A DNA stretch of 64,000 bases from Aidingimonas halophila. GTDB taxonomy: Bacteria; Pseudomonadota; Gammaproteobacteria; Pseudomonadales; Halomonadaceae. The notes beneath the pieces were generated by a model, which had not been told where the DNA came from, did not search any database, and saw nothing but the letters and a program-made list of their open reading frames with translations. Made by a program: the position numbers and the translations under genes. The stretch covers positions 248,001-312,000 of the forward strand of contig NZ_FNNI01000003.1 of assembly GCF_900106955.1 (NCBI RefSeq), given 5' to 3'. Positions 1-64,000 of this stretch are shown one piece after another (position 1 is the first letter of the stretch; each line of letters starts with the position of its first letter).

Positions 1-725
1 AGAGCTTCGGTCGCGCGAACCGTCAGGTCCTTGTTGACGACTTCATGAGCTGCCTGACGCTGCTTGGCACCGGCGAGTGCCAACAATGCCCGCGCATGCC
101 CCATATCGAGATCACCACGTTCCAGAAGTGTCTGAACTTCCGGATCGAGGGCCAACAAGCGAAGCAGATTGGCAACCTGAGCCCGCGAACGCCCCACTGT
201 GTCGGCCACCTGCTTCTGTGTCAGGTCGAAATCATCCATCAATCGCTTGAGAGCCATGGATTCTTCAATCGGATTCAGGTTCTCGCGTTGAATATTTTCT
301 ATCAACGCAAGCGCCAGAGCGGCCTGATCGCTGACTTCGCGGATGACGGCCGGAATCACATCGAGTTCGGCAAGCTGCGCGGCCCGCCAGCGGCGTTCGC
401 CGGCAATGATTTCATAGCGATCCCGGCCAACGGGACGCACCACGATGGGCTGCATGACCCCTTGCGAACGAATCGAATCCGCCAGTTCTTCCAGGGCTTC
501 CGGCTGGATGTCCCGACGTGGCTGATACTGCCCTCGAGACAACTGTCCAAGCGGGAGACGCTCAAGACGATCACCGACCAGAGCGGGTGCCTCCGTAGTC
601 AGATCAACCTCACCATCCTGCGTTTCGAGGGAATGTTCACTCTCTCCTTCCACGAATTCACGTTGGCGGGCACCAGAGCCGATCAGGGCATCCAGGCCAC
701 GACCCAGGGGGCGTTTACGCGTCAT
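1..725 (-). CDS. parB: Chromosome partitioning protein ParB (3' end outside window)
   Basis: ParB binds parS sites, spreads as a CTP-dependent clamp, and works with ParA in origin segregation. The start is the ATG whose complement lies at 723-725 (protein begins MTRKRPLGRGLDALIG). The frame stays open to the window edge, so about 241 codons are visible and the C-terminal dimerisation part is missing. Visible family features are the RGLDALI N-terminal ParA-interaction segment, the nucleotide-binding GERRWRA box and a helix-turn-helix (LTQKQVADTVGRSRAQV). It lies 30 bases downstream of parA on the same strand, the usual parAB arrangement. Its likely targets are the parS sites near gyrB in this same window. 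Confidence 0.96.
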   Translation of the reverse strand, partial: MTRKRPLGRGLDALIGSGARQREFVEGESEHSLETQDGEVDLTTEAPALVGDRLERLPLGQLSRGQYQPRRDIQPEALEELADSIRSQGVMQPIVVRPVGRDRYEIIAGERRWRAAQLAELDVIPAVIREVSDQAALALALIENIQRENLNPIEESMALKRLMDDFDLTQKQVADTVGRSRAQVANLLRLLALDPEVQTLLERGDLDMGHARALLALAGAKQRQAAHEVVNKDLTVRATEA

Positions 726-755
726 TGGTTTTCCCTCGACTCATGTTACCGAGAC

Positions 756-1526
756 TCATAGTGACAAGCGACGAATCAATTCCTTGGCCAGTACACGGTG
801 CGCCTGACTGCCACGCGAAAAGCGGGCGTACTTGGTCACCGGCAACCCATGACTAGGAGCTTCTGCGACCCTGACATTACGAGGAATCGTTGTCTTGAGC
901 AGTGTATCCCCGAAGTAATCACGCAGTTGCTTGCTGACATCACGCGTCAAGCTGTTGCGTGAATCATACATCGTCCTGACGATGCCATGGATTGCCAGAT
1001 TGGGATTCACGCTGTCGCGAATCTGATCGATCGTATCGAGTAGTGCAGACAACCCTTCCAGAGCGTAGAACTCGCATTGCAGGGGAATCAGGACGCCATG
1101 GGCGGCGGTCAGACCGTTGACAGTGAGCATGTTCAGCGACGGGGGGCAATCGATCAGCACGACATCATACTCACTGGCGACACTATTCAGTGCGTCCGCA
1201 AGAAAACGCTCACGTCCTTCATCACGATTCAGGAGATCGACTTCCGCCGCCGTCAGATCGCCATTGCTGGGTAACAAGGCATACCCGGTGTCCGGACAAT
1301 CGAGTATCACCTCCGGGGCACGGCTATCTCCCATCAAGACATCCAGAATACTGCCATCGAGTTCGTGTTTATCGATGCCACTGCCCATGGTGGCATGCCC
1401 CTGGGGATCGAGGTCGACCAGCAATACGCGACGGTCAAGCGCTGACAGACTGGCAGCCAGGTTGACGGCGGTCGTGGTCTTGCCCACGCCGCCCTTTTGA
1501 TTGGTCAAGGCGATGATCTTGGTCAC
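756..1526 (-). CDS. parA: Chromosome partitioning ATPase ParA (Soj family)
   Basis: A Walker-type ATPase that binds DNA non-specifically and drives ParB-parS segregation. The 256 residues match the family length. The deviant Walker A motif KGGVGKTT is at residues 11-18, and a Walker B-type run (YDVVLIDCPPS) is mid-protein. The start codon is GTG at 1524-1526, preceded by the Shine-Dalgarno AGGGAG. It sits between rsmG (36 bases upstream) and parB (30 bases downstream) on the minus strand, probably in one operon running from mnmG. Confidence 0.97.
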   Translation of the reverse strand: MTKIIALTNQKGGVGKTTTAVNLAASLSALDRRVLLVDLDPQGHATMGSGIDKHELDGSILDVLMGDSRAPEVILDCPDTGYALLPSNGDLTAAEVDLLNRDEGRERFLADALNSVASEYDVVLIDCPPSLNMLTVNGLTAAHGVLIPLQCEFYALEGLSALLDTIDQIRDSVNPNLAIHGIVRTMYDSRNSLTRDVSKQLRDYFGDTLLKTTIPRNVRVAEAPSHGLPVTKYARFSRGSQAHRVLAKELIRRLSL

Positions 1527-1562
1527 AAGTGACTCCCTTGCAGGTTCCAGCCAATATTGAGC

Positions 1563-2216
1563 TTACGCCCCATAGTCTCCATGGCGGCTCAAGGTCATCA
1601 GGACGCGCTGACCCTGTTCACCTGGGATGTCGAGTTGTCTGACTTCCTCGACCTGCACACCAGAAGGCAATCCGTCGCACTCCGATTCTGCCGACGGTCC
1701 TTTCATCGCCATCCACTTGCCTCGAGGAGCCAGCAGATGGTCACTGAGTGTCACGAAATCACCCAGACTGGCAAACGCACGTGACACGATCTGTTCGAAA
1801 GGCTCGGACTGAAACGATTCGACCCTGGCCTGCACGGGCGTGACATTGGTCAACCCCAATTCCAGCATAACTTGGCGTTGAAAACGTACTTTCTTTCCGT
1901 TGCTGTCAAGCAGCGTGACTGCCACATCCGGCCTCAGAATCGCGATGACGAGGCCGGGAAATCCCGCACCGGAACCGACATCGAGGATCCGCGGCCCATA
2001 CATGGTGTCAACGATAGCGGCACTATCGAGCAGATGTCTGGTGACCATGTCAGCCGACGATCGTATCGCGGTGAGGTTATAGGCACGATTCCACTTGTGC
2101 AACAGGGACACCGTCGTCAACAGTTGCCGGCGCTGACGATCATCCGGATGCCAGCCCAGCTCGGAGAGTCCCTCGTTCAACTGTCGTTCGATGGTTGTTT
2201 CCCTTGAGTCACTCAT
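1563..2216 (-). CDS. rsmG: 16S rRNA (guanine527-N7)-methyltransferase RsmG
   Basis: Methylates G527 of 16S rRNA using S-adenosylmethionine. The 217 residues fit the family (about 205-220). The SAM-binding motif [14 protein letters not shown] is visible at about residue 77-90, and the upstream [12 protein letters not shown] segment is also typical. The start ATG overlaps the stop of mnmG by four bases (2213-2216), so translation is probably coupled. The order mnmG-rsmG-parA-parB is conserved in pseudomonads and many gammaproteobacteria. Confidence 0.96.
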
Positions 2217-4108
2217 CCAGCGGCTACCTGACTGGTGTCCAGCAAACGACGCTTCTTGAGGTGAACCAATAGAATCGATACTGCCGCCGGCGTCACGCCG
2301 GAAATACGACTGGCCTGACCGAGTGTCTCTGGTTGAGCGGCCTGAAGTTTCTGGCGAATCTCGTTGGAAAGACCATCGACCCTGTCGTAATCCAGATCGG
2401 CAGGCAGGGGGGTCGCCTCATGTCGTTTTAGCTTGTCGATCTCCTCCTGCTGGCGATCGATGTAGCCCTTGTACTTGGCCTGGATCTGCACTTGCTCGGC
2501 AACCGTGGCATCCACATCCACTTCATCGTCCAGCGACGCCAGATCTCGATATTCGAGTTCAGGACGCTTGAGCAGATCGAGCAGATTGTACTCGCGACTC
2601 AACGCCTTTCCGGTTTTTTTCTCGATCACGCCTGCCGCCGCCGTTCCTGGCTGAATCCAGGTACGCTCGAGGCGAGCCTGTTCCCGTTCGATGGCCTCTC
2701 GCTTGCCATCGAACGCCATCCAGCGGGCATCGTCGACCAATCCCAGTTCACGTCCGGTCTCGGTCAGACGCAGATCGGCATTGTCCTCACGCAACAGCAG
2801 CCGGTACTCGGCGCGCGATGTAAACATCCTGTACGGCTCCTGGGTACCCAGGGTAATCAAGTCATCGACCAGAACTCCCAGATAGGCCTCGTCGCGCCGA
2901 GGTGTCCAGGCAGCTTCCCCCCGAGCCCGGCGAGCCGCGTTCACGCCGGCCAGCAACCCTTGTGCGCCGGCTTCTTCATACCCCGTCGTCCCATTGATCT
3001 GTCCGGCAAAATACAGGTTGTGGATAAATCTGGTTTCCAGAGAGTGATGAAGATCACGTGGATCAAAGAAATCGTATTCGATCGCGTACCCCGGGCGTGT
3101 GATATGCGCCTGCTCGAGACCATCGATCGACCGGACGACCTGTAACTGGATGTCGAAGGGCAGTGAGGTCGATATGCCATTGGGATATAGCTCATGAGTC
3201 TCGAGTCCCTCGGGTTCAACGAAAATCTGGTGACTCGACTTGTCGGCGAATCGATGCACCTTGTCCTCAATCGAGGGGCAGTAACGTGGACCGACGCCTT
3301 CAATGGTTCCCGAGTACATGGGGGAACGATCCAGATTGGCCAGGATGATCTCGTGAGTTGTCTCGTTGGTGTGTGCGATATGGCAGCTCACTTGGCGTGG
3401 ATGCCACTCACGTTCGCCCATGTATGACATGACTGGTGTCGGCGTATCGCCGGGCTGCTCCTCCAGGCGGGAGAAGTCGATGCTCTTGGCGTCCAGCCGT
3501 GGTGGAGTTCCTGTCTTGAGCCTGTCGACACGGAATGGCAGTTCGCGTAGCCGAGATGACAGTGCATTCGAAGGGGGGTCACCGGCGCGTCCACCACGAC
3601 TGTTGTCGAGCCCGATATGAATGACTCCGCCCAGGAAAGTTCCGGTACACAGGACCACAGTGTCGCTATGAAAACGGATGCCCGTTTCGGTAATGACGCC
3701 ACGCACGGTATCGCCTTCAACGATCAGGTCGCCGGCGGCTTGCTGGAAGATCGTCAAATTCGGCTGGGTTTCGAGACGGCGTCGAATGGCAGCCTTGTAA
3801 AGAACACGATCAGCTTGTGCTCGAGTGGCACGAACTGCGGGTCCTTTGCGGGCATTGAGAATGCGGAACTGGATGCCGGCTTCATCCGTGGCTTCCGCCA
3901 TGGCGCCTCCCAGGGCGTCGATCTCCTTGATCAGGTGACTCTTGCCGATTCCCCCCATGGCAGGATTACAGGACATCTGACCGAGTGTCTCGATGTTGTG
4001 TGTCAGCAACAGGGTTCGGCTGCCTGAACGGGCAGCGGCCAGCGCAGCCTCTGTTCCTGCATGGCCACCACCGATGACGATGACTTCATAACGGTCGGGA
4101 TAATCCAC
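2213..4108 (-). CDS. mnmG: tRNA uridine-5-carboxymethylaminomethyl modification enzyme MnmG (GidA)
   Basis: The FAD-dependent partner of MnmE in formation of cmnm5 at the wobble uridine of certain tRNAs. The 631 residues are normal. The N-terminal dinucleotide fold [17 protein letters not shown] starts near residue 9, and the C-terminal helical domain ends in [16 protein letters not shown]. It is the first gene of a minus-strand mnmG-rsmG-parA-parB unit, and its upstream side faces the candidate oriC. Its functional partner mnmE, adjacent in many relatives, is here about 29 kb away at 33.4-34.7 kb. A perfect DnaA box (TGTGGATAA, 3019-3027) lies inside the coding sequence. Confidence 0.98.
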
Positions 4109-4179
4109 GTTGCACCTCGAGGGATGCCAGGTCGGGCATCGTTGCTAAAGGATGTATAGCGAAATCAGCCAGCCAGTAT

Positions 4180-4590
4180 AAACCTCTTGTGGGTAACCGT
4201 CAGGGGTTTTCCACACCTCGTTCGTTTCTGCCTGCCTGTCCATCCTTTCAGTAATCATTATTGGTTATTAAATAAAGAAGTTCTGTTGTGGTTGTTATTA
4301 CTGGTGTGGATCATTTTTGTGGAAAAGAAGATTTTTCATTTTAAAAACAATAAGATATTGTGTTCATAAGAATAAGGAATCCACGGGTAAAAGCAGCGCA
4401 CGAACGGCGATGAAGCTGTGGATGAAATTGCTGTCTATCCACAGCCCGGTCCATTCAGCAGCTATACACCGATCTGTACCGGATCTGTCACCGTAGCTGT
4501 GAACAAGTTGGTTCTTTATCAGAGAAGCCTCTGTGATAAGGGTTGTAAGCGGATAAGACTACTGGAAGGAGGAAAATTGTCCACAAGGAC
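4180..4590. other. oriC: Candidate replication origin oriC (DnaA-box cluster with AT-rich segment)
   Basis: This non-coding stretch between mnmG and the ABC-transporter terminator holds at least seven 9-mers that differ by one base from the DnaA box TTATCCACA: 4188-4196(-), 4207-4215(+), 4305-4313(-), 4318-4326(-), 4417-4425(-), 4435-4443(+) and 4577-4585(+). Between and beside them, about 4250-4375 is very AT-rich and could serve as the unwinding element. A DnaA-box array next to mnmG resembles the E. coli oriC position. No box here is a perfect consensus match, whereas the region before dnaA (37.4-37.6 kb) has two perfect ones, so which is the functional origin is unresolved. Confidence 0.6.
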
Positions 4591-4622
4591 GAAAACGGGC
4601 CTGTGATGAATCACAGACCCGT
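4591..4622 (-). terminator. Rho-independent terminator of the amino-acid ABC operon
   Basis: ACGGGCCTGTGAT (4595-4607) pairs with ATCACAGACCCGT (4610-4622), with one mismatch. Read on the minus strand the stem is followed by TTTTC. It lies about 37 bases after the stop of the ABC ATPase gene and shields the DnaA-box region from read-through. Confidence 0.75.
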
Positions 4623-4658
4623 CAATGGCAGCTATCGATGAAAATCCGTCAGGCAGGA

Positions 4659-5441
4659 TTAGTGTTGGAGCACTCGAGAAAGAAAATTTTGGGTCCTTTC
4701 ATTCCGGGGATTATCGAAGACCTCATGAGGCGGCCCCTGTTCGACGATTTCCCCTTGATGGATATAGATCACCCGATCGGCGACTTCGCGGGCAAAGCCC
4801 ATCTCGTGGGTCACGACCATCATGGTCATGCCTTCGCGAGCCAGTTCCCGCATGACATCCAGTACTTCACCGATCATCTCCGGATCGAGAGCCGAGGTCG
4901 GTTCATCGAACAGCATCAGTCGTGGATCCATTGCCAGAGCCCGGGCAATGGCAACGCGCTGTTGCTGCCCCCCGGAGAGTTGTGTCGGGTATTTGTCGGC
5001 TTGATCAGCAATCCCGACTCGTTCGAGAAGCCGTTCGGCGGTCGTGTCCGCTTCCTGTGAGGTCATCCCCCTGACCTTGAGCGGTGCCAGTGTCACATTG
5101 GCCTTGACCGTCAAATGGGGGAACAGATTGAACTGTTGGAAAACCATACCCACTTCGGTTCGGATGGCCTGCAGGGATTGACCGCTTTTGCCATAGGGCA
5201 GGAGTTCCTTGCCGTCGACATGCAGCCGTCCTTTTTGATACTCCTCCAGACCATTGACGCAGCGTATCAAGGTGGATTTGCCTGAACCGCTTGCCCCGAT
5301 GATCACCAGTACTTCGCCGGGCGTGACGTCCAGATCGATGTCCTTCAGGACGTGCAGGCTGCCGAAGTGTTTGTTCAGCTTCTCAAGAGAGACAATGGAA
5401 TGCTCTGGCGAGGAAGGGGTCTGTGAATGTTCATCATTCAT
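4659..5441 (-). CDS. Polar amino-acid ABC transporter, ATP-binding subunit (GlnQ/HisP type)
   Basis: The cytoplasmic ATPase of an amino-acid importer; 260 residues. Walker A (GASGSGKS), the signature [16 protein letters not shown], Walker B ([11 protein letters not shown]) and a switch histidine ([15 protein letters not shown]) all appear in order. These are typical of the GlnQ/HisP/AapP branch, but the exact substrate cannot be read from sequence. About 17 extra residues precede the domain ([15 protein letters not shown]). It is the last gene of a minus-strand operon following the permease (14-base gap) and the binding protein. Confidence 0.93.
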
Positions 5442-5455
5442 CGCAATGTTGTCCC

Positions 5456-6121
5456 TTATTGTCCGACCAGGCCCTTGCGCTCGAGCATGCGCAAGGCCAG
5501 AGAAAGGCTCAAGGTGATGACCAGATAGAGGATCGCTACCATGAAATAGACTTCAAGGGCGTTGAAGGTGGTCGCAATGTAGACCTGTCCCTGGCGAACC
5601 AACTCGCCGACACCAATGACCGAAAAGAGCGAGGTATCCTTGATACTGATGATGCCTTGGTTGCCAAGGGCCGGGATCATGCGTCGAAATGCTTGCGGCC
5701 AGATGACATAGCGGAAGGATTGTGTACGCGAAAGGCCAAGCGACAGGCTGGCCTCACGTTGTCCACGTTCGATCGATTGTACGCCGCCACGCACGATTTC
5801 CGAGATGTAGGCACCGGAATTGACGGCAATGGCAGCAATGCCGGCGACAACGGCATTGATTGGGCCTCCTAGCAGTTGGGGTAGGCCATAGAAAATGAAC
5901 AGGACCTGGACCAGCACGGGTGTGCCGCGAAAGACTTCAATGTAGGTGGTTGCCAGCCAGCGCAGCCAACTGATGGGGCTGATACGCAACAGGCCGAAAA
6001 TGATCCCGATGATGAAGCCGATGGCCAGGCCACCGAAGGAGATCAACAGGGTCCAGGGAATCCCTGTCAGCAGGTGGGGTATGGAGGCGAAGGCCGCCTG
6101 CCAATCGAATACGAATTCCAC
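5456..6121 (-). CDS. Polar amino-acid ABC transporter, permease subunit (HisM/GlnP type)
   Basis: An inner-membrane permease with several hydrophobic segments and the EAA-type loop ([20 protein letters not shown]). The ORF can be extended to 6229, but I prefer the GTG at 6119-6121 (protein begins [18 protein letters not shown]). A strong GGAGGAG Shine-Dalgarno precedes it, and homologous permeases begin at this point; this gives 221 residues. The 36 extra codons upstream look non-coding and overlap a hairpin. A single permease suggests a homodimeric channel with the neighbouring ATPase and binding protein. Confidence 0.92.
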
Positions 6122-6201
6122 GTGGCTCCTCCTGCCAGTGAACCGCCTGGCACCAGAGGATTTCTGCCAGGCGGGGAATGGTTCTGGATGATGAAATACA
6201 A

Positions 6202-6226
6202 CGGGGTCGAGCTTGGCCCGACCCCG
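6202..6226 (-). terminator. Intercistronic hairpin between binding-protein and permease genes
   Basis: CGGGGTCG (6202-6209) and CGACCCCG (6219-6226) form a perfect 8-bp stem with a 9-base loop and no U-run. In ABC importer operons such hairpins commonly stabilise or partly terminate the upstream message, giving an excess of binding protein over membrane subunits. That role is inferred here. Confidence 0.6.
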
Positions 6227-6247
6227 CAAGGTTAGTGCATGGTACGA

Positions 6248-7018
6248 TTACTCATCATCGTCCGGCGCACTTCCAAACCACTCTTCATAGATTTCATCAT
6301 AAGTCCCGTCTTCCTTCATGGAAGCCAGTGCTTCGTTGACGGGTTCGACCCATTCACTGTCCTTGACCAGAGCGATGCCGTACTGCTGCCCTTCATAGAG
6401 CGGTCCAACCGCCTTGACCTGGCCTTCGCCCCGGGTGTTGGCGAAGTATTCGACATTGGGAGCATCGTAGAACACAGCATCGACGCTGCCTCCCATCAAT
6501 GCCATGTACATGTCGGAACTGCCTGGATAGGGAGTGATATCGGCATCGTCGCCGAGATTCTCTTCCAGATAGTCATAGCTGGTGGAACCGACCTTGGTGC
6601 CGATCTTCATGCCTTCCAGATCATCGAATTCCTCGACGCTGTCGTTATCGGCACTGACGAGAATGCGGAGACCACTATCGTAATAGGGGTCGGAGAAGTC
6701 GACGATTTCAGCGCGTTCGTCAGTGATGGTGATACCGGCAATGGCGATATCCACGTTGCCGGTCTGAACGGCGGGAATGATACCGTTGAAATCCATGGTT
6801 TCGAGGTCGATTTCGAAACCGGCTCGCTCACCCACTTCACGGATGATGTCCATGTCGAAGCCGACCATTTCTCCGGAGTCCTCATCCATCATTTCGAAGG
6901 GGACGAAGCTGGGGTCGGTCACGACTTCCAGTGTGTCCTGAGCCAGGGCCGTGGAGGATGTTGCAAGGCCAAGCATCAGGCTGGAAAGTGCGGACACCTT
7001 ATAGATTTGTCGTTTCAT
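6248..7018 (-). CDS. Periplasmic amino-acid-binding protein of the ABC importer
   Basis: A solute-binding protein of the GlnH/HisJ/FliY family (SBP_bac_3 type). It starts at the ATG at 7018 (MKRQIYKVSALSSLM), which has GGGGAA upstream; a further in-frame ATG four codons earlier has no ribosome-binding site. A signal peptide ends near TALA/QDTLEV. Family features include VGFDMDIIREV, GITITDERAEIVDFSDPYY and GTKVGSTSYDYL. The mature protein is strongly acidic and ends DDDE, fitting a halophile. It is the first gene of the operon with the permease and ATPase. The ligand is probably a polar amino acid, not determinable further. Confidence 0.93.
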   Translation of the reverse strand: MKRQIYKVSALSSLMLGLATSSTALAQDTLEVVTDPSFVPFEMMDEDSGEMVGFDMDIIREVGERAGFEIDLETMDFNGIIPAVQTGNVDIAIAGITITDERAEIVDFSDPYYDSGLRILVSADNDSVEEFDDLEGMKIGTKVGSTSYDYLEENLGDDADITPYPGSSDMYMALMGGSVDAVFYDAPNVEYFANTRGEGQVKAVGPLYEGQQYGIALVKDSEWVEPVNEALASMKEDGTYDEIYEEWFGSAPDDDE

Positions 7019-7110
7019 GGAGTTCCCCATTGGCTATGATTGTTGGCGGAATACGTCATCTACCATGGCGAGTTCCGGGGGAAGCGTCAAGCTGGGGGAG
7101 GAAACGCTAT

Positions 7111-7473
7111 TTACACCATGAAGGAAGCACCACAGCCGCATGTGGTGGTGGCATTCGGATTCTGTACCAGGAACCTGGCACCGGCCAGCCCCTCTTCGTA
7201 ATCCACGGTGGAGCCGACCAGGTACTGATACGAAAGCGGATCGACCACCAGGGCGACATCGTCATATTCGATCAAGGTGTCCTCGTCGCTGACGTCATCC
7301 GCGAAATCGAAACCATACTGGAACCCTGAACAGCCGCCGCCGGTGACGTAGACGCGTAACTTCAGCCCATTGTTGCCTTCTTCAGCGATTAATGTGCGCA
7401 GACGGTTCTGAGCCCCATCGGATAACAATAGAGGCTTGAAAGCGCTGGGATCGAAGGATTCAGTGTCGCTCAT
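7111..7473 (-). CDS. erpA: Iron-sulfur cluster insertion protein ErpA
   Basis: An A-type carrier that delivers Fe-S clusters to target enzymes such as those of isoprenoid synthesis. The 120 residues include the three ligand cysteines C48 ([11 protein letters not shown]), C112 and C114 (TCGCGASF). It lies 91 bases downstream of argC on the same strand. Confidence 0.96.
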
Positions 7474-7564
7474 CGATGCGCTCTCCTCGTGCGAAAAATG
7501 AAGCGTGACTGCCCATTATCAGCAATCCTTAGCAAAAGGGTCAACTTTGGTTATTCAATATGCA

Positions 7565-8599
7565 TTACGGCATCAGCGCCGGCGCATAGAGTCCCTCCAT
7601 CTCGTCGAAGCCGAACATCAGGTTGAGATTCTGAATGGCCTGGCCTGAGGCGCCCTTGACCAGGTTGTCGATGACGGCCAATACGACGACGGTATCCCCA
7701 CCGCCAGGCCGATGCACGGCAATACGACACATGTCGGTGCCCTTGACGCTGCGGGTTTCCGGATGACTGCCCGGTGGCATGACATCGACGGCCGGTTCAT
7801 CCTTGAAACGTTGCTCGAACAAGGCCTGTAGATCGCCTGGTTCATGAGTCAGCCGACCGTATAGAGTGGCATGGATGCCCCGGATCATGGGGGTCAGATG
7901 AGGGACAAAGGTCAAGCCGACCGACTTGCCGGCAGCACGTGTCAGACCTTGGCGAATTTCCGGCAAATGGCGGTGACCGCTGGCACCGTAGGCTTTCATG
8001 GATTCGCTGGCCTCGGCCAGCAGCGAACCGATCTTGGCTCCCCGGCCGGCCCCGGTCACGCCGGACTTGCAGTCGGCGATGACATGATCGGTATCGATCA
8101 ATGCCCGTTCCAGCAATGGCAGAGCGGCAAGTTGCACGGCCGTGGGATAACATCCGGGAACAGCGATCAATCGCGCCTGGCAGATGGCGTCACGATTGAC
8201 TTCGGGGAGTCCGTATACTGCATCTTCGAGGAGATCCGGTGCCCCGTGCGACTGGCCGTACCAATGCGCCCATTCATCGGCATCGGCGAGACGAAAATCG
8301 GCGGATAAATCGATCACCCGGGCTCCACGGCCGATCAACTCACCGGCCATGGCATGCGCCACACCGTGTGGCGTGGCGAAGAACACGGCGTCACAATCGC
8401 CGAGCCGTTCGGGATCGGGTTCAGAAAAGGCCAGGCCGGGAAAATGACCGCGCAGATTGGGATAGAGTTCGTCAACCGCCAATCCCGCTTCGGAACGCGA
8501 GGTAATGGCGTCCACTTCGACATCGGGATGCTGCGATAACAACCGCAATAATTCGACTCCGGTATAGCCCGTGCCGCCGACGATACCCACCTTGATCAC
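7565..8599 (-). CDS. argC: N-acetyl-gamma-glutamyl-phosphate reductase ArgC
   Basis: NADPH-dependent reduction of N-acetylglutamyl phosphate, third step of arginine synthesis. The 344 residues have an N-terminal dinucleotide fold ([16 protein letters not shown]) and the catalytic cysteine in [11 protein letters not shown]. The C-terminal part carries HRHLPEI and [11 protein letters not shown]. Its ATG is at 8599, and the divergent ClC gene starts 116 bases away. No arginine-repressor box was recognised in the gap. Confidence 0.97.
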
Positions 8600-8715
8600 G
8601 AGTGCCTCCTCATCCTATCCGCCACAAGCGTAGCATGTCCGTTTATGATACACCTGATAGCGGATTCATGTGATCCATATCCATGTGAAAGTCATGCGAT
8701 CCGTCAGGGAGTCCC

Positions 8716-10467
8716 GTGAAACCGTTTCCGCGGCTTGATTTCAGTTTAAGGCGATTCCGGCGTCAGCTGGCCAGTGTCGATGCCTTGCCTCAGCTCTGTC
8801 TGCTGGGGTTGGTGGCAGGCATCGTCACCGGTGGATTGATGGTAGCGTTTCGCCTGACTCTGGATCTGGGTGGGATGATGTTGATGCCGGATGGAGATTC
8901 CGAAGCCTTTGAAACATTGTCTCCCGTCTCGCGCTCCCTGTTGCCATTCATTGCGGTGTTGCTGATCGGTCTTGGTTTATGGCGACAGCCTGCAGGTGCC
9001 CGCAAGATGGGTGTGGCTCATGTTATCGAGCGGCTGGCATATCATCAGGGCCGTTTCCCGTTGCGTAATTGGATCAATCAGTGCTGGGTGGGTGTCGTTA
9101 CAGTGATCGGAGGCTTGTCGGCCGGTCGCGAAGGACCGGCGATCCATCTCGGTGCCGCAGCTGCCAGTGGTCTCGGTGAGAAATTTCGGTTACCCCACAA
9201 TAGTTTGCGGGTACTGGTGGCTTGTGGCACGGCAGCGGGTATCTCGGCATCGTTCAATACCCCTATCGCCGGGGTCATCTTTGCCATGGAAGTGGTCATG
9301 ATGGAATACACGATCGCCGGTTTCATGCCGGTGATCCTGGCCTCGACGATAGGGGCTGTGGTGGCCCAGTTCGTTTATGGCAGTGAGCCGGCATTCCAGG
9401 TGCCGAGTGTCAGTCTGGGGTCGCTCTCCAATCTTCCCTGGATCGTGGTATCCGCTCTGTGCATCGGTATGCTGGCGGGTGTATTCGTGCATATCGCCAA
9501 AGGTGATTCGCGTTTATCGGCCTGGCCGGCTTGGTTGAAGCTTGGATTGGTCGGATTGGTGACGGGCGCCTTGGCTTGGTGGTATCCCGAGGTTCAGGGG
9601 ATCGGTTATGACAGTCTGGCTCTTTCCCTGAATGGACAACAGGCCCTGGACGTTCTGGTGGCGCTGGCGATTGCCAAGCTGATGCTGTCGGCACTGACCG
9701 TGGCCTGTGGCGTCCCGATAGGAATCATTGGTCCGGTACTGGTGGCAGGAGCGGCGGCCGGTACGTTGAGCGGGCTGTTCGGTGGATGGCTCTGGCCAGC
9801 CATGGCTGCCGATCCCTCTCTATATGCCATGCTGGGAATGGCGGCGATGCTCGGTGCCGTACTTCAAGCGCCTCTGGCAGCCCTCATGGCGCTGCTGGAA
9901 CTGACTCACAATCCCAATATCATTCTTCCGGGCATGCTGTCGGTTGTCATATCCGGACTGACAGCGCGACAACTGCATTGTCAGGGGTTCTACATGAGTA
10001 TGCTTCAGCAGGGATTGCATCCCCTCCAGCAACCCCTCATGCAGGCATTGTCACGTGTTTCCGTTCCGGCAGTCATGGAACGTCGGCTGGTATGTACGCA
10101 ACGCATGGTGGCGCTTGATGAAGCCAAGTCACTACTGGAGGACAAGCCGTCCTGGATCGTGATATTACGTTCCACCGATGACAAACCGACACTCGCACTC
10201 AAGGCTGCGGATCTGGCGAGGGCCTTGCTTGATCACACCCTGGAGCCTCATGCTAACGGGCGTCTGGATCTGCTGGAAGTGCCGGGGGTGCGGCTCGATA
10301 TGGCACCTATTCATGCCGAAGCCACCTTGACTGAGGCCTTGGCCCGTCTCGACAAGGAGGCAGTGAACGCGCTTTATGTGGCTGACTGGCAGGCACCCAA
10401 GACGCAGCGTATTTCCGGTATCGTCACTCGTGACGCCATCGAGCATTACTATCGCGATACACTCTGA
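8716..10467 (+). CDS. ClC-family chloride channel / H+-Cl- antiporter
   Basis: A membrane protein of 583 residues starting with GTG at 8716 (MKPFPRLDFSLRRF) after a GGAG ribosome-binding site. The ClC hallmark GGLSAGREGPAIHLGAA carries the gating glutamate; GIIGPVLVAGAAAGTL and many hydrophobic segments follow. About 150 C-terminal residues form a soluble part resembling CBS domains (TLTEALARLDKEAVNALYV). Ion specificity cannot be assigned, but chloride handling is a plausible need for a halophile. It is divergent from argC; hemJ follows 23 bases later. Confidence 0.93.
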   Translation: MKPFPRLDFSLRRFRRQLASVDALPQLCLLGLVAGIVTGGLMVAFRLTLDLGGMMLMPDGDSEAFETLSPVSRSLLPFIAVLLIGLGLWRQPAGARKMGVAHVIERLAYHQGRFPLRNWINQCWVGVVTVIGGLSAGREGPAIHLGAAAASGLGEKFRLPHNSLRVLVACGTAAGISASFNTPIAGVIFAMEVVMMEYTIAGFMPVILASTIGAVVAQFVYGSEPAFQVPSVSLGSLSNLPWIVVSALCIGMLAGVFVHIAKGDSRLSAWPAWLKLGLVGLVTGALAWWYPEVQGIGYDSLALSLNGQQALDVLVALAIAKLMLSALTVACGVPIGIIGPVLVAGAAAGTLSGLFGGWLWPAMAADPSLYAMLGMAAMLGAVLQAPLAALMALLELTHNPNIILPGMLSVVISGLTARQLHCQGFYMSMLQQGLHPLQQPLMQALSRVSVPAVMERRLVCTQRMVALDEAKSLLEDKPSWIVILRSTDDKPTLALKAADLARALLDHTLEPHANGRLDLLEVPGVRLDMAPIHAEATLTEALARLDKEAVNALYVADWQAPKTQRISGIVTRDAIEHYYRDTL

Positions 10468-10490
10468 TTCCCCCGCTGAAAGGAGCTTGC

Positions 10491-10922
10491 ATGTATCTCT
10501 GGATCAAAGCCCTGCATCTCGTGAGTGTTGTGACCTGGTTTGCAGCCATGTTCTATCTTCCTCGGCTTTTCGTCTATCATGCCATGGCGCGTGACAATGA
10601 CGACCGCGAAGCGATCGATTACTTCCAGATCATGGAGCGCAAGCTGTATCGGGGTATCATGGTACCGTCAATGCTGGCTGTGATCGGGCTGGGAATTTGG
10701 CTCATGTACCTGATACCGGGATACATGAGTCAGGGATGGCTCCATGCCAAGCTGGCACTGGTGGTACTTTTGGTTGGCTATCATCACATGTGTCTGGCTC
10801 ATATGAAGAAGCTGGCTGCCGGAACCAATGCCAAGAACCATGTCTATTTTCGCTGGTTCAATGAAGTGCCTGTGATCTTCCTTCTGGCGATCGTCATTCT
10901 GGCCGTTGTCAAGCCGTTCTGA
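10491..10922 (+). CDS. hemJ: Protoporphyrinogen IX oxidase HemJ
   Basis: A small inner-membrane haem-synthesis enzyme converting protoporphyrinogen IX to protoporphyrin IX. The 143 residues have about four hydrophobic helices. The N-terminus MYLWIKALHLVSVVTWFAAM contains the conserved histidine, and the C-terminus is NEVPVIFLLAIVILAVVKPF; both ends are typical of the family. AAAGGAGC precedes the ATG. It stands between the ClC gene and thiD, probably co-transcribed. Confidence 0.93.
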   Translation: MYLWIKALHLVSVVTWFAAMFYLPRLFVYHAMARDNDDREAIDYFQIMERKLYRGIMVPSMLAVIGLGIWLMYLIPGYMSQGWLHAKLALVVLLVGYHHMCLAHMKKLAAGTNAKNHVYFRWFNEVPVIFLLAIVILAVVKPF

Positions 10923-10930
10923 GAGGTGGT

Positions 10931-11758
10931 ATGCCGCCTTCTACCCAACAGTTGCCCGTTGTACTTGTATTGGCGGGTCATGATCCTAGCGGTGGAGCGG
11001 GTCTGATCGCTGATAGTGAAACCATTGCCGCCAGCGGTGGTTGGGCCGTGACGGTTCCAACCGCTCTGACGGCGCAGAATACACGGGATGTCGAGCGTGT
11101 TTTTCCTTGCCGCGGCGAGGACATGCGGGCCATGGCGCTGGCACTGGATGAGTTTCCGGTGGCGGCGATCAAGATAGGTTTGATTGCCAGTCTCGATTCG
11201 CTGGATGCAGTAGTGGATATCGTGCGTCGCTATCCCGGGGTACCACTCGTCCTCGATCCGGTCCTCAAGAGTGGTGGAGGAACGGAGTTATACACAACCG
11301 AATTGATCGATGCCTGCCGTGAGCGCTTGCTACCGCTTGTGGATATCTTGACGCCCAATCGTTATGAATTGGCTCATCTTGCCGATGAGACACTGGATAA
11401 CGACACCGACCGGGCGATCTCGTTATTATCTCTCGGCTGCCAGGCCGTTCTGGTGACGGGAACCGATGACCCGTTACCGGTGACCTCGACCGAAACCGTG
11501 ATGCATACACTGCATACACCGGACAACGGTCGACAGTGGCACTGGCCGCGACTTCCCGATCACTACCATGGCTCCGGTTGTACTCTGGCTTCTTCGCTGG
11601 CTGCTCGCCTGGCGTGTGGTGAGAGCCTGATCCGGGCTTGCGAACAGGCTCAATCCTTTACCTGGCAAGCACTACGCCATGGCTGGAGTCCCGGTGACGG
11701 TCAGTGGTTACCGAGACGTTTCTGGAACGAGACAATTCGGTCGTTTTCCTCGGAGTAA
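10931..11758 (+). CDS. thiD: Hydroxymethylpyrimidine/phosphomethylpyrimidine kinase ThiD
   Basis: Phosphorylates HMP and HMP-P for thiamine pyrophosphate synthesis. The 275 residues belong to the ribokinase fold: VLVLAGHDPSGGAGLIADSE at the start, LVLDPVLKSGGGTEL in the middle, and the anion hole/catalytic HGSGCTLASSLAA near the end. It starts 8 bases after hemJ and is followed 5 bases later by thiE, forming a thiamine pair. No TPP riboswitch was recognised upstream. Confidence 0.96.
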   Translation: MPPSTQQLPVVLVLAGHDPSGGAGLIADSETIAASGGWAVTVPTALTAQNTRDVERVFPCRGEDMRAMALALDEFPVAAIKIGLIASLDSLDAVVDIVRRYPGVPLVLDPVLKSGGGTELYTTELIDACRERLLPLVDILTPNRYELAHLADETLDNDTDRAISLLSLGCQAVLVTGTDDPLPVTSTETVMHTLHTPDNGRQWHWPRLPDHYHGSGCTLASSLAARLACGESLIRACEQAQSFTWQALRHGWSPGDGQWLPRRFWNETIRSFSSE

Positions 11759-11763
11759 CGGTG

Positions 11764-12432
11764 ATGGGATTTCGTTGGACGCAAGGGCTCTATGCGATCA
11801 CCGATGAGACATTGCTACCGGACGACCCGACCTTGCTGTCGGCTTGTGAACAGGCATTGCAAGGCGGGTTGGCGTTACTGCAATACCGTGACAAATCAGC
11901 GGATGGCCCCAAGCGTTGGCGTCAGGCCCAGGCCTTGGCGGCACTGTGTCGCGGTTACGGTGTGCCATTGATCATCAACGATGATCTTGAGCTGACATGT
12001 CGGCTGCAGCAGAAAGGCCATCGCCATGTCGGTCTACATCTGGGGCAGGAGGATGGTGCCTTGAGTGATGCTCGCAAGCGACTTGGAGAGCAGGTCATCA
12101 TCGGAGCCACTTGCCATGACCGGTTGGATCTGGCTGAACAGGCGGCTCGCGAGGGAGCCAGTTATCTGGCGTTTGGCCGCTTTTTCACCTCGTCCACCAA
12201 ACCCGGGGCGCCACCGGCGGATCCGTGTTGTCTCCGGAAAGCGGCGCGTTTCGGATTGCCCCGGGTCGCGATCGGCGGAATCAACGGCGAGAATATGTCG
12301 GTCGTCAAGGAAGCGGGCGCTGATCTCATTGCCATGGTCAGTGGTATTTTTGGTCAGGAAAACCTGAAATCGTGCGTCGAGCGATTGAATCGACGGCTAG
12401 ACAATCGAACATTCGCCAATGACCATGGATGA
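11764..12432 (+). CDS. thiE: Thiamine-phosphate synthase ThiE
   Basis: Condenses HMP-PP and thiazole phosphate to thiamine phosphate. The ORF is open from 11704, but that part overlaps thiD. The ATG at 11764 (MGFRWTQGLYAITDETLL), with CGGAG upstream, gives a normal 222-residue protein. Recognisable motifs are LQYRDKSADGPKRW, IINDDLELTCRL, VGLHLGQEDG and a C-terminal phosphate-binding VAIGGINGENM. Confidence 0.95.
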   Translation: MGFRWTQGLYAITDETLLPDDPTLLSACEQALQGGLALLQYRDKSADGPKRWRQAQALAALCRGYGVPLIINDDLELTCRLQQKGHRHVGLHLGQEDGALSDARKRLGEQVIIGATCHDRLDLAEQAAREGASYLAFGRFFTSSTKPGAPPADPCCLRKAARFGLPRVAIGGINGENMSVVKEAGADLIAMVSGIFGQENLKSCVERLNRRLDNRTFANDHG

Positions 12433-12458
12433 CTTGACTGATGTCATCCGTGGTGGGG

Positions 12459-12479
12459 TTATCCATAAACTTATCCACA
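12459..12479 (+). promoter_or_regulatory. Pair of DnaA boxes upstream of hemL
   Basis: TTATCCATA (12459-12467, one mismatch) and TTATCCACA (12471-12479, perfect) lie in tandem, about 41 bases before the hemL start. They are in the 87-base thiE-hemL gap. They could make hemL respond to DnaA or titrate DnaA near the origin. Confidence 0.5.
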
Positions 12480-12519
12480 ACCCGACATCCTTGTTGTTAT
12501 CTTGACCCGAGAGGCTTTC

Positions 12520-13809
12520 ATGACCACATCCGCTGAGTTGTTTGAGCAGGCATGTCGCTATATCCCCGGTGGCGTCAATTCGCCAGTACGTGCTTTCAAG
12601 GGTATGGATCGTGCCCCCCGTTTCATCGAGCGTGCTCAGGGCGCTTACCTGTTCGATGTGGAAGATAATCGCTATGTCGACTATGTCGGTTCCTGGGGGC
12701 CGATGATTACCGGTCATGCCGATCCCGAGGTCCTCGATGCCGTGCGCAAGCGTCTTGATGACGGCCTGTCATTCGGAACGCCAACTGCCATCGAAACCAC
12801 CATGGCCGAACTCATCTGCGAATTGCTTCCTACTATCGAAATGGTTCGCATGGTCAATTCCGGTACGGAAGCCACCATGTCGGCCGTGCGACTGGCACGT
12901 GGATATACCGGTCGGGACAAGATCGTCAAGTTCGAGGGCAATTACCATGGTCATACCGATTCATTGTTGGTCAAGGCCGGCTCCGGGGCGCTGACTCATG
13001 GCGAGCCAAGTTCGCCCGGCATTCCGGCATCGCTGGCCGAACATACCGTAACGCTCTCGTATAATGATCTCGAGGCGGTGGAAGCCTGTTTCGAGGAAAT
13101 CGGTGATCAGATTGCCGGGATCATTGTCGAACCGGTGGCGGGGAATATGAATTGTATTCCACCGGCGCCTGACTTCTTGAAGGGGCTACGTCGGATCTGC
13201 AATGAATACGGCAGCGTATTGATCTTTGATGAAGTGATGACCGGATTCCGGGTGGCGCTCGGTGGTGCACAGGCCCATTACGGCGTGATGCCGGATTTGA
13301 CCTGCCTGGGCAAGATTGTCGGCGGTGGAATGCCGGTTGGCGCCTTTGGCGGAAGCCGGGAAATCATGTCGTGGATATCGCCACTGGGGCCGGTTTACCA
13401 GGCGGGTACCCTGGCCGGTAATCCGTTGGCCATGGCGGCAGGGGTGACGCTGCTGAACAAACTTCGTGAGCCCGGTTTTCATGATGCCCTGGCCCAGCGT
13501 GTGGATACTCTATGTGCAGGACTCGAAGCACGTGCCGAAGCGGCGGGTGTGGACATGATCACGCAGCGCGTCGGGGGAATGTTCGGGCTGTTCTTCACTC
13601 ACCAGACTCGGGTGGACAATTTCGCCCAGGTGACAGCCTGTGATGCCGAGATGTTCCGTCGTTTCTTCTCGAGGATGCTCGATCAAGGAGTCTATCTTGC
13701 CCCATCACCCTTCGAGGCCGGTTTCATGTCCAGCGCGCATTCGCCGGAAGATATCCAGAAAACCCTCGATGGTGCCGAGAAGGCATTCGATACCCTTGGT
13801 CGAACCTGA
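12520..13809 (+). CDS. hemL: Glutamate-1-semialdehyde 2,1-aminomutase HemL
   Basis: A PLP enzyme producing 5-aminolevulinate in the C5 haem pathway. The ATG at 12520 ([20 protein letters not shown]), with GAGAGG upstream, is chosen over a TTG six codons earlier; this gives 429 residues. Family signatures are the [13 protein letters not shown] start, [32 protein letters not shown] and the PLP lysine in [16 protein letters not shown]. With hemJ close by, two haem-pathway genes lie in this plus-strand run. Confidence 0.97.
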
Positions 13810-13850
13810 CAGAAGGGGTGATGGTCAACCGAGGGGGCAGGAGGGAAGCG

Positions 13851-15380
13851 GTGAGTGAGGCGTTGATTCGGTCAATGAGTCGACCGACAAGTTATGCACA
13901 CCCGGTAGATGAGATTGAATGCCATGAAACGCCCATGGTCTGGATACTATTGACCGGGAACGCCGCCTATAAAGTGAGGAAACCCCTGGCTTTCGGCAAT
14001 GTGCTCGATAGCACGACGCTGGAGCAGCGTCGTCGGCTTTGTGAAAATGAAGTTCGCTTCAATCGACGGTTGTCGCCTCATCACTGTTTGAGTGTCGTGC
14101 CTATCTCCGGGTCGCCGGAATCGCCGCGACTTGGCGACGCGGATGCACCGTTCGAGTATGCGGTCAAGATGCGCCGATTGAGTCATCGGCACTTGTCCAA
14201 ACAGCCGGATGTCGAGGGTGGCCTCTCTCGGGAATGGGTCGATGATGTCATCATGCAAGTGGTCGCATGCCATGAGGACGCCCAATCCATGGGGTCATCA
14301 GGCGACTCGGAGGGTGTCTTGTCGCTTCGTGATGCCATCGAAGACGAATTCGAATGGCTCATGAAGCGACTGGATGAGTCTGGTGATCTACGTCGTTTGA
14401 CATATTTGCGAACCTGGATGGCCGAGGCGTTCGTTCGATTACAGAAAGTGCTGTCGAAACGCCAACGGCAAGGATACGTTCGCGATCTCCATTCGTCGCT
14501 GCGCGTGGATGTTGTCAATCGACAGGGAGCATGCCAGTGGCAAGCAAACCGGGTTCCTTCCCACGATGCTACCTGTTATCAGGACGTCTGCAGTGATCTG
14601 GCGGGACTACTGGTGGATTTGGAGGTACGTAACGAGCGTCATATGGCGCGTCATGCGCTCAATCGATATCTTGAACTCTCCGGCGATCATGAGTTGGCTC
14701 GCGTACTTACCTTCTTCAAGGTTTATCGTGCCCTGGAACGCGCCAGGCACGCTTGTCAGCATGAACTCGAGAACGATGCAAATGAAACTTGTCGTGCCTT
14801 TCTCGAACTGGCGGAAGATGATTGTGAATTTCAATTTCCCTACCTGTTGATCGGTGTCGGTGTGTCAGGCAGTGGCAAAAGTCGTTTTACCGGCGAAACG
14901 ATCCGTCGAGTGGGTGGCATTCGTCTGCGTTCGGCGGTGGAGCGTCAACGTTTGATCGAGGAAGAGCGACGAGGCGACCAAGAACGTTACATTCCTGAAG
15001 TTACCGAGCGTACATATCGGCGATTGGCAAGCCTGAGCGGGATCCTGCTCGAATCGGGGTTACCGGTCTGCATCGATGCCACTTGCCTGAAGCGCCGACA
15101 ACGCGATTTGCTCGCTTGGCAGGCCGAGGGGAGGGGGTTGCCGGTTATACTTGTCAGCTTCGAAGCCGATACAACGACGTTACGGGCCCGAATCGCAAAA
15201 CGTGTCGGCCCCGGAGATGATGCCCGGGTGGCAGGGCTATCGGTTCTGGACAGACAACTCGCTGATATGGATGCCTTCGATGACGATGAGCGTCGTCGTC
15301 TCATTCATCTGGATACGACCGCTGATGATGCCACCGATACCCTGGTGGGGTTGATCCAGGGACATATGCGGTTGGATTGA
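13851..15380 (+). CDS. Two-domain predicted kinase (aminoglycoside-phosphotransferase-like plus P-loop ATPase)
   Basis: A cytoplasmic protein of about 509 residues resembling the COG2187-COG0645 fusion family, whose substrate is unknown. The N-terminal half is phosphotransferase-like (TGNAAYKVRKPLAFG with the conserved lysine, EYAVKMRRL, later DLHSSLR). The C-terminal domain has a Walker A motif GVGVSGSGKSRF near residue 340 and a nucleotide-kinase-like arginine-rich lid. I chose the GTG at 13851 because GGAGG precedes it; GTG/ATG at 13818/13821 are alternatives. It follows hemL by 41 bases and is the last chromosomal-core-like gene before the fibre loci. Confidence 0.8.
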   Translation: MSEALIRSMSRPTSYAHPVDEIECHETPMVWILLTGNAAYKVRKPLAFGNVLDSTTLEQRRRLCENEVRFNRRLSPHHCLSVVPISGSPESPRLGDADAPFEYAVKMRRLSHRHLSKQPDVEGGLSREWVDDVIMQVVACHEDAQSMGSSGDSEGVLSLRDAIEDEFEWLMKRLDESGDLRRLTYLRTWMAEAFVRLQKVLSKRQRQGYVRDLHSSLRVDVVNRQGACQWQANRVPSHDATCYQDVCSDLAGLLVDLEVRNERHMARHALNRYLELSGDHELARVLTFFKVYRALERARHACQHELENDANETCRAFLELAEDDCEFQFPYLLIGVGVSGSGKSRFTGETIRRVGGIRLRSAVERQRLIEEERRGDQERYIPEVTERTYRRLASLSGILLESGLPVCIDATCLKRRQRDLLAWQAEGRGLPVILVSFEADTTTLRARIAKRVGPGDDARVAGLSVLDRQLADMDAFDDDERRRLIHLDTTADDATDTLVGLIQGHMRLD

Positions 15381-15397
15381 TTTCCGCGCTCGAGTGA

Positions 15398-15414
15398 CTT
15401 TATGTAACATAAAG
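15398..15414. promoter_or_regulatory. Perfect 17-bp palindrome, possible activator site
   Basis: CTTTATGT-A-ACATAAAG is a perfect inverted repeat 18 bases after the kinase stop and about 200 bases before the sigma-54 promoter of the glycine-rich gene. Its distance and symmetry suit an upstream activating site for a Fis-type sigma-54 activator. It has no U-run on either side, so it is unlikely to be a terminator. Confidence 0.4.
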
Positions 15415-15446
15415 GAAACCGGGAAAAATCCTGTACCTTCCTGTTA

Positions 15447-15502
15447 AATAAAGATAAACAACAATGGTGGTCTAAAGTCGCCAGCATTTATGTATCTTTA
15501 TT
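15447..15502. repeat. Spaced inverted repeat in the glycine-rich gene promoter region
   Basis: AATAAAGATA (15447-15456) and TATCTTTATT (15493-15502) are perfect 10-base inverted copies separated by 36 bases, about 115-170 bases upstream of the -24 element. Two oppositely oriented copies of a protein-binding site are a possible explanation. Confidence 0.45.
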
Positions 15503-15572
15503 GAAACATCGGCTCGGTACTTCCTGAAAAAGCGCTGTCAAACGGTCATTTCCTCTCACTTTTTCTATTCGC

Positions 15573-15585
15573 CAACCCATTGATG
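15573..15585 (-). promoter_or_regulatory. IHF-like site upstream of the first sigma-54 promoter
   Basis: CAACCCATTGATG matches the reverse of the IHF consensus WATCAANNNNTTR at all but the terminal position. It ends about 30 bases before the -24 element, a normal place for IHF to bend DNA between an activator site and a sigma-54 promoter. Confidence 0.4.
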
Positions 15586-15615
15586 GAAAGGCCTTTTTTC
15601 TCCCTTACGTGCCTT

Positions 15616-15631
15616 ATGGCACATAACCTGC
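15616..15631 (+). promoter_or_regulatory. Sigma-54 (-24/-12) promoter of fibre locus 1
   Basis: TGGCAC (15617-15622) and CTGC (15628-15631) give the GG and GC dinucleotides at exactly the required spacing of the TGGCACG-N4-TTGC consensus, with C for T at one -12 base. Predicted transcription would start near 15643, leaving a leader of about 135 bases before the glycine-rich gene. The two sigma-54 activator genes in the region support the call. Confidence 0.65.
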
Positions 15632-15777
15632 CCCATACCTTTCGACCATGAAGATGGCACTGACTACCAACGGGGATCGTGTCCCGTTGGCAAGCATGGT
15701 TTCCCGACATTGTCAGGGAACTGCCGTTTTATCGGTCGTAAGAATGAATCAATCATGCATGATAAGGGAGATTCACC

Positions 15778-16920
15778 ATGAAGAAGTACGTACTGGCGGG
15801 AACGACAATGTTGGCTTTGGTCATGGCGATTTCCACCGCCAGCGCCAACCCTTTCAACAAGCAGATCGGTACCGATGACAGTGGCGATCAATCGAATGAA
15901 CTGACATCGAATGCGACAGCCACAGGCGGAGACAGTGGTTATTCCAGCGGTGGTAATGGCGGCAACGGCAGCAGCGATGCGTCCGCGAAAGCCAAGAACT
16001 ACCTCGACGAAGTCGATGATGATGACAATTCCGGCACACAGGACGCCGCGAGTACGGCGGGCAGTGGAACCGGTACCGGTGGTGCGGGAGGGGCCGGCGG
16101 CGCGACCGGACGCGGTGGCGATGCCTGGGCCATGAGTGAATCCTACAACACCATTACTGAAGTTATTGCCTATCAGGATCTGGAGTCTCAAGTGACCGGC
16201 TCCAGGGTCTATATCAATGCCGGTGACGGTGCCACGGGCGGAGCAGGAGCCGATGGTGGCGATGCCGTTGCTGCTTCCGTGGGCGTGGGTGTTGGCGGTG
16301 AAGGCGGTACAGGCGAAGGCGGAGATGGTGGCAAGTCCTACGCCAAGGCAGGCGATGGCGATGATGGCGGTGATGGCGCTGGTCTGGGGCTAGGCCTTGG
16401 AGCCGGTGAAGGCGGAGACGCTGATGCCGAGAATGACGATACCTACGCCAGCAACGCAACTTTGGGTGGTCTGGCAGCCGTTGTCGAGGACGATGACAAC
16501 GATGCGACCGGTGGCGATGCGACCGGTGGTGATGCGACTGCCTCGTCAGCTGCCGCCGGCGGTACCGGTGGTGCCGGCAGTGGTACCGGAAGTGGTAGTG
16601 GAACGGGTACGGCCGGAGATGGAGGTAATGGTGGTAATGCAACGGCCGGCACGGGTGGAAGTGCCAATGGTAACGGTGGTGGCGGTGGTGGTGGTACCGG
16701 CACCAGCGGTGATGCCATGGCGGCTGCCGGTAATGGAGGTAACGGTGGCAATGGCGGAAATGGCGGGAATGCCACTCTGGCAACCGGGGCCGCGACGATG
16801 TCAGCCGGTGCCGGTACCTTCGGTGGTATTGCCAACATGAACCTGTCCACGGGGATCTACAACTCCCAGTTGGCTGCCAGCAACGTCGCTGCACATAGCA
16901 ACGTGAACATCGGCAACTGA
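15778..16920 (+). CDS. Secreted glycine-rich (GGX/GGN) repeat protein, putative fibre subunit
   Basis: I do not recognise this 380-residue protein as a named family. It has a clear signal peptide (cleavage expected after ASA at residue 23) and AAGGGAG before the ATG. Glycine-rich low-complexity blocks occupy about residues 48-65, 95-115, 148-220 and 243-335, with GGN, GGD and GGT triplets; acidic clusters (VDDDDN, VEDDDND) interrupt them. A non-repetitive island (WAMSESYNTITEVIAYQDL) lies at 117-146. The C-terminus (347-370: FGGIANMNLSTGIYNSQLAA) resembles the Fap-type repeat and is closest to the end of the next gene product. It contains no cysteine. It is the first gene behind a sigma-54 promoter and precedes a Fap-like small protein, a C39-like peptidase and a FapE-like protein. 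Structural subunit of a surface fibre is inferred from this context. Confidence 0.75.
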   Translation: MKKYVLAGTTMLALVMAISTASANPFNKQIGTDDSGDQSNELTSNATATGGDSGYSSGGNGGNGSSDASAKAKNYLDEVDDDDNSGTQDAASTAGSGTGTGGAGGAGGATGRGGDAWAMSESYNTITEVIAYQDLESQVTGSRVYINAGDGATGGAGADGGDAVAASVGVGVGGEGGTGEGGDGGKSYAKAGDGDDGGDGAGLGLGLGAGEGGDADAENDDTYASNATLGGLAAVVEDDDNDATGGDATGGDATASSAAAGGTGGAGSGTGSGSGTGTAGDGGNGGNATAGTGGSANGNGGGGGGGTGTSGDAMAAAGNGGNGGNGGNGGNATLATGAATMSAGAGTFGGIANMNLSTGIYNSQLAASNVAAHSNVNIGN

Positions 16921-16954
16921 TGGACGTTGGTCAATGGTGGTAACGCGGTAATAC

Positions 16955-16981
16955 GGGTTGGCGGCGTTCAGTCGCCAACCC
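16955..16981 (+). terminator. Hairpin after the glycine-rich gene, possible attenuator
   Basis: GGGTTGGCG (16955-16963) pairs with CGCCAACCC (16973-16981) across a 9-base loop, with no clear U-run. It separates the presumed abundant subunit from the downstream secretion genes and could lower their expression or stabilise the upstream message. Confidence 0.5.
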
Positions 16982-17026
16982 TTGTGCGATCGGTTTTCAC
17001 GCGTCGACGTTCAGGAGCAGGTCATC

Positions 17027-17401
17027 ATGAGACGATTCAGCCGTATCTCGCTGCAATTGATAGGAAGTATCGTGCTTTCCACCCTGGTTGCGGCTTCCAT
17101 GGCAGCGGAATCCGACTCATCCCGGGGGTTTGCCGCTGCCGAGAGACTGGAGGGCGCTGAACTCGATTCCTTACGTGGAAGAGAGGGATTCGCCGACATA
17201 ACGAATGTCCAGAGCATTCAGAATCTCGATGCCTCTGTCAGTCACAGCAGCTTCCATGCCGACACCATCCGGAGCGGTGCAATCACCATCGAAGCTCAGG
17301 CATTGGAAAATTTCGGGGGAATCGGATTGTTCAATCTGGTGACCGGGAATAACAATGCCGTGAACAGTGGTGTTGGCGTCAGTATCTACATGGCCGAGTA
17401 A
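17027..17401 (+). CDS. Small secreted Fap-like protein, putative minor subunit or nucleator
   Basis: A 124-residue protein with a signal peptide ending near residue 27 (AASMAA/ES). The ATG at 17027 is chosen for AGGAG upstream and the signal peptide that follows. Residues 45-52 (ELDSLRGR) resemble a double-glycine-type leader motif also seen in other proteins of the region. The C-terminal 97-120 (FGGIGLFNLVTGNNNAVNSG) is a single Fap-type motif (G..xxN..xG..N..xN) and aligns with the end of the glycine-rich protein. It sits between that gene and the C39-like peptidase. A FapB-like nucleating role is possible but inferred. Confidence 0.65.
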   Translation: MRRFSRISLQLIGSIVLSTLVAASMAAESDSSRGFAAAERLEGAELDSLRGREGFADITNVQSIQNLDASVSHSSFHADTIRSGAITIEAQALENFGGIGLFNLVTGNNNAVNSGVGVSIYMAE

Positions 17402-17407
17402 TAGACG

Positions 17408-18115
17408 ATGAAAAGGCTGATAACCGGTGCTGCGGCATCACTGCTTGCCATCACGATGCTGGTGGAAGGAACGCCGGCACAAGCCGGTCCAGTTAATATT
17501 GCCGGTTCATTCGGTTCGTTCAAGGTGCCCAGCAAGAGTCTGGTGGAAATGCGTTGGGATCGGGTCATTCCCCAGCAATACGACTATAGCTGTGGCTCGG
17601 CCGCCGTCGCTACCCTGCTGACCTATCACTATGATCGTCCCACCTCGGAAGCCGAGGTGTTCGACAGCATGTTCGCAAGTGGCGATCAGGAGAAGATCCA
17701 GCAGCATGGATTTTCCATGCTCGACATGAAGCGGTATCTGGATGAAGAGAACCTGGATTCGGATGGATTTCGTATCGAATTGGATGATTTCATCCGGGTC
17801 GGTGTTCCTGCCATCACGCTGATCAATACCGGTGGCTATAAGCACTTTGTCGTCATTAAAGGCATGGATGACGATCGTGTTCTGGTGGGGGATCCGGCGG
17901 TAGGTACGGTTGTCGTGCCGAAAGCCCATTTCCAAACATTGTGGGGCGGTACGGTGCTGGGAGCCAGGCGAGACATGGAAATTGCGCAACATAACTTCAA
18001 TCATGGCGATGATTGGCGTATACGTCCGGATTCCCCGCTGAAGCAAGGCATGAGGCGTTCGGGGATCGGGACCACGGTCCTCAACTTGCCCGGTCCCAAT
18101 GAAATGGGCAAATAG
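17408..18115 (+). CDS. Periplasmic C39-like cysteine peptidase, FapD type (locus 1)
   Basis: A 235-residue protein with a signal peptide (cleavage near PAQA at 26) and a stand-alone C39-type peptidase domain without ABC-transporter parts. The expected catalytic residues are C62 (YSCGSAAVATLL), H146 (GYKHFVVIKG) and D162 (VGDPAVG). FapD proteins of Pseudomonas have this composition and are needed for amyloid export. It starts 6 bases after the small subunit gene. Its second copy in this window is at 24383-25099, with the same C-H-D pattern but otherwise clearly diverged. Confidence 0.85.
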   Translation: MKRLITGAAASLLAITMLVEGTPAQAGPVNIAGSFGSFKVPSKSLVEMRWDRVIPQQYDYSCGSAAVATLLTYHYDRPTSEAEVFDSMFASGDQEKIQQHGFSMLDMKRYLDEENLDSDGFRIELDDFIRVGVPAITLINTGGYKHFVVIKGMDDDRVLVGDPAVGTVVVPKAHFQTLWGGTVLGARRDMEIAQHNFNHGDDWRIRPDSPLKQGMRRSGIGTTVLNLPGPNEMGK

Positions 18116-18140
18116 GGGTCTCTATGGGAGACAAGTGACA

Positions 18141-18824
18141 ATGAACGATTCATCGAATGTCAGAAACGCAGAGATGGGTCATAAATCGAGGTCTCGCGCC
18201 CGTTTGGCTTGTTGGCCGCTGGCCGGATTGTGCCTGATCGTTTCTTCCATGACACCAGCCGGTTTCCTGGAAGAAGTGGTGGACAACGGTGACTATTATT
18301 CGCCGAGCGTGACCGCTTTCTCCGAACCCTTGGCGTTTGCGCGTCAATCGGTCATTGACGAATCGCAGCTCGAGGAGATGCGGGGAGGTTTCAGTATCGC
18401 CGGCCTGGATATCAATTTCGGTGCCACGCTGAAGACACAAATCGACAATATCCACTATGAAACGATCTTGAGCATTTCCCAGACCGGGACACGGGTCATC
18501 TCGGAAACCTTGCGTGATATGGGCTTGGCTTCCAACCAGCAGTTGACACAGGTAGGGCGCAATGGCCAGCCGCTGACGGATACACTGCCTGCCAACATCT
18601 CGCTGCCGGGGATGAAGGAGTTCAGTGGTGTCACCCTCAATGATCCGAAAGGGTTTTCTGCGGCACTGCATAGCGTGACTCGCGATGCAATCATGAGTTC
18701 GGTCGTCAGTCATGCCTCCAATCGGGACATCCGTCAGAACGTGAATCTCGATATCCAACTCAATAACGTGAAATCCATTCGGGAAGCCCAGCAGCGTTCG
18801 GTGATCATGAACTCGCTGTTCTGA
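18141..18824 (+). CDS. FapE-like secreted protein (locus 1)
   Basis: A 227-residue protein. I chose the ATG at 18141, preceded by GGGAG; a longer frame from 18099 overlaps the peptidase gene. A hydrophobic stretch at 22-40 looks like a signal peptide, although SSMTPAG is an imperfect cleavage site. Residues 76-84 (QLEEMRGGF) resemble a double-glycine leader and align with the corresponding part of the FapE-like product at 25153-25941. The C-terminal third (NVNLDIQLNNVKSIREAQQ) is helical or amphipathic and has no Fap repeat. Its position after the peptidase matches fapE. Fibre-associated or export-accessory function is inferred. Confidence 0.65.
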   Translation: MNDSSNVRNAEMGHKSRSRARLACWPLAGLCLIVSSMTPAGFLEEVVDNGDYYSPSVTAFSEPLAFARQSVIDESQLEEMRGGFSIAGLDINFGATLKTQIDNIHYETILSISQTGTRVISETLRDMGLASNQQLTQVGRNGQPLTDTLPANISLPGMKEFSGVTLNDPKGFSAALHSVTRDAIMSSVVSHASNRDIRQNVNLDIQLNNVKSIREAQQRSVIMNSLF

Positions 18825-18848
18825 ACGTCAGTGGCCACAAGCAAGAAA

Positions 18849-18872
18849 CAGGGCAAGCGGAAGCTTGCCCTG
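18849..18872. terminator. Hairpin between convergent fapE-like and fapF-like genes
   Basis: CAGGGCAAGC (18849-18858) and GCTTGCCCTG (18863-18872) form a perfect 10-bp stem with a GGAA loop. It lies in the 71-base gap between convergent genes, so it can serve both directions, although the following bases are not a strong U-run. Confidence 0.7.
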
Positions 18873-18895
18873 ATGGTTAATAGCGGGATTTACCC

Positions 18896-19969
18896 TCAAA
18901 AGACATTCATTCCAAAGGGAATCCTGAGAGTCAACAAGGTATCGGGCGCATCGTCCGTGACCCCCAATTCCAGCCCCAGATTGACCGAGGTATCCGGTGA
19001 CAGTTGATAGGACCAACCCAAGAGCAAAGACCCGATGTTCAGTGATGTGGATCGAGTACTGACACTATCCCCGTCGTCATCGGTAAAACGGGTTGTAGTC
19101 TTGTCGATGAAATCGTTCTTGTAGCCGAGCGTGAACGAGGATCGTTCGTTGATGGAATAGGCCATACCGAAACTGACACGTACGGCATCGCCTGGATCGA
19201 CTTCATCGACGAAGACATCACCGACAGACTCATCGATATCATCCTCCATGTTGTAGAGATAACCGATGTTGGCAAAATAAACGGCGGGATCGGAAGGAAA
19301 CAGCATGGTCAGGCTCGGTTCCAGGGAGTGAAAACCGGATCCCGTCGCCAATTCCTGCTCGATACCGTCACTGTCACGTCGGATATCGAAAGGGCCCTCG
19401 CCGGTCGTGGATTTGTAGCGCAGATTGCCGATGAAGTAGGGCCAGCCATCCTGCCCCCGGTTCAATTGATAGTGGGCGGCGACTTCGATATCGCCCAAGC
19501 CGTTACCGCTCAAGCCTCTGTCCGTACTGAAACCCTGGACATCGGGGACGGTGGCGTAGAGTGTGTCGTCACGGTAGACATACGGGACTTTCAGCTCCAG
19601 TTCCAGGCGATCGGTCACACCCAATCGGCCGGTTACAGCAGCCGTCCAGGTGTCGCGATCCGCATCTTCGGCCTCGAAGACACCGATCAGGAAGGTACTG
19701 AGTATCTCGACGCCACGAAAGGTGAGTCGATTGACGCTTGCATGGGAATATTGCAATTCCGGTTCAATGACCAGGCGTCCCTTGGGTGTCAGTACGCCGC
19801 CGATATCGGGAATCGCCTGGATCTCGGGTTGCTCCTGTTCAATATCGGGCGCCTGACCAACCGGTTGTTGGCCGACCGCCTCCTGATTGTTGATATCTTG
19901 AGCCGATACATGACTGGCGACAAACAGGAAAGCCAGGCCTGCTACGCGCGTTAGGGTTATTGGTATCAT
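18896..19969 (-). CDS. Outer-membrane beta-barrel, FapF-like pore (locus 1)
   Basis: A 357-residue protein with a signal peptide (cleavage near VSAQ at 23-24) and GGGAG before the ATG. A glutamine/glutamate/proline-rich linker (residues 25-50) precedes a run of amphipathic beta strands ending in an aromatic residue (RIPFGMNVF). It is clearly related to the product at 26229-27341: both contain GVT[DE]RLE.EL..P..YR and DPA..FAN.GY.YN. FapF is the trimeric pore that exports Fap subunits. The gene runs against the rest of locus 1 and lies directly downstream of a sigma-54 activator gene, so pore and subunits must use different promoters. Confidence 0.78.
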   Translation of the reverse strand: MIPITLTRVAGLAFLFVASHVSAQDINNQEAVGQQPVGQAPDIEQEQPEIQAIPDIGGVLTPKGRLVIEPELQYSHASVNRLTFRGVEILSTFLIGVFEAEDADRDTWTAAVTGRLGVTDRLELELKVPYVYRDDTLYATVPDVQGFSTDRGLSGNGLGDIEVAAHYQLNRGQDGWPYFIGNLRYKSTTGEGPFDIRRDSDGIEQELATGSGFHSLEPSLTMLFPSDPAVYFANIGYLYNMEDDIDESVGDVFVDEVDPGDAVRVSFGMAYSINERSSFTLGYKNDFIDKTTTRFTDDDGDSVSTRSTSLNIGSLLLGWSYQLSPDTSVNLGLELGVTDDAPDTLLTLRIPFGMNVF

Positions 19970-20059
19970 ATCGTTATCTCCCGGAGATCCCTCGATACTT
20001 GTTTAATGTCATCGTTTATCACCAGATGGAAGTGGGATAACCGATAACAGTCTGTTTTT

Positions 20060-21448
20060 CTAGAATATTTTCGAGCCATTCACTGGTTTTCTGCATAAAT
20101 CAACACGGTGCTTATCCAGCAACCTGTAGAGAGTGACTCGAGAAACATTCAGCTCCTTTGCCGTTGCTGATATATTACTTTTATTTCGTTCCAACGATTT
20201 TTTTATGACCTCGATTTCAGCTTGGTCCCGTACAGCATCTAGCGTCGTATTGGGAATTTCGTCGTTTATATTTTCATATGTCAGTCCTAAATCTTCAGGT
20301 TGAATGAGTTCACCTTCACACATCACCAGAGCACGACGGACTCGATTGATAAGTTCGCGGATATTTCCAGGCCAGTCATGCTGTAAAATAGAGAGTAAGG
20401 CTTCACTACTGAATCCTTTGACACATGGCGCCGCCTCTTTGGAGAAATCATTAAAAAAAGTGGTTACCAGAGTTTCAATATCGTCTTTTCTCTCTCTTAA
20501 AGGAGGTATATCAAGCTGAATGACATTGAGACGATGATAAAGATCTTCTCGGAATTTCTTGTCGTATATGGCATCCATCATATCGATGTGAGTGGCTGAA
20601 ATAATTCTGACATCGACTCTTATTTCATTGACACCACCCAGACGGCAAATTTTTTGATCTTCCAGAAAGCGGAGTAAGTTGACTTGCAGGTTATGGGGAA
20701 GGTCACCGATTTCATCGAGAAACAAGGTTCCTTCATGTGCTGACTCGATACGTCCAGGCTTACTGGTGTGTGCGTCGGTGAAGGCACCCTTTTCATGCCC
20801 GAACAGTTCGTCCTGTATCAAATCCGAAGGAAGCGAACCGCAGTTGATGGCGATGAAAGGCCCATGACGTCGCGCTGACATGTCATGGATAGTCCGTGCT
20901 ATCAGCTCCTTTCCGGTACCTGACTCGCCGAGCAGCATGATCGGGGCCTGAATCATCGCCACCTTACGTATACTGCGTACCAGGTGTTGCATTCTGGGTA
21001 CCAGACTGTTGATCAGCAGTCTGTCAGAGGGTAAGCATTTCAGTGGCAAGTCCGATGTTTGAGGGTTTTGTACATATTTTATCGTGGCAGCATGCCTGAG
21101 TAGTATATGCAACTTATCAGATGAACCTGGCAATAAATGATATGCATAGAACAGTGATCTTATCGCCAATCGATTTATCTTTTTATCAAGATACTCTTGA
21201 TTGGCTAATGCAATCCATTCGATATGGCTTTTATCAATCAGTGTTTCAAGAAAAGGATGAAATGATGGACGAAGTGATGTTAAATCAACGATGCCAATAT
21301 CAAATTTATCAGGTTGAATGTTTTCAGAAGCTGGCACTAAATGACGGTGATGTATTACATCAAATGTATTCAGGATATTTTTACTCATTACAAGCCGATT
21401 CGACTCTGCGCTATCGCCAATATAAAGAAGCCTCTTCAATGCATACAT
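20060..21448 (-). CDS. VpsR-like sigma-54 activator with GAFTDA variant (locus 1)
   Basis: A 462-residue transcription factor. The N-terminal domain (1-140) is receiver-like without an obvious phospho-acceptor pocket and carries LFYAYHLLPGS, shared with the second activator and reminiscent of VpsR. The AAA+ domain has Walker A GESGTGKE (174-181) and Walker [10 protein letters not shown]. The sigma-54 contact loop reads GAFTDA (221-226) instead of GAFTGA. A Fis-type helix-turn-helix closes the protein ([20 protein letters not shown]). The gene is noticeably AT-richer than its surroundings, suggesting transfer. Direct control of locus 1 is inferred from position and from the sigma-54 promoter at 15616. 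Confidence 0.85.
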   Translation of the reverse strand: MYALKRLLYIGDSAESNRLVMSKNILNTFDVIHHRHLVPASENIQPDKFDIGIVDLTSLRPSFHPFLETLIDKSHIEWIALANQEYLDKKINRLAIRSLFYAYHLLPGSSDKLHILLRHAATIKYVQNPQTSDLPLKCLPSDRLLINSLVPRMQHLVRSIRKVAMIQAPIMLLGESGTGKELIARTIHDMSARRHGPFIAINCGSLPSDLIQDELFGHEKGAFTDAHTSKPGRIESAHEGTLFLDEIGDLPHNLQVNLLRFLEDQKICRLGGVNEIRVDVRIISATHIDMMDAIYDKKFREDLYHRLNVIQLDIPPLRERKDDIETLVTTFFNDFSKEAAPCVKGFSSEALLSILQHDWPGNIRELINRVRRALVMCEGELIQPEDLGLTYENINDEIPNTTLDAVRDQAEIEVIKKSLERNKSNISATAKELNVSRVTLYRLLDKHRVDLCRKPVNGSKIF

Positions 21449-21499
21449 TGGGCGTCTCCCTGAGCATTGAAAAAGTACCTTCTTCTCTGTGCCAAAATA

Positions 21500-21688
21500 T
21501 TAATGACATGACTTGCGGCAAGAGTTAGGCACGGGTACGAGGTTAATATTGGTAATATGATACTGTTTTGTAAAGTTTTGTTTTTTACTGATCAGGTATG
21601 ATTTATTCTTCGCTAAATCTTCCGATAAAAAAATACCGCCTAAAATAATTAAAAAGGTAGTGATAAAGATTGGTGACCTTGAAACCAT
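21500..21688 (-). CDS. Possible small membrane protein upstream of the activator gene
   Basis: A 62-codon frame (MVSRSPIFITTFLIILGGIF) with one hydrophobic segment near the N-terminus, ending 51 bases before the activator gene. The region is AT-rich, no well-spaced ribosome-binding site precedes the ATG (GGAGGA is about 20 bases away), and I recognise no family. A 31-codon frame from 21698 has better spacing to the same GGAGGA. Either could be chance. Confidence 0.25.
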   Translation of the reverse strand: MVSRSPIFITTFLIILGGIFLSEDLAKNKSYLISKKQNFTKQYHITNINLVPVPNSCRKSCH

Positions 21689-21988
21689 GCATCATCATTG
21701 TTGCGTATTCCTCCTACGTCTTTACTGAGGTACAAGACAAGGCTCTACACATTGACAAAGCCATACGATTTTCTGTTTTTCCTTTTAAAATAGAGAATTA
21801 GCAATTTTCACCGCTTCTTGGCCCTCCTCCTGTAACAGCAATGTGTCACTCGGTATAGGGTGATGCTCGATGCCCGCCCTGGCGCGGGATTCGACCTCTT
21901 TTTGTCGTTTACATTTCATGACATTGATGTGTTTTGTTTCACTGAGTTAACACTCACTCACTCCGGGAATTGTGGGTTAATTATTTAA

Positions 21989-22001
21989 AATCAATAACTT
22001 A
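21989..22001 (+). promoter_or_regulatory. IHF consensus site before the fap promoter
   Basis: AATCAATAACTTA is a perfect match to WATCAANNNNTTR, preceded by an A/T tract (TTATTTAA). It ends 5 bases before the sigma-54 -24 element. The 15-mer TTATTTAAAATCAAT that starts it recurs exactly at 29681-29695 in front of the csgD-like gene. Confidence 0.6.
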
Positions 22002-22005
22002 TAAG

Positions 22006-22022
22006 TTGGCACAGAGATTGCT
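22006..22022 (+). promoter_or_regulatory. Sigma-54 (-24/-12) promoter of the fap operon (locus 2)
   Basis: TTGGCAC-AGAGA-TTGCT matches the consensus YTGGCACGrNNNTTGCW with one exception (A for G after TGGCAC), and the GG/GC spacing is exact. Transcription would begin about 22033. This excludes the upstream GTG at 22032 and supports the ATG at 22056 as the first start of the operon. Confidence 0.88.
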
Positions 22023-22055
22023 CAGTATTATGTGACGACACTGAGGATAGAGACC

Positions 22056-22562
22056 ATGAACGGCGTGACATACTCCACATCGGTTTTACCACCCAGGCCA
22101 ATCGCAACGCGCTGCCGGTATGTCGCGACGGTATTGATCCTGGCGTGTGGACCGGCTGTCAGCTGGGCAGGGGAGCTGCAGGGAGATAACGACACCATAG
22201 CCGTTGCCTATACCACGGTCTCTCATCAGTCATCGTCATATAGCAATAACGACCACCATGGTTTGGCCGATCGTGTCGCTTTCGATAGTGGCAATGACTT
22301 CGGGGGTAACAGCGGGGAAGAACGCTTGCCTGACACATTCAGGTCGCTGGAGATGAATACAAGCATTGATAGCGGCACCTTGAGCCAGGTTCGCGGCCGT
22401 TACACCCCATCTTCCGAACTCGAAAGTGGCTCGGCTGACGGTGTCATTCTCTGGGATGAAGGTCATACCGGACAACAGGGTGGATCGAGCAAGGGGTCCA
22501 ATCACTCCATGGGTCAGGGAAATATCCAGAAAAACTCCATTACGACCCAGAGTCAAAGGTGA
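22056..22562 (+). CDS. fapA: FapA-like secreted protein (locus 2)
   Basis: A 168-residue protein, first gene of the operon. The ATG at 22056 follows GAGGA and lies downstream of the predicted transcription start. A signal peptide ends near SWAG (residue 39). The mature part is Ser/Gly/Asn-rich and low in hydrophobics, with TLSQVRGRY at 108-116 and a C-terminal GQGNIQKNSITTQ that is part of a Fap motif. The identification as FapA rests on position (first of six), size and secretion signal more than on similarity I can see. Confidence 0.6.
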   Translation: MNGVTYSTSVLPPRPIATRCRYVATVLILACGPAVSWAGELQGDNDTIAVAYTTVSHQSSSYSNNDHHGLADRVAFDSGNDFGGNSGEERLPDTFRSLEMNTSIDSGTLSQVRGRYTPSSELESGSADGVILWDEGHTGQQGGSSKGSNHSMGQGNIQKNSITTQSQR

Positions 22563-22567
22563 ACGTC

Positions 22568-23245
22568 ATGGCCGGAAACACGAGCTTTGATCGCGAAACA
22601 TCGAAAAAAACTGGCCGTTTGCGGAGCATGTTACTGGCGATGTCACCGCTGGTGTTCATGACGTTCGTGATGAATGAAGCCGTTGGGGACGACGGGGTTT
22701 TCAGGCATCTACCTCAGGCGAACAGCAGTGTCATCAGTGGTGATGCGTTGAGCGGTGTGCGGGGCGTAGTCGCCACCAATAGCGCAGCGGGAACCAACAA
22801 TCTTCAGAGTAATTCGGGTGCGATTGCCATCGGTGATACCGCTTCCGTGAATAACCATGTCATTCAGCAATCCACACTGGACAAAGGCTCCGTTCCTGGC
22901 CGAGACAACGTCTCGATCGAGGGTCGAGCATTCAGCCACGCCAAAGGCTGGATTTCGACCAACCAGGCGGCGGGGCGAGCGAATGTGCAGGGCAATGCAG
23001 TCAGCATGGCTCTGGGCATCAAGGGCAGTGCACTGAGCGAGAGCAGTATGGGTCAGGTGCTGTCCGATCAGCAGGGACTGACGGCCGATCTGGCTAGTTC
23101 CGATGCCTCGAAGCGCAAGGTCACGATCGACAAGACGGCCTTCTCGGGGGCAGCAGGAATTATCCAGACGAACCAGTCAGCCGGAAACGGCAATACCACC
23201 AGTAACAGCTTCAGTCTCCGTGTGGGGCCTGGGGGCGGTGAGTAG
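22568..23245 (+). CDS. fapB: Fap-repeat protein, FapB-like (locus 2)
   Basis: A 225-residue protein with three Fap-type repeats at about 60-89, 121-150 and 191-220, for example GWISTNQAAGRANVQGNAVS and GIIQTNQSAGNGNTTSNSFS. The ATG at 22568 follows AAAGGTGA and lies just after the fapA stop, so translation is probably coupled. A hydrophobic segment at 21-37 acts as signal; about 20 polar residues precede it, which is longer than usual. In Pseudomonas FapB is the minor, nucleating amyloid subunit. The end is PGGGE. Confidence 0.75.
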   Translation: MAGNTSFDRETSKKTGRLRSMLLAMSPLVFMTFVMNEAVGDDGVFRHLPQANSSVISGDALSGVRGVVATNSAAGTNNLQSNSGAIAIGDTASVNNHVIQQSTLDKGSVPGRDNVSIEGRAFSHAKGWISTNQAAGRANVQGNAVSMALGIKGSALSESSMGQVLSDQQGLTADLASSDASKRKVTIDKTAFSGAAGIIQTNQSAGNGNTTSNSFSLRVGPGGGE

Positions 23246-23294
23246 TCTGCCGGAATAAACAACGTTGAACCAAGGTTCATTCAGGAGAAAGATC

Positions 23295-24305
23295 ATGAAA
23301 ACATTGACGAAAACTCCGCTGGCACTGGCTATCGCTACCTTGATGATGGCTCCCTATGCGATGGCGGATGAGTATACCGGTGGTTTCGATACCGATAGCG
23401 AGATCGACTCTGAGTTCGAAAATGAAGTCGAAGTCGAAATCGAGCATGATGCCGAGACCAATAAGGATATCAAGGTCTGGGGCGGCGCCCTGATACTGGA
23501 TCCCAACTATGCGGGTGCCACGGTCGATAGCAAGCAATTGTCGGAAGACAATTTCGTGCTCAACGATCTGGTGGAAAACGATGCGCGAGTAGGCGGTGAT
23601 GCCGGTCGAAATGCCAGTGGCAATATCGGCATCAACAGTGCGGCCGGCGATAACAACCAACAGGCCAATGATGCGGCCTTGGCGGCATCCGACGCGAATA
23701 CGGTCTTCGCACAGTCGGCCGCATTCTCGGTACAGTCCTCTGACGACAACACGGTGGTCAACAAGGGCACCGATAACGATGCCGGCGCAGGTGGCAATGC
23801 GCTGCGCGGCGCCACAGGCAATATCGGTCTCAATAGTGCGGCCGGTGTCGGTAATGCCCAGCAGAACAGCCTGTCGGCGTCCGTCAATACCAGCAATGGA
23901 TCAGCCGATGCCACCTCGGCCGGCGTGCAATCGAACAGCGATAATGCCAGCTTCAATGGAACTGGGAAGACCAAGACAACAAAAACGTCCCAGGTTAATG
24001 GTGTAGCTGCGGTTTCGGGGGCATCTGCCGGTGCTGAAGCAGGCGCTAGCGCAGGCACTTACTACAAACACGCTAGTGCAGGTGCCGGTGCGGAAGCCAG
24101 CGCCGGTGCGCTTGCGGCTGCCTACTCCGGCAGTGAAACCGTGACGACGACCAAGAACCAGATGCAGACCAATGACGCCAACCTGAGCGGTAATGCACTC
24201 CGCGATGCGTCAGGCAATCTCGGGGTGAACGTTGCTGCGGGTAACAACAATCAGCAGCGTAACTCGCTCTCCATTGCCGCAGGGACGGGTGGTGGATCTG
24301 AGTAA
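23295..24305 (+). CDS. fapC: Major Fap amyloid subunit, FapC-like (locus 2)
   Basis: A 336-residue protein starting at the ATG at 23295 (AGGAGA upstream), with a signal peptide cleaved near AMA/DE at 24. Three Fap repeats at about 104-132, 167-195 and 299-327 share GN[IL]G[IL]N.AAG..N.QQ, as in Pseudomonas FapC. The second linker (about 200-295) includes an Ala/Gly/Ser-rich stretch with imperfect GASAGAEAG-type copies. The N-terminal mature part is highly acidic (residues 32-55). There is no cysteine. A strong hairpin follows the gene, consistent with the subunit being made in excess. Identification rests on repeats, operon order and the FapD/FapF partners. Confidence 0.85.
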   Translation: MKTLTKTPLALAIATLMMAPYAMADEYTGGFDTDSEIDSEFENEVEVEIEHDAETNKDIKVWGGALILDPNYAGATVDSKQLSEDNFVLNDLVENDARVGGDAGRNASGNIGINSAAGDNNQQANDAALAASDANTVFAQSAAFSVQSSDDNTVVNKGTDNDAGAGGNALRGATGNIGLNSAAGVGNAQQNSLSASVNTSNGSADATSAGVQSNSDNASFNGTGKTKTTKTSQVNGVAAVSGASAGAEAGASAGTYYKHASAGAGAEASAGALAAAYSGSETVTTTKNQMQTNDANLSGNALRDASGNLGVNVAAGNNNQQRNSLSIAAGTGGGSE

Positions 24306-24326
24306 CCACGGCTAGTCAGTGATGTG

Positions 24327-24352
24327 AACCGGCCCCGGATGGGGCCGGTTTT
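24327..24352 (+). terminator. Terminator-like hairpin between fapC and fapD
   Basis: AACCGGCCCC (24327-24336) pairs perfectly with GGGGCCGGTT (24341-24350) around GGAT, followed by TT. It looks like a partial terminator that would lower fapDEF relative to fapABC. It corresponds in position to the hairpin after the glycine-rich gene of locus 1. Confidence 0.75.
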
Positions 24353-24382
24353 CCACTCCAACGAGCCTGTGGGAGAGCACTG

Positions 24383-25099
24383 ATGTTTCCTTCGATAATG
24401 ACTCGCATGTTGTCTGTTCTGGTTGGCGCTGGCTGCCTGCTGGCAGCGGGAATATCCGATGTCCAGGCGGCCAACGTGCGTCTGGGCAATGTGGTATCGG
24501 GTACCGTGATCAACAAGGATGTGCAGTCGATGCGTGAGCGGAAGTTCGACACCCTGGTGGAACAGGAAACGGATTTTTCCTGCGGTGCCGCCTCGTTGGC
24601 AACGTTGCTGCGCTATGCCTACAACCAGCCGGAGATCACGGAAGAGGACGTGCTCGAAGGCATGCTCGAGGTCGCCGATCCTGACGTGGTGATGGAGCGC
24701 GGCTTTTCCCTGCTCGACCTCAAGAATTATGTCGATCGCCTGGGGTATCGCGGTCGAGGTTATGAAGTCGACACCGAGACACTGGACGAGGTGGCGATTC
24801 CCGTCATCGTGCTGCTCGATATCGATGGCTACAAGCACTTCGTTGTCATGAAAAAGGCCAGTGATGATCGGGTCTATGTCGGTGATCCAGCGTTGGGTAA
24901 CCGGGTCATGGAGCGGGATGAATTTCTCGCCGCCTGGAACAACATCATCTTCGCCGTGGTAGGCGAAGGGTTCGATACGCAAACCCCATTACTCGATCCC
25001 GATCAACCGCTGACAGCGCGGCGGCTGACCGATGTGTTTGCACCGGTACCCGAACAGGATCTTCTCGATTTCGGATTTCGCCATGCTGACTTCTTCTGA
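24383..25099 (+). CDS. fapD: Periplasmic C39-like cysteine peptidase FapD (locus 2)
   Basis: A 238-residue protein with a signal peptide (DVQA/AN near 30) and a single C39-type domain. Catalytic residues are C67 (DFSCGAASLATLL), H152 (GYKHFVVMKK) and D168 (VGDPALG). GGGAGAG precedes the ATG. It lacks the ABC parts of bacteriocin exporters and agrees with FapD. It shares FSLLDLKNYVDRLGYRG / FSMLDMKRYLDEEN and other blocks with the locus 1 copy. Confidence 0.87.
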   Translation: MFPSIMTRMLSVLVGAGCLLAAGISDVQAANVRLGNVVSGTVINKDVQSMRERKFDTLVEQETDFSCGAASLATLLRYAYNQPEITEEDVLEGMLEVADPDVVMERGFSLLDLKNYVDRLGYRGRGYEVDTETLDEVAIPVIVLLDIDGYKHFVVMKKASDDRVYVGDPALGNRVMERDEFLAAWNNIIFAVVGEGFDTQTPLLDPDQPLTARRLTDVFAPVPEQDLLDFGFRHADFF

Positions 25100-25152
25100 G
25101 CGAGATGCCTACGGATAACGGCATCAGCAAGGGCGCATTCAAGGGGGTAAAT

Positions 25153-25941
25153 ATGATCAGGCACTGGGTGGATAAACGTTGGTACGGTGCACTGGGAGTC
25201 GTCGTTGTATTAGGGGGCATTGGACAGCCAACAGAAGGACGGGCCGCGACGACCGATGTATCGGCGTTGGCCGATTCCCGTCAACTCAGCGATGACGAAT
25301 TGGCCGGTATGCGCGGCCGTTTCATCGATGGCAAAAGTGTCATGTTCTTCGGCGTCAGTATGGAGAGTGAATTTCGCACCGCTGGCGGTGATAGTCTGAA
25401 AGCGGGCGCCAATCTCCATGCCGATATGATCAAAGGCAAAGCCAGTTTCAAACCGCATATTACAGCCACGTCCATCGATAGCGACAAGATGCGGTCGAAA
25501 GGGAATGATAATGCGAATCTGAGCTATAACGACCTCGGTAGTGGCAATGCGCGTGGGGTCGTACAAACCATACAGGCGGCTGGTGATGGCAACGCTGCTG
25601 CCAACGAATTCGAACTCGATATCCAGACATTTGCGAATGCGTCGCGTGGCGCACGGGTTTCCGGCAATGGTGAAACGTCCTTGAATACCGGTACGGCCAA
25701 TCTGAGCGTTCGACAGAATGGACGCGGTATGGAAGTCGGTATCGACGTGCCGGGCCAGGGCCGAATCAAGCAGCAGCTCCGATCGGGGCAGGGGTTGCAT
25801 CAGTCGGTGCAACTCAACAGCGATCTGCAGCGGGTGCGAAACGTGACACGGCTACAGGTCGGGGTGAAACAGGCACTGGGTGACGCGTCAGGTTCCCAGC
25901 TCAAGCGTGCACTGGATTCGGCACGTGGCCTGCGGCGTTAA
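25153..25941 (+). CDS. fapE: FapE-like secreted protein (locus 2)
   Basis: A 262-residue protein. The ATG at 25153, preceded by AAGGGGGT, is preferred to a frame from 25105 that has no signal before it. A signal peptide ends around residue 31. Residues 46-57 (SDDELAGMRGRF) form a double-glycine-like motif closely matching that of the locus 1 paralogue. One Fap-type motif lies at 133-153 (RGVVQTIQAAGDGNAAAN). The C-terminal part is rich in Gln, Arg and hydrophobic heptad-like positions. FapE of Pseudomonas is exported and found with the fibre. Confidence 0.72.
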   Translation: MIRHWVDKRWYGALGVVVVLGGIGQPTEGRAATTDVSALADSRQLSDDELAGMRGRFIDGKSVMFFGVSMESEFRTAGGDSLKAGANLHADMIKGKASFKPHITATSIDSDKMRSKGNDNANLSYNDLGSGNARGVVQTIQAAGDGNAAANEFELDIQTFANASRGARVSGNGETSLNTGTANLSVRQNGRGMEVGIDVPGQGRIKQQLRSGQGLHQSVQLNSDLQRVRNVTRLQVGVKQALGDASGSQLKRALDSARGLRR

Positions 25942-26147
25942 CCGGACCGGCAATGGTTTCGCAATCAGGTCGCTATCTATTTCAGGGTGGTTGTCTCCGT
26001 AGGATACGCGAGATGGTCACCCTTTCTGCATTGTTGATGTTCCGTGATATTGACGTCAACGCGCCGAGATTTCCGTCGACTACACTGCCTAGTGCATCAG
26101 ATGTTCATGAACAACAAAACGGTAATGCAGTGATCGGGAACGTGTCG

Positions 26148-26168
26148 GAATCCTGCTCGACAGGATTC
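26148..26168 (+). other. Hairpin in the fapE-fapF gap
   Basis: GAATCCTG (26148-26155) and CAGGATTC (26161-26168) form a perfect 8-bp stem with a 5-base loop and no U-run. The 287-base gap (25942-26228) that contains it otherwise holds an 86-codon frame (25953-26213) with no recognisable feature, so a separate promoter for fapF is possible but not identified. Confidence 0.45.
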
Positions 26169-26228
26169 AGTCGCAGCCCATCGAATACCATCAAAAACCC
26201 AGGGAATCGATAGTCAGGGGAGTGGATA

Positions 26229-27341
26229 ATGCGAATGACCAAGGTTGCCGATCCTCAACTGAGTCTCAAGCCGTATATCACCGCTGTCACTTTGTGTGTG
26301 GGTAGTGTGTGGGCCACATCGGCCTGGGCTCAAGAGGATGTGTCGCCGGGGGGCGATGGAGACGGGGAGGTTGTCAGGGAGGCCGGCCCCACGCAAAGCG
26401 TCCAGAATGTGCTCCGCGAGGAACATGCGCTGTTCTCGGATCGACTGACGATCGAACCCGGGATCAGTTATGCCTATTCGGATCGTAGCCAGTTGGCTCT
26501 GAGTGGTTTCCTGGCGCTGGATGCCATCTTTCTCGGTGAAATCAATGTCGATACCGTCTCGAGCCATATCACCACGTTCGATCTCAACTTTCGTTACGGG
26601 GTGACGGAGCGTCTGGAATTCGAACTCAATTTCCCGTTCCTGTATCGCAGCAGTACCTATGAGAGCACCGGAGGGGGAGGTGCGGCCGAAGATGACCCCA
26701 ATGTCGAGGATTCCGTGAGCGAGGCCGGATTGGGGGATATCAGTGCCTCACTCAATTACCGATTGTTGAATGAAACCGCGCAACGCCCCGATCTGGTCTG
26801 GAATGTTGGTGTCCGTGCGCCGACAGGCAACGATCCCTTCGGTATCCCGACACGTCGAGTGGAAGGCAGTGAAGGTAATGTGGAGATTCCGACCGAACTG
26901 CCGACGGGTAACGGCGTCTGGGCCGTTTCCACGGGGTTCTCGGTGCTCAAGACGGTCGATCCCGCCATTCTCTTCGCCAATGCCGGCTACACCTACAATT
27001 TCGAGGAGAGCTTCGGCGATATCGATGCCGCGGAAGGCAATCAGCCAGGAGATGTCAAGCTGGGCGACTCCTTCAATCTGGGATTCGGTACGGCATTTGC
27101 CTTGAATGAACGCTTGAGCTTGTCGATGTCCTACGCGCACCAGCACAGTTTCAAATCCGAGACGACCCAGAACGGGGTTACCGAAGAGGTCGTGGGCAGT
27201 GATGCCAATGTAGGGACCATGAATTTCGGCGCTACCTATGCGCTGAGTGACGATACGTCGCTGGTTACCAACGTGGCGGTTGGTCTGACCGACGATGCCT
27301 CGGATCTCACGGTCTCGTTCCGGATGCCGTTCCAGTTCTAG
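26229..27341 (+). CDS. fapF: Outer-membrane beta-barrel FapF (locus 2)
   Basis: A 370-residue protein with a signal peptide ending at SAWAQ (about residue 35) and GGGGAG before the ATG (an in-frame ATG two codons later is an alternative). A short glycine/acid-rich N-terminal linker is followed by repeated amphipathic beta strands and a terminal phenylalanine (FRMPFQF), as expected for an outer-membrane barrel. It shares long blocks with the locus 1 barrel. FapF forms the trimeric export pore for Fap subunits. The long N-terminal coiled coil described for Pseudomonas FapF is not evident here. Confidence 0.8.
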   Translation: MRMTKVADPQLSLKPYITAVTLCVGSVWATSAWAQEDVSPGGDGDGEVVREAGPTQSVQNVLREEHALFSDRLTIEPGISYAYSDRSQLALSGFLALDAIFLGEINVDTVSSHITTFDLNFRYGVTERLEFELNFPFLYRSSTYESTGGGGAAEDDPNVEDSVSEAGLGDISASLNYRLLNETAQRPDLVWNVGVRAPTGNDPFGIPTRRVEGSEGNVEIPTELPTGNGVWAVSTGFSVLKTVDPAILFANAGYTYNFEESFGDIDAAEGNQPGDVKLGDSFNLGFGTAFALNERLSLSMSYAHQHSFKSETTQNGVTEEVVGSDANVGTMNFGATYALSDDTSLVTNVAVGLTDDASDLTVSFRMPFQF

Positions 27342-27360
27342 GCAGTGAACTCAACTCACT

Positions 27361-27383
27361 GAGCCGCTGGCTGGCAGCGGCTC
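27361..27383. terminator. Terminator hairpin between fapF and the convergent activator gene
   Basis: GAGCCGCTG (27361-27369) and CAGCGGCTC (27375-27383) make a perfect 9-bp stem with a GCTGG loop. It lies 20 bases after fapF and 4 bases beyond the stop of the convergent gene. Confidence 0.75.
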
Positions 27384-27387
27384 GATC

Positions 27388-28749
27388 TCAATGATGCAAC
27401 TCGGCGGATTCGGGGCGGACGATGTCATGTTTATCGATCAATCGATAGAGTGTCACCCGTGACACGCCGAGTTCCTTGGCGGCATTCTGGATCTTGTACT
27501 TGTTGCGGGCCAGGGCGGCCACCAGGGCATCGCGTTCGGCTGCGTCACGGGCTTGTTCCAGTGTCAATACTTCACGGCTGTTGTGTCGCCGTTCGAGTCC
27601 CATGTCAGCGGGACGAATGAGGCGTCGTTCGCACATCACCATGGCGCGGCGGACCCGGTTGATCAGTTCCCGTATGTTGCCTGGCCAGTCATATTGCCGC
27701 ATCAAGGCCAGCGTTTCCTGGCTGAATCCCCGCAATTGAGCCGGTTTCTCATTGGCGAATTTGTCGAAGAAGAAACGCGCCAGCACCTCGATGTCTTCCT
27801 GCCGTTCGCGAAGCGGCGGCACATTGATCTGCAGGACATTGAGGCGGTGATAGAGATCTTCTCGAAAGCGCCCTTCACGCACGGCAGCCTCAAGATCAAT
27901 GTGTGTCGCAGCCAGGACTCGCACATCAACGTTGATCTCCTTGAGTCCCCCGACACGCTGAATCTGGTGATCCTGGAGAAAGCGCAGGAGATTGACCTGC
28001 ATATCCAGTGGCAAGTCACCGATCTCGTCGAGGAACAGGGTACCGCCGGATGCGGCTTCGATACGGCCAATCTTGCGTTGTGTCGCACCGGTGAAGGCGC
28101 CCTTCTCATGGCCGAACAATTCCGACTGAATCAGACTGGCCGGTAGGGCGCCGCAGTTGACGGCCACGAATGGTCCTTCGGCCCGTGTCGATCGCTCGTG
28201 GACAGCATGTGCAGCCAGTTCCTTACCCGTGCCGGATTCACCACTGATGAAGACCGGTGCATCGACGGCTGCTACACGACGAATCATGTTGAACAGCTTA
28301 TGCATTTCCGGGGTGGTGCCCACCATTTCGTACTCGCTGGATCCCAACTGACAGTCCCGACCGGGAAGTGGCGCCAATCTGGCCATGGCCAGGGCATGGG
28401 TCAACAGACAATCGATCTCTGCGACATCGATCGGTAAGGTGTGGTAGGCGTAGAACAGTTGGCTCAGGATGCGGCAGCTGACGTGATCGTCGAGTGCTGC
28501 ATTGTCGACCAGGGCGACCCACTCCATGGGATGGGACATGACCAGCTTTTCGGCCGCTTTCTGGTGATGCTTGTCAACATCGACATACATCAGACCGACA
28601 TCGCAAGGGTGCGAATGAATCAACTCATCGGCGTGAAACGTGTCGGGCGCGCATTGGATGGACCATCCGCGCTGGGCCATATCCGCGATGACTGGCGGCG
28701 TGTGATGATGATCGGCACCGACAAACAGCAAACGCTTGGTGACTTCCAT
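27388..28749 (-). CDS. VpsR-like sigma-54-dependent activator (locus 2)
   Basis: A 453-residue regulator homologous to the product at 20060-21448. The N-terminal receiver-like domain carries [11 protein letters not shown] (99-107). Walker A is GESGTGKE (170-177), the sigma-54 loop is the canonical GAFTGA (217-222), and the Fis-type helix-turn-helix is [19 protein letters not shown]. VpsR of Vibrio, a matrix-gene activator responding to c-di-GMP, is the nearest relative I can name; ligand binding here is not shown. The gene is downstream of, and on the same strand as, the csgD-like gene (60-base gap). It probably activates the promoter at 22006. Confidence 0.88.
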
Positions 28750-28809
28750 AGTGACTCTCGTTCCCGGCGTTGTTCTTTATAATCCCCTGGACGCTTTTTC
28801 CATCGTGAT

Positions 28810-29511
28810 TCAATGGCGTAACGAGGAGCGATGCGGGTTGTCTTCGGTTCTCATACTGGCCAGGTTGATCGGCATGGCACCCAGGTTTTGCCGCGCCCAG
28901 TTCATGGCCTGGATACGGTTATGCACCTTGATCTTGCGAAAGACGTTATAGAGATGCGACTTTACCGTGTGCTCGCTGACGAAGAGCCGTTCGGCGATCT
29001 CCGAGTTCGAGGCGCCTGATCCTAGAAGACCAATGATCTCGAGTTCACGGTGCGTCAACCCACAGATGGGGCGGTAGGCATTGCGTTGCTGACGCCGATA
29101 GAAATCGATCAGGCGGGTCATCAATGCGCGTGATATCCACAGGTCGCCTTCCAGAAGTTTGCGGATGCCCTTGCAGATCAGCATCAGGCTGTCACTGCGA
29201 TAGAAGACGCCCTGAAGGTGGAACTTGGCCAGTACATCAGCGGCGTGGTCCTCATCACGCAGGTTGAAGGCCGCCAGTAATATGTCGGACCCTTCCAACG
29301 TCTGGTAGTACCATTGTTGAAGTGTTTCGTCATCGACGTGGTCGGCATCCATCAGTATCAGCGTGGTCTCATTTGCTTGCAGGCTACAGCTCTCGGTGAG
29401 TCCCTTGACGGCAACGGGGCACTGCAGTTGTTGATGGATATAATCGATGAACAATTGTGATTGTGGGTTCGTATCGGTGACTAGAAGCACCGATCCCTTG
29501 GCTTGATCCAT
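28810..29511 (-). CDS. CsgD-like LuxR-family biofilm regulator
   Basis: A 233-residue regulator with a receiver-like N-terminal domain lacking a clear phosphorylation pocket and a LuxR helix-turn-helix at about 150-212. The match to E. coli CsgD is strong in two blocks: QGVFYRSDS near 100, and LTHRELEIIGLLGSGASNSE with SEHTVKSHLYNVF. CsgD normally activates curli and cellulose genes. No csgA/csgB homologue is in this window, and the gene instead neighbours a Fap-type operon. GGAGCAGGG precedes the ATG. Activation of the downstream sigma-54 activator or of either fibre locus is inferred. Confidence 0.88.
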   Translation of the reverse strand: MDQAKGSVLLVTDTNPQSQLFIDYIHQQLQCPVAVKGLTESCSLQANETTLILMDADHVDDETLQQWYYQTLEGSDILLAAFNLRDEDHAADVLAKFHLQGVFYRSDSLMLICKGIRKLLEGDLWISRALMTRLIDFYRRQQRNAYRPICGLTHRELEIIGLLGSGASNSEIAERLFVSEHTVKSHLYNVFRKIKVHNRIQAMNWARQNLGAMPINLASMRTEDNPHRSSLRH

Positions 29512-29902
29512 GACCCTGCTCCTTTCTTATGGGAAGCGCGATGCGTTGACAGTATGACGATATTAAGGAGGACCCTCTTCCTAACTGTAATCCAAACACC
29601 ATGAATGTAAAGTTAAGTTACTGTAAAAAAGAATGATTTTAATAGTATTAGGTTAATCTAAACATAGGCAATAAAGTTTTTTATTTAAAATCAATCAGTT
29701 ATTTATATAATTTGATGAATTTATAAAATACTAAAGCAAGCTAACGAAAGTATTCTAACTTTAATTTTTGTAACACTGTTTTCTTAGTCAATGAGTATGA
29801 AATAATTAATACTTGCCTTAACTTGTTGTAAAAGTTCGGGATGTGTAAGAGGAAATTCCCACTTCCCTATTGGATACGTAGAATGGAGGTAACACGGCGA
29901 GG
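29512..29902. promoter_or_regulatory. AT-rich intergenic region in front of the csgD-like gene
   Basis: This 390-base gap separates the csgD-like gene (minus) and rdgB (plus). About 29570-29840 is far AT-richer than the surroundings. It contains a perfect IHF consensus AATCAATCAGTTA (29689-29701) inside the 15-mer shared with the fap promoter, and a TGTAACA heptamer (29769-29775). E. coli csgD also has a long, AT-rich, IHF-responsive regulatory region. No -35/-10 pair was confidently chosen. Confidence 0.55.
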
Positions 29903-30511
29903 ATGAATGACATGTCTGCTATACATACGCTGGTGCTGGCCAGTGGTAATGAAGGAAAGCTTAGAGAATTCAATGAATTGCTATCACCCGTAGGCATTGA
30001 GGTGCGAGCTCAGAAAGATTTTTCGGTGCCTGAGGTGGAAGAGACGGGCGTCACCTTCGTTGAGAATGCCTTGCTCAAGGCCCGTGAAGCGAGCAGAGTC
30101 AGTGGGTTGCCGGCACTCGCCGACGATTCCGGTCTGGAAGTGGATGCATTGAACGGGGCGCCAGGGATCTACTCGGCCCGTTATGCCGGGGAACCACCCG
30201 ATGACGGAGCCAATAATGACAAATTGTTGTCTGCCATGGCCGGGATCCCCGAGGGGCAGCGAAGCGGGCGTTACTGGTGTGTATTGGTCTATTTGCGTCA
30301 TGCAGACGATCCCGTGCCCGTCATTGTCCAGCGGTGCTGGGAAGGAGAAATACTTGCGCATCCCCGTGGCGAGGGAGGCTTTGGCTACGATCCGTTGTTC
30401 TGGGTGACCGACATGGGCATGAGCGCTGCCGAACTCTCCGGGGAAGAGAAGAACCGCTTGAGCCATCGCGGTCGGGCGATGCAGGCCCTGGTCGACCAGT
30501 GGCATTATTGA
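29903..30511 (+). CDS. rdgB: dITP/XTP pyrophosphatase RdgB
   Basis: A house-cleaning enzyme hydrolysing ITP, dITP and XTP. About 202 residues; the start may be 29903 or the ATG at 29912 (MSAIHTLVLASGNEGKLREF). Ham1-family motifs are LVLASGNEGKLREF, ALADDSGLEVDALNGAPGIY and GFGYDPLFW...SHRGRAMQAL. Its TGA overlaps the ATG of hemW by one base. Confidence 0.96.
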   Translation: MNDMSAIHTLVLASGNEGKLREFNELLSPVGIEVRAQKDFSVPEVEETGVTFVENALLKAREASRVSGLPALADDSGLEVDALNGAPGIYSARYAGEPPDDGANNDKLLSAMAGIPEGQRSGRYWCVLVYLRHADDPVPVIVQRCWEGEILAHPRGEGGFGYDPLFWVTDMGMSAAELSGEEKNRLSHRGRAMQALVDQWHY

Positions 30512-31698
30512 TGTCGATGATGGAACCGACCCGCAGCTTGCCCCCTCTTGCCTTGTACGTGCATGTGCCCTGGTGCGTACGCAAGTGTCCCTACTGTGAT
30601 TTCAATTCGCACGGTGTGGGTCATCATTCAGAACTACCGGAAGAGACTTACCTGCAAGCTCTGTTGGCGGATCTTGAAGATGAGCTTCCTCTTGCCGCGT
30701 CGCGGGAGCTGACCAGCATTTTCATCGGTGGCGGGACGCCCAGCCTGATGTCGCCGGCGTTCTACCAGCATTTTCTGGAGGCCCTGGCCAGCCGACTGAC
30801 ACTGGCTGACGATATCGAGATTACTCTGGAGGCCAATCCCGGTACGATCGAACAGCAACGCTTTCATGGCTATCGTCAGGCAGGAATCAATCGGTTGTCA
30901 TTGGGCGTTCAGAGTTTTCAGCCCGAACATCTCGCGGTCCTGGGCCGCATTCATGGGGCTGATGAGGCAAAGAGGGCAGTGTCGCTTGCCCGGCGGGCAG
31001 GATTTGACAATCTCAATATCGATCTCATGCACGGGTTACCGGGACAGGATGTCAACCAGGCATTGGCCGATCTGGATGCCGCCACGGTACTGGAGCCCGA
31101 ACATCTCTCCTGGTATCAACTGACCCTCGAGCCCAATACCGAATTCTATACGCACCCTCCCGTATTGCCTCATGACGACCTGCTCTGGGACATTCAGGAA
31201 GCGGGCCACGAGCGACTGACCGGCGCCGGGTTTCAACAGTACGAGATATCGGCGTATTCACGTCCCGGCCTGTCATCACGACATAACCGTAACTACTGGG
31301 CGTTCGGCGATTATCTGGGAATCGGAGCCGGCGCCCATGGCAAGCTCACGGGATGCGGAGAAGGCGGCGACTGGCACATCGAAAGGCGCTGGAAAACCCG
31401 CCAGCCCGATGCCTATCTGCGTCGCCGGAAAGATCTACGCGGTTTTCTCGCTGGACGTGAATCCATTGGTGTCGATGAGTTGCCCCTGGAATTTGCCATG
31501 AATGCCTTGCGACTGGTCGATGGCGTCCCCATGGCGATCTGGGAAGCGCATACCGGGCGGCCGATCCACGAACTCGAGGCCCAACTGTCGCCACTTCGCA
31601 AAAAAGGACTTCTTGTGCAAGATACCATGTGGCTTCAAGCTACCCCTAGGGGTCTATTATTCTTGAATGACCTTCTGGCATCGATCAGCAATGAATGA
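30511..31698 (+). CDS. hemW: Radical SAM haem chaperone HemW
   Basis: A 395-residue protein formerly called an oxygen-independent coproporphyrinogen oxidase-like protein and now viewed as a haem chaperone. The start at 30511 is chosen because it overlaps the rdgB stop; ATGs at 30517 and 30520 are alternatives. The radical-SAM motif CVRKCPYC follows PLALYVHVPW near residue 25, and GGGTPSLM, SLGVQSF and the C-terminal HemN domain are present. The order rdgB-hemW is conserved in gammaproteobacteria. Confidence 0.95.
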   Translation: MSMMEPTRSLPPLALYVHVPWCVRKCPYCDFNSHGVGHHSELPEETYLQALLADLEDELPLAASRELTSIFIGGGTPSLMSPAFYQHFLEALASRLTLADDIEITLEANPGTIEQQRFHGYRQAGINRLSLGVQSFQPEHLAVLGRIHGADEAKRAVSLARRAGFDNLNIDLMHGLPGQDVNQALADLDAATVLEPEHLSWYQLTLEPNTEFYTHPPVLPHDDLLWDIQEAGHERLTGAGFQQYEISAYSRPGLSSRHNRNYWAFGDYLGIGAGAHGKLTGCGEGGDWHIERRWKTRQPDAYLRRRKDLRGFLAGRESIGVDELPLEFAMNALRLVDGVPMAIWEAHTGRPIHELEAQLSPLRKKGLLVQDTMWLQATPRGLLFLNDLLASISNE

Positions 31699-31736
31699 TG
31701 CCGGGAGTCATCCCGTTCGTTTCAAGGAGTGATTGT

Positions 31737-32435
31737 ATGATGCCCAAGCTAGTCCGTTTCATGAGCCCGCTTGCCGCAGTGATTCTCGTGGCCGGTTGCG
31801 CAACGACGGATCCCAATACCGGGGAGACACGCCGGAACAAGACGGCAACAGGCGCCGGTATCGGTGCTGCCGTGGGTGCCGTGGCTGGTGCACTCAGCGG
31901 TGATGGCAGCAGCAGCCGTCGTGATCGCGCTCTGATCGGGGCAGCCGTTGGCGCCGCCGCCGGGGGAGGTATCGGCGCGTACATGGACCGGCAGGAGGAA
32001 GAGCTGCGTGAGCGTATGCAAGGTACCGGCATTGGTGTCGAACGTAGCGGTGATGACATCACTCTCAACATGCCCGATAGTGTCACCTTTGACTTCGATT
32101 CCAGTGATTTGACCAACGAGGCTCGGCGGGCCCTGGATGATGTCACTGAAGTGCTCAATGCCTATCCCGATACGCGTATCGATATTGCCGGCCATACTGA
32201 CAGTACCGGCGCCGAGGACTATAACCAGCGGCTCTCCGAGCGCCGAGCCGAGTCGGTGGGTACTTATCTTCGACAGGGCGGCATTACATCGTCCCGCTTG
32301 AGCATGACGGGTTATGGCGAAAGCCGTCCGGTAGCCAGCAACGATACCGATTCGGGCCGGGCACAGAATCGCCGTGTCGAAATCACACTGTCTCCGATCG
32401 AAGAGCGGATCGAACAGCGTCAATCAACGCAGTAA
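31737..32435 (+). CDS. OmpA-family lipoprotein (YiaD-like)
   Basis: A 232-residue outer-membrane lipoprotein. The ATG at 31737 (or 31740), with AAGGAG upstream, gives a lipoprotein signal with lipobox LVAGC near residue 22. Glycine-zipper segments (GAGIGAAVGAVAGALSG and ALIGAAVGAAAGGGIGAY) precede a C-terminal OmpA peptidoglycan-binding domain (FDFDSSDLTNEARRALDDV, GHTDSTG, NRRVEI). Likely links the outer membrane to peptidoglycan. A terminator follows directly. Confidence 0.92.
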   Translation: MMPKLVRFMSPLAAVILVAGCATTDPNTGETRRNKTATGAGIGAAVGAVAGALSGDGSSSRRDRALIGAAVGAAAGGGIGAYMDRQEEELRERMQGTGIGVERSGDDITLNMPDSVTFDFDSSDLTNEARRALDDVTEVLNAYPDTRIDIAGHTDSTGAEDYNQRLSERRAESVGTYLRQGGITSSRLSMTGYGESRPVASNDTDSGRAQNRRVEITLSPIEERIEQRQSTQ

Positions 32436-32453
32436 ACCGCTTGTCACTCACGG

Positions 32454-32480
32454 GGCCCGTCAGTGGACGGGCCTTCGGTT
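32454..32480 (+). terminator. Rho-independent terminator of the OmpA-family lipoprotein gene
   Basis: GGCCCGTC (32454-32461) pairs with GACGGGCC (32466-32473) around AGTG, followed by TTCGGTTTT. It lies 19 bases after the stop and before rlmJ. Confidence 0.75.
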
Positions 32481-32504
32481 TTCGTCCTCAACCACGCCTT
32501 CTCT

Positions 32505-33359
32505 ATGCTCTCCTATCAACACGCGTTTCATGTGGGCAATATGGCCGATGTGCACAAGCATCTGGCGCTTCATGCCGTAATCCAGCATATGCACCGGAAG
32601 GCATCAGCCGTGACTTACATCGATACCCATGCCGGTCGTGGCCTATACCCCCTCGACGCACCGGAAACCCGCAAGCTTGCAGAGTATCGTCAGGGAGTCG
32701 AACTGCTCTGGAAACAACAGGGGGAGGTTAGTAAGAACTCACTTCTGAAGACGTGGCTAGCGTCAATGGCGCCCTTGCAACAGATGGGAGGGGATGGGGG
32801 CATGACGCATTATCCGGGGTCCCCCTGGTGGTTGGTGCAAGGATTACGCGCCCAGGATCGTCTGCATCTTTACGAACTGCATCCTGGAGAGCATGCTCAT
32901 CTTGGTGATCAACCATTACCCGATAATGCCCAGCGGCATCACGACGATGGCCTGAAAGGCATTCTCCGTCTGATGCCTGTTGATACGCCTCGGGTATGTG
33001 CCCTGATCGACCCCAGCTATGAACGAAAGGGGGAGTACGTCGAGGTTGCTGAGACGCTGCATCGGCTATCTCGGAAGGCGAGGCATGCCATTGCTCTGGT
33101 GTGGTATCCACTGCTGCCGGCAGGACACCACCATGAGCTGCTCGATCGGCTCCGTGACACCGGTATGCGAAAGTTGTGGCGTAGCCAACTATACTGGCGA
33201 TCCCCCGAAACGGAAGCGCGCGGGATGTACGGCAGCGGTCTGTTGGTCTTCAATCCGCCTTGGGGGCTGGATGCCCGTCTGGATGAAAGCCTCGGTATCA
33301 TGCTGTCATGCCTACCCGAGGAGGCGGGTTACCAGGCCGATTGGTGGGTTGGTGAATAG
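32505..33359 (+). CDS. rlmJ: 23S rRNA (adenine2030-N6)-methyltransferase RlmJ
   Basis: A SAM-dependent methyltransferase of 284 residues. The start at 32505 (MLSYQHAFHVGNMADVHKHL) matches the E. coli N-terminus; the ORF opens at 32463, inside the terminator. THAGRGLYPLDAPE and the catalytic DPSYERKGEY are present. Convergent with mnmE, 14 bases away. Confidence 0.95.
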   Translation: MLSYQHAFHVGNMADVHKHLALHAVIQHMHRKASAVTYIDTHAGRGLYPLDAPETRKLAEYRQGVELLWKQQGEVSKNSLLKTWLASMAPLQQMGGDGGMTHYPGSPWWLVQGLRAQDRLHLYELHPGEHAHLGDQPLPDNAQRHHDDGLKGILRLMPVDTPRVCALIDPSYERKGEYVEVAETLHRLSRKARHAIALVWYPLLPAGHHHELLDRLRDTGMRKLWRSQLYWRSPETEARGMYGSGLLVFNPPWGLDARLDESLGIMLSCLPEEAGYQADWWVGE

Positions 33360-33373
33360 CGATGGCTAGCTCA

Positions 33374-34744
33374 CTATTTCCCGATGCAGAAGCTGCCGAA
33401 GATCTCACCCAATAGATCGTCGGCACTGAATTCGCCGGTAATTTCACCGAGTGCCTGTTGGGCGTCGCGCAGGTCTTCGGCTAGCAATTCACCGGCTCCA
33501 AGCCCTGACAATTGTTCTTTCCCGTTAGTGAGTGCTCGCTTTGCTCGATCGAGAGCATCCAGATGGCGCCGCCGTGCCGAGAAGCGCCCCTCGGTAGTCG
33601 TGGAGAAGCCCATGACTGTCTTGAGGTGATCTCGCAGGCTTTCCATGCCAGCGCCTGTCTTGGCCGAGAGCCGTATTACCGGGGCGTTATCGGACATCTC
33701 CAGGCCTGGCGACTCCCCGGTTTCATCGACCTTGTTGCGTATCAATGTCAATTGTCCGGGATCGGCAAGGCGTGTGACGAATTCCGGCCAGATCGCCTTC
33801 GGGTCCGTTGCCATGGTCGTGGATGCATCGACCAGCAGTAGTACGCGGTCGGCCGTTTCGATCGCCTCCCAGGCTCTGGCTACACCGATTCGTTCAACGG
33901 CATCGGGAGTATCACGCAAGCCAGCGGTATCGATCACGTGCAATGGCATGCCATCGATATGGATATGCTCGCGAAGCACATCGCGAGTCGTTCCCTCGAC
34001 CGATGTCACAATTGCCGTCTCCTGTTCGGTTAGTGCATTGAGCAGGCTGGATTTGCCGGCATTGGGGCGCCCGGCGATCACGACGTTCATTCCCTCGCGC
34101 ATCAGGGCGCCCTGACCAGCCGCGCTGCGCACGCTTTCCAGTTGCGCTTGCACACTCTCCAGCATAGTGGCGACGTGGCCGTCGGCGAGGAAATCGATCT
34201 CTTCTTCCGGAAAGTCGATCGCCGCTTCGACATACATGCGTAATTCGATCAGCCGCTTGACCAGTGTCTCGATTCGTTGAGAGAACTCACCCTGGAGCGA
34301 ACGTACGGCATTCTCGGCTGCGGTTCGGGAGCTGGCCTCTATCAGGTCAGCGATGGCCTCGGCCTGGGCCAGATCCAGCTTGTCGTTGAGAAAAGCGCGT
34401 TCGGAAAATTCGCCCGGACGGGCCATGCGGACGCCGAGCTGGATGCAGCGTTCCAGCAGCAGGTCCATGATGACCGGACCCCCGTGCCCTTGCAGTTCGA
34501 GTACATCCTCCCCCGTGAATGAGTTAGGCGCCTGGAAATAGAGAGCGATACCCTCGTCGATAATGCCTGCTTCCCCGCGAAAGGGAACATAATCCGCCCG
34601 ACGCGGCGGGGGACAGTAACCCAGGATCGTATTGGCGACAGTGACGCAGTCGGGGCCGGAAACCCGAATGATGCCGACTCCCCCTCGTCCGGGGGGAGTG
34701 GCGAGCGCCCCAATGGTATCTTGAGTGTATAGAGCGGCGGACAT
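33374..34744 (-). CDS. mnmE: tRNA modification GTPase MnmE
   Basis: The GTPase partner of MnmG in wobble-uridine modification; 456 residues. The G domain carries the P-loop [14 protein letters not shown], and the C-terminal folate/zinc-associated CIGK tail is intact (GSFCIGK). It follows yidC on the minus strand, as in most gammaproteobacteria, but mnmG is not next to it here. Confidence 0.97.
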
Positions 34745-34799
34745 AACGGCTCCGGTAACTGTAGATCCGATTATTCTCCCGTTGGCGGGCCATAAACAC

Positions 34800-34827
34800 C
34801 AGACCCCCGCACTGAGGCGGGGGTCTG
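34800..34827 (-). terminator. Hairpin terminator between yidC and mnmE
   Basis: CAGACCCCCGC (34800-34810) and GCGGGGGTCTG (34817-34827) form a perfect 11-bp stem. It lies about 20 bases after the yidC stop; on the minus strand it is followed by GTGTTT, a weak U-tract, so some read-through into mnmE is likely. Confidence 0.7.
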
Positions 34828-34846
34828 ATAGTGGACGACAGACATG

Positions 34847-36556
34847 CTATTTTCGCGTCTTCATGCCTTTGCCGACACTGGGGTCGCTTTCAATGTTCCG
34901 TGTGATGATCCATTGCTGAAGGATCGAGACGGTATTGTTAACGATCCAGTAGATCACCAACCCGGCCGGGAACCACAGGAAGAAGAACGTGAAAATGACC
35001 GGGAGCATTTTCATGATCTTGGCCTGCATGGGGTCTGGTGGTGTCGGATTGAGCAGTTGCTGCAGGAACATCGAGGCGCCCATGAGGATCGGCAGAATGA
35101 AGAACGGATCCTTCACTGACAGGTCTTCGATCCAGAAGATGAACGGCGCGTGGCGCAATTCCACGGACTCCAGCAGCATCCAGTAGAGCGCGATGAAGAC
35201 GGGCATTTGAACCAGAATCGGGAGACAGCCACCCAACGGGTTGATCTTCTCCTTCTGGTAGAACTTCATCATCTCCTGGGACATCTTCTGGCGATCGTCC
35301 CCATATTGCTCCTTGAGCCGTTGCATCTCCGGCCCGAGCTTGCGCATGCGGGCCATTGACTTGTAGGCCTTGGCAGACAGCGGGAACAACGCCAGCTTGA
35401 CGAAGAGAGTCAGTACGACGATCGACCAGCCCCAGTTACCCAGGACGTCATGGATATGCTCAAGCAGCCAGAACAGCGGGTTCGCCAGGAACCATAGCCA
35501 GCCGAAGTCCACCGTCAATTCCAGATGAGGGGCGACAGCTTCGAGTTGATCCTGGATCTTCGGGCCCATGAATAGGGTCGCGTCGAGTGTGGCTTCTCCC
35601 CCTTCAGCCAGATTCTGTGTGGGACCGGCGAATGCGGCGACGTTGCGATCACGCGAATCCGTCGTGCCGTAATACAGATTCTGTTGATCCTGAGGAGGCG
35701 CCCAGGCCGAAGCGAAGTAGTGCTGGATAATGGCTACCCAGCCGCCTTCGACATCCCGGTTGTCGAAATTGCCGGCCTGTATGTCATCGAAATCGACCTT
35801 TTGATAGCGGTCATCCGGTGATGAATACGCGGCTCCCAGGAATGATTTCATCCCCAGCGCTGGACCGCTGGAGGGATCGGGGCTGTTGTCACGGGCCAGT
35901 TGGCCGATAAAACGAGCCGTGACCGGCTCATTGCCCTGATTGGCCAGATGATAACTGACATCGACGGCGTAATTGCCACGCTCGAAGGTATAGCGTTTGG
36001 TGATGTCGACGCCGTTGACTTCCGCATCCAGTTCGACGACCAACTCATCGTCACCGTCTTCAAGGCGATATTCGGTCGCCTCGGGCTCGTAGGCGATGCG
36101 CCCTTCATGCCCTTCCAACTGCAAACCGGACTTGGCGACATAGCTGCGTCGGTCATTGTCGCTGAGCAGTATGAAAGGCTGCTCCGAGTCGAGTTGTTGC
36201 TTATGCTTGGGGAGGGCGGCATAAACGATGTCGCCCCCTTGCGGGTCGATGCGGACATCCAGGACGTCCGTGATGGCGGCAATCAACTCGCGTCCGTTCT
36301 CTTCCTCGTCTGCGACGTCATCGGCCATCTCGGTGTCGACGTCATCTTCCGAGCTTGGGGCGGCCAGGCCTTCGTCATCTGCCGAGTCACCCTCGTTACC
36401 CGGTGCGTCCGAGTCAGTTCCAGCCTCTTCTGCACTGGAAATGGAAGGCGCATCTGTGTCCGGAGGCACTTGACCGTAATCCTGATTCCACTGCACCACC
36501 AAAAGGTAGGCAAGCACGGCTAATGGAATCAGTAGCAGGAGTCGTTTTACATCCAT
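34847..36556 (-). CDS. yidC: Membrane protein insertase YidC
   Basis: An inner-membrane insertase of 569 residues. One N-terminal transmembrane segment (LLLLIPLAVLAYLLVVQW) is followed by an unusually acidic Asp/Glu/Ser linker (about 30-90), the periplasmic P1 domain and the conserved C-terminal five-helix core (GGCLPILVQMPVFIALYW). The acidic linker fits a halophile. The rnpA stop is 128 bases upstream, and no complete yidD fits between them. Confidence 0.97.
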   Translation of the reverse strand: MDVKRLLLLIPLAVLAYLLVVQWNQDYGQVPPDTDAPSISSAEEAGTDSDAPGNEGDSADDEGLAAPSSEDDVDTEMADDVADEEENGRELIAAITDVLDVRIDPQGGDIVYAALPKHKQQLDSEQPFILLSDNDRRSYVAKSGLQLEGHEGRIAYEPEATEYRLEDGDDELVVELDAEVNGVDITKRYTFERGNYAVDVSYHLANQGNEPVTARFIGQLARDNSPDPSSGPALGMKSFLGAAYSSPDDRYQKVDFDDIQAGNFDNRDVEGGWVAIIQHYFASAWAPPQDQQNLYYGTTDSRDRNVAAFAGPTQNLAEGGEATLDATLFMGPKIQDQLEAVAPHLELTVDFGWLWFLANPLFWLLEHIHDVLGNWGWSIVVLTLFVKLALFPLSAKAYKSMARMRKLGPEMQRLKEQYGDDRQKMSQEMMKFYQKEKINPLGGCLPILVQMPVFIALYWMLLESVELRHAPFIFWIEDLSVKDPFFILPILMGASMFLQQLLNPTPPDPMQAKIMKMLPVIFTFFFLWFPAGLVIYWIVNNTVSILQQWIITRNIESDPSVGKGMKTRK

Positions 36557-36684
36557 GAGAGTTCTGCCCGATGGAAGTGGAGGTCTGGCGACGTATCAGC
36601 CGACGCGATGTTATCAGAGAAGCTGGCGTAACGATCTGCCTCAGTGCAAGCCACCAATACTATCCGGGTGTCAGTGACATCTCG

Positions 36685-37062
36685 TCATGTATCGGAAACC
36701 GAGGCATGGTGTACCTGCTTTTCCAGACGTCGCCACAACCCATGAAGTTGGCGATACAAAGTGGCATTGTCCAGTTCGGTGATACCACGCCGGGCCAGGA
36801 TGACGATATCAACAGCCGGAAGCCGATGTTGTCGCAGGCGAAAGGACTCGCGCGTCACACGTTTGACGCGGTTACGATCTACCGCACGGCGAGCGCTTTT
36901 CTTGCTGATCACGAGCCCAAGCCGAGGATGCCCCGAATCGTTATTGCATGCCAGGGCCAGTAATCCTTTGCCGTGTACCTTGTACGTCGCGTTGTCGAAA
37001 ACGTGTCGATAGTCTCCGGCGCTGAGCAACCGCTGGCGCCGGGGAAATTCATATTGAGACAC
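36685..37062 (-). CDS. rnpA: Ribonuclease P protein component RnpA
   Basis: The protein subunit of RNase P, 125 residues, starting with GTG at 37060-37062 (MSQYEFPRRQRLLSAGDYRH). The RNR signature region ARRAVDRNRVKRVTRESFR is present. It lies 10 bases after rpmH. Confidence 0.96.
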   Translation of the reverse strand: MSQYEFPRRQRLLSAGDYRHVFDNATYKVHGKGLLALACNNDSGHPRLGLVISKKSARRAVDRNRVKRVTRESFRLRQHRLPAVDIVILARRGITELDNATLYRQLHGLWRRLEKQVHHASVSDT

Positions 37063-37072
37063 GTATTCGCCG

Positions 37073-37207
37073 TCAGGCGCTCAGCCGCTTGCGACCCTTG
37101 GCACGACGACGCGCCAGAACAGCACGACCATTTTTGGTTGCCATGCGTGCCCGGAAGCCGTGCATGCGCTTGCGCTTGATAACGCTGGGTTGGAAAGTGC
37201 GTTTCAT
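37073..37207 (-). CDS. rpmH: 50S ribosomal protein L34
   Basis: A 44-residue, very basic ribosomal protein read directly from the sequence: it starts [19 protein letters not shown] and ends GRKRLSA. Length and sequence are those of bacterial L34. First gene of the rpmH-rnpA unit, divergent from dnaA. Confidence 0.98.
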
Positions 37208-37429
37208 AATGCGTGATTCCCACGTGGTTGAATGTGACTTGATGACGAATCAATGCGACCCCGTGTTCTATACAAGCGTCGGGGTCTTCGGACCAAGACG
37301 GGGATTTTAGTGAATTCGCCAGTCCGGTGCAATTTCCTCGACACGTTGTTTGCGCAAGAGGCGACGATAGCGGGGTGATGGGTGTGTGTCGTGTCGGTCC
37401 GCCTGTTAGAAGTATTTGTTATTAACCTT

Positions 37430-37600
37430 GGGGATGGTATTTGTGGATAACCTTTTAAATCCTTTATATTCAACTATTTAAAATGATTCCAAGGTTGTGG
37501 CTAACTTGGTGGAAAGAACGTGGGGCTCGTGGGGATCGCTAATGGAGCATCATGAGTTTTCCACAGTACTTGATAGTGGGTGACATGTGGATAACTTGGG
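37430..37600. promoter_or_regulatory. DnaA-box region upstream of dnaA (alternative oriC / dnaA autoregulation)
   Basis: The rpmH-dnaA gap (37208-37654) contains two perfect DnaA boxes on the minus strand (37442-37450 and 37586-37594), plus TTTTCCACA (37557-37565) and TGTGGCTAA (37496-37504) with one mismatch each. An AT-rich segment lies at about 37450-37490. In Pseudomonas the origin lies in exactly this gap. Here it competes with the richer array beside mnmG; at the least it should mediate DnaA autoregulation. Confidence 0.65.
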
Positions 37601-37654
37601 CTCAGGACGATACAATGTCCGGTCTTCATTGGCCCATGAATGGATGAGGTGGCG

Positions 37655-39151
37655 GTGTCTGTCGCTCTTTGGCAACAGTGTCTTGAGTACCTGCAGGATG
37701 AATTGAGTTCACAGCAGTTCAATACGTGGATTCGTCCGTTGCAAGCAGAGGAAGGTGAATCCAACGAATTGCGCCTGCTGGCGCCCAATCGCTTTGTGCG
37801 TGACTGGGTCAGTGACAAGTATGCCAAGCGTATCAATGAATTGATACGTGAACTGTCCCCTTCCAAGCCTCCCAAGGTGTCATTGACTGTAGGCAGTCGC
37901 CGGGCGGGACCCGCCCCTCAGCCACGGCAATTGGGGAATCCGGTATCCGCCGATGCGTACAGTAATAGACCGGCGGCCCCGGCCGTGCAGGTTCCGCCTC
38001 GTGGGGATCTGCCCGATGAGGGAGAAATCGGTGACGCCGGGGCCGGTGAAAGCGAAGTTTCCCAACAGGCGGAATCAAACACCAGAGCCGGCGGCGAGCG
38101 CCAGGTGCAGGTGGAGGGAAGTCTCAAGCACCAGAGTGGACTCAATCCCAATTTCACTTTCGAAACGTTTGTGGAAGGTAAGTCCAACCAACTGGCCAGA
38201 GCCGCTTCACGTCAGGTGTCCGAAAACCCGGGTGGGGCTTACAATCCCCTGTTTCTTTATGGCGGTGTCGGGTTGGGTAAAACGCACTTGATGCATGCCG
38301 TCGGGAATCAATTAGCGATGAAAAGCGACAATGCCAAGGTGGTTTATCTGCATTCGGAACGCTTCGTCGCTGATATGGTCAAGGCACTCCAGCTGAACGC
38401 CATCAATGATTTCAAGCGTTTTTACCGTAGCGTCGATGCGCTGTTGATCGATGATATTCAGTTCTTTGCCGGTAAGGAGCGCTCGCAGGAGGAGTTCTTC
38501 CACACTTTCAATGCCCTGTTGGAAGGTGGACAGCAAATGATCTTGACTTCTGATCGCTATCCCAAGGAAATCAATGGAGTAGAAGAACGTCTGAAGTCCC
38601 GTTTTGGATGGGGTCTGACCGTTGCCATAGAGCCGCCTGAACTTGAAACGCGTGTAGCGATCCTGATGAAAAAGGCGGATCAGGCCAAGGTGGATCTGCC
38701 TCATGATGCTGCGTTTTTCATTGCACAGAAAATACGCTCCAATGTTCGTGAGCTGGAAGGGGCCCTGAAAAAGGTGATTGCCGACTCCCATTTCATGGGA
38801 CGACCGATCACTCAGGATTTTATTCGTGAGTCACTCAAGGATTTGCTCGCGCTCCAGGATAAGCAGGTGGGCGTGGACAATATCCAACGCACCGTCGCCG
38901 AATATTACAAGATCAAGCTAGCGGATCTGTTGTCCAAACGTCGTTCACGTTCCGTGGCCAGGCCACGACAGGTTGCCATGGCGTTGGCGAAGGAATTGAC
39001 CAATCACAGTCTGCCGGAAATCGGGGATGCCTTCGGAGGACGCGACCATACGACGGTTCTCCATGCTTGCCGTAAGGTCCAGTCGTTGCAGGAAGACAAT
39101 GCCGATATCCGTGAGGATTACAAGAATCTGTTGCGATTGCTGACCAGCTGA
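37655..39151 (+). CDS. dnaA: Chromosomal replication initiator DnaA
   Basis: The initiator ATPase, about 498 residues. I prefer the GTG at 37655 ([20 protein letters not shown]) because homologues begin there and ATGAGG precedes it; an in-frame ATG at 37640 lacks a ribosome-binding site. Domain I, a variable linker (about 85-165), the AAA+ domain with [16 protein letters not shown], and the C-terminal box-binding domain ending in [15 protein letters not shown] are all present. Confidence 0.97.
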
Positions 39152-39205
39152 TGGCAGTAGTGCGATGCATATATACCGAAATTCAGGACAAGAAGTGGAG
39201 TCTCC

Positions 39206-40309
39206 ATGAAATTTTCCATCTCCCGCGAAGCCTTGTTGCGCCCCTTGACGCTGGTGGCTGGTGTGGTGGAGCGGCGCCAGACCTTGCCAGTACTGTCCAA
39301 TGTGCTGTTGCAGGTCCAGGATGACCAGTTGGCATTGACCGGCACGGATCTAGAGGTTGAGTTGATTGGTCGTGTGGCTCCCGATCAGGTGGATGAGCCG
39401 GGGTCGGCGACGGTGCCGGCACGCAAGTTGATGGACATTTGCAAATCATTGCCGGAACAGTCGGAGATCAATTTTGCAATAGAGGAAGGTCGCGCGGTCT
39501 TGCGCAGTGGGCGGTCACGCTTCACGCTCTCGACCTTGCCCGTCGCAGAATTCCCCAATATCGAGGATGGGCCTGGCAATATTGAGCTCAGCCTGCCTCG
39601 GGGAACGCTCAAGCATCTTATCGATGCCACCTCGTTTGCCATGGCACAACAGGATGTTCGTTATTATCTAAATGGCATGTTGCTGGAGTTGAATTCCAAC
39701 CTCGTGCGAACGGTCGCGACGGATGGCCACCGGTTGGCAGTGTGTTCTCGCCCAGCGGACATCGATGTGGATCCACCCCAGAAGCTGATCGTCCCTCGAA
39801 AGGGGATACTCGAATTGACACGTTTGCTCGGTGACAGTGATGAGCCCGTCAATTTGACCGTTGGAGCGAGTCATGTGCGAGCCCATACGGGGGAATTCAC
39901 GTTCACCTCGAAGCTGGTCGACGGTAAATTCCCTGATTATGAGCGCGTTGTTCCTCGTGGAGGTGACAAGGTATTGATTGCCGAGCGTGCCGAATTGCGT
40001 CAGGTATTGTCACGGACTTCGATTCTTTCCAATGAAAAATACCGTGGTGTTCGTTTGCAGCTAGAGGAGGGCAACCTTCGGGTCACTGCCAATAACCCCG
40101 AGCAGGAAGAAGCCGAAGAAAACGTGGCCATCGAATATAGTGGGGATGGGATGGAGATTGGTTTCAATGTCAGCTATCTGATCGATGTGTTGACCGTCCT
40201 GAATGAGGACCGAGTGCAGCTGACACTCTCGGATCCTAACAGCAGTGCACTGATGGAAGAGCCTGGTGGTGGTGATGCGATGTATGTCGTCATGCCAATG
40301 CGGCTCTAG
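39206..40309 (+). CDS. dnaN: DNA polymerase III beta sliding clamp DnaN
   Basis: The ring-shaped processivity clamp, 367 residues, normal length. It begins MKFSISREALLRPLTLVAGV and ends in the clamp-typical YVVMPMRL. It lies 54 bases after dnaA in the conserved dnaA-dnaN-recF-gyrB order. Confidence 0.98.
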   Translation: MKFSISREALLRPLTLVAGVVERRQTLPVLSNVLLQVQDDQLALTGTDLEVELIGRVAPDQVDEPGSATVPARKLMDICKSLPEQSEINFAIEEGRAVLRSGRSRFTLSTLPVAEFPNIEDGPGNIELSLPRGTLKHLIDATSFAMAQQDVRYYLNGMLLELNSNLVRTVATDGHRLAVCSRPADIDVDPPQKLIVPRKGILELTRLLGDSDEPVNLTVGASHVRAHTGEFTFTSKLVDGKFPDYERVVPRGGDKVLIAERAELRQVLSRTSILSNEKYRGVRLQLEEGNLRVTANNPEQEEAEENVAIEYSGDGMEIGFNVSYLIDVLTVLNEDRVQLTLSDPNSSALMEEPGGGDAMYVVMPMRL

Positions 40310-40407
40310 TGATCCCTTCCATGCTTTGTATGTTGTCGGCATTGACATCTTCATTGTTCATTTGACCCTTTATGGCGGCGTCTCTCAGGCGCCGTAGGAT
40401 CCTGCGA

Positions 40408-41523
40408 ATGCCTCTCGATCGTCTCGCCTTCATGGGGTTACGCAACCTGGTTGATGTCGATTTCACCCCCGGCACCGGTGTCAACCTGATCTCCGGCGCC
40501 AATGGCAGTGGCAAGACAGGCCTGCTTGAAGGAATTCATATTCTGGGTATGGGGCGTTCTTTCCGTACCCATCAGCTTAAACATGCCATCTCCCATTCCA
40601 TGGAGGCGCTGGTTCTCCATGGCCGCCTCACCGGGGATCCCGCTGTCCCCATTGGGCTTCGACGGGCAAGAAATACGAGCGACCTTGAGATACGGATGGC
40701 AGGAGAGAGAGTGACGAGGGTGTCCCACCTCGTTGAATCGCTACCTTTACAGTTGATCAATCCTGATGCATTCCGTCTGCTCGAAGGCTCACCGACGACG
40801 CGTCGTGAGTTTCTCGACTGGGGAGTGTTTCACGTGGAACACGACTTTCTTACGACCTGGAAGCGCGTCCGACGTGCGTTGAAACATCGGAATGCGCTGC
40901 TCAGACATGATAGAATGGACCATCGTTCTCTGGATGCATGGGACCATGAGTTGGTGTGTTGGGGCGAGAAGCTCGACAAGCTGCGCGACGATTATATGCA
41001 GGCGCTTTCGCCGGTATTTGCGGAAACATTAAAAGAATTGCTGCCCATCGATGACCTGTCCTTGCGTTATTATCGCGGCTGGGATCGCCAACGCTCGTTG
41101 AGCGAGGTGCTGAGCCAGTCACGGGATACAGACCGGTCCATGGGATTCACCCAGCAAGGTCCCCAGCGGGCGGATTTACGTATTCGCCTCAAGCGCCGCC
41201 CGGCGGTGGAGGTGCTATCCCGAGGTCAACAAAAACTGGTTGTCAGTGCCTTGAAGCTCGCCCAGGGACGCCTGCTGGAAAACGCAACTGGACGCACCTG
41301 TGTCTATTTGATCGATGATCTGGCGGCAGAACTGGATGCTTATCACCGCCAAGCGTTCTGTCGATGGTTGGAAGTCATGGAATGCCAGGTATTTATCACC
41401 AGCGTTGATCAGGATGCTTTACCAGGTCTCTGGCGATCAGACACACCGGTCGATATGTTTCACGTGAAACAGGGTCGTCTGGCAGCATCACCACACGGAA
41501 TGCAAGACTTCATGACGGAGTAG
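40408..41523 (+). CDS. recF: DNA replication and repair protein RecF
   Basis: An SMC-like ATPase that loads RecA at gaps; 371 residues from the ATG at 40408 (MPLDRLAFMGLRNL). Walker A is SGANGSGKTGLLEGIHIL; the signature and Walker B parts (LSRGQQKLVVSALKLAQG, YLIDDLAAELD) are intact. Two parS-like sequences lie within the coding region, one producing the peptide MFHVKQ near the C-terminus. Its stop lies 3 bases before gyrB. Confidence 0.95.
   Translation: MPLDRLAFMGLRNLVDVDFTPGTGVNLISGANGSGKTGLLEGIHILGMGRSFRTHQLKHAISHSMEALVLHGRLTGDPAVPIGLRRARNTSDLEIRMAGERVTRVSHLVESLPLQLINPDAFRLLEGSPTTRREFLDWGVFHVEHDFLTTWKRVRRALKHRNALLRHDRMDHRSLDAWDHELVCWGEKLDKLRDDYMQALSPVFAETLKELLPIDDLSLRYYRGWDRQRSLSEVLSQSRDTDRSMGFTQQGPQRADLRIRLKRRPAVEVLSRGQQKLVVSALKLAQGRLLENATGRTCVYLIDDLAAELDAYHRQAFCRWLEVMECQVFITSVDQDALPGLWRSDTPVDMFHVKQGRLAASPHGMQDFMTE
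40826..40841. promoter_or_regulatory. parS-like site inside recF
   Basis: TGTTTCACGTGGAACA, one mismatch from the palindromic parS consensus TGTTTCACGTGAAACA. Likely a ParB site. Confidence 0.7.
41456..41471. promoter_or_regulatory. parS site in the 3' end of recF
   Basis: Perfect palindrome TGTTTCACGTGAAACA, the bacterial parS consensus, within the last 23 codons of recF. Confidence 0.9.
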
Positions 41524-43947
<2,424 letters not shown>

Positions 43948-43983
43948 ACCAGAGCCAAAACGACTCGCTGAATCGAAGCCAAA

Positions 43984-43999
43984 TGTTTCACGTGAAACC
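43984..43999. promoter_or_regulatory. parS site downstream of gyrB
   Basis: TGTTTCACGTGAAACC, 15 of 16 bases of the parS palindrome, in the gap between gyrB and gmhB. Confidence 0.85.
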
Positions 44000-44035
44000 T
44001 CGCTCGAGAAGAGTCTGAATTGATGCCGACAGGGC

Positions 44036-44070
44036 AAAAAGCTGGCCTATAGTATATGGCCAGCTTTTTT
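44036..44070. terminator. Bidirectional terminator between gyrB and gmhB
   Basis: AAAAAGCTGGCC (44036-44047) pairs with GGCCAGCTTTTT (44058-44069), giving an A-run on one side and a T-run on the other. It terminates gyrB (plus) and touches the gmhB stop (minus). Confidence 0.88.
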
Positions 44071-44639
44071 TATCGGCAGTTCAGCTCGTTCTGCTGTTCT
44101 AACAGAAGCCAATCCACAAACGATGCAAGGTCATCGAAGATGAGTGTGCCTTCCAGCCCTTCCCCTTGCGCTTCGGTTTTCAACCCCTTTCCCGTCCTGA
44201 CCAATGCCAAGTGACACCCCATCGCTGCCCCCGTTTCCAGGTCACGCAAGCTGTCTCCAACCATCCAGCAGCCTTCGAAGTCGGTCAAGTGAAGCACATC
44301 CTGTATCTGTTCCAATAACCCTGGCTGCGGTTTTCGGCAATGGCAGAAATCATCGGGCCCGTGGGGACAATAAGCAATGTGGGCGAGTTCTCCACCGGCG
44401 ATATTGACCCGTCGATGTAGTTCACGATGTATATTCTCCAATGTCGCTTTGGTGTAGAACCCTCGTGCAATGCCGGATTGGTTAGTTGCCACGGCCACCT
44501 GCCAGCCTGCCTGGTGGAGTCGGGCGATTGATTCAATGGATTGAGGATAGGGCACCCACTCATCGAGTGACTTGATGTACTCATCGGAGTCCTGATTGAT
44601 GACGCCGTCACGGTCGAGTACCACTACTTTTTCAGACAT
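44070..44639 (-). CDS. gmhB: D-glycero-beta-D-manno-heptose-1,7-bisphosphate 7-phosphatase GmhB
   Basis: A HAD-superfamily phosphatase in ADP-heptose synthesis, 189 residues from the ATG at 44639 (MSEKVVVLDRDGVINQDSDE); the longer ORF to 44702 runs through a parS site and is not preferred. Catalytic DRDGVINQ, the zinc-binding cysteines (CPHGPDDFCHCRKP) and MVGDSLRDLETG are visible. It supplies the hldE/hldD pathway encoded about 4-12 kb downstream. Confidence 0.94.
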   Translation of the reverse strand: MSEKVVVLDRDGVINQDSDEYIKSLDEWVPYPQSIESIARLHQAGWQVAVATNQSGIARGFYTKATLENIHRELHRRVNIAGGELAHIAYCPHGPDDFCHCRKPQPGLLEQIQDVLHLTDFEGCWMVGDSLRDLETGAAMGCHLALVRTGKGLKTEAQGEGLEGTLIFDDLASFVDWLLLEQQNELNCR

Positions 44640-44685
44640 ACCGATAGGTCCCATTGCCATGAACGAGAGTCGAAGTGTAGAGCCG

Positions 44686-44701
44686 TGTTTCACGTGAAAC
44701 A
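44686..44701. promoter_or_regulatory. parS site upstream of gmhB
   Basis: Perfect TGTTTCACGTGAAACA palindrome in the gmhB-glyS gap. Confidence 0.9.
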
Positions 44702-44750
44702 ATGGGTGGCGTCTGCGGTTTCCAATCTAGTTTTATACGAGCAGATAGGA

Positions 44751-44766
44751 TGTTTCACGTGAAACG
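44751..44766. promoter_or_regulatory. Second parS site in the gmhB-glyS gap
   Basis: TGTTTCACGTGAAACG, 15 of 16 consensus bases, 49 bases beyond the previous site. Confidence 0.85.
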
Positions 44767-44791
44767 CAGCAAATGACGACATCCGACTACG

Positions 44792-44819
44792 AAAAAACCG
44801 GCATACAGGTATGCCGGTT
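44792..44819 (-). terminator. Rho-independent terminator of glyQS
   Basis: AACCGGCATAC (44796-44806) pairs perfectly with GTATGCCGGTT (44809-44819). On the minus strand it runs into six T residues. It lies about 38 bases after the glyS stop. Confidence 0.9.
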
Positions 44820-44857
44820 AGGTAAACTGGGCTAACGAGTAGCGTCAGAGCGTCAAA

Positions 44858-46930
44858 TCATTGGGAGAGCTCCGATACATCGGCCACTTTGAGGAATAAC
44901 GCTTGCAGACTCGCTAGCAGGGCCAATCGATTGGATCGAATGGCATCGTCATCTGCCATGACCATGACTTCATCGAAGAAATGATCCACGGGTTCGCGAA
45001 GGCTCGCCAGATTATCCAGGGCGGTATGATAGTCCGCTTGGGCAAAGAGCGGCTGTACCTTTGCATCGGAGGTCTTCAGTGCCTCTGCCAGTGCAATTTC
45101 CGCTGATTCTTGTAACAGCGAGGAATCGATCGTGTGGCTGCTTGCCACATCCAGCCCCTGTTTGGTGAGTATATTGGATACACGCTTGTTGGCTGAGGCC
45201 AGCGCCGCCGCTTCCTCTCGTTGGCTGAAGTGGTGCACCGCGCGCAAGCGACGGGCGAAGTCGAGGGGCTTCGTGACGGGGCGTGCTCTGACTGCCAGAT
45301 AGACTTCTGCCGGAATGCCGGCATCCTGAGCCCAGGCGCGGAAGCGGTCCAGCATATATTCCAATACCTGGTCGACCAGGTCTTCCGGCTGGGGCACGTC
45401 CCGATGCTGGGCTGCAGATAGCGTCAATAACTCCTGTAGATCAAGATCCAATTCTCCCTTGATCAGGATATTAAGAACACCGATAGTGGCCCGCCGCAGG
45501 GCGAAAGGGTCCTTGCCACCCGTCGGACGGGCACCGATGGCAAAAATGCCGGTCAGTGTATCCAGTCGGTCGGCCAGGGCCAGCGCCAGACCTGCTTGGC
45601 TCTGCGGGATCTCGTCATCAGCAAAGCGGGGCAAATATTGTTCATAGAGAGCCTGAGCCACCTCATCGGCCTCGCCATCATGACGGGCATAGTAGCAACC
45701 CATGATGCCTTGCAACTCAGGAAATTCCTGAACCATTTCGGTCACCAGGTCGCATTTGGCGAGTTGGGCGGCCCGTTCAGCCTGGGAAACATCGCCATTA
45801 ATGGCATTGGCAATATGTCCGGCAACCACGGCAATACGTTCGGTCTTGTCGGCGAGAGTCCCCAGTTGCTGTTGGAAAACAACATTCGACAGGCCCTCGC
45901 GTCGCGTTATCAATGGGGACTTGCGATCGACGTCGTAGAAAAAAGCCGCGTCGGACAGACGGGGCCGGATCACCTTCTCGTTTCCTTCGATCACCTGTTG
46001 AGGGTCGCGACTATCGATATTCGACACGGTGATGAATAACGGTTTCAGGTGATCATGGCGATCGAGCAAATGAAAGTATTTCTGGTTGGCCTTCATCGAT
46101 GAGATCAGGCACTCCGGAGGGACTTCCAGAAAACGTTCATCGAAGCTTCCTGTCAGCGCAATTGGCCACTCAACCAGTCCACTGACCTCACTGAGCAATT
46201 CATCGTCGATAACCGCTTCGGCGTCGTGGACTTCAGCTTCAGCAAGAACCTGCTCGCGGATACGTTCTCGACGACGCTGACGGTCGGCAAGCACATACGC
46301 GGTTTCTAGTGCATCGAGATACTCATCGGCATGGGATAGCGCAATGCCATCGGGAGCGTGGAAACGGTGTCCATACGTCGTTCGCCCGGATTCAAGGTCG
46401 AACGCTTCGGTATCGATGACCTGGTTACCATACAGCACAACGAGCCAGTGGACCGGGCGTGAAAACTCGACACGTGACGTACCCCAGCGCATGTTCTTGG
46501 GTACCGGCAAGGCTGCGAGAGCCTGCGCTATGATGTCCGGCAACAACTGATCGATGGGTTGTCCCGGCTGCTGGACGCGATAACCTAGCCAGGTTCCCTT
46601 GTCAGTTTCCAGGTGAATCAGGTCAGCAACCGAAACACCGCAGGAGCGGGCGAAACCTTCTGCTGCCTTGGTAGGCTGCCCATCCTTGAAGGCTGCGGAC
46701 AAGGATGGGCCGCGCCGCTCCACTTCACGATCAGGTTGCTTGGCAGCCAGGTCCGTGACACGGACGGCCAACCGGCGAGGGGTGGCATAGGCGTGAACAT
46801 GAGTGAACGGGACATCAGCCTTGTTCAGTCCCTCAGCAATGCCCGAGGCCAGTGCATCTGACAGTGTATCAAGGGCGCCGGGAGGCAACTCTTCGGTGCC
46901 GAGTTCGAGCAATAGTGTATCGGTCGTCAT
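44858..46930 (-). CDS. glyS: Glycyl-tRNA synthetase beta subunit
   Basis: The beta chain of the alpha2-beta2 bacterial glycyl-tRNA synthetase, 690 residues, begins MTTDTLLLELGTEELPPGAL. Together with glyQ, whose stop is 2 bases upstream of its ATG, it charges tRNA-Gly. HD-like and anticodon-binding C-terminal parts are present by length and order. Confidence 0.97.
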   Translation of the reverse strand: MTTDTLLLELGTEELPPGALDTLSDALASGIAEGLNKADVPFTHVHAYATPRRLAVRVTDLAAKQPDREVERRGPSLSAAFKDGQPTKAAEGFARSCGVSVADLIHLETDKGTWLGYRVQQPGQPIDQLLPDIIAQALAALPVPKNMRWGTSRVEFSRPVHWLVVLYGNQVIDTEAFDLESGRTTYGHRFHAPDGIALSHADEYLDALETAYVLADRQRRRERIREQVLAEAEVHDAEAVIDDELLSEVSGLVEWPIALTGSFDERFLEVPPECLISSMKANQKYFHLLDRHDHLKPLFITVSNIDSRDPQQVIEGNEKVIRPRLSDAAFFYDVDRKSPLITRREGLSNVVFQQQLGTLADKTERIAVVAGHIANAINGDVSQAERAAQLAKCDLVTEMVQEFPELQGIMGCYYARHDGEADEVAQALYEQYLPRFADDEIPQSQAGLALALADRLDTLTGIFAIGARPTGGKDPFALRRATIGVLNILIKGELDLDLQELLTLSAAQHRDVPQPEDLVDQVLEYMLDRFRAWAQDAGIPAEVYLAVRARPVTKPLDFARRLRAVHHFSQREEAAALASANKRVSNILTKQGLDVASSHTIDSSLLQESAEIALAEALKTSDAKVQPLFAQADYHTALDNLASLREPVDHFFDEVMVMADDDAIRSNRLALLASLQALFLKVADVSELSQ

Positions 46931-46932
46931 GC

Positions 46933-47880
46933 TCAGGCTTCTCCCTGTTCGGCAAGCAGTTCGTGACGCAAGGCCTCGGGTGCCATGGGGAAGCCGGCCG
47001 CCTTGCGCGAGTCATAATAAGCATGGGCTACGTCACGCGCCATGGTTCGCACGCGCAGGATATAGCGCTGGCGTTCGGTCACCGAGATTGCGTGACGAGC
47101 ATCGAGCAGGTTGAACGTGTGGGACGCCTTGAGAACCATTTCATAAGCCGGTAGGGGCAGTCCCGCCTCCAGCAGTTTGGTGCACTCGCTTTCTTGATGG
47201 TCGAAGGCATCGAATAATGCCGGTACATTGGCATATTCGAAATTATAGGCGGACTGCTCCTGTTCATTCTGCAGATAGACATCGCCATAGGTGACTTTGC
47301 TACCATCAGGGGCGATGGTCCACACCAGGTCGTAAACGCTATCGACATCCTGCAGGTACATGGCGATGCGTTCCAGGCCGTACGTGAGCTCTCCTGTCAC
47401 CGGATAGCATTCGATGCCACCCGCTTGCTGAAAGTAGGTGAACTGGGTGACTTCCATGCCGTTGAGCCAGACTTCCCAACCCAGTCCCCAGGCGCCCAGA
47501 GTGGGAGATTCCCAGTTATCCTCGACAAAGCGGATATCATGTACCAGGGGATCGAGACCGAGTTGGGTCAGCGAACCCAGGTAGAGATCCTGCAGGTTGG
47601 CCGGTGACGGCTTCATGACCACTTGAAACTGATAATAGTGTTGTAACCGATTCGGATTTTCGCCATAGCGACCGTCGGTAGGGCGACGGGATGGCTGTAC
47701 ATATGCGGAGTTCCAGGTTTCCGGACCGATGGAGCGAAGGAAAGTGGCTGGATGGAACGTGCCGGCACCGACTTCCATATCCAGCGGTTGCATGATGACG
47801 CAGCCTTGCTCGGCCCAGTACCGCTGCAGGGCTAGAATCAGGCCCTGAAAGGTTTTCACGTCTGGCGTCGCCTGTGTCAT
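46933..47880 (-). CDS. glyQ: Glycyl-tRNA synthetase alpha subunit
   Basis: The catalytic alpha chain, 315 residues. The start [19 protein letters not shown] at 47880 is chosen because homologues begin here; the ORF continues to 47928. Class II motifs are visible, including [14 protein letters not shown] and [15 protein letters not shown]. First gene of glyQS, divergent from hldD. Confidence 0.97.
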
Positions 47881-48004
47881 TGGTGAAGTACCGTTGGCCC
47901 ATGAATTCAAGAACCGCCAAGTATACAATTAGTGGGTAATTGGTTATAGGCACTTTTGAGGATCGACGCTCGGGTGACGGCCGAATGATGATGAGGATTC
48001 ATAG

Positions 48005-48961
48005 ATGATCGTAGTAACGGGCGGCGCCGGCTTCATCGGCGCGAATCTGGTCAAGGCATTCAATGCGCAAGGCCGCGAGGATGTCATGGTGGTCGACGAC
48101 CTGAGTGACGGGACCAAATTCGTCAACCTGGTGGATTGCACGTTGGGGGACTATCTCGACAAGGAGGACTTCCGGCGGCGTATCGAGGCCGAGATGCGGG
48201 GTGAGCCTTCCGCGTTGCCGGAGATCGATGCGATCTTTCACGAGGGTGCCTGCTCGGATACAACCGAGTGGGACGGTCGGTTCATGCTCGACAATAATTT
48301 CGAGTACTCCAAGGTGTTGCTGCACTACTGTCAACGCAAGGGTATCCCCTTCCTGTATGCCTCATCCGCAGCCACTTATGGCGGCAGTGAGGTATTCGTC
48401 GAATCGCCGGAATACGAGCAGCCTCTCAATGTCTATGGCTACTCCAAGCTCTTGTTCGATCAGTACGTCCGGTCACGTTGGCAGGAATTCACCAGTCAGG
48501 TGGTCGGGTTTCGCTATTTCAATGTCTATGGTCCGCGCGAGCAGCATAAGGGCAAGATGGCCAGCGTCGCCTATCATCACCATGCCCAGGTAAGTGCCGG
48601 CGAGAATCCCAGACTGTTCGGCGCCTGGGACGGTTACGAGGCCGGCATGCAAAGCCGGGACTTTATCTACGTCGGTGATGTGGTGGATGTGAATCTCTGG
48701 TTTCTGGAGCATCCCGAGTGTTCAGGCATTTTCAACCTGGGAACGGGGCGTGCCGAGCCGTTCAAGGCCATTGCCGATAGCGTGATCGATTATTACGGTA
48801 AGGGCGAGATCGAATACATTCGCTTTCCCGACGAGCTCAAGGGGCGGTACCAAAGCTATACTCGTGCCGACATTTCACGACTTCGCCGTGCCGGATATCA
48901 GGGCGAGTTCCACACAGTGGCGGAAGGCGTCCGTGCGTACCTGGAGTGGTTGAATGGCTGA
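48005..48961 (+). CDS. hldD: ADP-L-glycero-D-manno-heptose-6-epimerase HldD
   Basis: An NADP-dependent epimerase making the LPS precursor ADP-L-glycero-D-manno-heptose; 318 residues. [14 protein letters not shown] and the catalytic Y-x3-K ([11 protein letters not shown]) of the extended SDR family are visible. First gene of the LPS-core segment; waaF overlaps its end by 8 bases. Confidence 0.95.
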
Positions 48962-49988
48962 TCGTTCCGCCACTGTCGGCGAGCGGATTCTGGTCGTCGG
49001 ACCATCATGGGTGGGTGATATGGTGATGGCCCAGAGCGCTCTGATGACGCTCAAGATGCGGGATCCTCGTTGCCGTATCTCGGTGGTCGCGCCTCCCTGG
49101 TCCCGCCCCATACTCGAACGCATGAACGCCATCGACGAAGTGGTGCCTCTGGATGTCGGTCATGGGGAAGTCGCCTGGCAGACGCGCTATCGGACAGCCG
49201 TGACACTCAAGGGGCGTTTCGATCGAGCGATCGTGTTGCCACGCTCCTGGAAAGCCGCGCTGGTGCCGTTTCTGGCCCGGATACCTCACCGTGTTGGTTT
49301 CACGGGTGAGCAGCGCGTCATACTGCTCAATGAGCGTCGCGACCTCGATAAGTCGGTTCTCGATCAAACGGTGAAGCGTTTTGTGTCGTTAGCCTTGCCT
49401 GATGATGAAGCGAGACGGGGAGATTTCGATATTCCGCATCCTCGCCTGGAGATCGATAGCGACAATCTCATCAATTTGCGTCTATCGCTCGGACTCTCTT
49501 CACGTCCCGCGGTCGGCATGATGCCGGGGGCGGAGTACGGACCCGCAAAACAGTGGCCATTGGGTTATTTTCGGGAATTGGCGTGTGCCCTGGTCGAGTC
49601 CGGTCATGAAGTTCGCGTGCTAGGTGGGCCGAAAGATGTCGAAGCCGGCGACGCGATTTGTCGAGATGTGCCCCATAGCCACAATTTGTGCGGCAAGACC
49701 CGACTGGCGGATGCCGTCGATCTGCTTGCCGACTGCCATCAGGTGGTAACCAACGATTCCGGGTTAATGCATGTTGCCGCCGCTGTCGGTAGTCGGGTTC
49801 ATGCCATCTATGGCTCGTCATCTCCTGCATATACGCCGCCCCTGACGGAGCGAGCCACGATTCATTACTTGGCGCTGTCCTGCTCGCCCTGTTTTCAACG
49901 GACGTGTCCGCTGGGTCACACCAATTGTCTCAATCAACTGAGACCTGCCCAGGTACTGGAAGCCATGACATCATCGGTCACTCCTTGA
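48954..49988 (+). CDS. waaF: ADP-heptose:LPS heptosyltransferase II (WaaF)
   Basis: A GT9 glycosyltransferase adding the second inner-core heptose, 344 residues. It begins [20 protein letters not shown]; mid-protein has [18 protein letters not shown] and a C-terminal [13 protein letters not shown] nucleotide-sugar site. The start overlaps hldD; the end overlaps the convergent OpgB-like gene by 11 bases. Confidence 0.93.
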
Positions 49989-51594
49989 AGCGGACTTCTC
50001 GGTCGACCCCTTCCCACAGACGTTCTTGCAGGGCGTTCTCTTCAGTGAGGCGCTCATTGAGATAGGTCAAGCCGTGGCGTTCGACCAGATTCTGTGGCTC
50101 CGCCAATAGGGATACACCGAGACCGGCACGATGGGATTCCGTTTGATATCCCATCGTTTCCAGAATGGTGGGAAAGATATCGAGTGTTGTACTCTCGCGC
50201 CGTATGCGTGCCGGCTCCAGGTCATCGCTGTATAACATCAAGGTGTTGTCGCGCTCACTGGCGACGAGCTTATCCCAGGCGGAGACTTTCATGCTCAGAT
50301 GATCGCTGGCGATGACCACCAGAGTATTATCGAGCAGACCTTCGTCCTCCAGGCGGTCCAGAAACTGGCGTGTCAGCCAGCCGGAACATTCGACGGAATA
50401 CAGGATGTCTTCGCCATCGAATTCGCCCTGACGTTCCTTGCAACTGTCGGCCGGGAAGCCGAAGGGGGCATGAGCACCCAATGTCAGTGCCACCATTCCC
50501 CATGGATCATCGCTCTCATCCAGCATCTTGAGCTCTTCCAGCATCATGTCGTATAGCGAATCATCGTAGAGCCCCCAGCTATTGACATAGTCAGGATCAT
50601 CCAAGCGCGGCTCGAGCTCCTCCCGACCCAGGATACGGTCGAAGCCGTGGTCATTATAGAAGAGCCCCTTACCAGCGAAGTCGGTACTGGCACCACCGAT
50701 GTACGTCAACTGATAATCCTGAGCACTGAGAATGTCGCCAAGACAATTGACGCCAGGCACGACGTGATCCAAGGGTTCGAACTGTTCATCGTGAAGAAGC
50801 CCGGCAGGCATCAAGGGAACGCCACATTGGCTGGCGATCATGCCGGCCATCGTCCAACCGGTATTGTCGAGTTGACGCACCCCCTCGAAGACGACGCTTT
50901 CCTCGCCAATCGCATTGAAATCCTCGTAGGCATCGTCGAAGCGTTCATTGTCATCATACGTACGTTCGATACTTTCGAGATAGATGTACAGGAGGTTGGG
51001 GGGATCAGCCGGTTCCTCGGTGATCTTCGGCTCGATATAGCGGCGATCCAGCCAGGCGCCGTCCTGGGTGACCATGGTGGCGCTGCGTTGCGTGATACCG
51101 AACAGCAGTGGATTGGTTGCCAACAAGAATAGTGCCAGGATGCGTTCCAGAAGTCGCCAGCGGTGGTCGTGCCGGACCAGCCAGACGAAGGCGACCAGGC
51201 TGAAAAAGGCCGATAGCGTGTAGACGATGGCTGTCAGGAAGCGTTTACCGCCTCCATGCCCCTCCATTCCCGCTTGCAGGTGGAAAAATATAGCGGCGAT
51301 ATCCACATCACCGTAGGTGTCGGCCATGTAGACGTAGAACCACCAGATGATCAAGGGCACCAGCGACCAGGGCCAGACGCGTTTTGGCGAGTGCGGGTGA
51401 CGCGGATTTCCCCAACGGAAAAGCCAGGCCAGCGCTACCCAGCCGAGGGCCACTGCGAACATCCATCCTATTGGCAGCGTTAATGGCGTTATGACGGCAT
51501 TGCCAAGACATAATCCGATAAACCCCAGCGCCCACCAGCGAGGTTGATGAACAACATGCTTGACTAGAGGTAGTTTCGACAGGAAATGTAACAA
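49978..51594 (-). CDS. Membrane-anchored sulfatase-fold transferase (OpgB/MdoB-like)
   Basis: A 538-residue inner-membrane protein with about five N-terminal hydrophobic helices and a periplasmic alkaline-phosphatase/sulfatase-like domain. NLLYIYLESIERTY (metal/nucleophile region), GFDRILGREEL and VVIASDHLSMK follow the OpgB phosphoglycerol transferase pattern. OpgB transfers phosphoglycerol to osmoregulated periplasmic glucans; in this LPS neighbourhood a core-modifying phosphoglycerol or phosphoethanolamine transferase is an alternative. The substrate is not readable. Confidence 0.75.
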   Translation of the reverse strand: MLHFLSKLPLVKHVVHQPRWWALGFIGLCLGNAVITPLTLPIGWMFAVALGWVALAWLFRWGNPRHPHSPKRVWPWSLVPLIIWWFYVYMADTYGDVDIAAIFFHLQAGMEGHGGGKRFLTAIVYTLSAFFSLVAFVWLVRHDHRWRLLERILALFLLATNPLLFGITQRSATMVTQDGAWLDRRYIEPKITEEPADPPNLLYIYLESIERTYDDNERFDDAYEDFNAIGEESVVFEGVRQLDNTGWTMAGMIASQCGVPLMPAGLLHDEQFEPLDHVVPGVNCLGDILSAQDYQLTYIGGASTDFAGKGLFYNDHGFDRILGREELEPRLDDPDYVNSWGLYDDSLYDMMLEELKMLDESDDPWGMVALTLGAHAPFGFPADSCKERQGEFDGEDILYSVECSGWLTRQFLDRLEDEGLLDNTLVVIASDHLSMKVSAWDKLVASERDNTLMLYSDDLEPARIRRESTTLDIFPTILETMGYQTESHRAGLGVSLLAEPQNLVERHGLTYLNERLTEENALQERLWEGVDREVRFKE

Positions 51595-51697
51595 GACTAA
51601 CCCCTCTTAGACTGAACGGATAGCTAGCAAGTCGTGACGCCGTCGAGAATCATCCCGGTACATGGGCCACCGTGCCTCACCTGACAGGCGTTTTGCA

Positions 51698-52756
51698 TTA
51701 TCGCATCTGGTTGAGCAATCGTTCATATAACGCCAAATAGGCATTTCCCATCGCTTCAGGTGTAAAAAGCGACAGTCGCTGATGGGCGCTTTCCGCCAAG
51801 TCGGCGGCTCTGTCAGGCGCATTGAGCAATGAGCGAATGGCCTCGGTGAGGGCATTGCCATCATTGGGTGGGATCAATATCCCTGTGTCGTCATGCGTCA
51901 CAATATCCGGAATGCCATCGACATTGCTAGCGATCACCGGTACCTCGTAATCCATGGCGTCCAGCAGTATCGATCCTAGTCCCTCATTTCGTGAGGGAAA
52001 AACGAACAAATCCATGATAGCCAGATAGTCACCGATATTGGAGCGAAAGCCTTCCCAGACGATATTGTCCAGATCCGCGCTTTCGCGCTGCAACACGACC
52101 TTATCGTCGCCCTGGCCAAGAAAAAGGAAAATGGCGTCCGGAAACTCCCGGCGTAATTGTCTGGCCGCCTCGATCAGCAAGCGTTGTCCCTTGTGACGAT
52201 CAACCAGAGCGCCGATATGACCTATGACACGCTTGCCGGCAAATCGGTCACGTAGTCTGGCAACATGCGATGCCTGTCGGGGCATATGCGATAGCGCACT
52301 AGGGATGCGTGAGATATTGCACCAGCCCCGTTCTTCAAGGTGTTGTTCGATGACGGATGAAATGGCCACTCCGTGGCGGGCCCGGCCATACGTCAACCGG
52401 TTGAATCCCGTCTGTTTCACCGGCTGCGGGACTCGACGCGTCAGCAAATAAGGTGTGTGGCGCAGGAGCGAATGCAGAAATGCCCAATGAATGGCCTTGG
52501 CTTCGTGCGCATGCACCAGATCGGCATGCGCTCCCTGGAAATGACCGGCAAACTGGTGATCGGCATCGATGAGGGTGATGTCGCTTCGTTCGACCAGTTC
52601 CGCACGCATTGGCGAGTCACGACGACAAACGAGGCTTTGTGTGATGCCACTGTGTTTGGCCAATGCATTGATCAACAGCACTGTCTGACGTTCGCCGCCA
52701 CGAAATTGTCGAGCAAGATTGACATGGCGGATATGCAAGGTTTGTGCTGCCATCAT
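51698..52756 (-). CDS. Glycosyltransferase family 4 protein, LPS core type
   Basis: A GT-B-fold cytoplasmic transferase of 352 residues. RGGERQTVLLINAL near the N-terminus, GHIGALVDRHKGQRLL, and the donor site ending FVFPSRNEGLGSILLDAM (E-x7-E type) are typical of GT4. It is followed, 3 bases beyond the stop of the next gene, by a GT2 gene and kdkA on the minus strand. The sugar is unknown; outer-core addition is inferred. Confidence 0.85.
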   Translation of the reverse strand: MMAAQTLHIRHVNLARQFRGGERQTVLLINALAKHSGITQSLVCRRDSPMRAELVERSDITLIDADHQFAGHFQGAHADLVHAHEAKAIHWAFLHSLLRHTPYLLTRRVPQPVKQTGFNRLTYGRARHGVAISSVIEQHLEERGWCNISRIPSALSHMPRQASHVARLRDRFAGKRVIGHIGALVDRHKGQRLLIEAARQLRREFPDAIFLFLGQGDDKVVLQRESADLDNIVWEGFRSNIGDYLAIMDLFVFPSRNEGLGSILLDAMDYEVPVIASNVDGIPDIVTHDDTGILIPPNDGNALTEAIRSLLNAPDRAADLAESAHQRLSLFTPEAMGNAYLALYERLLNQMR

Positions 52757-52759
52757 TGA

Positions 52760-53548
52760 CTACCAGATCTTGTCGAAATCTTCATTGTCCCTGATCCGTG
52801 AATCGCGCTGGAATTCGAGGAGCTTGGCGTACTTGAGATAGGAGTTGACGGCAGCGGACAACGACACCGACAGTCCATCGAGGCCAGCGGTAAAGCCTTT
52901 CTGGAACACGAATTTGCGCAGGAAGGCACTACTGCCGTGCAGAAACGGTGACCACCCATTGGCACGTTTGCCCCGGCGGTACATGATCTTGGCGGCGCGT
53001 TTGGAAAACCGCCCGCTTGCCTTGGTGAACAGTTCGCCGAGATCGGCAAACGAAAAATGCTGCAGGTCGGCGTCGAGTCTGGCCGGATGGCGAGCCTGAA
53101 CCGATGCATGCTGCTGGGAATCGGAAAAACCGGTTCGATCGCGATCAAACAGGCGAATGCAGTAGTCGGGGTACCACCCACAGGCCTTGATCCAGCGTGA
53201 GCCCAGGTAGTTGCGCCGGCGCAGAGCGAATCCGTCGTGCGTTGTCGTCGACAGGTCGAGTGCAGTGATGCAATGAATCGCCTCCTCAGTGAGTCGCTCA
53301 TCAGCATCGAGTGACAGTATCCAGCGATGCGTCGCATGGGTCGGCCCGACATTCTTCTGTGGGCCGTCACCCAGATAGGGCTGACGAATTACCCTGGCGC
53401 CGGCCCGTTCGGCCAATTTGCAGGTCTCATCATTCGACCCCGAGTCGACGACGATCAGTTCATCGCAGACGTGCGAGAGCGACTGCAGACAGGCCATGAT
53501 ATTGTCGGCTTCGTTGAGCGTGATGACCACGCCGGTAATGTTCACCAT
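52760..53548 (-). CDS. Glycosyltransferase family 2 protein, WaaE/KdtX-like
   Basis: A 262-residue GT-A-fold transferase. It starts MVNITGVVITLNEADNIMAC; donor site VVDSGSNDETCKLAERAGA and LSLDADERLTEE, with the DxD-like motif. WaaE/KdtX-type GT2 enzymes add glucose to the first heptose of the LPS core. Stop and start codons of kdkA and this gene abut (53548/53549). Confidence 0.85.
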   Translation of the reverse strand: MVNITGVVITLNEADNIMACLQSLSHVCDELIVVDSGSNDETCKLAERAGARVIRQPYLGDGPQKNVGPTHATHRWILSLDADERLTEEAIHCITALDLSTTTHDGFALRRRNYLGSRWIKACGWYPDYCIRLFDRDRTGFSDSQQHASVQARHPARLDADLQHFSFADLGELFTKASGRFSKRAAKIMYRRGKRANGWSPFLHGSSAFLRKFVFQKGFTAGLDGLSVSLSAAVNSYLKYAKLLEFQRDSRIRDNEDFDKIW

Positions 53549-54265
53549 TCATCCCTCGATACGGTTATAACCGCGTTCGATAGCGATCATCGTCGCGCGG
53601 GTGTCGGCATGTAAAAACCGGCTCAATGACCGCTCCAATCGTTGCAGGTTAGCCTGTTTCCAGCGTCCCGGACGACGCAATCGGCAGCGATCAAGATCAA
53701 TGAGCCAAACGTGGCCGGTATCGTCGATGAGAAGATTACGGGCGTTCAAGTCGACATGATCGAGGCCGGCGTCATGGAATTGCCGAAGTGTCGCACCGAC
53801 ATCATATAGTGTCGGTGCATCCAGCGTCGGCAAGCGATCGGCAAGGGAACGCACCCCGGCCAGACGTTCAGTGATCAAAGCGGCTTCGTAAGTGAGCCCA
53901 TGATGCCAGACACAGCCCGCGATCGGTCGCGGTACCGGTAATCCCTGATGATAAAGCCGTTCGGTGAGTCGTAGTTCCCGGAATGCTCGGGTTCGTCCAT
54001 GACCCGTCCAGAGATAGCGACGCTGACTGACACGGGCCGCCATGCCACCCCGACGGTAAGGTCGGAGCACCCATTCCCGGTCGCCTGCGAGAACGAACAG
54101 GCTGGTACCTCGACCGGTGGCTTGGCCCAGGATAGCGCCGGCTTCCTGCCAGAAATCGACGGTGAACCACGATGGTGCGATTTGTGGCGTCAGGCCTGCG
54201 TCACATAAACTATCGGCATCGTATAGAATGAATGCCTTTTCCATCGGGAATGTTGCCAACCGCAT
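53549..54265 (-). CDS. kdkA: 3-deoxy-D-manno-octulosonic acid kinase KdkA
   Basis: Phosphorylates the Kdo residue of the LPS inner core; 238 residues from the ATG at 54265 ([16 protein letters not shown]), with AGAGGA upstream. The longer ORF to 54406 overlaps the divergent gene. Kinase-like features are VLRPYRRGGMAARVSQRRYL, HDAGLDHVDLNARNLLID (catalytic loop) and VWLIDLDRCRL. Its ATG overlaps the ATG of the divergent GT9 gene. Confidence 0.9.
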   Translation of the reverse strand: MRLATFPMEKAFILYDADSLCDAGLTPQIAPSWFTVDFWQEAGAILGQATGRGTSLFVLAGDREWVLRPYRRGGMAARVSQRRYLWTGHGRTRAFRELRLTERLYHQGLPVPRPIAGCVWHHGLTYEAALITERLAGVRSLADRLPTLDAPTLYDVGATLRQFHDAGLDHVDLNARNLLIDDTGHVWLIDLDRCRLRRPGRWKQANLQRLERSLSRFLHADTRATMIAIERGYNRIEG

Positions 54266-55361
54266 GAAGCATCCTCTGCCTGCCCGCCCAGAACACCTAT
54301 GCGTGCTGCGGCTCTCCGCACTGGGCGATGTCTGCAATCTCGTACCCACCATTCGTGCACTGCAACGGCAGTGGCCTGATATCCGTATCACCTGGATTAT
54401 CGGCAAGGGCGAATACAGTCTACTTTCCGGCCTGAGCGGGGTCGAGTTCGTTGTCTATGACAAGGCGACCGGGTTGGCGGGAATGCGTGATATCTGGCGT
54501 CGACTGGGCGATACCCGTTTCGATGTCCTGTTGCACATGCAGCAGGCCCTGCGGGCCAGTATTCTGTCACTGGGGCTCAAGGCGAATCTACGCATAGGCT
54601 ATGACAAAGCCCGGGCCAAGGATTGGCAGCACTGGTTCACGCATCGCCAATTGGCACCGCATTCCAAAGCGCATGTGCTTGAGTCTTTCATGGATTTCGC
54701 CAGGCTGCTGGGTGTCGACGATACGCGTCTCGCATGGGAGCTGCCGATCCCGGATGCGGCTGCCGATGAAGCCCGGCAGTTGGCCGGCGACCAGCCCTAT
54801 CTGTTGATGAGCCCCTGTGCCAATCCGCGATTGCGTAACTTTCGCAATTGGTCGGCGGAAGGTTATGCGGCAGTGATCGAACATGCCTGGTCACAGCACG
54901 GACTGAGAACCGTACTCAGTGGCGGCAACAGTCCCCAGGAGCGGGAAATGGGAACACGTATCATGTCACTGTCCGCACCGGACGCGGTGATCGACGCCAT
55001 TGGCGCCACGTCACTGAAAGGCTTGCTGGCTTTGATCAACCAGGCGCGTGCTGTCATTGCCCCGGATTCGGGGCCGGTACATATGGCCAATGCCCTGCAT
55101 ACCCCTACAGTGGGCCTGTTCGCGACGACCAACCCGGTGCGGGCGGCGCCCTACTGCTGGCGCGATTATGTCGTTAATCGTTATCCCGAGGCCGTACGAA
55201 CCTTCATGCACAAGTCGCCGGACGACATTACCTGGGGGCAGCGAGTGCGTCATCCGGATGCCATGTCGCTGATCAGTGCGGATGATGTCATCGAACGACT
55301 GGAGGCGCTTTTGACCGACTATCCTTTTTCTCCCGTCCTGGAGCCGCGTCATGAAGCTTGA
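54264..55361 (+). CDS. Glycosyltransferase family 9 (heptosyltransferase) protein
   Basis: A heptosyltransferase-like protein of 365 residues from the ATG at 54264 ([20 protein letters not shown]). [18 protein letters not shown] and the C-terminal [20 protein letters not shown] are GT9 signatures. With waaF already identified, this may be heptosyltransferase I or a third heptosyltransferase. The chosen start shares bases with the kdkA ATG on the other strand; an in-frame ATG at 54228 lies inside kdkA and has no ribosome-binding site. Its end overlaps hldE. Confidence 0.88.
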
Positions 55362-56781
55362 TCTGACCGCGCTGGAACAGGCTCGCCTGCTGGTAGTGGG
55401 CGATGTCATGCTGGATCGATACTGGCAAGGGGGCACCTGGCGCATTTCGCCGGAGGCGCCGGTCCCGGTGGTCAAGGTCGGCGATGCCGAAGACCGTCCC
55501 GGCGGGGCAGCCAACGTCGCCTTGAATATTGCCTCTCTGGGCGCCCATGCCGCGCTGGCGGGCCTGGTGGGCGACGATGGTAATGCCGATCTGCTCGAAG
55601 CCCGGTTGAAAGATGCCGAAGTAAGCACTCACTTTCAGCGCAGCGGCGAGGTCCCGACGATCACCAAGCTGCGAGTGATGAGCCGCAATCAGCAATTGAT
55701 CCGACTCGACTTCGAGGAGGGGCTGATCGATGTCGATACGACGGCTTTGTTGGCCCAGGTCGAGCGTGTCATGGAGTCGGCAGACCTTGTGATTCTGTCG
55801 GATTACGGCAAAGGGACCCTGAATCAGGTCGAAACGCTGATAGCGCGGGTGCGTGCTACCGGTAAACGTGTGCTGGTCGACCCCAAGGGGAGCGATTTCC
55901 GCAAGTATCGCGGGGCCAGCGTGATGACGCCCAATCTCATAGAATTCGAGGCAGTCATGGGTCCTTGCCCCGATGATGAGACACTGGCAATCAAGGGGGA
56001 GGCGCTACGTGCCGAACTGGAACTCGAAGCGCTGTTGATTACCCGCAGTGAAAAGGGTATGACACTGATCCGCGGTGACCACGCGCCGCTCCACTTGCCG
56101 ACCCGGGCGCGCGAAGTCTACGACGTGACGGGGGCCGGGGACACCGTGATCGGCGTGTTGGGTTTGGCGCTGGCGGCCGGGCATGGTTTCCCCGAGGCCA
56201 TGACATTGGCCAACCTGGCGGCGGGGCTGGTGGTGGCCAAACCGGGAACGGCGACCCTGTCCATCGCCGAGCTTTATACGGCCCTGCAGGGCGACAAACT
56301 GGCCGAATTCGGTGTGATCGAAGAAGTACCGCTGGTTGATGCCGTGCGTGCGGCACAGGCGCGCGGTGAACGTGTGGTCATGACCAATGGCTGTTTCGAT
56401 ATTCTGCATGCCGGCCACGTGGCTTACCTCGAGCATGCGCACCAGCTCGGCGACCGCCTGATCGTAGCAGTCAACGACGATGCATCCATTGCTCGCCTCA
56501 AGGGGCCCAAGCGGCCGATCAACCCCTTGGCCAGGCGTATGCAGGTGCTTTCCGGACTGGGCTCGGTGGATTGGGTGGTGCCCTTTTCGGAAGATACGCC
56601 TCAGCGCTTGATCGAAGCCGTGCTGCCCGATGTATTGGTCAAGGGGGGCGACTATCGACCGGAAGAGATCGCCGGAGGAGAGGCGGTAATCGCCAATGGC
56701 GGCGAGGTGCGGGTACTGGACTTCGAGGACGGTGTATCGACAACGGCGATGATCGCCACCATTCTCGACCGTGAACGCTGA
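55351..56781 (+). CDS. hldE: Bifunctional heptose kinase/adenylyltransferase HldE
   Basis: A two-domain enzyme of 476 residues. The N-terminal ribokinase-like part ([32 protein letters not shown]) phosphorylates heptose 7-phosphate. The C-terminal nucleotidyltransferase ([18 protein letters not shown], near residue 346) makes ADP-heptose. Its TGA overlaps the waaA ATG. Confidence 0.97.
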
Positions 56782-58106
56782 TGATACCTCGATCACTTTC
56801 CAGGGCAGTGCGCTGGCTCTATAGTCTGGCACTGTACGGTCTGTCACCACTGATCTGGCAACGCATATGGCGTGAACACCTCCCGGGGGAGTCGCGCCGC
56901 CAGCGATTGGGGTGTCTCCCATTCCCGGTCGATGGCGGGGCGACACTGTGGCTGCATTGTGCCTCAGTGGGTGAAGTGATGGCGGCCAGACCGTTGATCG
57001 AGGCCCTGACCGAGCAGTGTCCCGGCCACCGCCTGGTGGTGACGACCATGACCGCTACGGGGGCGGAACGGGTACGTTCGTTGCTGGGCTCATTGGCGGT
57101 CAAGCATCCGTCACGGGACCTGCAGCACTGCTTCATTCCATTGGATTTTCCGGGCGCTGCAAGGCGTTTCGTGGCAAATCTTCGGCCGGCATTGGCCATC
57201 TTCTTCGAAACTGAATTGTGGCCGAATTTGTTGCATGCCTGCGCTCGATACGGCGTGCCGGTTGCCGTGGTCAATGGGAGATTGTCGCCACGCGCCTTCG
57301 AGCGTTATCGCCGCGTTCGTCCGTTATTGCGTGAATCGCTTGGTCATGTGGCTTGGCTGGGTGCCAAGTCAGCAGCCGATGCCGAGCGCTTCATTCAACT
57401 GGGTATGGCACCGGCTCGTACGACAGTAGTGGGCAGCCTGAAATACGATATTTCCCATGATCATAGTGTTCATGAGGAAAGTGAGCGCTTGCGTACCTGC
57501 CTGGGTCAGCGTCCGATCTGGGTTGCCGGATCGACACATCCCGATGAGGAAGAGCAACTGCTTGATGCACATCGGCGTCTGAGGTTGCAGCGACCCAAGG
57601 CCCTGCTGATCCTGGTTCCCCGCCACCCTCAGCGTTTCGATCAGGTGGCCGAGTTATGCCGAGAACATGACATGACGATGGCCCGTCGCTCCCGCGGAGA
57701 GTGGCCGAATGCCGGGACTGCCGTCTATCTGGCGGATACCATGGGGGAGCTGGCGACTCTGTATGCCGTGGCCGATATCGCTTTCGTCGGGGGCAGTCTG
57801 GTGCCTGTCGGGGGGCACAATCTGTTGGAGCCGGCCGCATTGGGGGTGCCGGTAATCACGGGGCCCCATCTTACCAACTTCAGCGATGTCGCGTCGGTCC
57901 TGCGCGATGCTGGCGCGCTGCTTGACATCGACGACGCGGTGTCCCTGGCATCAACGCTTGACCGGCTTTTCGCTGAGCCCGGGGAATGCCGGCGACTGGC
58001 AGAGGCCGGTCGAAACGTCGTCGAGGCGAACCGGGGGGCGCTTGAGTTCACCCTGCAGTGCCTGACAGGGCTGCTGCAGACGGGGAGCGCGACTGCGAGT
58101 GGATGA
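56781..58106 (+). CDS. waaA: 3-deoxy-D-manno-octulosonic-acid transferase WaaA (KdtA)
   Basis: Transfers Kdo from CMP-Kdo to lipid A; a membrane-associated GT-B protein of 441 residues. Typical blocks are WLHCASVGEVMAARPLIEAL, FFETELWPNLLHACARYGVP, VAGSTHPDEEEQLLDAHRRL and GGSLVPVGGHNLLEPAALGVP. Kdo kinase presence (kdkA) suggests a monofunctional enzyme adding one Kdo, by analogy with Haemophilus. Convergent with rpiA, 8 bases away. Confidence 0.95.
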   Translation: MIPRSLSRAVRWLYSLALYGLSPLIWQRIWREHLPGESRRQRLGCLPFPVDGGATLWLHCASVGEVMAARPLIEALTEQCPGHRLVVTTMTATGAERVRSLLGSLAVKHPSRDLQHCFIPLDFPGAARRFVANLRPALAIFFETELWPNLLHACARYGVPVAVVNGRLSPRAFERYRRVRPLLRESLGHVAWLGAKSAADAERFIQLGMAPARTTVVGSLKYDISHDHSVHEESERLRTCLGQRPIWVAGSTHPDEEEQLLDAHRRLRLQRPKALLILVPRHPQRFDQVAELCREHDMTMARRSRGEWPNAGTAVYLADTMGELATLYAVADIAFVGGSLVPVGGHNLLEPAALGVPVITGPHLTNFSDVASVLRDAGALLDIDDAVSLASTLDRLFAEPGECRRLAEAGRNVVEANRGALEFTLQCLTGLLQTGSATASG

Positions 58107-58114
58107 GCGGCCGG

Positions 58115-58789
58115 TCAGCCGGGCAGTATCCGTTCCACGCCCTGGTCGGTTCCCAACAGGAGACGGTCCGCTCCGCGGGCGGCGAACAAGCCATTGGTGA
58201 CAACCCCGACAATGGCATTGAGACGGGCTTCCATGGTGAGCGGGTCATCGATCATGAAGTCGTGACAATCAATGATCTGGTTGCCGTTATCGGTCACGAC
58301 ACCCTGCCGATAGACGGGATCGGCGCCGAGCTTGACCAGTTCGCGGGCCACATAGGAGCGTGCCATGGGAATGACTTCCACGGGCAAGGGAAATGCGCCC
58401 AGGCGCTCGACCTGTTTGGACTGGTCAGCAATGCAGAAGAATCGCTCGGAGCAGGCGGCGACGATCTTCTCCCGCGTCAAGGCGGCTCCGCCTCCCTTGA
58501 TCATCTGCAGTCGAGGGTTTATTTCGTCGGCGCCATCGACATAAACAGGTAATGTACCGGCTTCATTTAGCTCGAATACCTCGATACCATGACGCCTCAA
58601 CCGCTCGGCTGTGGCTTCGGAGCTGGCTACCGCACCCTTGAAGTCATCCCGTAAAGCAGCCAGACGGTCGATGAATCTATCCGCTGTGGAGCCGGTGCCG
58701 ACACCGATGACGGTATTACGTGCCAGCAGGGGTCGAATATCGTCGAGCGCGGCGGCAGCGACGGCATCCTTGAGTTCGTCTTGGGTCAT
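58115..58789 (-). CDS. rpiA: Ribose-5-phosphate isomerase A
   Basis: A pentose-phosphate-pathway enzyme of 224 residues. [37 protein letters not shown] and [13 protein letters not shown] are RpiA signatures. Divergent from ilvA. Confidence 0.97.
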
Positions 58790-58942
58790 GGCGGTCTCGC
58801 TATGTTGTCACGGAATGAGAAAAACGTCGGCCATTATAGGTGAGTCCCGCCGGTCTGTGGATGGGCAGATATTGCGTCATGCTGGACTCAGGGATGGCAA
58901 TTCTGTTAACAATTGGAACTTTTCCCCGTTTGGGACATCAGG

Positions 58943-60457
58943 ATGCTAGAAGACACCGTCAAGAAAATACTCAATGCCCGGGTCTATGATGCGGCCCGCG
59001 AAACCCCGATTTCACCGGCATCCTTCCTGTCTCGTCGATTGCACAACCAGATCCTCATCAAGCGCGAAGACTTGCAGCCGGTTCATTCGTTCAAGTTGCG
59101 TGGTGCCTATAACAAGATGGCGCAACTCAGCGATGAACAAAAAGCCAAGGGGGTAATTGCTGCATCGGCGGGCAATCACGCTCAAGGGCTTGCCATGTCG
59201 GCAAAATTGATGGGCGTCAAGGCGGTGATCGTGATGCCACGCATCACCCCGGATATCAAGGTGCAGGCGGTGCGTTCCTGGGGAGCCAAGGTCATACTCA
59301 AAGGCGATGCGTTCTCGGTTGCTGCCGATCATGCCAATGAGTTGATCGCCGAACATGGCTATACCTACATTCCCCCTTTCGATGACATTGATGTAATCGC
59401 TGGGCAGGGAACCATCGGCGTGGAGATACTACGCCAGCACAGTGGCCGTCTCGATGCCGTCTTCGTGCCCGTCGGGGGGGGCGGCTTGATCGCCGGTGTG
59501 GCTGCCTATATCAAGTATCTGCGTCCCGACATCAAGGTGATTGGTGTCGAATCCGAGGATAGTGCCTGTTTCAAGGCGGCGTTGGCGGCCAACAAGCGGG
59601 TCACCCTCGATCAGGTCGGTGTGTTTGCCGAAGGGGTCGCCGTGGCCCAGATCGGTAAGGTGCCTTTTGCCCTGGCCAAGGATCTGGTCGATGATGTCAT
59701 CACGGTCAATGCCGATGAGATGTGCGCTGCGGTCAAGGATATCTTCGAGGATACGCGAGCCGTGTCCGAGACCTCGGGCGCGCTATCTCTGGCTGGTCTC
59801 AAGAAGTACATACAGCAGACGGGCGCCAGGGATGAAACCCTGCTCTGTATCAATTCCGGTGCCAATACCAATTTCGATCGGTTACAGCACATTGCCGAAC
59901 GTACCGAGCTAGGTGAGCAACGGGAAGCCATACTGGCGGTCACGATTCCCGAGCACCCGGGCAGTTTCAAGAAATTCTGCAGGACGATCGGCAAACGTAT
60001 GGTGACCGAGTTCAACTATCGTTATGCCGATCCCGAACAGGCCCATATTTTCGTGGGGGTGAAAGTCAAGCCGGGAGGCGAGGATCGCCAGGCCGTCATC
60101 GACAAACTCGAAACGTCGGGGTATCCCGTCGTGGATCTCACCGATGACGAATTGGCCAAGTTGCATATTCGCCATCTCGGTGGTGGACGACCCAAGGAGG
60201 TGTTCGAAGAAGAGGTCTATCGTTTCGAATTTCCCGAGCGGCCCGGGGCACTCATGAACTTCCTGACACACCTGCCGGCAGACTGGAATATCTCGTTATT
60301 CCATTATCGCAACCATGGTGCGGCCTATGGCCGTGTACTGGTGGGAATGCATGTGCCCAATGGCGACCGGACACATGTCGAAGAGTACTTCGATAAGATC
60401 GGTTATCGTTACTGGAAGGAGTCCGATAATCCGGCCTATCGGTTATTCATGGCCTGA
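58943..60457 (+). CDS. ilvA: Biosynthetic threonine ammonia-lyase IlvA
   Basis: A PLP enzyme deaminating threonine to 2-oxobutanoate for isoleucine synthesis; 504 residues from the ATG at 58943 (MLEDTVKKILNARVYDAARE). The PLP lysine lies in PVHSFKLRGAYNK, and the glycine-rich phosphate loop is GGGGLIAGVAAYIK. Two C-terminal ACT-like domains (ILAVTIPEHPGSFKKF; YRFEFPERPGALMNFL) indicate isoleucine-feedback regulation. Confidence 0.96.
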   Translation: MLEDTVKKILNARVYDAARETPISPASFLSRRLHNQILIKREDLQPVHSFKLRGAYNKMAQLSDEQKAKGVIAASAGNHAQGLAMSAKLMGVKAVIVMPRITPDIKVQAVRSWGAKVILKGDAFSVAADHANELIAEHGYTYIPPFDDIDVIAGQGTIGVEILRQHSGRLDAVFVPVGGGGLIAGVAAYIKYLRPDIKVIGVESEDSACFKAALAANKRVTLDQVGVFAEGVAVAQIGKVPFALAKDLVDDVITVNADEMCAAVKDIFEDTRAVSETSGALSLAGLKKYIQQTGARDETLLCINSGANTNFDRLQHIAERTELGEQREAILAVTIPEHPGSFKKFCRTIGKRMVTEFNYRYADPEQAHIFVGVKVKPGGEDRQAVIDKLETSGYPVVDLTDDELAKLHIRHLGGGRPKEVFEEEVYRFEFPERPGALMNFLTHLPADWNISLFHYRNHGAAYGRVLVGMHVPNGDRTHVEEYFDKIGYRYWKESDNPAYRLFMA

Positions 60458-60618
60458 AGTGAGTGATGACTTACGCTATGGTGACCGTATGCTCTGCATT
60501 TTGTTACAAGGAATTCAGCAACCAGACATTGCCATACTCCGGCATTAGGTCCTATAGTTCGCCCAGTCGTCAGGCACTTTTGCCTGGATGTTCAATAAAA
60601 ACTGTTACGGGGTTGATA

Positions 60619-60714
60619 ATGAAACGCAAGCCAGACTTGGTGATGTCACTGGCGTTGCTCTTTTGCATTGGTGTCGTAGCGACTGGCTACGCTCAAGCCG
60701 TCGGCGGAAGCTAA
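60619..60714 (+). CDS. Possible 31-residue single-span membrane protein
   Basis: MKRKPDLVMSLALLFCIGVV followed by ATGYAQAVGGS: a basic N-terminus and one hydrophobic helix. GGGG precedes the ATG with good spacing. Its stop overlaps the stop of the convergent ygfA. I recognise no family with certainty. A hairpin (CAGGCA-CTTT-TGCCTG) lies just upstream. The rest of the 60458-60710 gap shows nothing else. Confidence 0.45.
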   Translation: MKRKPDLVMSLALLFCIGVVATGYAQAVGGS

Positions 60715-61346
60715 CTTTTCTCTTTGTCATTCGCTGGCCAGAGCGTCTGTGTATCACTGACGATGGCGTCCAGCGGAACGTCCCAGTCCGCAGCCGGGAG
60801 ATGTTCGACCTCCTGGCAGGTGTGGGCGACACCGATCAGCGTGGGCCGGGGGCGTCGCTGACGCGTGAAGGCCAGACTTCGATCATAGAAACCGCCCCCC
60901 ATACCCAGGCGTTGGCCTTGGGCATCGAATCCCACCAGTGGCAGCAATATCAGATCCAGCACCCATGCCGGCCGACGCCGGGCCCGGTGCGCACCGTATC
61001 GGGTATCCGGTTCATGAATACCGAAGCGATTACGGCGCATGGGGGTATGGCGATGGTAGCGCACGAACCACAAGCAGTTATGTTCCAGCGGTCGTAACAC
61101 CGGAAGGTAGACTTCCACCCGTCGACGGTGGAACCAGTCGATCAGCGGTGTCGGGTCGATTTCCCCATCGTTGGGAAGATACAACGCGACTCGCCGTGCC
61201 CGCCAGACCGCGGGTAAGCAACGTAGACGATGACATAGCGCTTGACTGGCTTCGCGTTGCTGGCGCGCGGAGAGTGCGCGTCGGCGTCGTCTAAGCTCCC
61301 GTCGGAGTTGTCGGCGAGAGGTCGAAAAAAACGGGATGTCATTCAC
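60711..61346 (-). CDS. 5-formyltetrahydrofolate cyclo-ligase (YgfA/Fau)
   Basis: Converts 5-formyl-THF to 5,10-methenyl-THF; 211 residues from the GTG at 61344-61346 (MNDIPFFSTSRRQLRRELRR). The C-terminal LLPLVGFDAQGQRLGMGGGF and DRSL are diagnostic. It directly follows the 6S RNA gene, the same ssrS-ygfA arrangement as in E. coli. Confidence 0.93.
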   Translation of the reverse strand: MNDIPFFSTSRRQLRRELRRRRRALSARQQREASQALCHRLRCLPAVWRARRVALYLPNDGEIDPTPLIDWFHRRRVEVYLPVLRPLEHNCLWFVRYHRHTPMRRNRFGIHEPDTRYGAHRARRRPAWVLDLILLPLVGFDAQGQRLGMGGGFYDRSLAFTRQRRPRPTLIGVAHTCQEVEHLPAADWDVPLDAIVSDTQTLWPANDKEKS

Positions 61347-61382
61347 GGTAAGCGCTGATCCAGGCGTGACAGTACATGAATG

Positions 61383-61567
61383 AGTTCCCCGGAGTGCCGT
61401 TGTCGTTCTGGCCCTTGAACCCATTGGTTCAAGGTGGGTGGCCGCAGACGAGCCGTCAGGCTTTCCGTCGCACGGACATGCACACGGGCCCGTCTAGCAT
61501 TTGGCCCCCTAGGTACTGCGCATAGGCTCGAGGGACGATAACGACTGGCGAACACCCCAGGGAACGT
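61383..61567 (-). ncRNA. ssrS: 6S RNA (SsrS), RNA polymerase sigma-70 regulator
   Basis: The gap between zapA and ygfA contains a minus-strand RNA with the 6S architecture. The closing stem is GTTCCCTGGGGTG (complement of 61553-61565) with CACTCCGGGGAAC (complement of 61384-61396). The highly conserved CCTTGAACCAATGGGTTCAAGG hairpin occurs near the 3' side (around 61411-61436) followed by GCCAGAACGACAACGG. Length about 185 bases, as in E. coli, and the zapA-ssrS-ygfA context is conserved. Ends are approximate. Confidence 0.93.
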
Positions 61568-61612
61568 TTCCCATCCTAGCAGAGCGTGGCGTTGTGCCAA
61601 AGTGAGGATTGC

Positions 61613-61909
61613 TCAACGTGAGGTCTCGTTCAGTGCTTTGTCGAGGCGTTCACCAAGCTGGCTGAGAGTTTCTTCACTCGCCTTGCGTTCTTCCAGTACA
61701 CGCAGTAATTCATGGGTAATGTTGAGAGCTGCCATGATGGCGATCTTTTCATTACCCAGCACTTTGCCACGCGAGTGAATACCGTGCATGGCACGATCCA
61801 GATATCGCGCCGCACGCTCGAGATCTTCCTGTTCCTCGGGCGGACAGGCGATCACATAACTGCGTCCCAAAAGCGTGATTTCCGAGGTGGGCCGCGAATC
61901 GTCGGTCAT
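61613..61909 (-). CDS. zapA: Cell division protein ZapA
   Basis: Z-ring-associated protein promoting FtsZ bundling; 98 residues. It has the N-terminal ITLLGRSYVIACPPEEQEDLE and a C-terminal coiled coil (LLRVLEERKASEETLSQLGE). Upstream of 6S RNA on the same strand. Confidence 0.93.
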   Translation of the reverse strand: MTDDSRPTSEITLLGRSYVIACPPEEQEDLERAARYLDRAMHGIHSRGKVLGNEKIAIMAALNITHELLRVLEERKASEETLSQLGERLDKALNETSR

Positions 61910-62039
61910 GAGTCACTCCGGTACGGGCCAAGCGATGGCCCGATACGTTATTATGGGAGGCGTGAATTCACTATAAGAGAGCAACTCGCCAGCGGTCAAC
62001 GCGCATTGAGCGGTATTGGCGAGGCTCAGGAAGTAAACG

Positions 62040-62633
62040 ATGTCCTTGATCAACGAACGTCTCGATTTTTCCGCTATCGCCGATCTGTTTCTGCTGCATG
62101 GCAGCCTTCAATCGCCCGCCTTTCTCGATGGTCGGCTGGCTGCCAATCTGGGGCTGCACGACATATCCGCAGAGGCGTGGCTGGCTGAGGTCTGCGCCTC
62201 CCTGGGCGTCGAACAACCCCGTGATCCCGCCAGTGCGGAAGGGTTTCTGAACTGGCGGCGCCAGGCACTGGAGGCGTTGTCTGCCTCAGAGTTGAATTAT
62301 GACCCGCTACTGCCCGACGAGTTGTTCTCATTGACCGAGCAGGCCCGTGGTCTCCAGGAGTGGAGTCAAGGGTTTCTCGAAGTCGTCGATGAAGTGGGCG
62401 TGGATAAACGCGAGACGTGGCCGGCGAACTTGCGAGAGGCGCTGGAAGATCTCGAGGCATTGACGGCCATGGAGGTCGAACTCGATGAGGATAGTGACAA
62501 CGAGAACGACTTGTTCGCCTTGACCGAGCATGCCCGGATGGTTGCCATGCTGCTGTACACTGAACAACATCCCGGCCAGCCCCAGGTCGATCAAGTGGAA
62601 GATCCTTCCGGCGCCGCCAACGAGGAGCACTGA
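62040..62633 (+). CDS. ygfB: YgfB-family (UPF0149) protein
   Basis: A 197-residue acidic cytoplasmic protein, begins MSLINERLDFSAIADLFLLHG. The mid-region ELFSLTEQARGLQEWSQGFL and late FALTEHARMVAMLLYTE match the YgfB/YecA-like UPF0149 family. Divergent from zapA and followed by pepP, as in E. coli and pseudomonads. Molecular role poorly known. Confidence 0.92.
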   Translation: MSLINERLDFSAIADLFLLHGSLQSPAFLDGRLAANLGLHDISAEAWLAEVCASLGVEQPRDPASAEGFLNWRRQALEALSASELNYDPLLPDELFSLTEQARGLQEWSQGFLEVVDEVGVDKRETWPANLREALEDLEALTAMEVELDEDSDNENDLFALTEHARMVAMLLYTEQHPGQPQVDQVEDPSGAANEEH

Positions 62634-62638
62634 TATCC

Positions 62639-63970
62639 ATGGACAGGCTGTCCCGTCCCGAACCGATTGCACTGGAAGAGTACCGGCAACGTCGTGCCAG
62701 TTTGATGGCAACACTTCCGGAAGACAGTGCCATCCTCATGTCATCGGCCTCGCTGGTGACACGCAGTCATGACAGCGATTACCCCTTTCGCCAGGATAGT
62801 GATTTTCATTACCTTACCGGCTTTCCCGAACCGGAGGCATTGCTTGTGCTGCTGCCGGATCGGTGCGGAGGGCGAGCGGTGCTGTTCTGTCAGGACCGTG
62901 ATCCGACGCAGGAAGCCTGGACAGGACGCCGATACGGAGCCGAAGGCGCCGTTACCGCTTTCGGACTCGATGAGGCCTTCGAGAATGCCGAACGTGAGTC
63001 ACGACTTCCGGAACTGCTGGATGGCCGCCGTTCGCTTTATCTGCCCCTTGATGATAGCCGGACCCGAGCCCTGGCCGACATGAGCCGCACTCGGCTGCTG
63101 GCCAGACAGCGCCAGGGGGCCGTGGCGCCGGTTGCCTATCACGACGTCACGGCAACGCTTCATGAGACTCGCCTGATCAAGAGTGACGCCGAGTTGAAGC
63201 TGATGCGCCATGCCGCGACGATTTCCGCCCGGGCGCATTGTCGAGCCATGCGCGCCGCTCAGGCCGGACTACGGGAATACCATCTGCAGGCCGAAATCGA
63301 GCATGAGTTTCGTTGGCAAGGGGCTTCCGGACCGGCATACGATACGATCGTTGGTAGTGGTGACAATGCCTGTGTGCTGCATTACATCGAGAACGACGAT
63401 GTCTTGAACGACGGTGATCTGGTATTGATCGATGCCGGTGCGGAATTCGATCTCTATGCTGGCGATATTACCCGGACCTTCCCGGTAAGTGGACGGTTCA
63501 GCGATGCCCAGCGGGCGCTCTACGAGGTGGTGCTCCACGCCCAACAGCGCGCCGTGGATGCAGTCCGACCGGATGCCACGCTCGCCGATATTCATGCGGG
63601 AGTTGTCCGTGACCTGACGGCCGGCCTGATCGAGCTGGGATTGTTGTCGGGTGAGCTACAAACCTGCATCGATGACGAGAGTTACCGGCGTTTCTACCTG
63701 CACTCGACCTCGCATTGGTTGGGATTGGATGTCCACGATGTCGGTAGCTATCGCCTCGCCGGAGAGCCTCGTCGACTCGAACCCGGGATGGTGCTGACGG
63801 TCGAGCCGGGGCTCTATATTCCGGATGCTGACGATATTCCCGTTCGCTATCGTGGTATCGGCATTCGCATCGAGGATGATGTGGTCGTCACGACCGAGGG
63901 TGGTGAGGTGTTGACCGCGGCCGTGCCCAAGCAGGTCAGTGACATCGAGGCATGGATGAGCGATGTCTGA
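62639..63970 (+). CDS. pepP: Xaa-Pro aminopeptidase PepP
   Basis: A metallopeptidase releasing N-terminal residues before proline; 443 residues. The C-terminal pita-bread fold has all metal ligands: LIDAGAEFDLYAGDITRTF (two Asp), HSTSHWLGLDVHDVG (His), VLTVEPGLYIP (Glu) and GIGIRIEDDV (Glu). Five bases after ygfB; overlaps the next gene by 8 bases. Confidence 0.96.
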   Translation: MDRLSRPEPIALEEYRQRRASLMATLPEDSAILMSSASLVTRSHDSDYPFRQDSDFHYLTGFPEPEALLVLLPDRCGGRAVLFCQDRDPTQEAWTGRRYGAEGAVTAFGLDEAFENAERESRLPELLDGRRSLYLPLDDSRTRALADMSRTRLLARQRQGAVAPVAYHDVTATLHETRLIKSDAELKLMRHAATISARAHCRAMRAAQAGLREYHLQAEIEHEFRWQGASGPAYDTIVGSGDNACVLHYIENDDVLNDGDLVLIDAGAEFDLYAGDITRTFPVSGRFSDAQRALYEVVLHAQQRAVDAVRPDATLADIHAGVVRDLTAGLIELGLLSGELQTCIDDESYRRFYLHSTSHWLGLDVHDVGSYRLAGEPRRLEPGMVLTVEPGLYIPDADDIPVRYRGIGIRIEDDVVVTTEGGEVLTAAVPKQVSDIEAWMSDV

Positions 63971-64000
63971 TTCCGTACAACGGTCTGTCGATATTGCCAT
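63963..64000 (+). CDS. ubiH: Start of a UbiH-like FAD monooxygenase gene (truncated by window)
   Basis: An ATG at 63963 overlaps the pepP stop and encodes MSDSVQRSVDIA before the window ends, as at the start of UbiH (basic/polar residues, then DIAIVGGG). Identification relies on the conserved ygfB-pepP-ubiH order; only 12 full codons are visible. Confidence 0.6.
   Translation, partial: MSDSVQRSVDIA

Follow-up and report, generated by a model that had tools for sequence, protein, structure and literature searches.

A conserved gene set related to, but distinct from, Fap that probably secretes a glycine-rich matrix protein in Aidingimonas halophila

The stretch of Aidingimonas halophila DNA analyzed here (64,000 nucleotides, hereafter the window) carries a secretion locus related to Fap, the candidate subunit of which is a glycine-rich protein other than FapC; this description is supported by the gene content of the locus and its conservation. 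The locus spans window positions 15617-21448 and encodes five proteins with Sec signals, plus a VpsR-type sigma-54 activator, behind a sigma-54 promoter. We favor, with a probability of roughly 60%, the interpretation that it is a self-contained cassette under sigma-54/VpsR control, belonging to a sister class of Fap. All five products would reach the periplasm by Sec, where the C39 peptidase would clip a leader of the form [hydrophobic]-x3-[E]-[LM]-x2-[LM]-R-[GA]-[G/R] off the E protein and the small FapB-like protein. This clipping would license the FapF-like barrel to export the large glycine-rich protein, itself devoid of a leader, which would form a surface fiber or matrix outside the cell, with the one-repeat small protein working as a nucleator or minor subunit. 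The features of the locus are as follows.

15617-15631, forward strand: sigma-54 (-24/-12) element TGGCACATAACCTGC, promoter of the gly-small-C39-E genes
15778-16920, forward strand: glycine-rich low-complexity secreted protein, 380 residues, with a Sec signal peptide; candidate main exported subunit
16114-16218, forward strand: conserved central block of the glycine-rich protein, GGDAWAMSESYNT..(S)VI..Q.L.S.V.G, from an alignment of 40 orthologues
16819-16917, forward strand: conserved C-terminal block of the glycine-rich protein, FGGIANMNLSTGIYNSQLAASNVAAHSNVNIGN, from the orthologue alignment
17027-17401, forward strand: small secreted protein, 124 residues, whose C-terminus holds a single FapB-like repeat (about 17279-17389)
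17162-17182, forward strand: leader-like motif of the small protein, (L)EGAE-LDSLRGR, proposed C39 recognition/cleavage site
17408-18115, forward strand: C39 cysteine peptidase of the periplasm, in a clade sister to FapD (Pfam PF03412, 1.5e-20)
18141-18824, forward strand: "E" protein, with a FapE-like N-terminal leader followed by a predicted beta domain that differs from FapE (residues about 88-227)
18369-18389, forward strand: leader-like motif of the E protein, (I)DESQ-LEEMRGG|F (bar, proposed cut), candidate C39 site
18849-18872, reverse strand: terminator-like stem-loop in the gap where the E and barrel genes converge (consensus match)
18896-19969, reverse strand: FapF-like outer-membrane barrel, 357 residues, convergent with the E gene
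20060-21448, reverse strand: sigma-54-dependent activator with a VpsR N-terminal domain (PF00158, 2.9e-65; PF20161, 9.8e-08)

The sequence-only reading of this DNA had described glycine-rich, small, C39-like, FapE-like and FapF-like barrel proteins, as well as a promoter; the five open reading frames were confirmed, the peptidase with its PF03412 match, and a sigma-54 element was located at 15617. The gene order, gly-small-C39-E followed by the convergent barrel and the sigma-54 activator, is kept in 40/40 loci inspected, and the activator is present in all 40 halomonad loci when identified by BLAST, a regular expression having proved too strict. Moreover, an equivalent sigma-54 element lies upstream of 36 of the 40 halomonad orthologues (1.8 expected from shuffles), and of 25 of 43 loci in other lineages (2.35 expected). 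The neighboring VpsR-type activator is the probable regulator of the locus. The barrel gene of the locus, on the strand opposite to the operon, has no sigma-54 element of its own (barrel genes have one in 3/40 loci), and co-expression of the barrel with the operon is thus putative. The stem-loop between the E and barrel genes is a consensus match that does not exceed the shuffle expectation for the region.

We then focused on the glycine-rich protein, the mature part of which contains 104 glycines in 357 residues, including 34 GG dipeptides. Strong purifying selection (dN/dS of 0.04 against a congeneric genome), together with its presence in 49 genomes of the family, indicates that this open reading frame is a real gene. 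No family match was found in Pfam or NCBIfam, and neither database thus places the protein in a known unrelated family; it also lacks FapC-type GN.G.N..AG..NQQ.N repeats, and the NCBIfam FapB/C search was negative. AlphaFold yielded no structure (mean pLDDT 33). The C-terminus had been read as a degenerate Fap motif: it is a conserved block (FGGIANMNLSTGIYNSQLAATNVAAHSNV.IGN), located where other lineages have a Fap-like C-terminal repeat, but with no significant similarity to FapB/FapC profiles (hhalign P 0.5-0.9%), and kinship with Fap repeats was rejected as unproven. Outside the family, a class-level search with the glycine-rich protein profile matched only the window's own genome, as low complexity defeats the profile; distant loci were therefore recovered through the C39 profile. 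Within the family, 49 of the 201 Halomonadaceae genomes sampled contain both the glycine-rich and the C39 gene, none contains only one of them, and the glycine-rich gene is accompanied by the peptidase and barrel genes in 40/40 loci, so that the linkage proposed from the window alone holds in related genomes.

The export route of this protein is open to another interpretation, which we consider unlikely: the barrel and the peptidase could serve to export a short fiber or adhesin made of only the small and E proteins, while the glycine-rich protein would remain periplasmic or use another route, e.g., in hydration or in ice/salt protection. The leader motif is indeed restricted to the E and small proteins and absent from the large one, which has no FapC-like repeats either, and an acidic Gly/Asp-rich protein could serve halophilic hosts. 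Nevertheless, the glycine-rich gene was never found without the machinery and, in beta- and gammaproteobacteria, the large protein has the C-terminal repeat of the small protein, in parallel with FapB and FapC; this Fap-like repeat is common to large and small proteins of other lineages with P 96% (E 2.7e-9). The repeat of the small protein itself aligned with FapB repeats at P 11% with the halomonad set and P 75% with the broad set (hhalign), and the small protein had no NCBIfam FapB/C match.

The proposed leader, [I/L/V]-x3-E-[LM]-x2-[LM]-R-[GA]-[G/R/K], fits the double-glycine leaders cut by C39 peptidases. It was detected in 76 of 77 E proteins (8.7 expected by shuffling), in 71 of 98 small proteins (5.3 expected) and in all eight genuine FapE proteins recovered, but in just 2 of 102 C39 proteins used as a comparison set. 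The motif itself introduces some bias into the selection of distant E proteins by HMM. With the open reading frame downstream of C39 chosen by position alone, the motif was present in 51/59, as compared with 53/1452 similar-sized open reading frames from the same loci. Among E proteins, positions -12/-7/-4 are hydrophobic in 83/100/79%, even though -12 was not part of the motif search, G or A occupies -2 and -1 in all, and -8 is mostly Glu, as in double-glycine leaders. Small proteins fit less well, with -4 often Ala and -1 often Arg. The label "FapE-like" applies to this leader and not to the remainder of the E protein: only the N-terminal leader region aligns with FapE (P 90-96%, 39-65 columns), and the NCBIfam FapE search gave no match. 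In the structural model, a helix (residues 74-80) and a folded domain starting at about residue 88 flank the proposed cut; a fold search of this model against the PDB returned nothing below E 0.01 and no useful TM-score.

These observations suggest that the motif of the helper proteins may be the cutting site of the system's protease. Residues Gln56, Cys62, His146 and Asp162 of the peptidase are invariant in 21 orthologues, and its C39 profile matches the double-glycine peptidases of bacteriocins. In Fap, the catalytic Cys of FapD is required for FapC secretion, and FapE is the sole Fap protein seen completely N-terminally processed (PMC5557850); FapD is essential for Fap secretion, with its target reported as unclear (PMC5557850, PMC6173800). 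It is also conceivable, if improbable, that the FapF-like barrel reads the LxxLRGG motif as an export signal, as CsgG does the CsgA N-terminus, since the motif occurs in proteins that are, or are presumed to be, exported and is kept in both Fap and the sister class. However, the match to double-glycine leaders at -12/-7/-4, -8 and -2/-1, the retention of catalytic residues in the associated peptidase and the N-terminal processing of Pseudomonas FapE (PMC5557850) argue for a cleavage site.

A classical fapABCDEF operon, missing from the sequence-only reading, lies 2 kb downstream (22032-27341), and the locus therefore represents a second, parallel system. Similar kinds of genes at this distance, seen in the window as well as in one sister genome, could point to an ordinary degenerate duplicate of fap, but this is very unlikely: most carriers have no fap nearby, selection on the locus is strongly purifying, and the trees contradict it. 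The peptidase scored 130.9 bits against NCBIfam FapD (cut-off 330), and is thus not a FapD orthologue; the FapD clade (100/99 support) excludes it. Regarding the barrel, which had been described as FapF-like, matches to NCBIfam FapF (1.7e-43, 149 bits; equivalog cut-off 700), to the FapF profile (hhalign P=100) and to crystallized FapF (PDB 5O65-5O68, E 3.5e-41, about 300 residues) sustain that description, with an N-terminus shorter than that of Pseudomonas FapF. Homology and phylogeny together identify the barrel as a genuine homologue of FapF, in a clade separate from FapF. Its Pfam match to PF13557 (Phenol_MetA_deg, 2.2e-05) might suggest a hydrophobic-compound uptake channel of the Phenol_MetA_deg/COG4313 type, incidentally linked to secreted proteins, but the far stronger FapF match and the conserved association with the C39 gene and the genes of secreted proteins make this most improbable.

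The peptidase and the barrel form supported clades apart from FapD and FapF. Alpha-, beta- and gammaproteobacteria, together with some deltaproteobacteria, contribute members, and the large subunit across them is always of low complexity, either Gly-rich or Ser/Asn/Asp-rich. A match in an Anaerolineae MAG may be mis-binned, as the same sample yielded a second matching contig assigned to Chromatiales. The earlier reading holds as regards a Fap-related locus with a glycine-rich, non-FapC candidate subunit, but not as a one-off: as these comparisons indicate, the locus belongs to a sister class of Fap that is widespread, and glycine-richness is just one version of the low-complexity large subunit of this class.

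Compared with Fap, the locus shares a FapF-family barrel, a FapD-like periplasmic C39 peptidase, a one-repeat, putatively FapB-like protein, Sec-dependent products and an RG[G/R/K]-type leader (on FapE in Fap). It differs in having a glycine-rich low-complexity main protein and no FapC (no GN.G.N..AG repeats), an E protein that departs from FapE after the leader, and a barrel gene convergent with the operon, besides the separate clades. The glycine-rich and small genes alone sit between promoter and peptidase, with the same spacing in 40 loci, and neither matches FapA. Fil "putative pilus" loci (FilB C39/FilC barrel) and DUF6160-C39-barrel loci of Pseudomonas and relatives also place C39 beside a FapF-related barrel, and their secreted substrate has a double-glycine-like motif, LSGITGQ. 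These loci differ in their DUF6160 substrate family, additional FadL-like and other genes, and a C39 peptidase in a third group; DUF6160 had no Pfam match at the locus, which scored 121.6 bits for FilB (cut-off 475) and 88.1 for FilC (cut-off 630). Bacteriocin exporters (PCAT/C39) share the C39 fold, catalytic residues and leader positions, whereas the locus peptidase is free in the periplasm, its leader follows a Sec signal, with Arg at -3 and, in some cases, Arg or Lys at -1. An analogous logic applies to curli (csg, type VIII secretion), with an unfolded low-complexity subunit, a nucleator-like partner and a dedicated outer-membrane pore, but the locus has a C39 peptidase instead; CsgG, CsgE, CsgF and CsgA/B families were not among its Pfam/NCBIfam matches. 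In the open-access literature, with most subscription journals outside the search, no described Gly-rich/C39/FapF system was found.

Overall, one conserved motif, present in FapE and in both helper proteins (small and E) of the sister class, emerges as the candidate target of FapD-type peptidases. The FapD/FapF homologues noted as "non-specific" in 2013 and 2018 can also be tied to a widespread set of secretion loci, with what would be a new type of glycine-rich matrix protein and consistent, predicted sigma-54/VpsR control. More broadly, and here we would give even odds, Fap may belong, as a single branch, to a large superfamily of protein exporters that combine C39 licensing with a FapF barrel, all of which, Fap included, would use a periplasmic leader of double-glycine type, LxxxELxxLRG[G/R/K], on FapE-like and nucleator-like proteins as a protease switch for secretion; the branch represented by this locus would be the most widely spread among those sampled, exporting low-complexity (Gly-rich or Ser/Asn/Asp-rich) matrix proteins with at most one Fap-like repeat.

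The locus, in which four co-directional genes follow a sigma-54 element and a convergent barrel gene and an activator gene lie on the opposite strand, is laid out as follows:
15617, sigma-54 element, ahead of the Gly-rich, small, C39 and E genes
15778-16920 (+), Gly-rich protein, 380 aa
17027-17401 (+), small protein, 124 aa
17408-18115 (+), C39 peptidase
18141-18824 (+), E protein, 227 aa
18896-19969 (-), FapF-like barrel
20060-21448 (-), sigma-54 activator with a VpsR domain

A Sec signal peptide is recognisable by inspection at the start of each of the five exported products. Within the Halomonadaceae, to which the genome belongs together with its named relatives Litchfieldella and Halomonas, C39 orthologues (cut-off below 1e-70) and matches to the Gly protein profile were found in the identical 49 of 201 sampled genomes, neither occurring alone. 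Gene order was identical in all 40 halomonad loci inspected, also where no fap is nearby; a sigma-54 activator was present in 40/40, and a sigma-54 element lay upstream of 36 of the 40 orthologues (1.8 expected). Moreover, the Gly gene is under strong purifying selection (dN/dS of 0.04 against a congeneric genome).

Species genomes were searched with a C39 profile, which sets a lower bound on the lineage range of this class and revealed, among the matches listed, loci in Kiloniellaceae, Parvularculaceae, Ectothiorhodospiraceae, Methylobacter, Vibrionaceae, Lysobacteraceae, many Burkholderiales, Geobacteraceae and Desulfocapsaceae. In random samples, full-length class members scored above 200 bits, whereas FapD and other C39 proteins remained below 160, leaving a clear gap. 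Among the matches listed, almost all loci have the barrel and most the small and E proteins; in the other lineages, a sigma-54 element was detected in 25 of 43 loci (2.35 expected) and an activator in 38 of 62, several of which are short contigs. Where found among these matches, the upstream large protein is of low complexity with a conserved C-terminus; halomonads, Kiloniellaceae, Burkholderiales and Lysobacter have Gly-rich versions (20-36 %), and others Ser/Asn/Asp-rich ones. One locus (L088, genome G260) carries a tandem duplication: its two C39 proteins, which lie about 2.9 kb from each other, are identical, as are their small proteins. Two alphaproteobacterial loci (L129, L130) encode two tandem Gly-rich proteins, and their barrel gene sits on the opposite strand, about 6.8 kb upstream.

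In the C39 tree, FapD forms one clade (10 rows, support 100/99) and the class of the window peptidase another (83 rows, 91/95), while a third set, adjoining DUF6160 proteins in several families of the order, stands apart. In two loci of this third class (L092, 10070-12652; L094, 8189-12496), to which Fil loci can be likened, the DUF6160 protein bears a double-glycine-like LSGITGQ or LSNTTGQ. The barrel tree repeats the split between Fap and the class of the window locus (SH-aLRT 86 for that class, 97 for FapF). The window barrel aligns with crystallised FapF across approximately 300 residues, but does not have much of the N-terminal region preceding the barrel. The small protein contains one putative FapB-like repeat, which is common to the large and small proteins of non-halomonad lineages (P 96 %, E 2.7e-9); similarity of the window Gly protein to it was not demonstrable (P 1.6 % or less), although its C-terminal block is positioned as the repeat of the other lineages' large proteins. 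Judged by FapC, FapD and FapA, the locus lies outside Fap, yet we rate it as predicted to work like Fap.

Similarity between the E protein and FapE is confined to the region around [LM]xx[LM]RG[G/R/K][F/Y] (P 90-96 %). The leader motif, searched without position -12, was present in 76 of 77 E proteins and 71 of 98 small proteins, but in only 2 of 102 C39 proteins. When the ORF downstream of C39 was picked by position alone, 51 of 59 carried it, against 53 of 1452 similar-sized ORFs from the same loci. The motif is also present in each of the eight FapE proteins recovered, which come from Pseudomonas-like, Halomonas-like and other genomes (e.g., ELKDQELAQLRGKY and QLSDDELAGMRGRF). Numbered backwards from the presumed cleavage point, the motif has hydrophobic residues at -12, -7 and -4, mostly Glu at -8, and Gly/Ala at -2; the small proteins frequently show Ala at -4 and Arg at -1. 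In the predicted E structure, the proposed cut would fall between a short helix (74-80) and a domain folded from about 88. The double-glycine leaders that C39 peptidases cut follow the pattern LSxxELxxIxGG. A cut after GG or GA has been described (PMC10233263). Rouse et al. showed that the catalytic Cys of FapD is required and that FapE is the sole Fap protein with complete N-terminal processing, the FapD target being unclear and a canonical C39 site not seen (PMC5557850).

From these sequence facts we infer a mechanism of C39 cleavage, export and assembly. Sec would carry the products to the periplasm, where the peptidase would clip the E and small proteins; the FapF-like barrel would then be opened or primed and would export the Gly-rich protein, which may assemble outside the cell with the small protein as nucleator. 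A 2013 study assigns FapD and FapF to larger protein families and a 2018 review reports fapD-fapF pairs in five further phyla, neither passage giving subunits for them. Searches of the open-access literature, which leaves out most subscription journals, uncovered no earlier account of a system of this kind built on a Gly-rich subunit.

A classical fap operon and further regulators adjoin the locus:
22007, perfect sigma-54 element of the fap operon
22032-27341 (+), complete fap operon (FapA-like, B, C, D, E, F)
27388-28749 (-), second VpsR-type sigma-54 activator
28810-29511 (-), VpsT-like LuxR regulator

The operon matches NCBIfam models for FapB (3.6e-27), FapC (1.3e-44), FapE (2.9e-29) and FapF (1.8e-109), and its FapE bears LSDDELAGMRGR|F. 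The FapA-like protein (22032-22562) has LSQVRGR|Y. In another halomonad fap locus (L098), the FapA-like protein (8001-8444, -) has its own LASIRGR|F, which makes FapA a possible second substrate for FapD at that locus. Finally, the second VpsR-type activator and the VpsT-like regulator flank both systems, suggesting a c-di-GMP-type control of the matrix.

Follow-up and report, generated by a model that had tools for sequence, protein, structure and literature searches.

Curli and Fap fibres are unrelated amyloid systems that are thought to be separately controlled. In Oceanospirillales, csgD is the first gene of csgD-csgEFG (Dueholm 2012, PMC3521004). In Pseudomonas fluorescens PF07, brfA lies in reverse orientation just downstream of fapA-F, with a -24/-12 promoter before fapA (PMC9207406, PMC13101488); fap expression in P. 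fluorescens is lost without rpoN or brfA (PMC9207406), and statements in PMC13101488 describe BrfA as a c-di-GMP-sensing activator. VpsR and VpsT of V. cholerae make up one c-di-GMP circuit (PMC12456836). According to Dueholm 2013, a CsgD equivalent is not part of fap operons (PMC3684753), and the portion available of a 2025 GTDB-wide survey of curli and Fap, which deals with composition and repeats, mentions no regulator at fap. Our literature search, with subscription papers mostly outside it, turned up neither a CsgD/VpsT-like regulator linked to fap nor an exchange between curli and Fap.

The DNA analysed here is a 64-kb stretch of the Aidingimonas halophila genome (the window), in which an earlier note had described a CsgD-like gene abutting a VpsR-like sigma-54 activator and a Fap operon. 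All three were found, together with a second, divergent Fap/Fil-like cluster that the note had not described:

15617-15632, plus strand: sigma-54 promoter-like site TGGCACATAACCTGCC, before the gene for the Gly-rich protein
15778-16920, plus strand: Gly-rich, secreted-looking protein of 380 aa, presumed fibre subunit, matching no family
16958-17401, plus strand: small protein of the second cluster, matching no family
17408-18115, plus strand: FapD/FilB-like C39 peptidase of the second cluster, by profile match
18099-18824, plus strand: protein in the FapE position of the second cluster, assigned by position only, with no model match
18896-19969, minus strand: FapF1, a divergent FapF-like/FilC-like channel (NF058560, E 1.7e-43)
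20060-21448, minus strand: EBP1, second VpsR/BrfA-type activator, 462 aa, with the loop GAFTDA
22007-22022, plus strand: sigma-54 (-24/-12) promoter-like site TGGCACAGAGATTGCT, before fapA
22056-22562, plus strand: protein in the FapA position, assigned by position only, with no model match
22559-23245, plus strand: FapB-like protein (NF058557, E 3.6e-27, below cut-off)
23265-24305, plus strand: FapC-like protein (NF058558, E 1.6e-44, below cut-off)
24383-25099, plus strand: FapD-like C39 peptidase (NF058616, E 6e-85, 284 of 330 bits)
25105-25941, plus strand: FapE-like protein (NF058559, E 2.9e-29, below cut-off)
26229-27341, plus strand: FapF-like outer-membrane channel (NF058560, E 1.8e-109, below cut-off)
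27388-28749, minus strand: EBP2, VpsR/BrfA-type sigma-54 activator, 453 aa, with a GAFTGA loop and a Walker motif
28810-29511, minus strand: CSGD, CsgD/VpsT-family LuxR regulator, 233 aa, pseudo-receiver plus GerE HTH
29512-29902, no strand: AT-rich intergenic region of 391 bp from CSGD to rdgB, presumed promoter region of a CSGD-EBP2 operon
29903-30511, plus strand: rdgB, the neighbour across that region

The open reading frame of CSGD spans exactly the interval given for it and lies on the minus strand, which the note had not stated; EBP2 follows 60 bp downstream on the same strand, the two genes probably forming one operon. Scanning 27300-30000 for sigma-70 promoters was uninformative, with 5 sites where 2.3 were expected. 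EBP2, which matches the VpsR domain PF20161 with 51.1 bits (cut-off 23.7), is convergent with the fapA-F operon (about 22056-27341), in which fapA likely starts at the ATG at 22056 rather than the GTG at 22032. FapB, FapC, FapD, FapE and FapF follow one another in that order, all with scores below the equivalog cut-offs of their models, and FapA is assigned by its position. The window also holds dnaA, dnaN, recF and gyrB (37640-43947), some 8 kb away from the regulator, while its other end has gidA/parA-type genes, from which we conclude that the site lies near the replication origin.

The second cluster, with its own activator, covers 15778-21448. EBP1 lies 90 bp ahead of FapF1 on the same strand, so placing this channel gene on the strand of the activator and apart from the subunit genes. 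The peptidase and the channel match FilB and FilC of the Acinetobacter Fil system almost as well as FapD and FapF; the cluster differs from Fil in its Gly-rich, subunit-like protein that no model recognizes and in its linkage to a CsgD/VpsT-like regulator. Clusters of this type are common to many Halomonadaceae. The loop GAFTDA in place of GAFTGA also occurs in eight other loci (L038, L053, L057, L086, L126, L144, L147 and L162), and the sigma-54-like sites before the second cluster are still kept in most of these relatives.

The arrangement of activator, fapA-F and promoter in the window is that of the BrfA-RpoN system of P. fluorescens PF07: a reverse gene downstream of fapF encodes a sigma-54 activator with the GAFTGA contact loop, a -24/-12 site precedes fapA, and RpoN is encoded in the genome. 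It differs from that system in that P. fluorescens has no CsgD equivalent at fap, and in that the activators of the family form a clade of their own (42 rows), apart from the fapF-side activators of one outside family (f3) in a tree that did not include BrfA itself. Contrary to the earlier reading as worded, a sigma-54 activator beside fap is no novelty, BrfA having been published and such activators also standing at fapF outside the family in 10/26 FapF genomes of a class sample and 6/8 of an order sample. Where the locus has an activator, 23/27 fap operons have an upstream sigma-54 score of at least 20.5 out of 23.5, against a background of 2/608 other upstream regions and 3/540 shuffled sequences; at a looser cut (at least 18) background sites are common (e.g. 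46/106 for hemL). Only two strict sites occur in the window, each before a fap cluster, against 2.03 expected by chance, their position alone being informative. Given these promoters and the BrfA-like arrangement, the activator is likely to be the direct switch of fap, and since it appears to share an operon with the regulator, the latter would act above it.

The regulator itself belongs with CsgD and VpsT. Its top NCBIfam model is CsgD (NF007505, E 1e-44), with 152.7 bits, below the equivalog cut-off of 250, and in Pfam it matches both VpsT-like_REC (PF21155, 40.9 bits, cut-off 27) and the GerE/LuxR HTH (PF00196, 67.6 bits, cut-off 23.5), the domain pair of the VpsT/CsgD receiver family. Among proteins of solved structure, V. 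cholerae VpsT is the nearest in sequence (E 5e-32). An AlphaFold model (mean pLDDT 84, 31 aligned rows) resembles VpsT across its whole length, superposes on the CsgD receiver (5xp0) with a Z of 16.7 and 2.4 A over 134 residues, and predicts a long helix after the receiver (residues 128-146). Identity to E. coli CsgD is 33% over 206 aa, and a tree of the regulators, with its long branches, does not resolve how the family rows relate to E. coli CsgD and to VpsT.

The ligand motif falls on the VpsT side. VpsT-type c-di-GMP receptors have the consensus W[F/L/M][T/S]R, and the W125-I-S-R128 (WISR) of CSGD, which aligns with VpsT W131-R134 and has both of these residues, falls outside that consensus by the Ile at its second position. 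W-x-[ST]-R is kept in 154/154 family rows, with the W and the R invariant. The corresponding positions are YFTQ in E. coli CsgD, which does not have the VpsT motif, and WLPP, VVSE and YLPP in three NarL-type paralogues from the same genome. The equivalent of VpsT I141 is kept in CSGD (I in 126/154 family rows, L in 27), as is that of H193 (H in 153/154). In VpsT, R134A abolishes c-di-GMP binding, and I141E and H193A, affecting a dimer residue and a DNA-binding residue, also have effects (PMC3359988). On these residues the Halomonadaceae regulator is predicted to bind c-di-GMP, and the view of it as curli-type does not extend to its ligand motif. The likeness to E. coli CsgD lies in the protein family and in the many Halomonadaceae orthologues that head csgD-csgEFG; the differences are the motif, the Fap neighbour and a genome without curli. 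VpsT shares the pocket W and R, I141, H193 and a partner activator with a VpsR domain, and differs in regulating polysaccharide, whereas the regulator in the window adjoins an amyloid cluster. A further difference is that the partner activator has retained GAFTGA and is set opposite sigma-54 promoters.

No csg gene is present in the 64-kb window, as the earlier note had said, and neither CsgG (PF03783) nor the curlin repeat (PF07012) has a match in the genome as a whole (3.89 Mb, 100% complete), E. coli controls being positive in both searches. CSGD is thus linked to Fap and not to curli, and curli cannot be its target; the suggestion that curli genes elsewhere in the genome are its only targets is rejected. 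Cellulose was considered as another target and discarded, BcsB being found in 17/151 genomes of the family and absent from this one.

Linkage was surveyed in a sample of 151 genomes of the family. The regulator is present in at least 124 of these (E 1e-25), FapF in 42 and some CsgG-family match in 69. At least 150 places of the regulator are listed and the list is incomplete, so that all linkage counts are lower bounds; one FapF fragment of 70 positions (G005) was removed, and curli CsgG was taken as the best 47 CsgG rows, down to a split gene (G136), to the exclusion of weaker CsgG-family rows. FapF lies within 12 kb of the regulator in at least 32/50 places and at least 27/42 genomes, so the linkage that the note had proposed to look for across Halomonadaceae recurs. 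Likewise, csgG lies within 6 kb of the regulator in at least 39/47 counted places. The gaps are operon-like on both sides of this comparison, with medians of 50 bp between regulator and activator (26 cases) and 18 bp between regulator and csgE (37 cases). Fap does not need the regulator, as 18/50 FapF places are more than 12 kb from any regulator, and four FapF genomes have none, among the matches listed. Outside the family the regulator was found in 0/26 FapF genomes of the class sample (E 1e-22) and 0/8 of the order sample (E 1e-15), absences that rest on genome searches rather than on neighbourhoods since the flanks there extend only about 1.5 kb; 30 order-sample genomes have a regulator match and no FapF.

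The genes around the regulator follow one layout across 130 neighbourhoods, repeated in 80 named loci: rdgB, the regulator pointing away from it, a slot of variable content, and hemL facing the slot. The gene rdgB is upstream of the regulator in 124/154 rows. After exclusion of 15 loci (no rdgB nearby, an unclassifiable slot or a regulator that is not full-length), 115 slots remain, of which 56 are empty, 32 hold curli, 24 hold Fap, 2 hold both fibres and 1 holds PNAG genes. The PNAG slot (L049, attributed to Litchfieldella xinjiangensis) has pga genes behind two regulator copies, with PgaA, PgaB and glycosyltransferase domains. In two loci of Billgrantia, L086 and L147, both fibres stand side by side and each has a copy of the regulator to itself. 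The loci called empty often keep a kinase-like gene of the hemL neighbourhood and, in some genera, an additional copy of the regulator accompanied by carbonic-anhydrase-like and SulP-like genes (by eye). In L040, L042, L050, L059 and L064 (three genera), a divergent second copy is found about 3.4 kb off, with carbonic-anhydrase-like and SulP-type transporter genes, named by eye, between the two copies. Three curli loci (L137, L150 and L164) have a fap-type activator upstream of the regulator and no fap genes in the neighbourhood covered, the activator possibly being a relic of an earlier Fap cassette.

Fibre content changes more often than descent of the regulator would require. The 154 regulator rows are labelled as curli (40), fap (28) or none (86). 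Under the separate classification of the 115 loci, the tree of the site rows requires the cassette to have changed at least 15 times, where 4 changes would suffice, and placing all fap rows or all curli rows in one clade is rejected (AU p 1e-33 and 5e-29, respectively; 61 rows from six genera, on a quick tree and with groups chosen after the tree was seen). Regulators of the rdgB site cluster by genus, the fap-linked ones of L080 and L149 falling among curli-linked rows from their own genus, at 94-95% protein identity. The comparison of L080 with the curli locus L111 locates the exchange: the DNA outside is 90.5% and 91.5% identical over 8.6 and 4.3 kb, the alignment breaks off exactly at the stop codon of the regulator and, at the far end, about 430 bp beyond hemL, and between the breaks lie fapBCDEF in L080 and csgEFG-BA in L111. 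Between L125 and L101, a 6.66-kb Fap cassette corresponds to 64 bp. As expected of a resident gene, distances between regulators are correlated with rdgB distances (Mantel r 0.56) and with hemL distances (Mantel r 0.61), both p values being at the floor of 999 permutations; the two flanking genes agree more closely with each other.

It therefore seems fairly probable that this very probably c-di-GMP-sensing CsgD/VpsT-family regulator is a resident Halomonadaceae gene beside rdgB, behind which matrix cassettes have been exchanged: curli, one or two kinds of Fap, PNAG, or nothing, the slot in the window holding two Fap-type clusters. Of the suggestion that a curli-type and a Vibrio-type regulator had been joined to a third kind of fibre, the linkage to Fap holds; a simple joining does not, the regulator being a resident gene that stands beside curli, Fap or nothing. 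It appears to stay at its fixed site while the fibre genes beside it are swapped or absent, and thus to be re-used for different fibres.

The position of CSGD suggests that it controls fap. c-di-GMP bound in the W-x-S-R pocket, whose residues are invariant in the family, would activate the regulator. Co-transcription across the 60-bp same-strand gap would let the regulator set the supply of the sigma-54 activator, perhaps through an effect on the regulator's own promoter, and this activator, of the c-di-GMP class of VpsR and BrfA, would in turn switch on the fap operons at the -24/-12 sites seen before them, as the work on BrfA suggests. More tentatively, the site may serve as a regulatory dock, where whole matrix systems (curli, Fap, PNAG) are exchanged behind a fixed c-di-GMP-sensing gene that is itself a homology arm, so that a new fibre would come at once under the old signal, either by operon fusion (to csgEFG, the activator or fapF1) or by rewired promoters (the two loci without an activator).

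A doubtful but serious alternative makes the regulator an old c-di-GMP regulator of general function in the family, with its targets elsewhere, near which cassettes merely insert, fap being run only by the BrfA-type activator. The 56 loci with no adjoining fibre all keep the regulator intact (W-x-[ST]-R in 56/56), and 43 of them are in genomes with neither FapF nor a counted csgG anywhere, so it must have other targets; the unlinked FapF places listed and the sigma-54 sites for the activator at fap promoters are also in its favour. A scan for a shared regulator box points the same way. Gibbs sampling of 30 diverse csgB upstream regions of the family yielded a box resembling CTGATRGCG, with an information of 11.4 (8.3-8.9 for eight shuffled sets), present in 29/38 csgB upstream regions, a partly circular count. 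In several genera this candidate curli regulator site precedes csgB by about 45-110 bp (e.g. L132, L143 and L090). It was found in 0/7 fapA, 0/21 Gly-rich and 0/2 activator-less fapB upstream regions and in 1/40 of those of csgE, and is absent upstream of CSGD in the window. Its frequency upstream of fap operons, of regulators and of activators is that of chance, which leaves no basis for claiming a shared regulator box, and the scan lends no support to a direct role of the CsgD/VpsT-like protein at fap promoters. At E. coli csgB the box scores 9.4 at TTTTTGATAGCGGA, against a 95% shuffle level of 9.2, which we leave uninterpreted. Against a general regulator stand the operon-like gaps to the activator or csgE, the separate cassettes in Billgrantia with a regulator copy each, and L080 and L149, where fap is kept next to the regulator in a locus that has neither an activator nor a sigma-54 site (best score 17).

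That the regulator instead travels with each cassette as part of the fibre operon, every swap bringing its own CsgD, we regard as improbable. Genomes with two cassettes do have two regulator copies (L086, L147, L164), the curli loci L117, L140 and L048, away from rdgB, carry a divergent copy, and a crossover inside the regulator gene could also produce the break at the stop codon in L080. At the rdgB site such co-travel is already disfavoured by the grouping by genus, by the place of L080 and L149 among curli-linked relatives and by the correlation with the flanking genes; for the extra copies it is possible. That CSGD is an ordinary response regulator of the NarL type, served by a kinase of its own and standing in this neighbourhood by accident, is hardly credible. 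The phosphorylatable-looking Asp55, invariant in the family rows, speaks for it; against it, the nearest folds and sequences are VpsT and CsgD, the motif is unlike that of the three paralogues, no kinase gene adjoins CSGD in the window gene list, and the linkage to fapF recurs in at least 27 genomes.

The resident regulator with exchanged cassettes is thus a new combination of known parts, a regulator family and an activator-fap pair, with a fixed site and exchangeable fibres. Near relatives that differ almost only in the fibre behind the same regulator are natural experiments, and such pairs make it directly testable how a second-messenger regulator comes to control a new output and whether the exchange of biofilm matrix genes is anchored on regulator genes.
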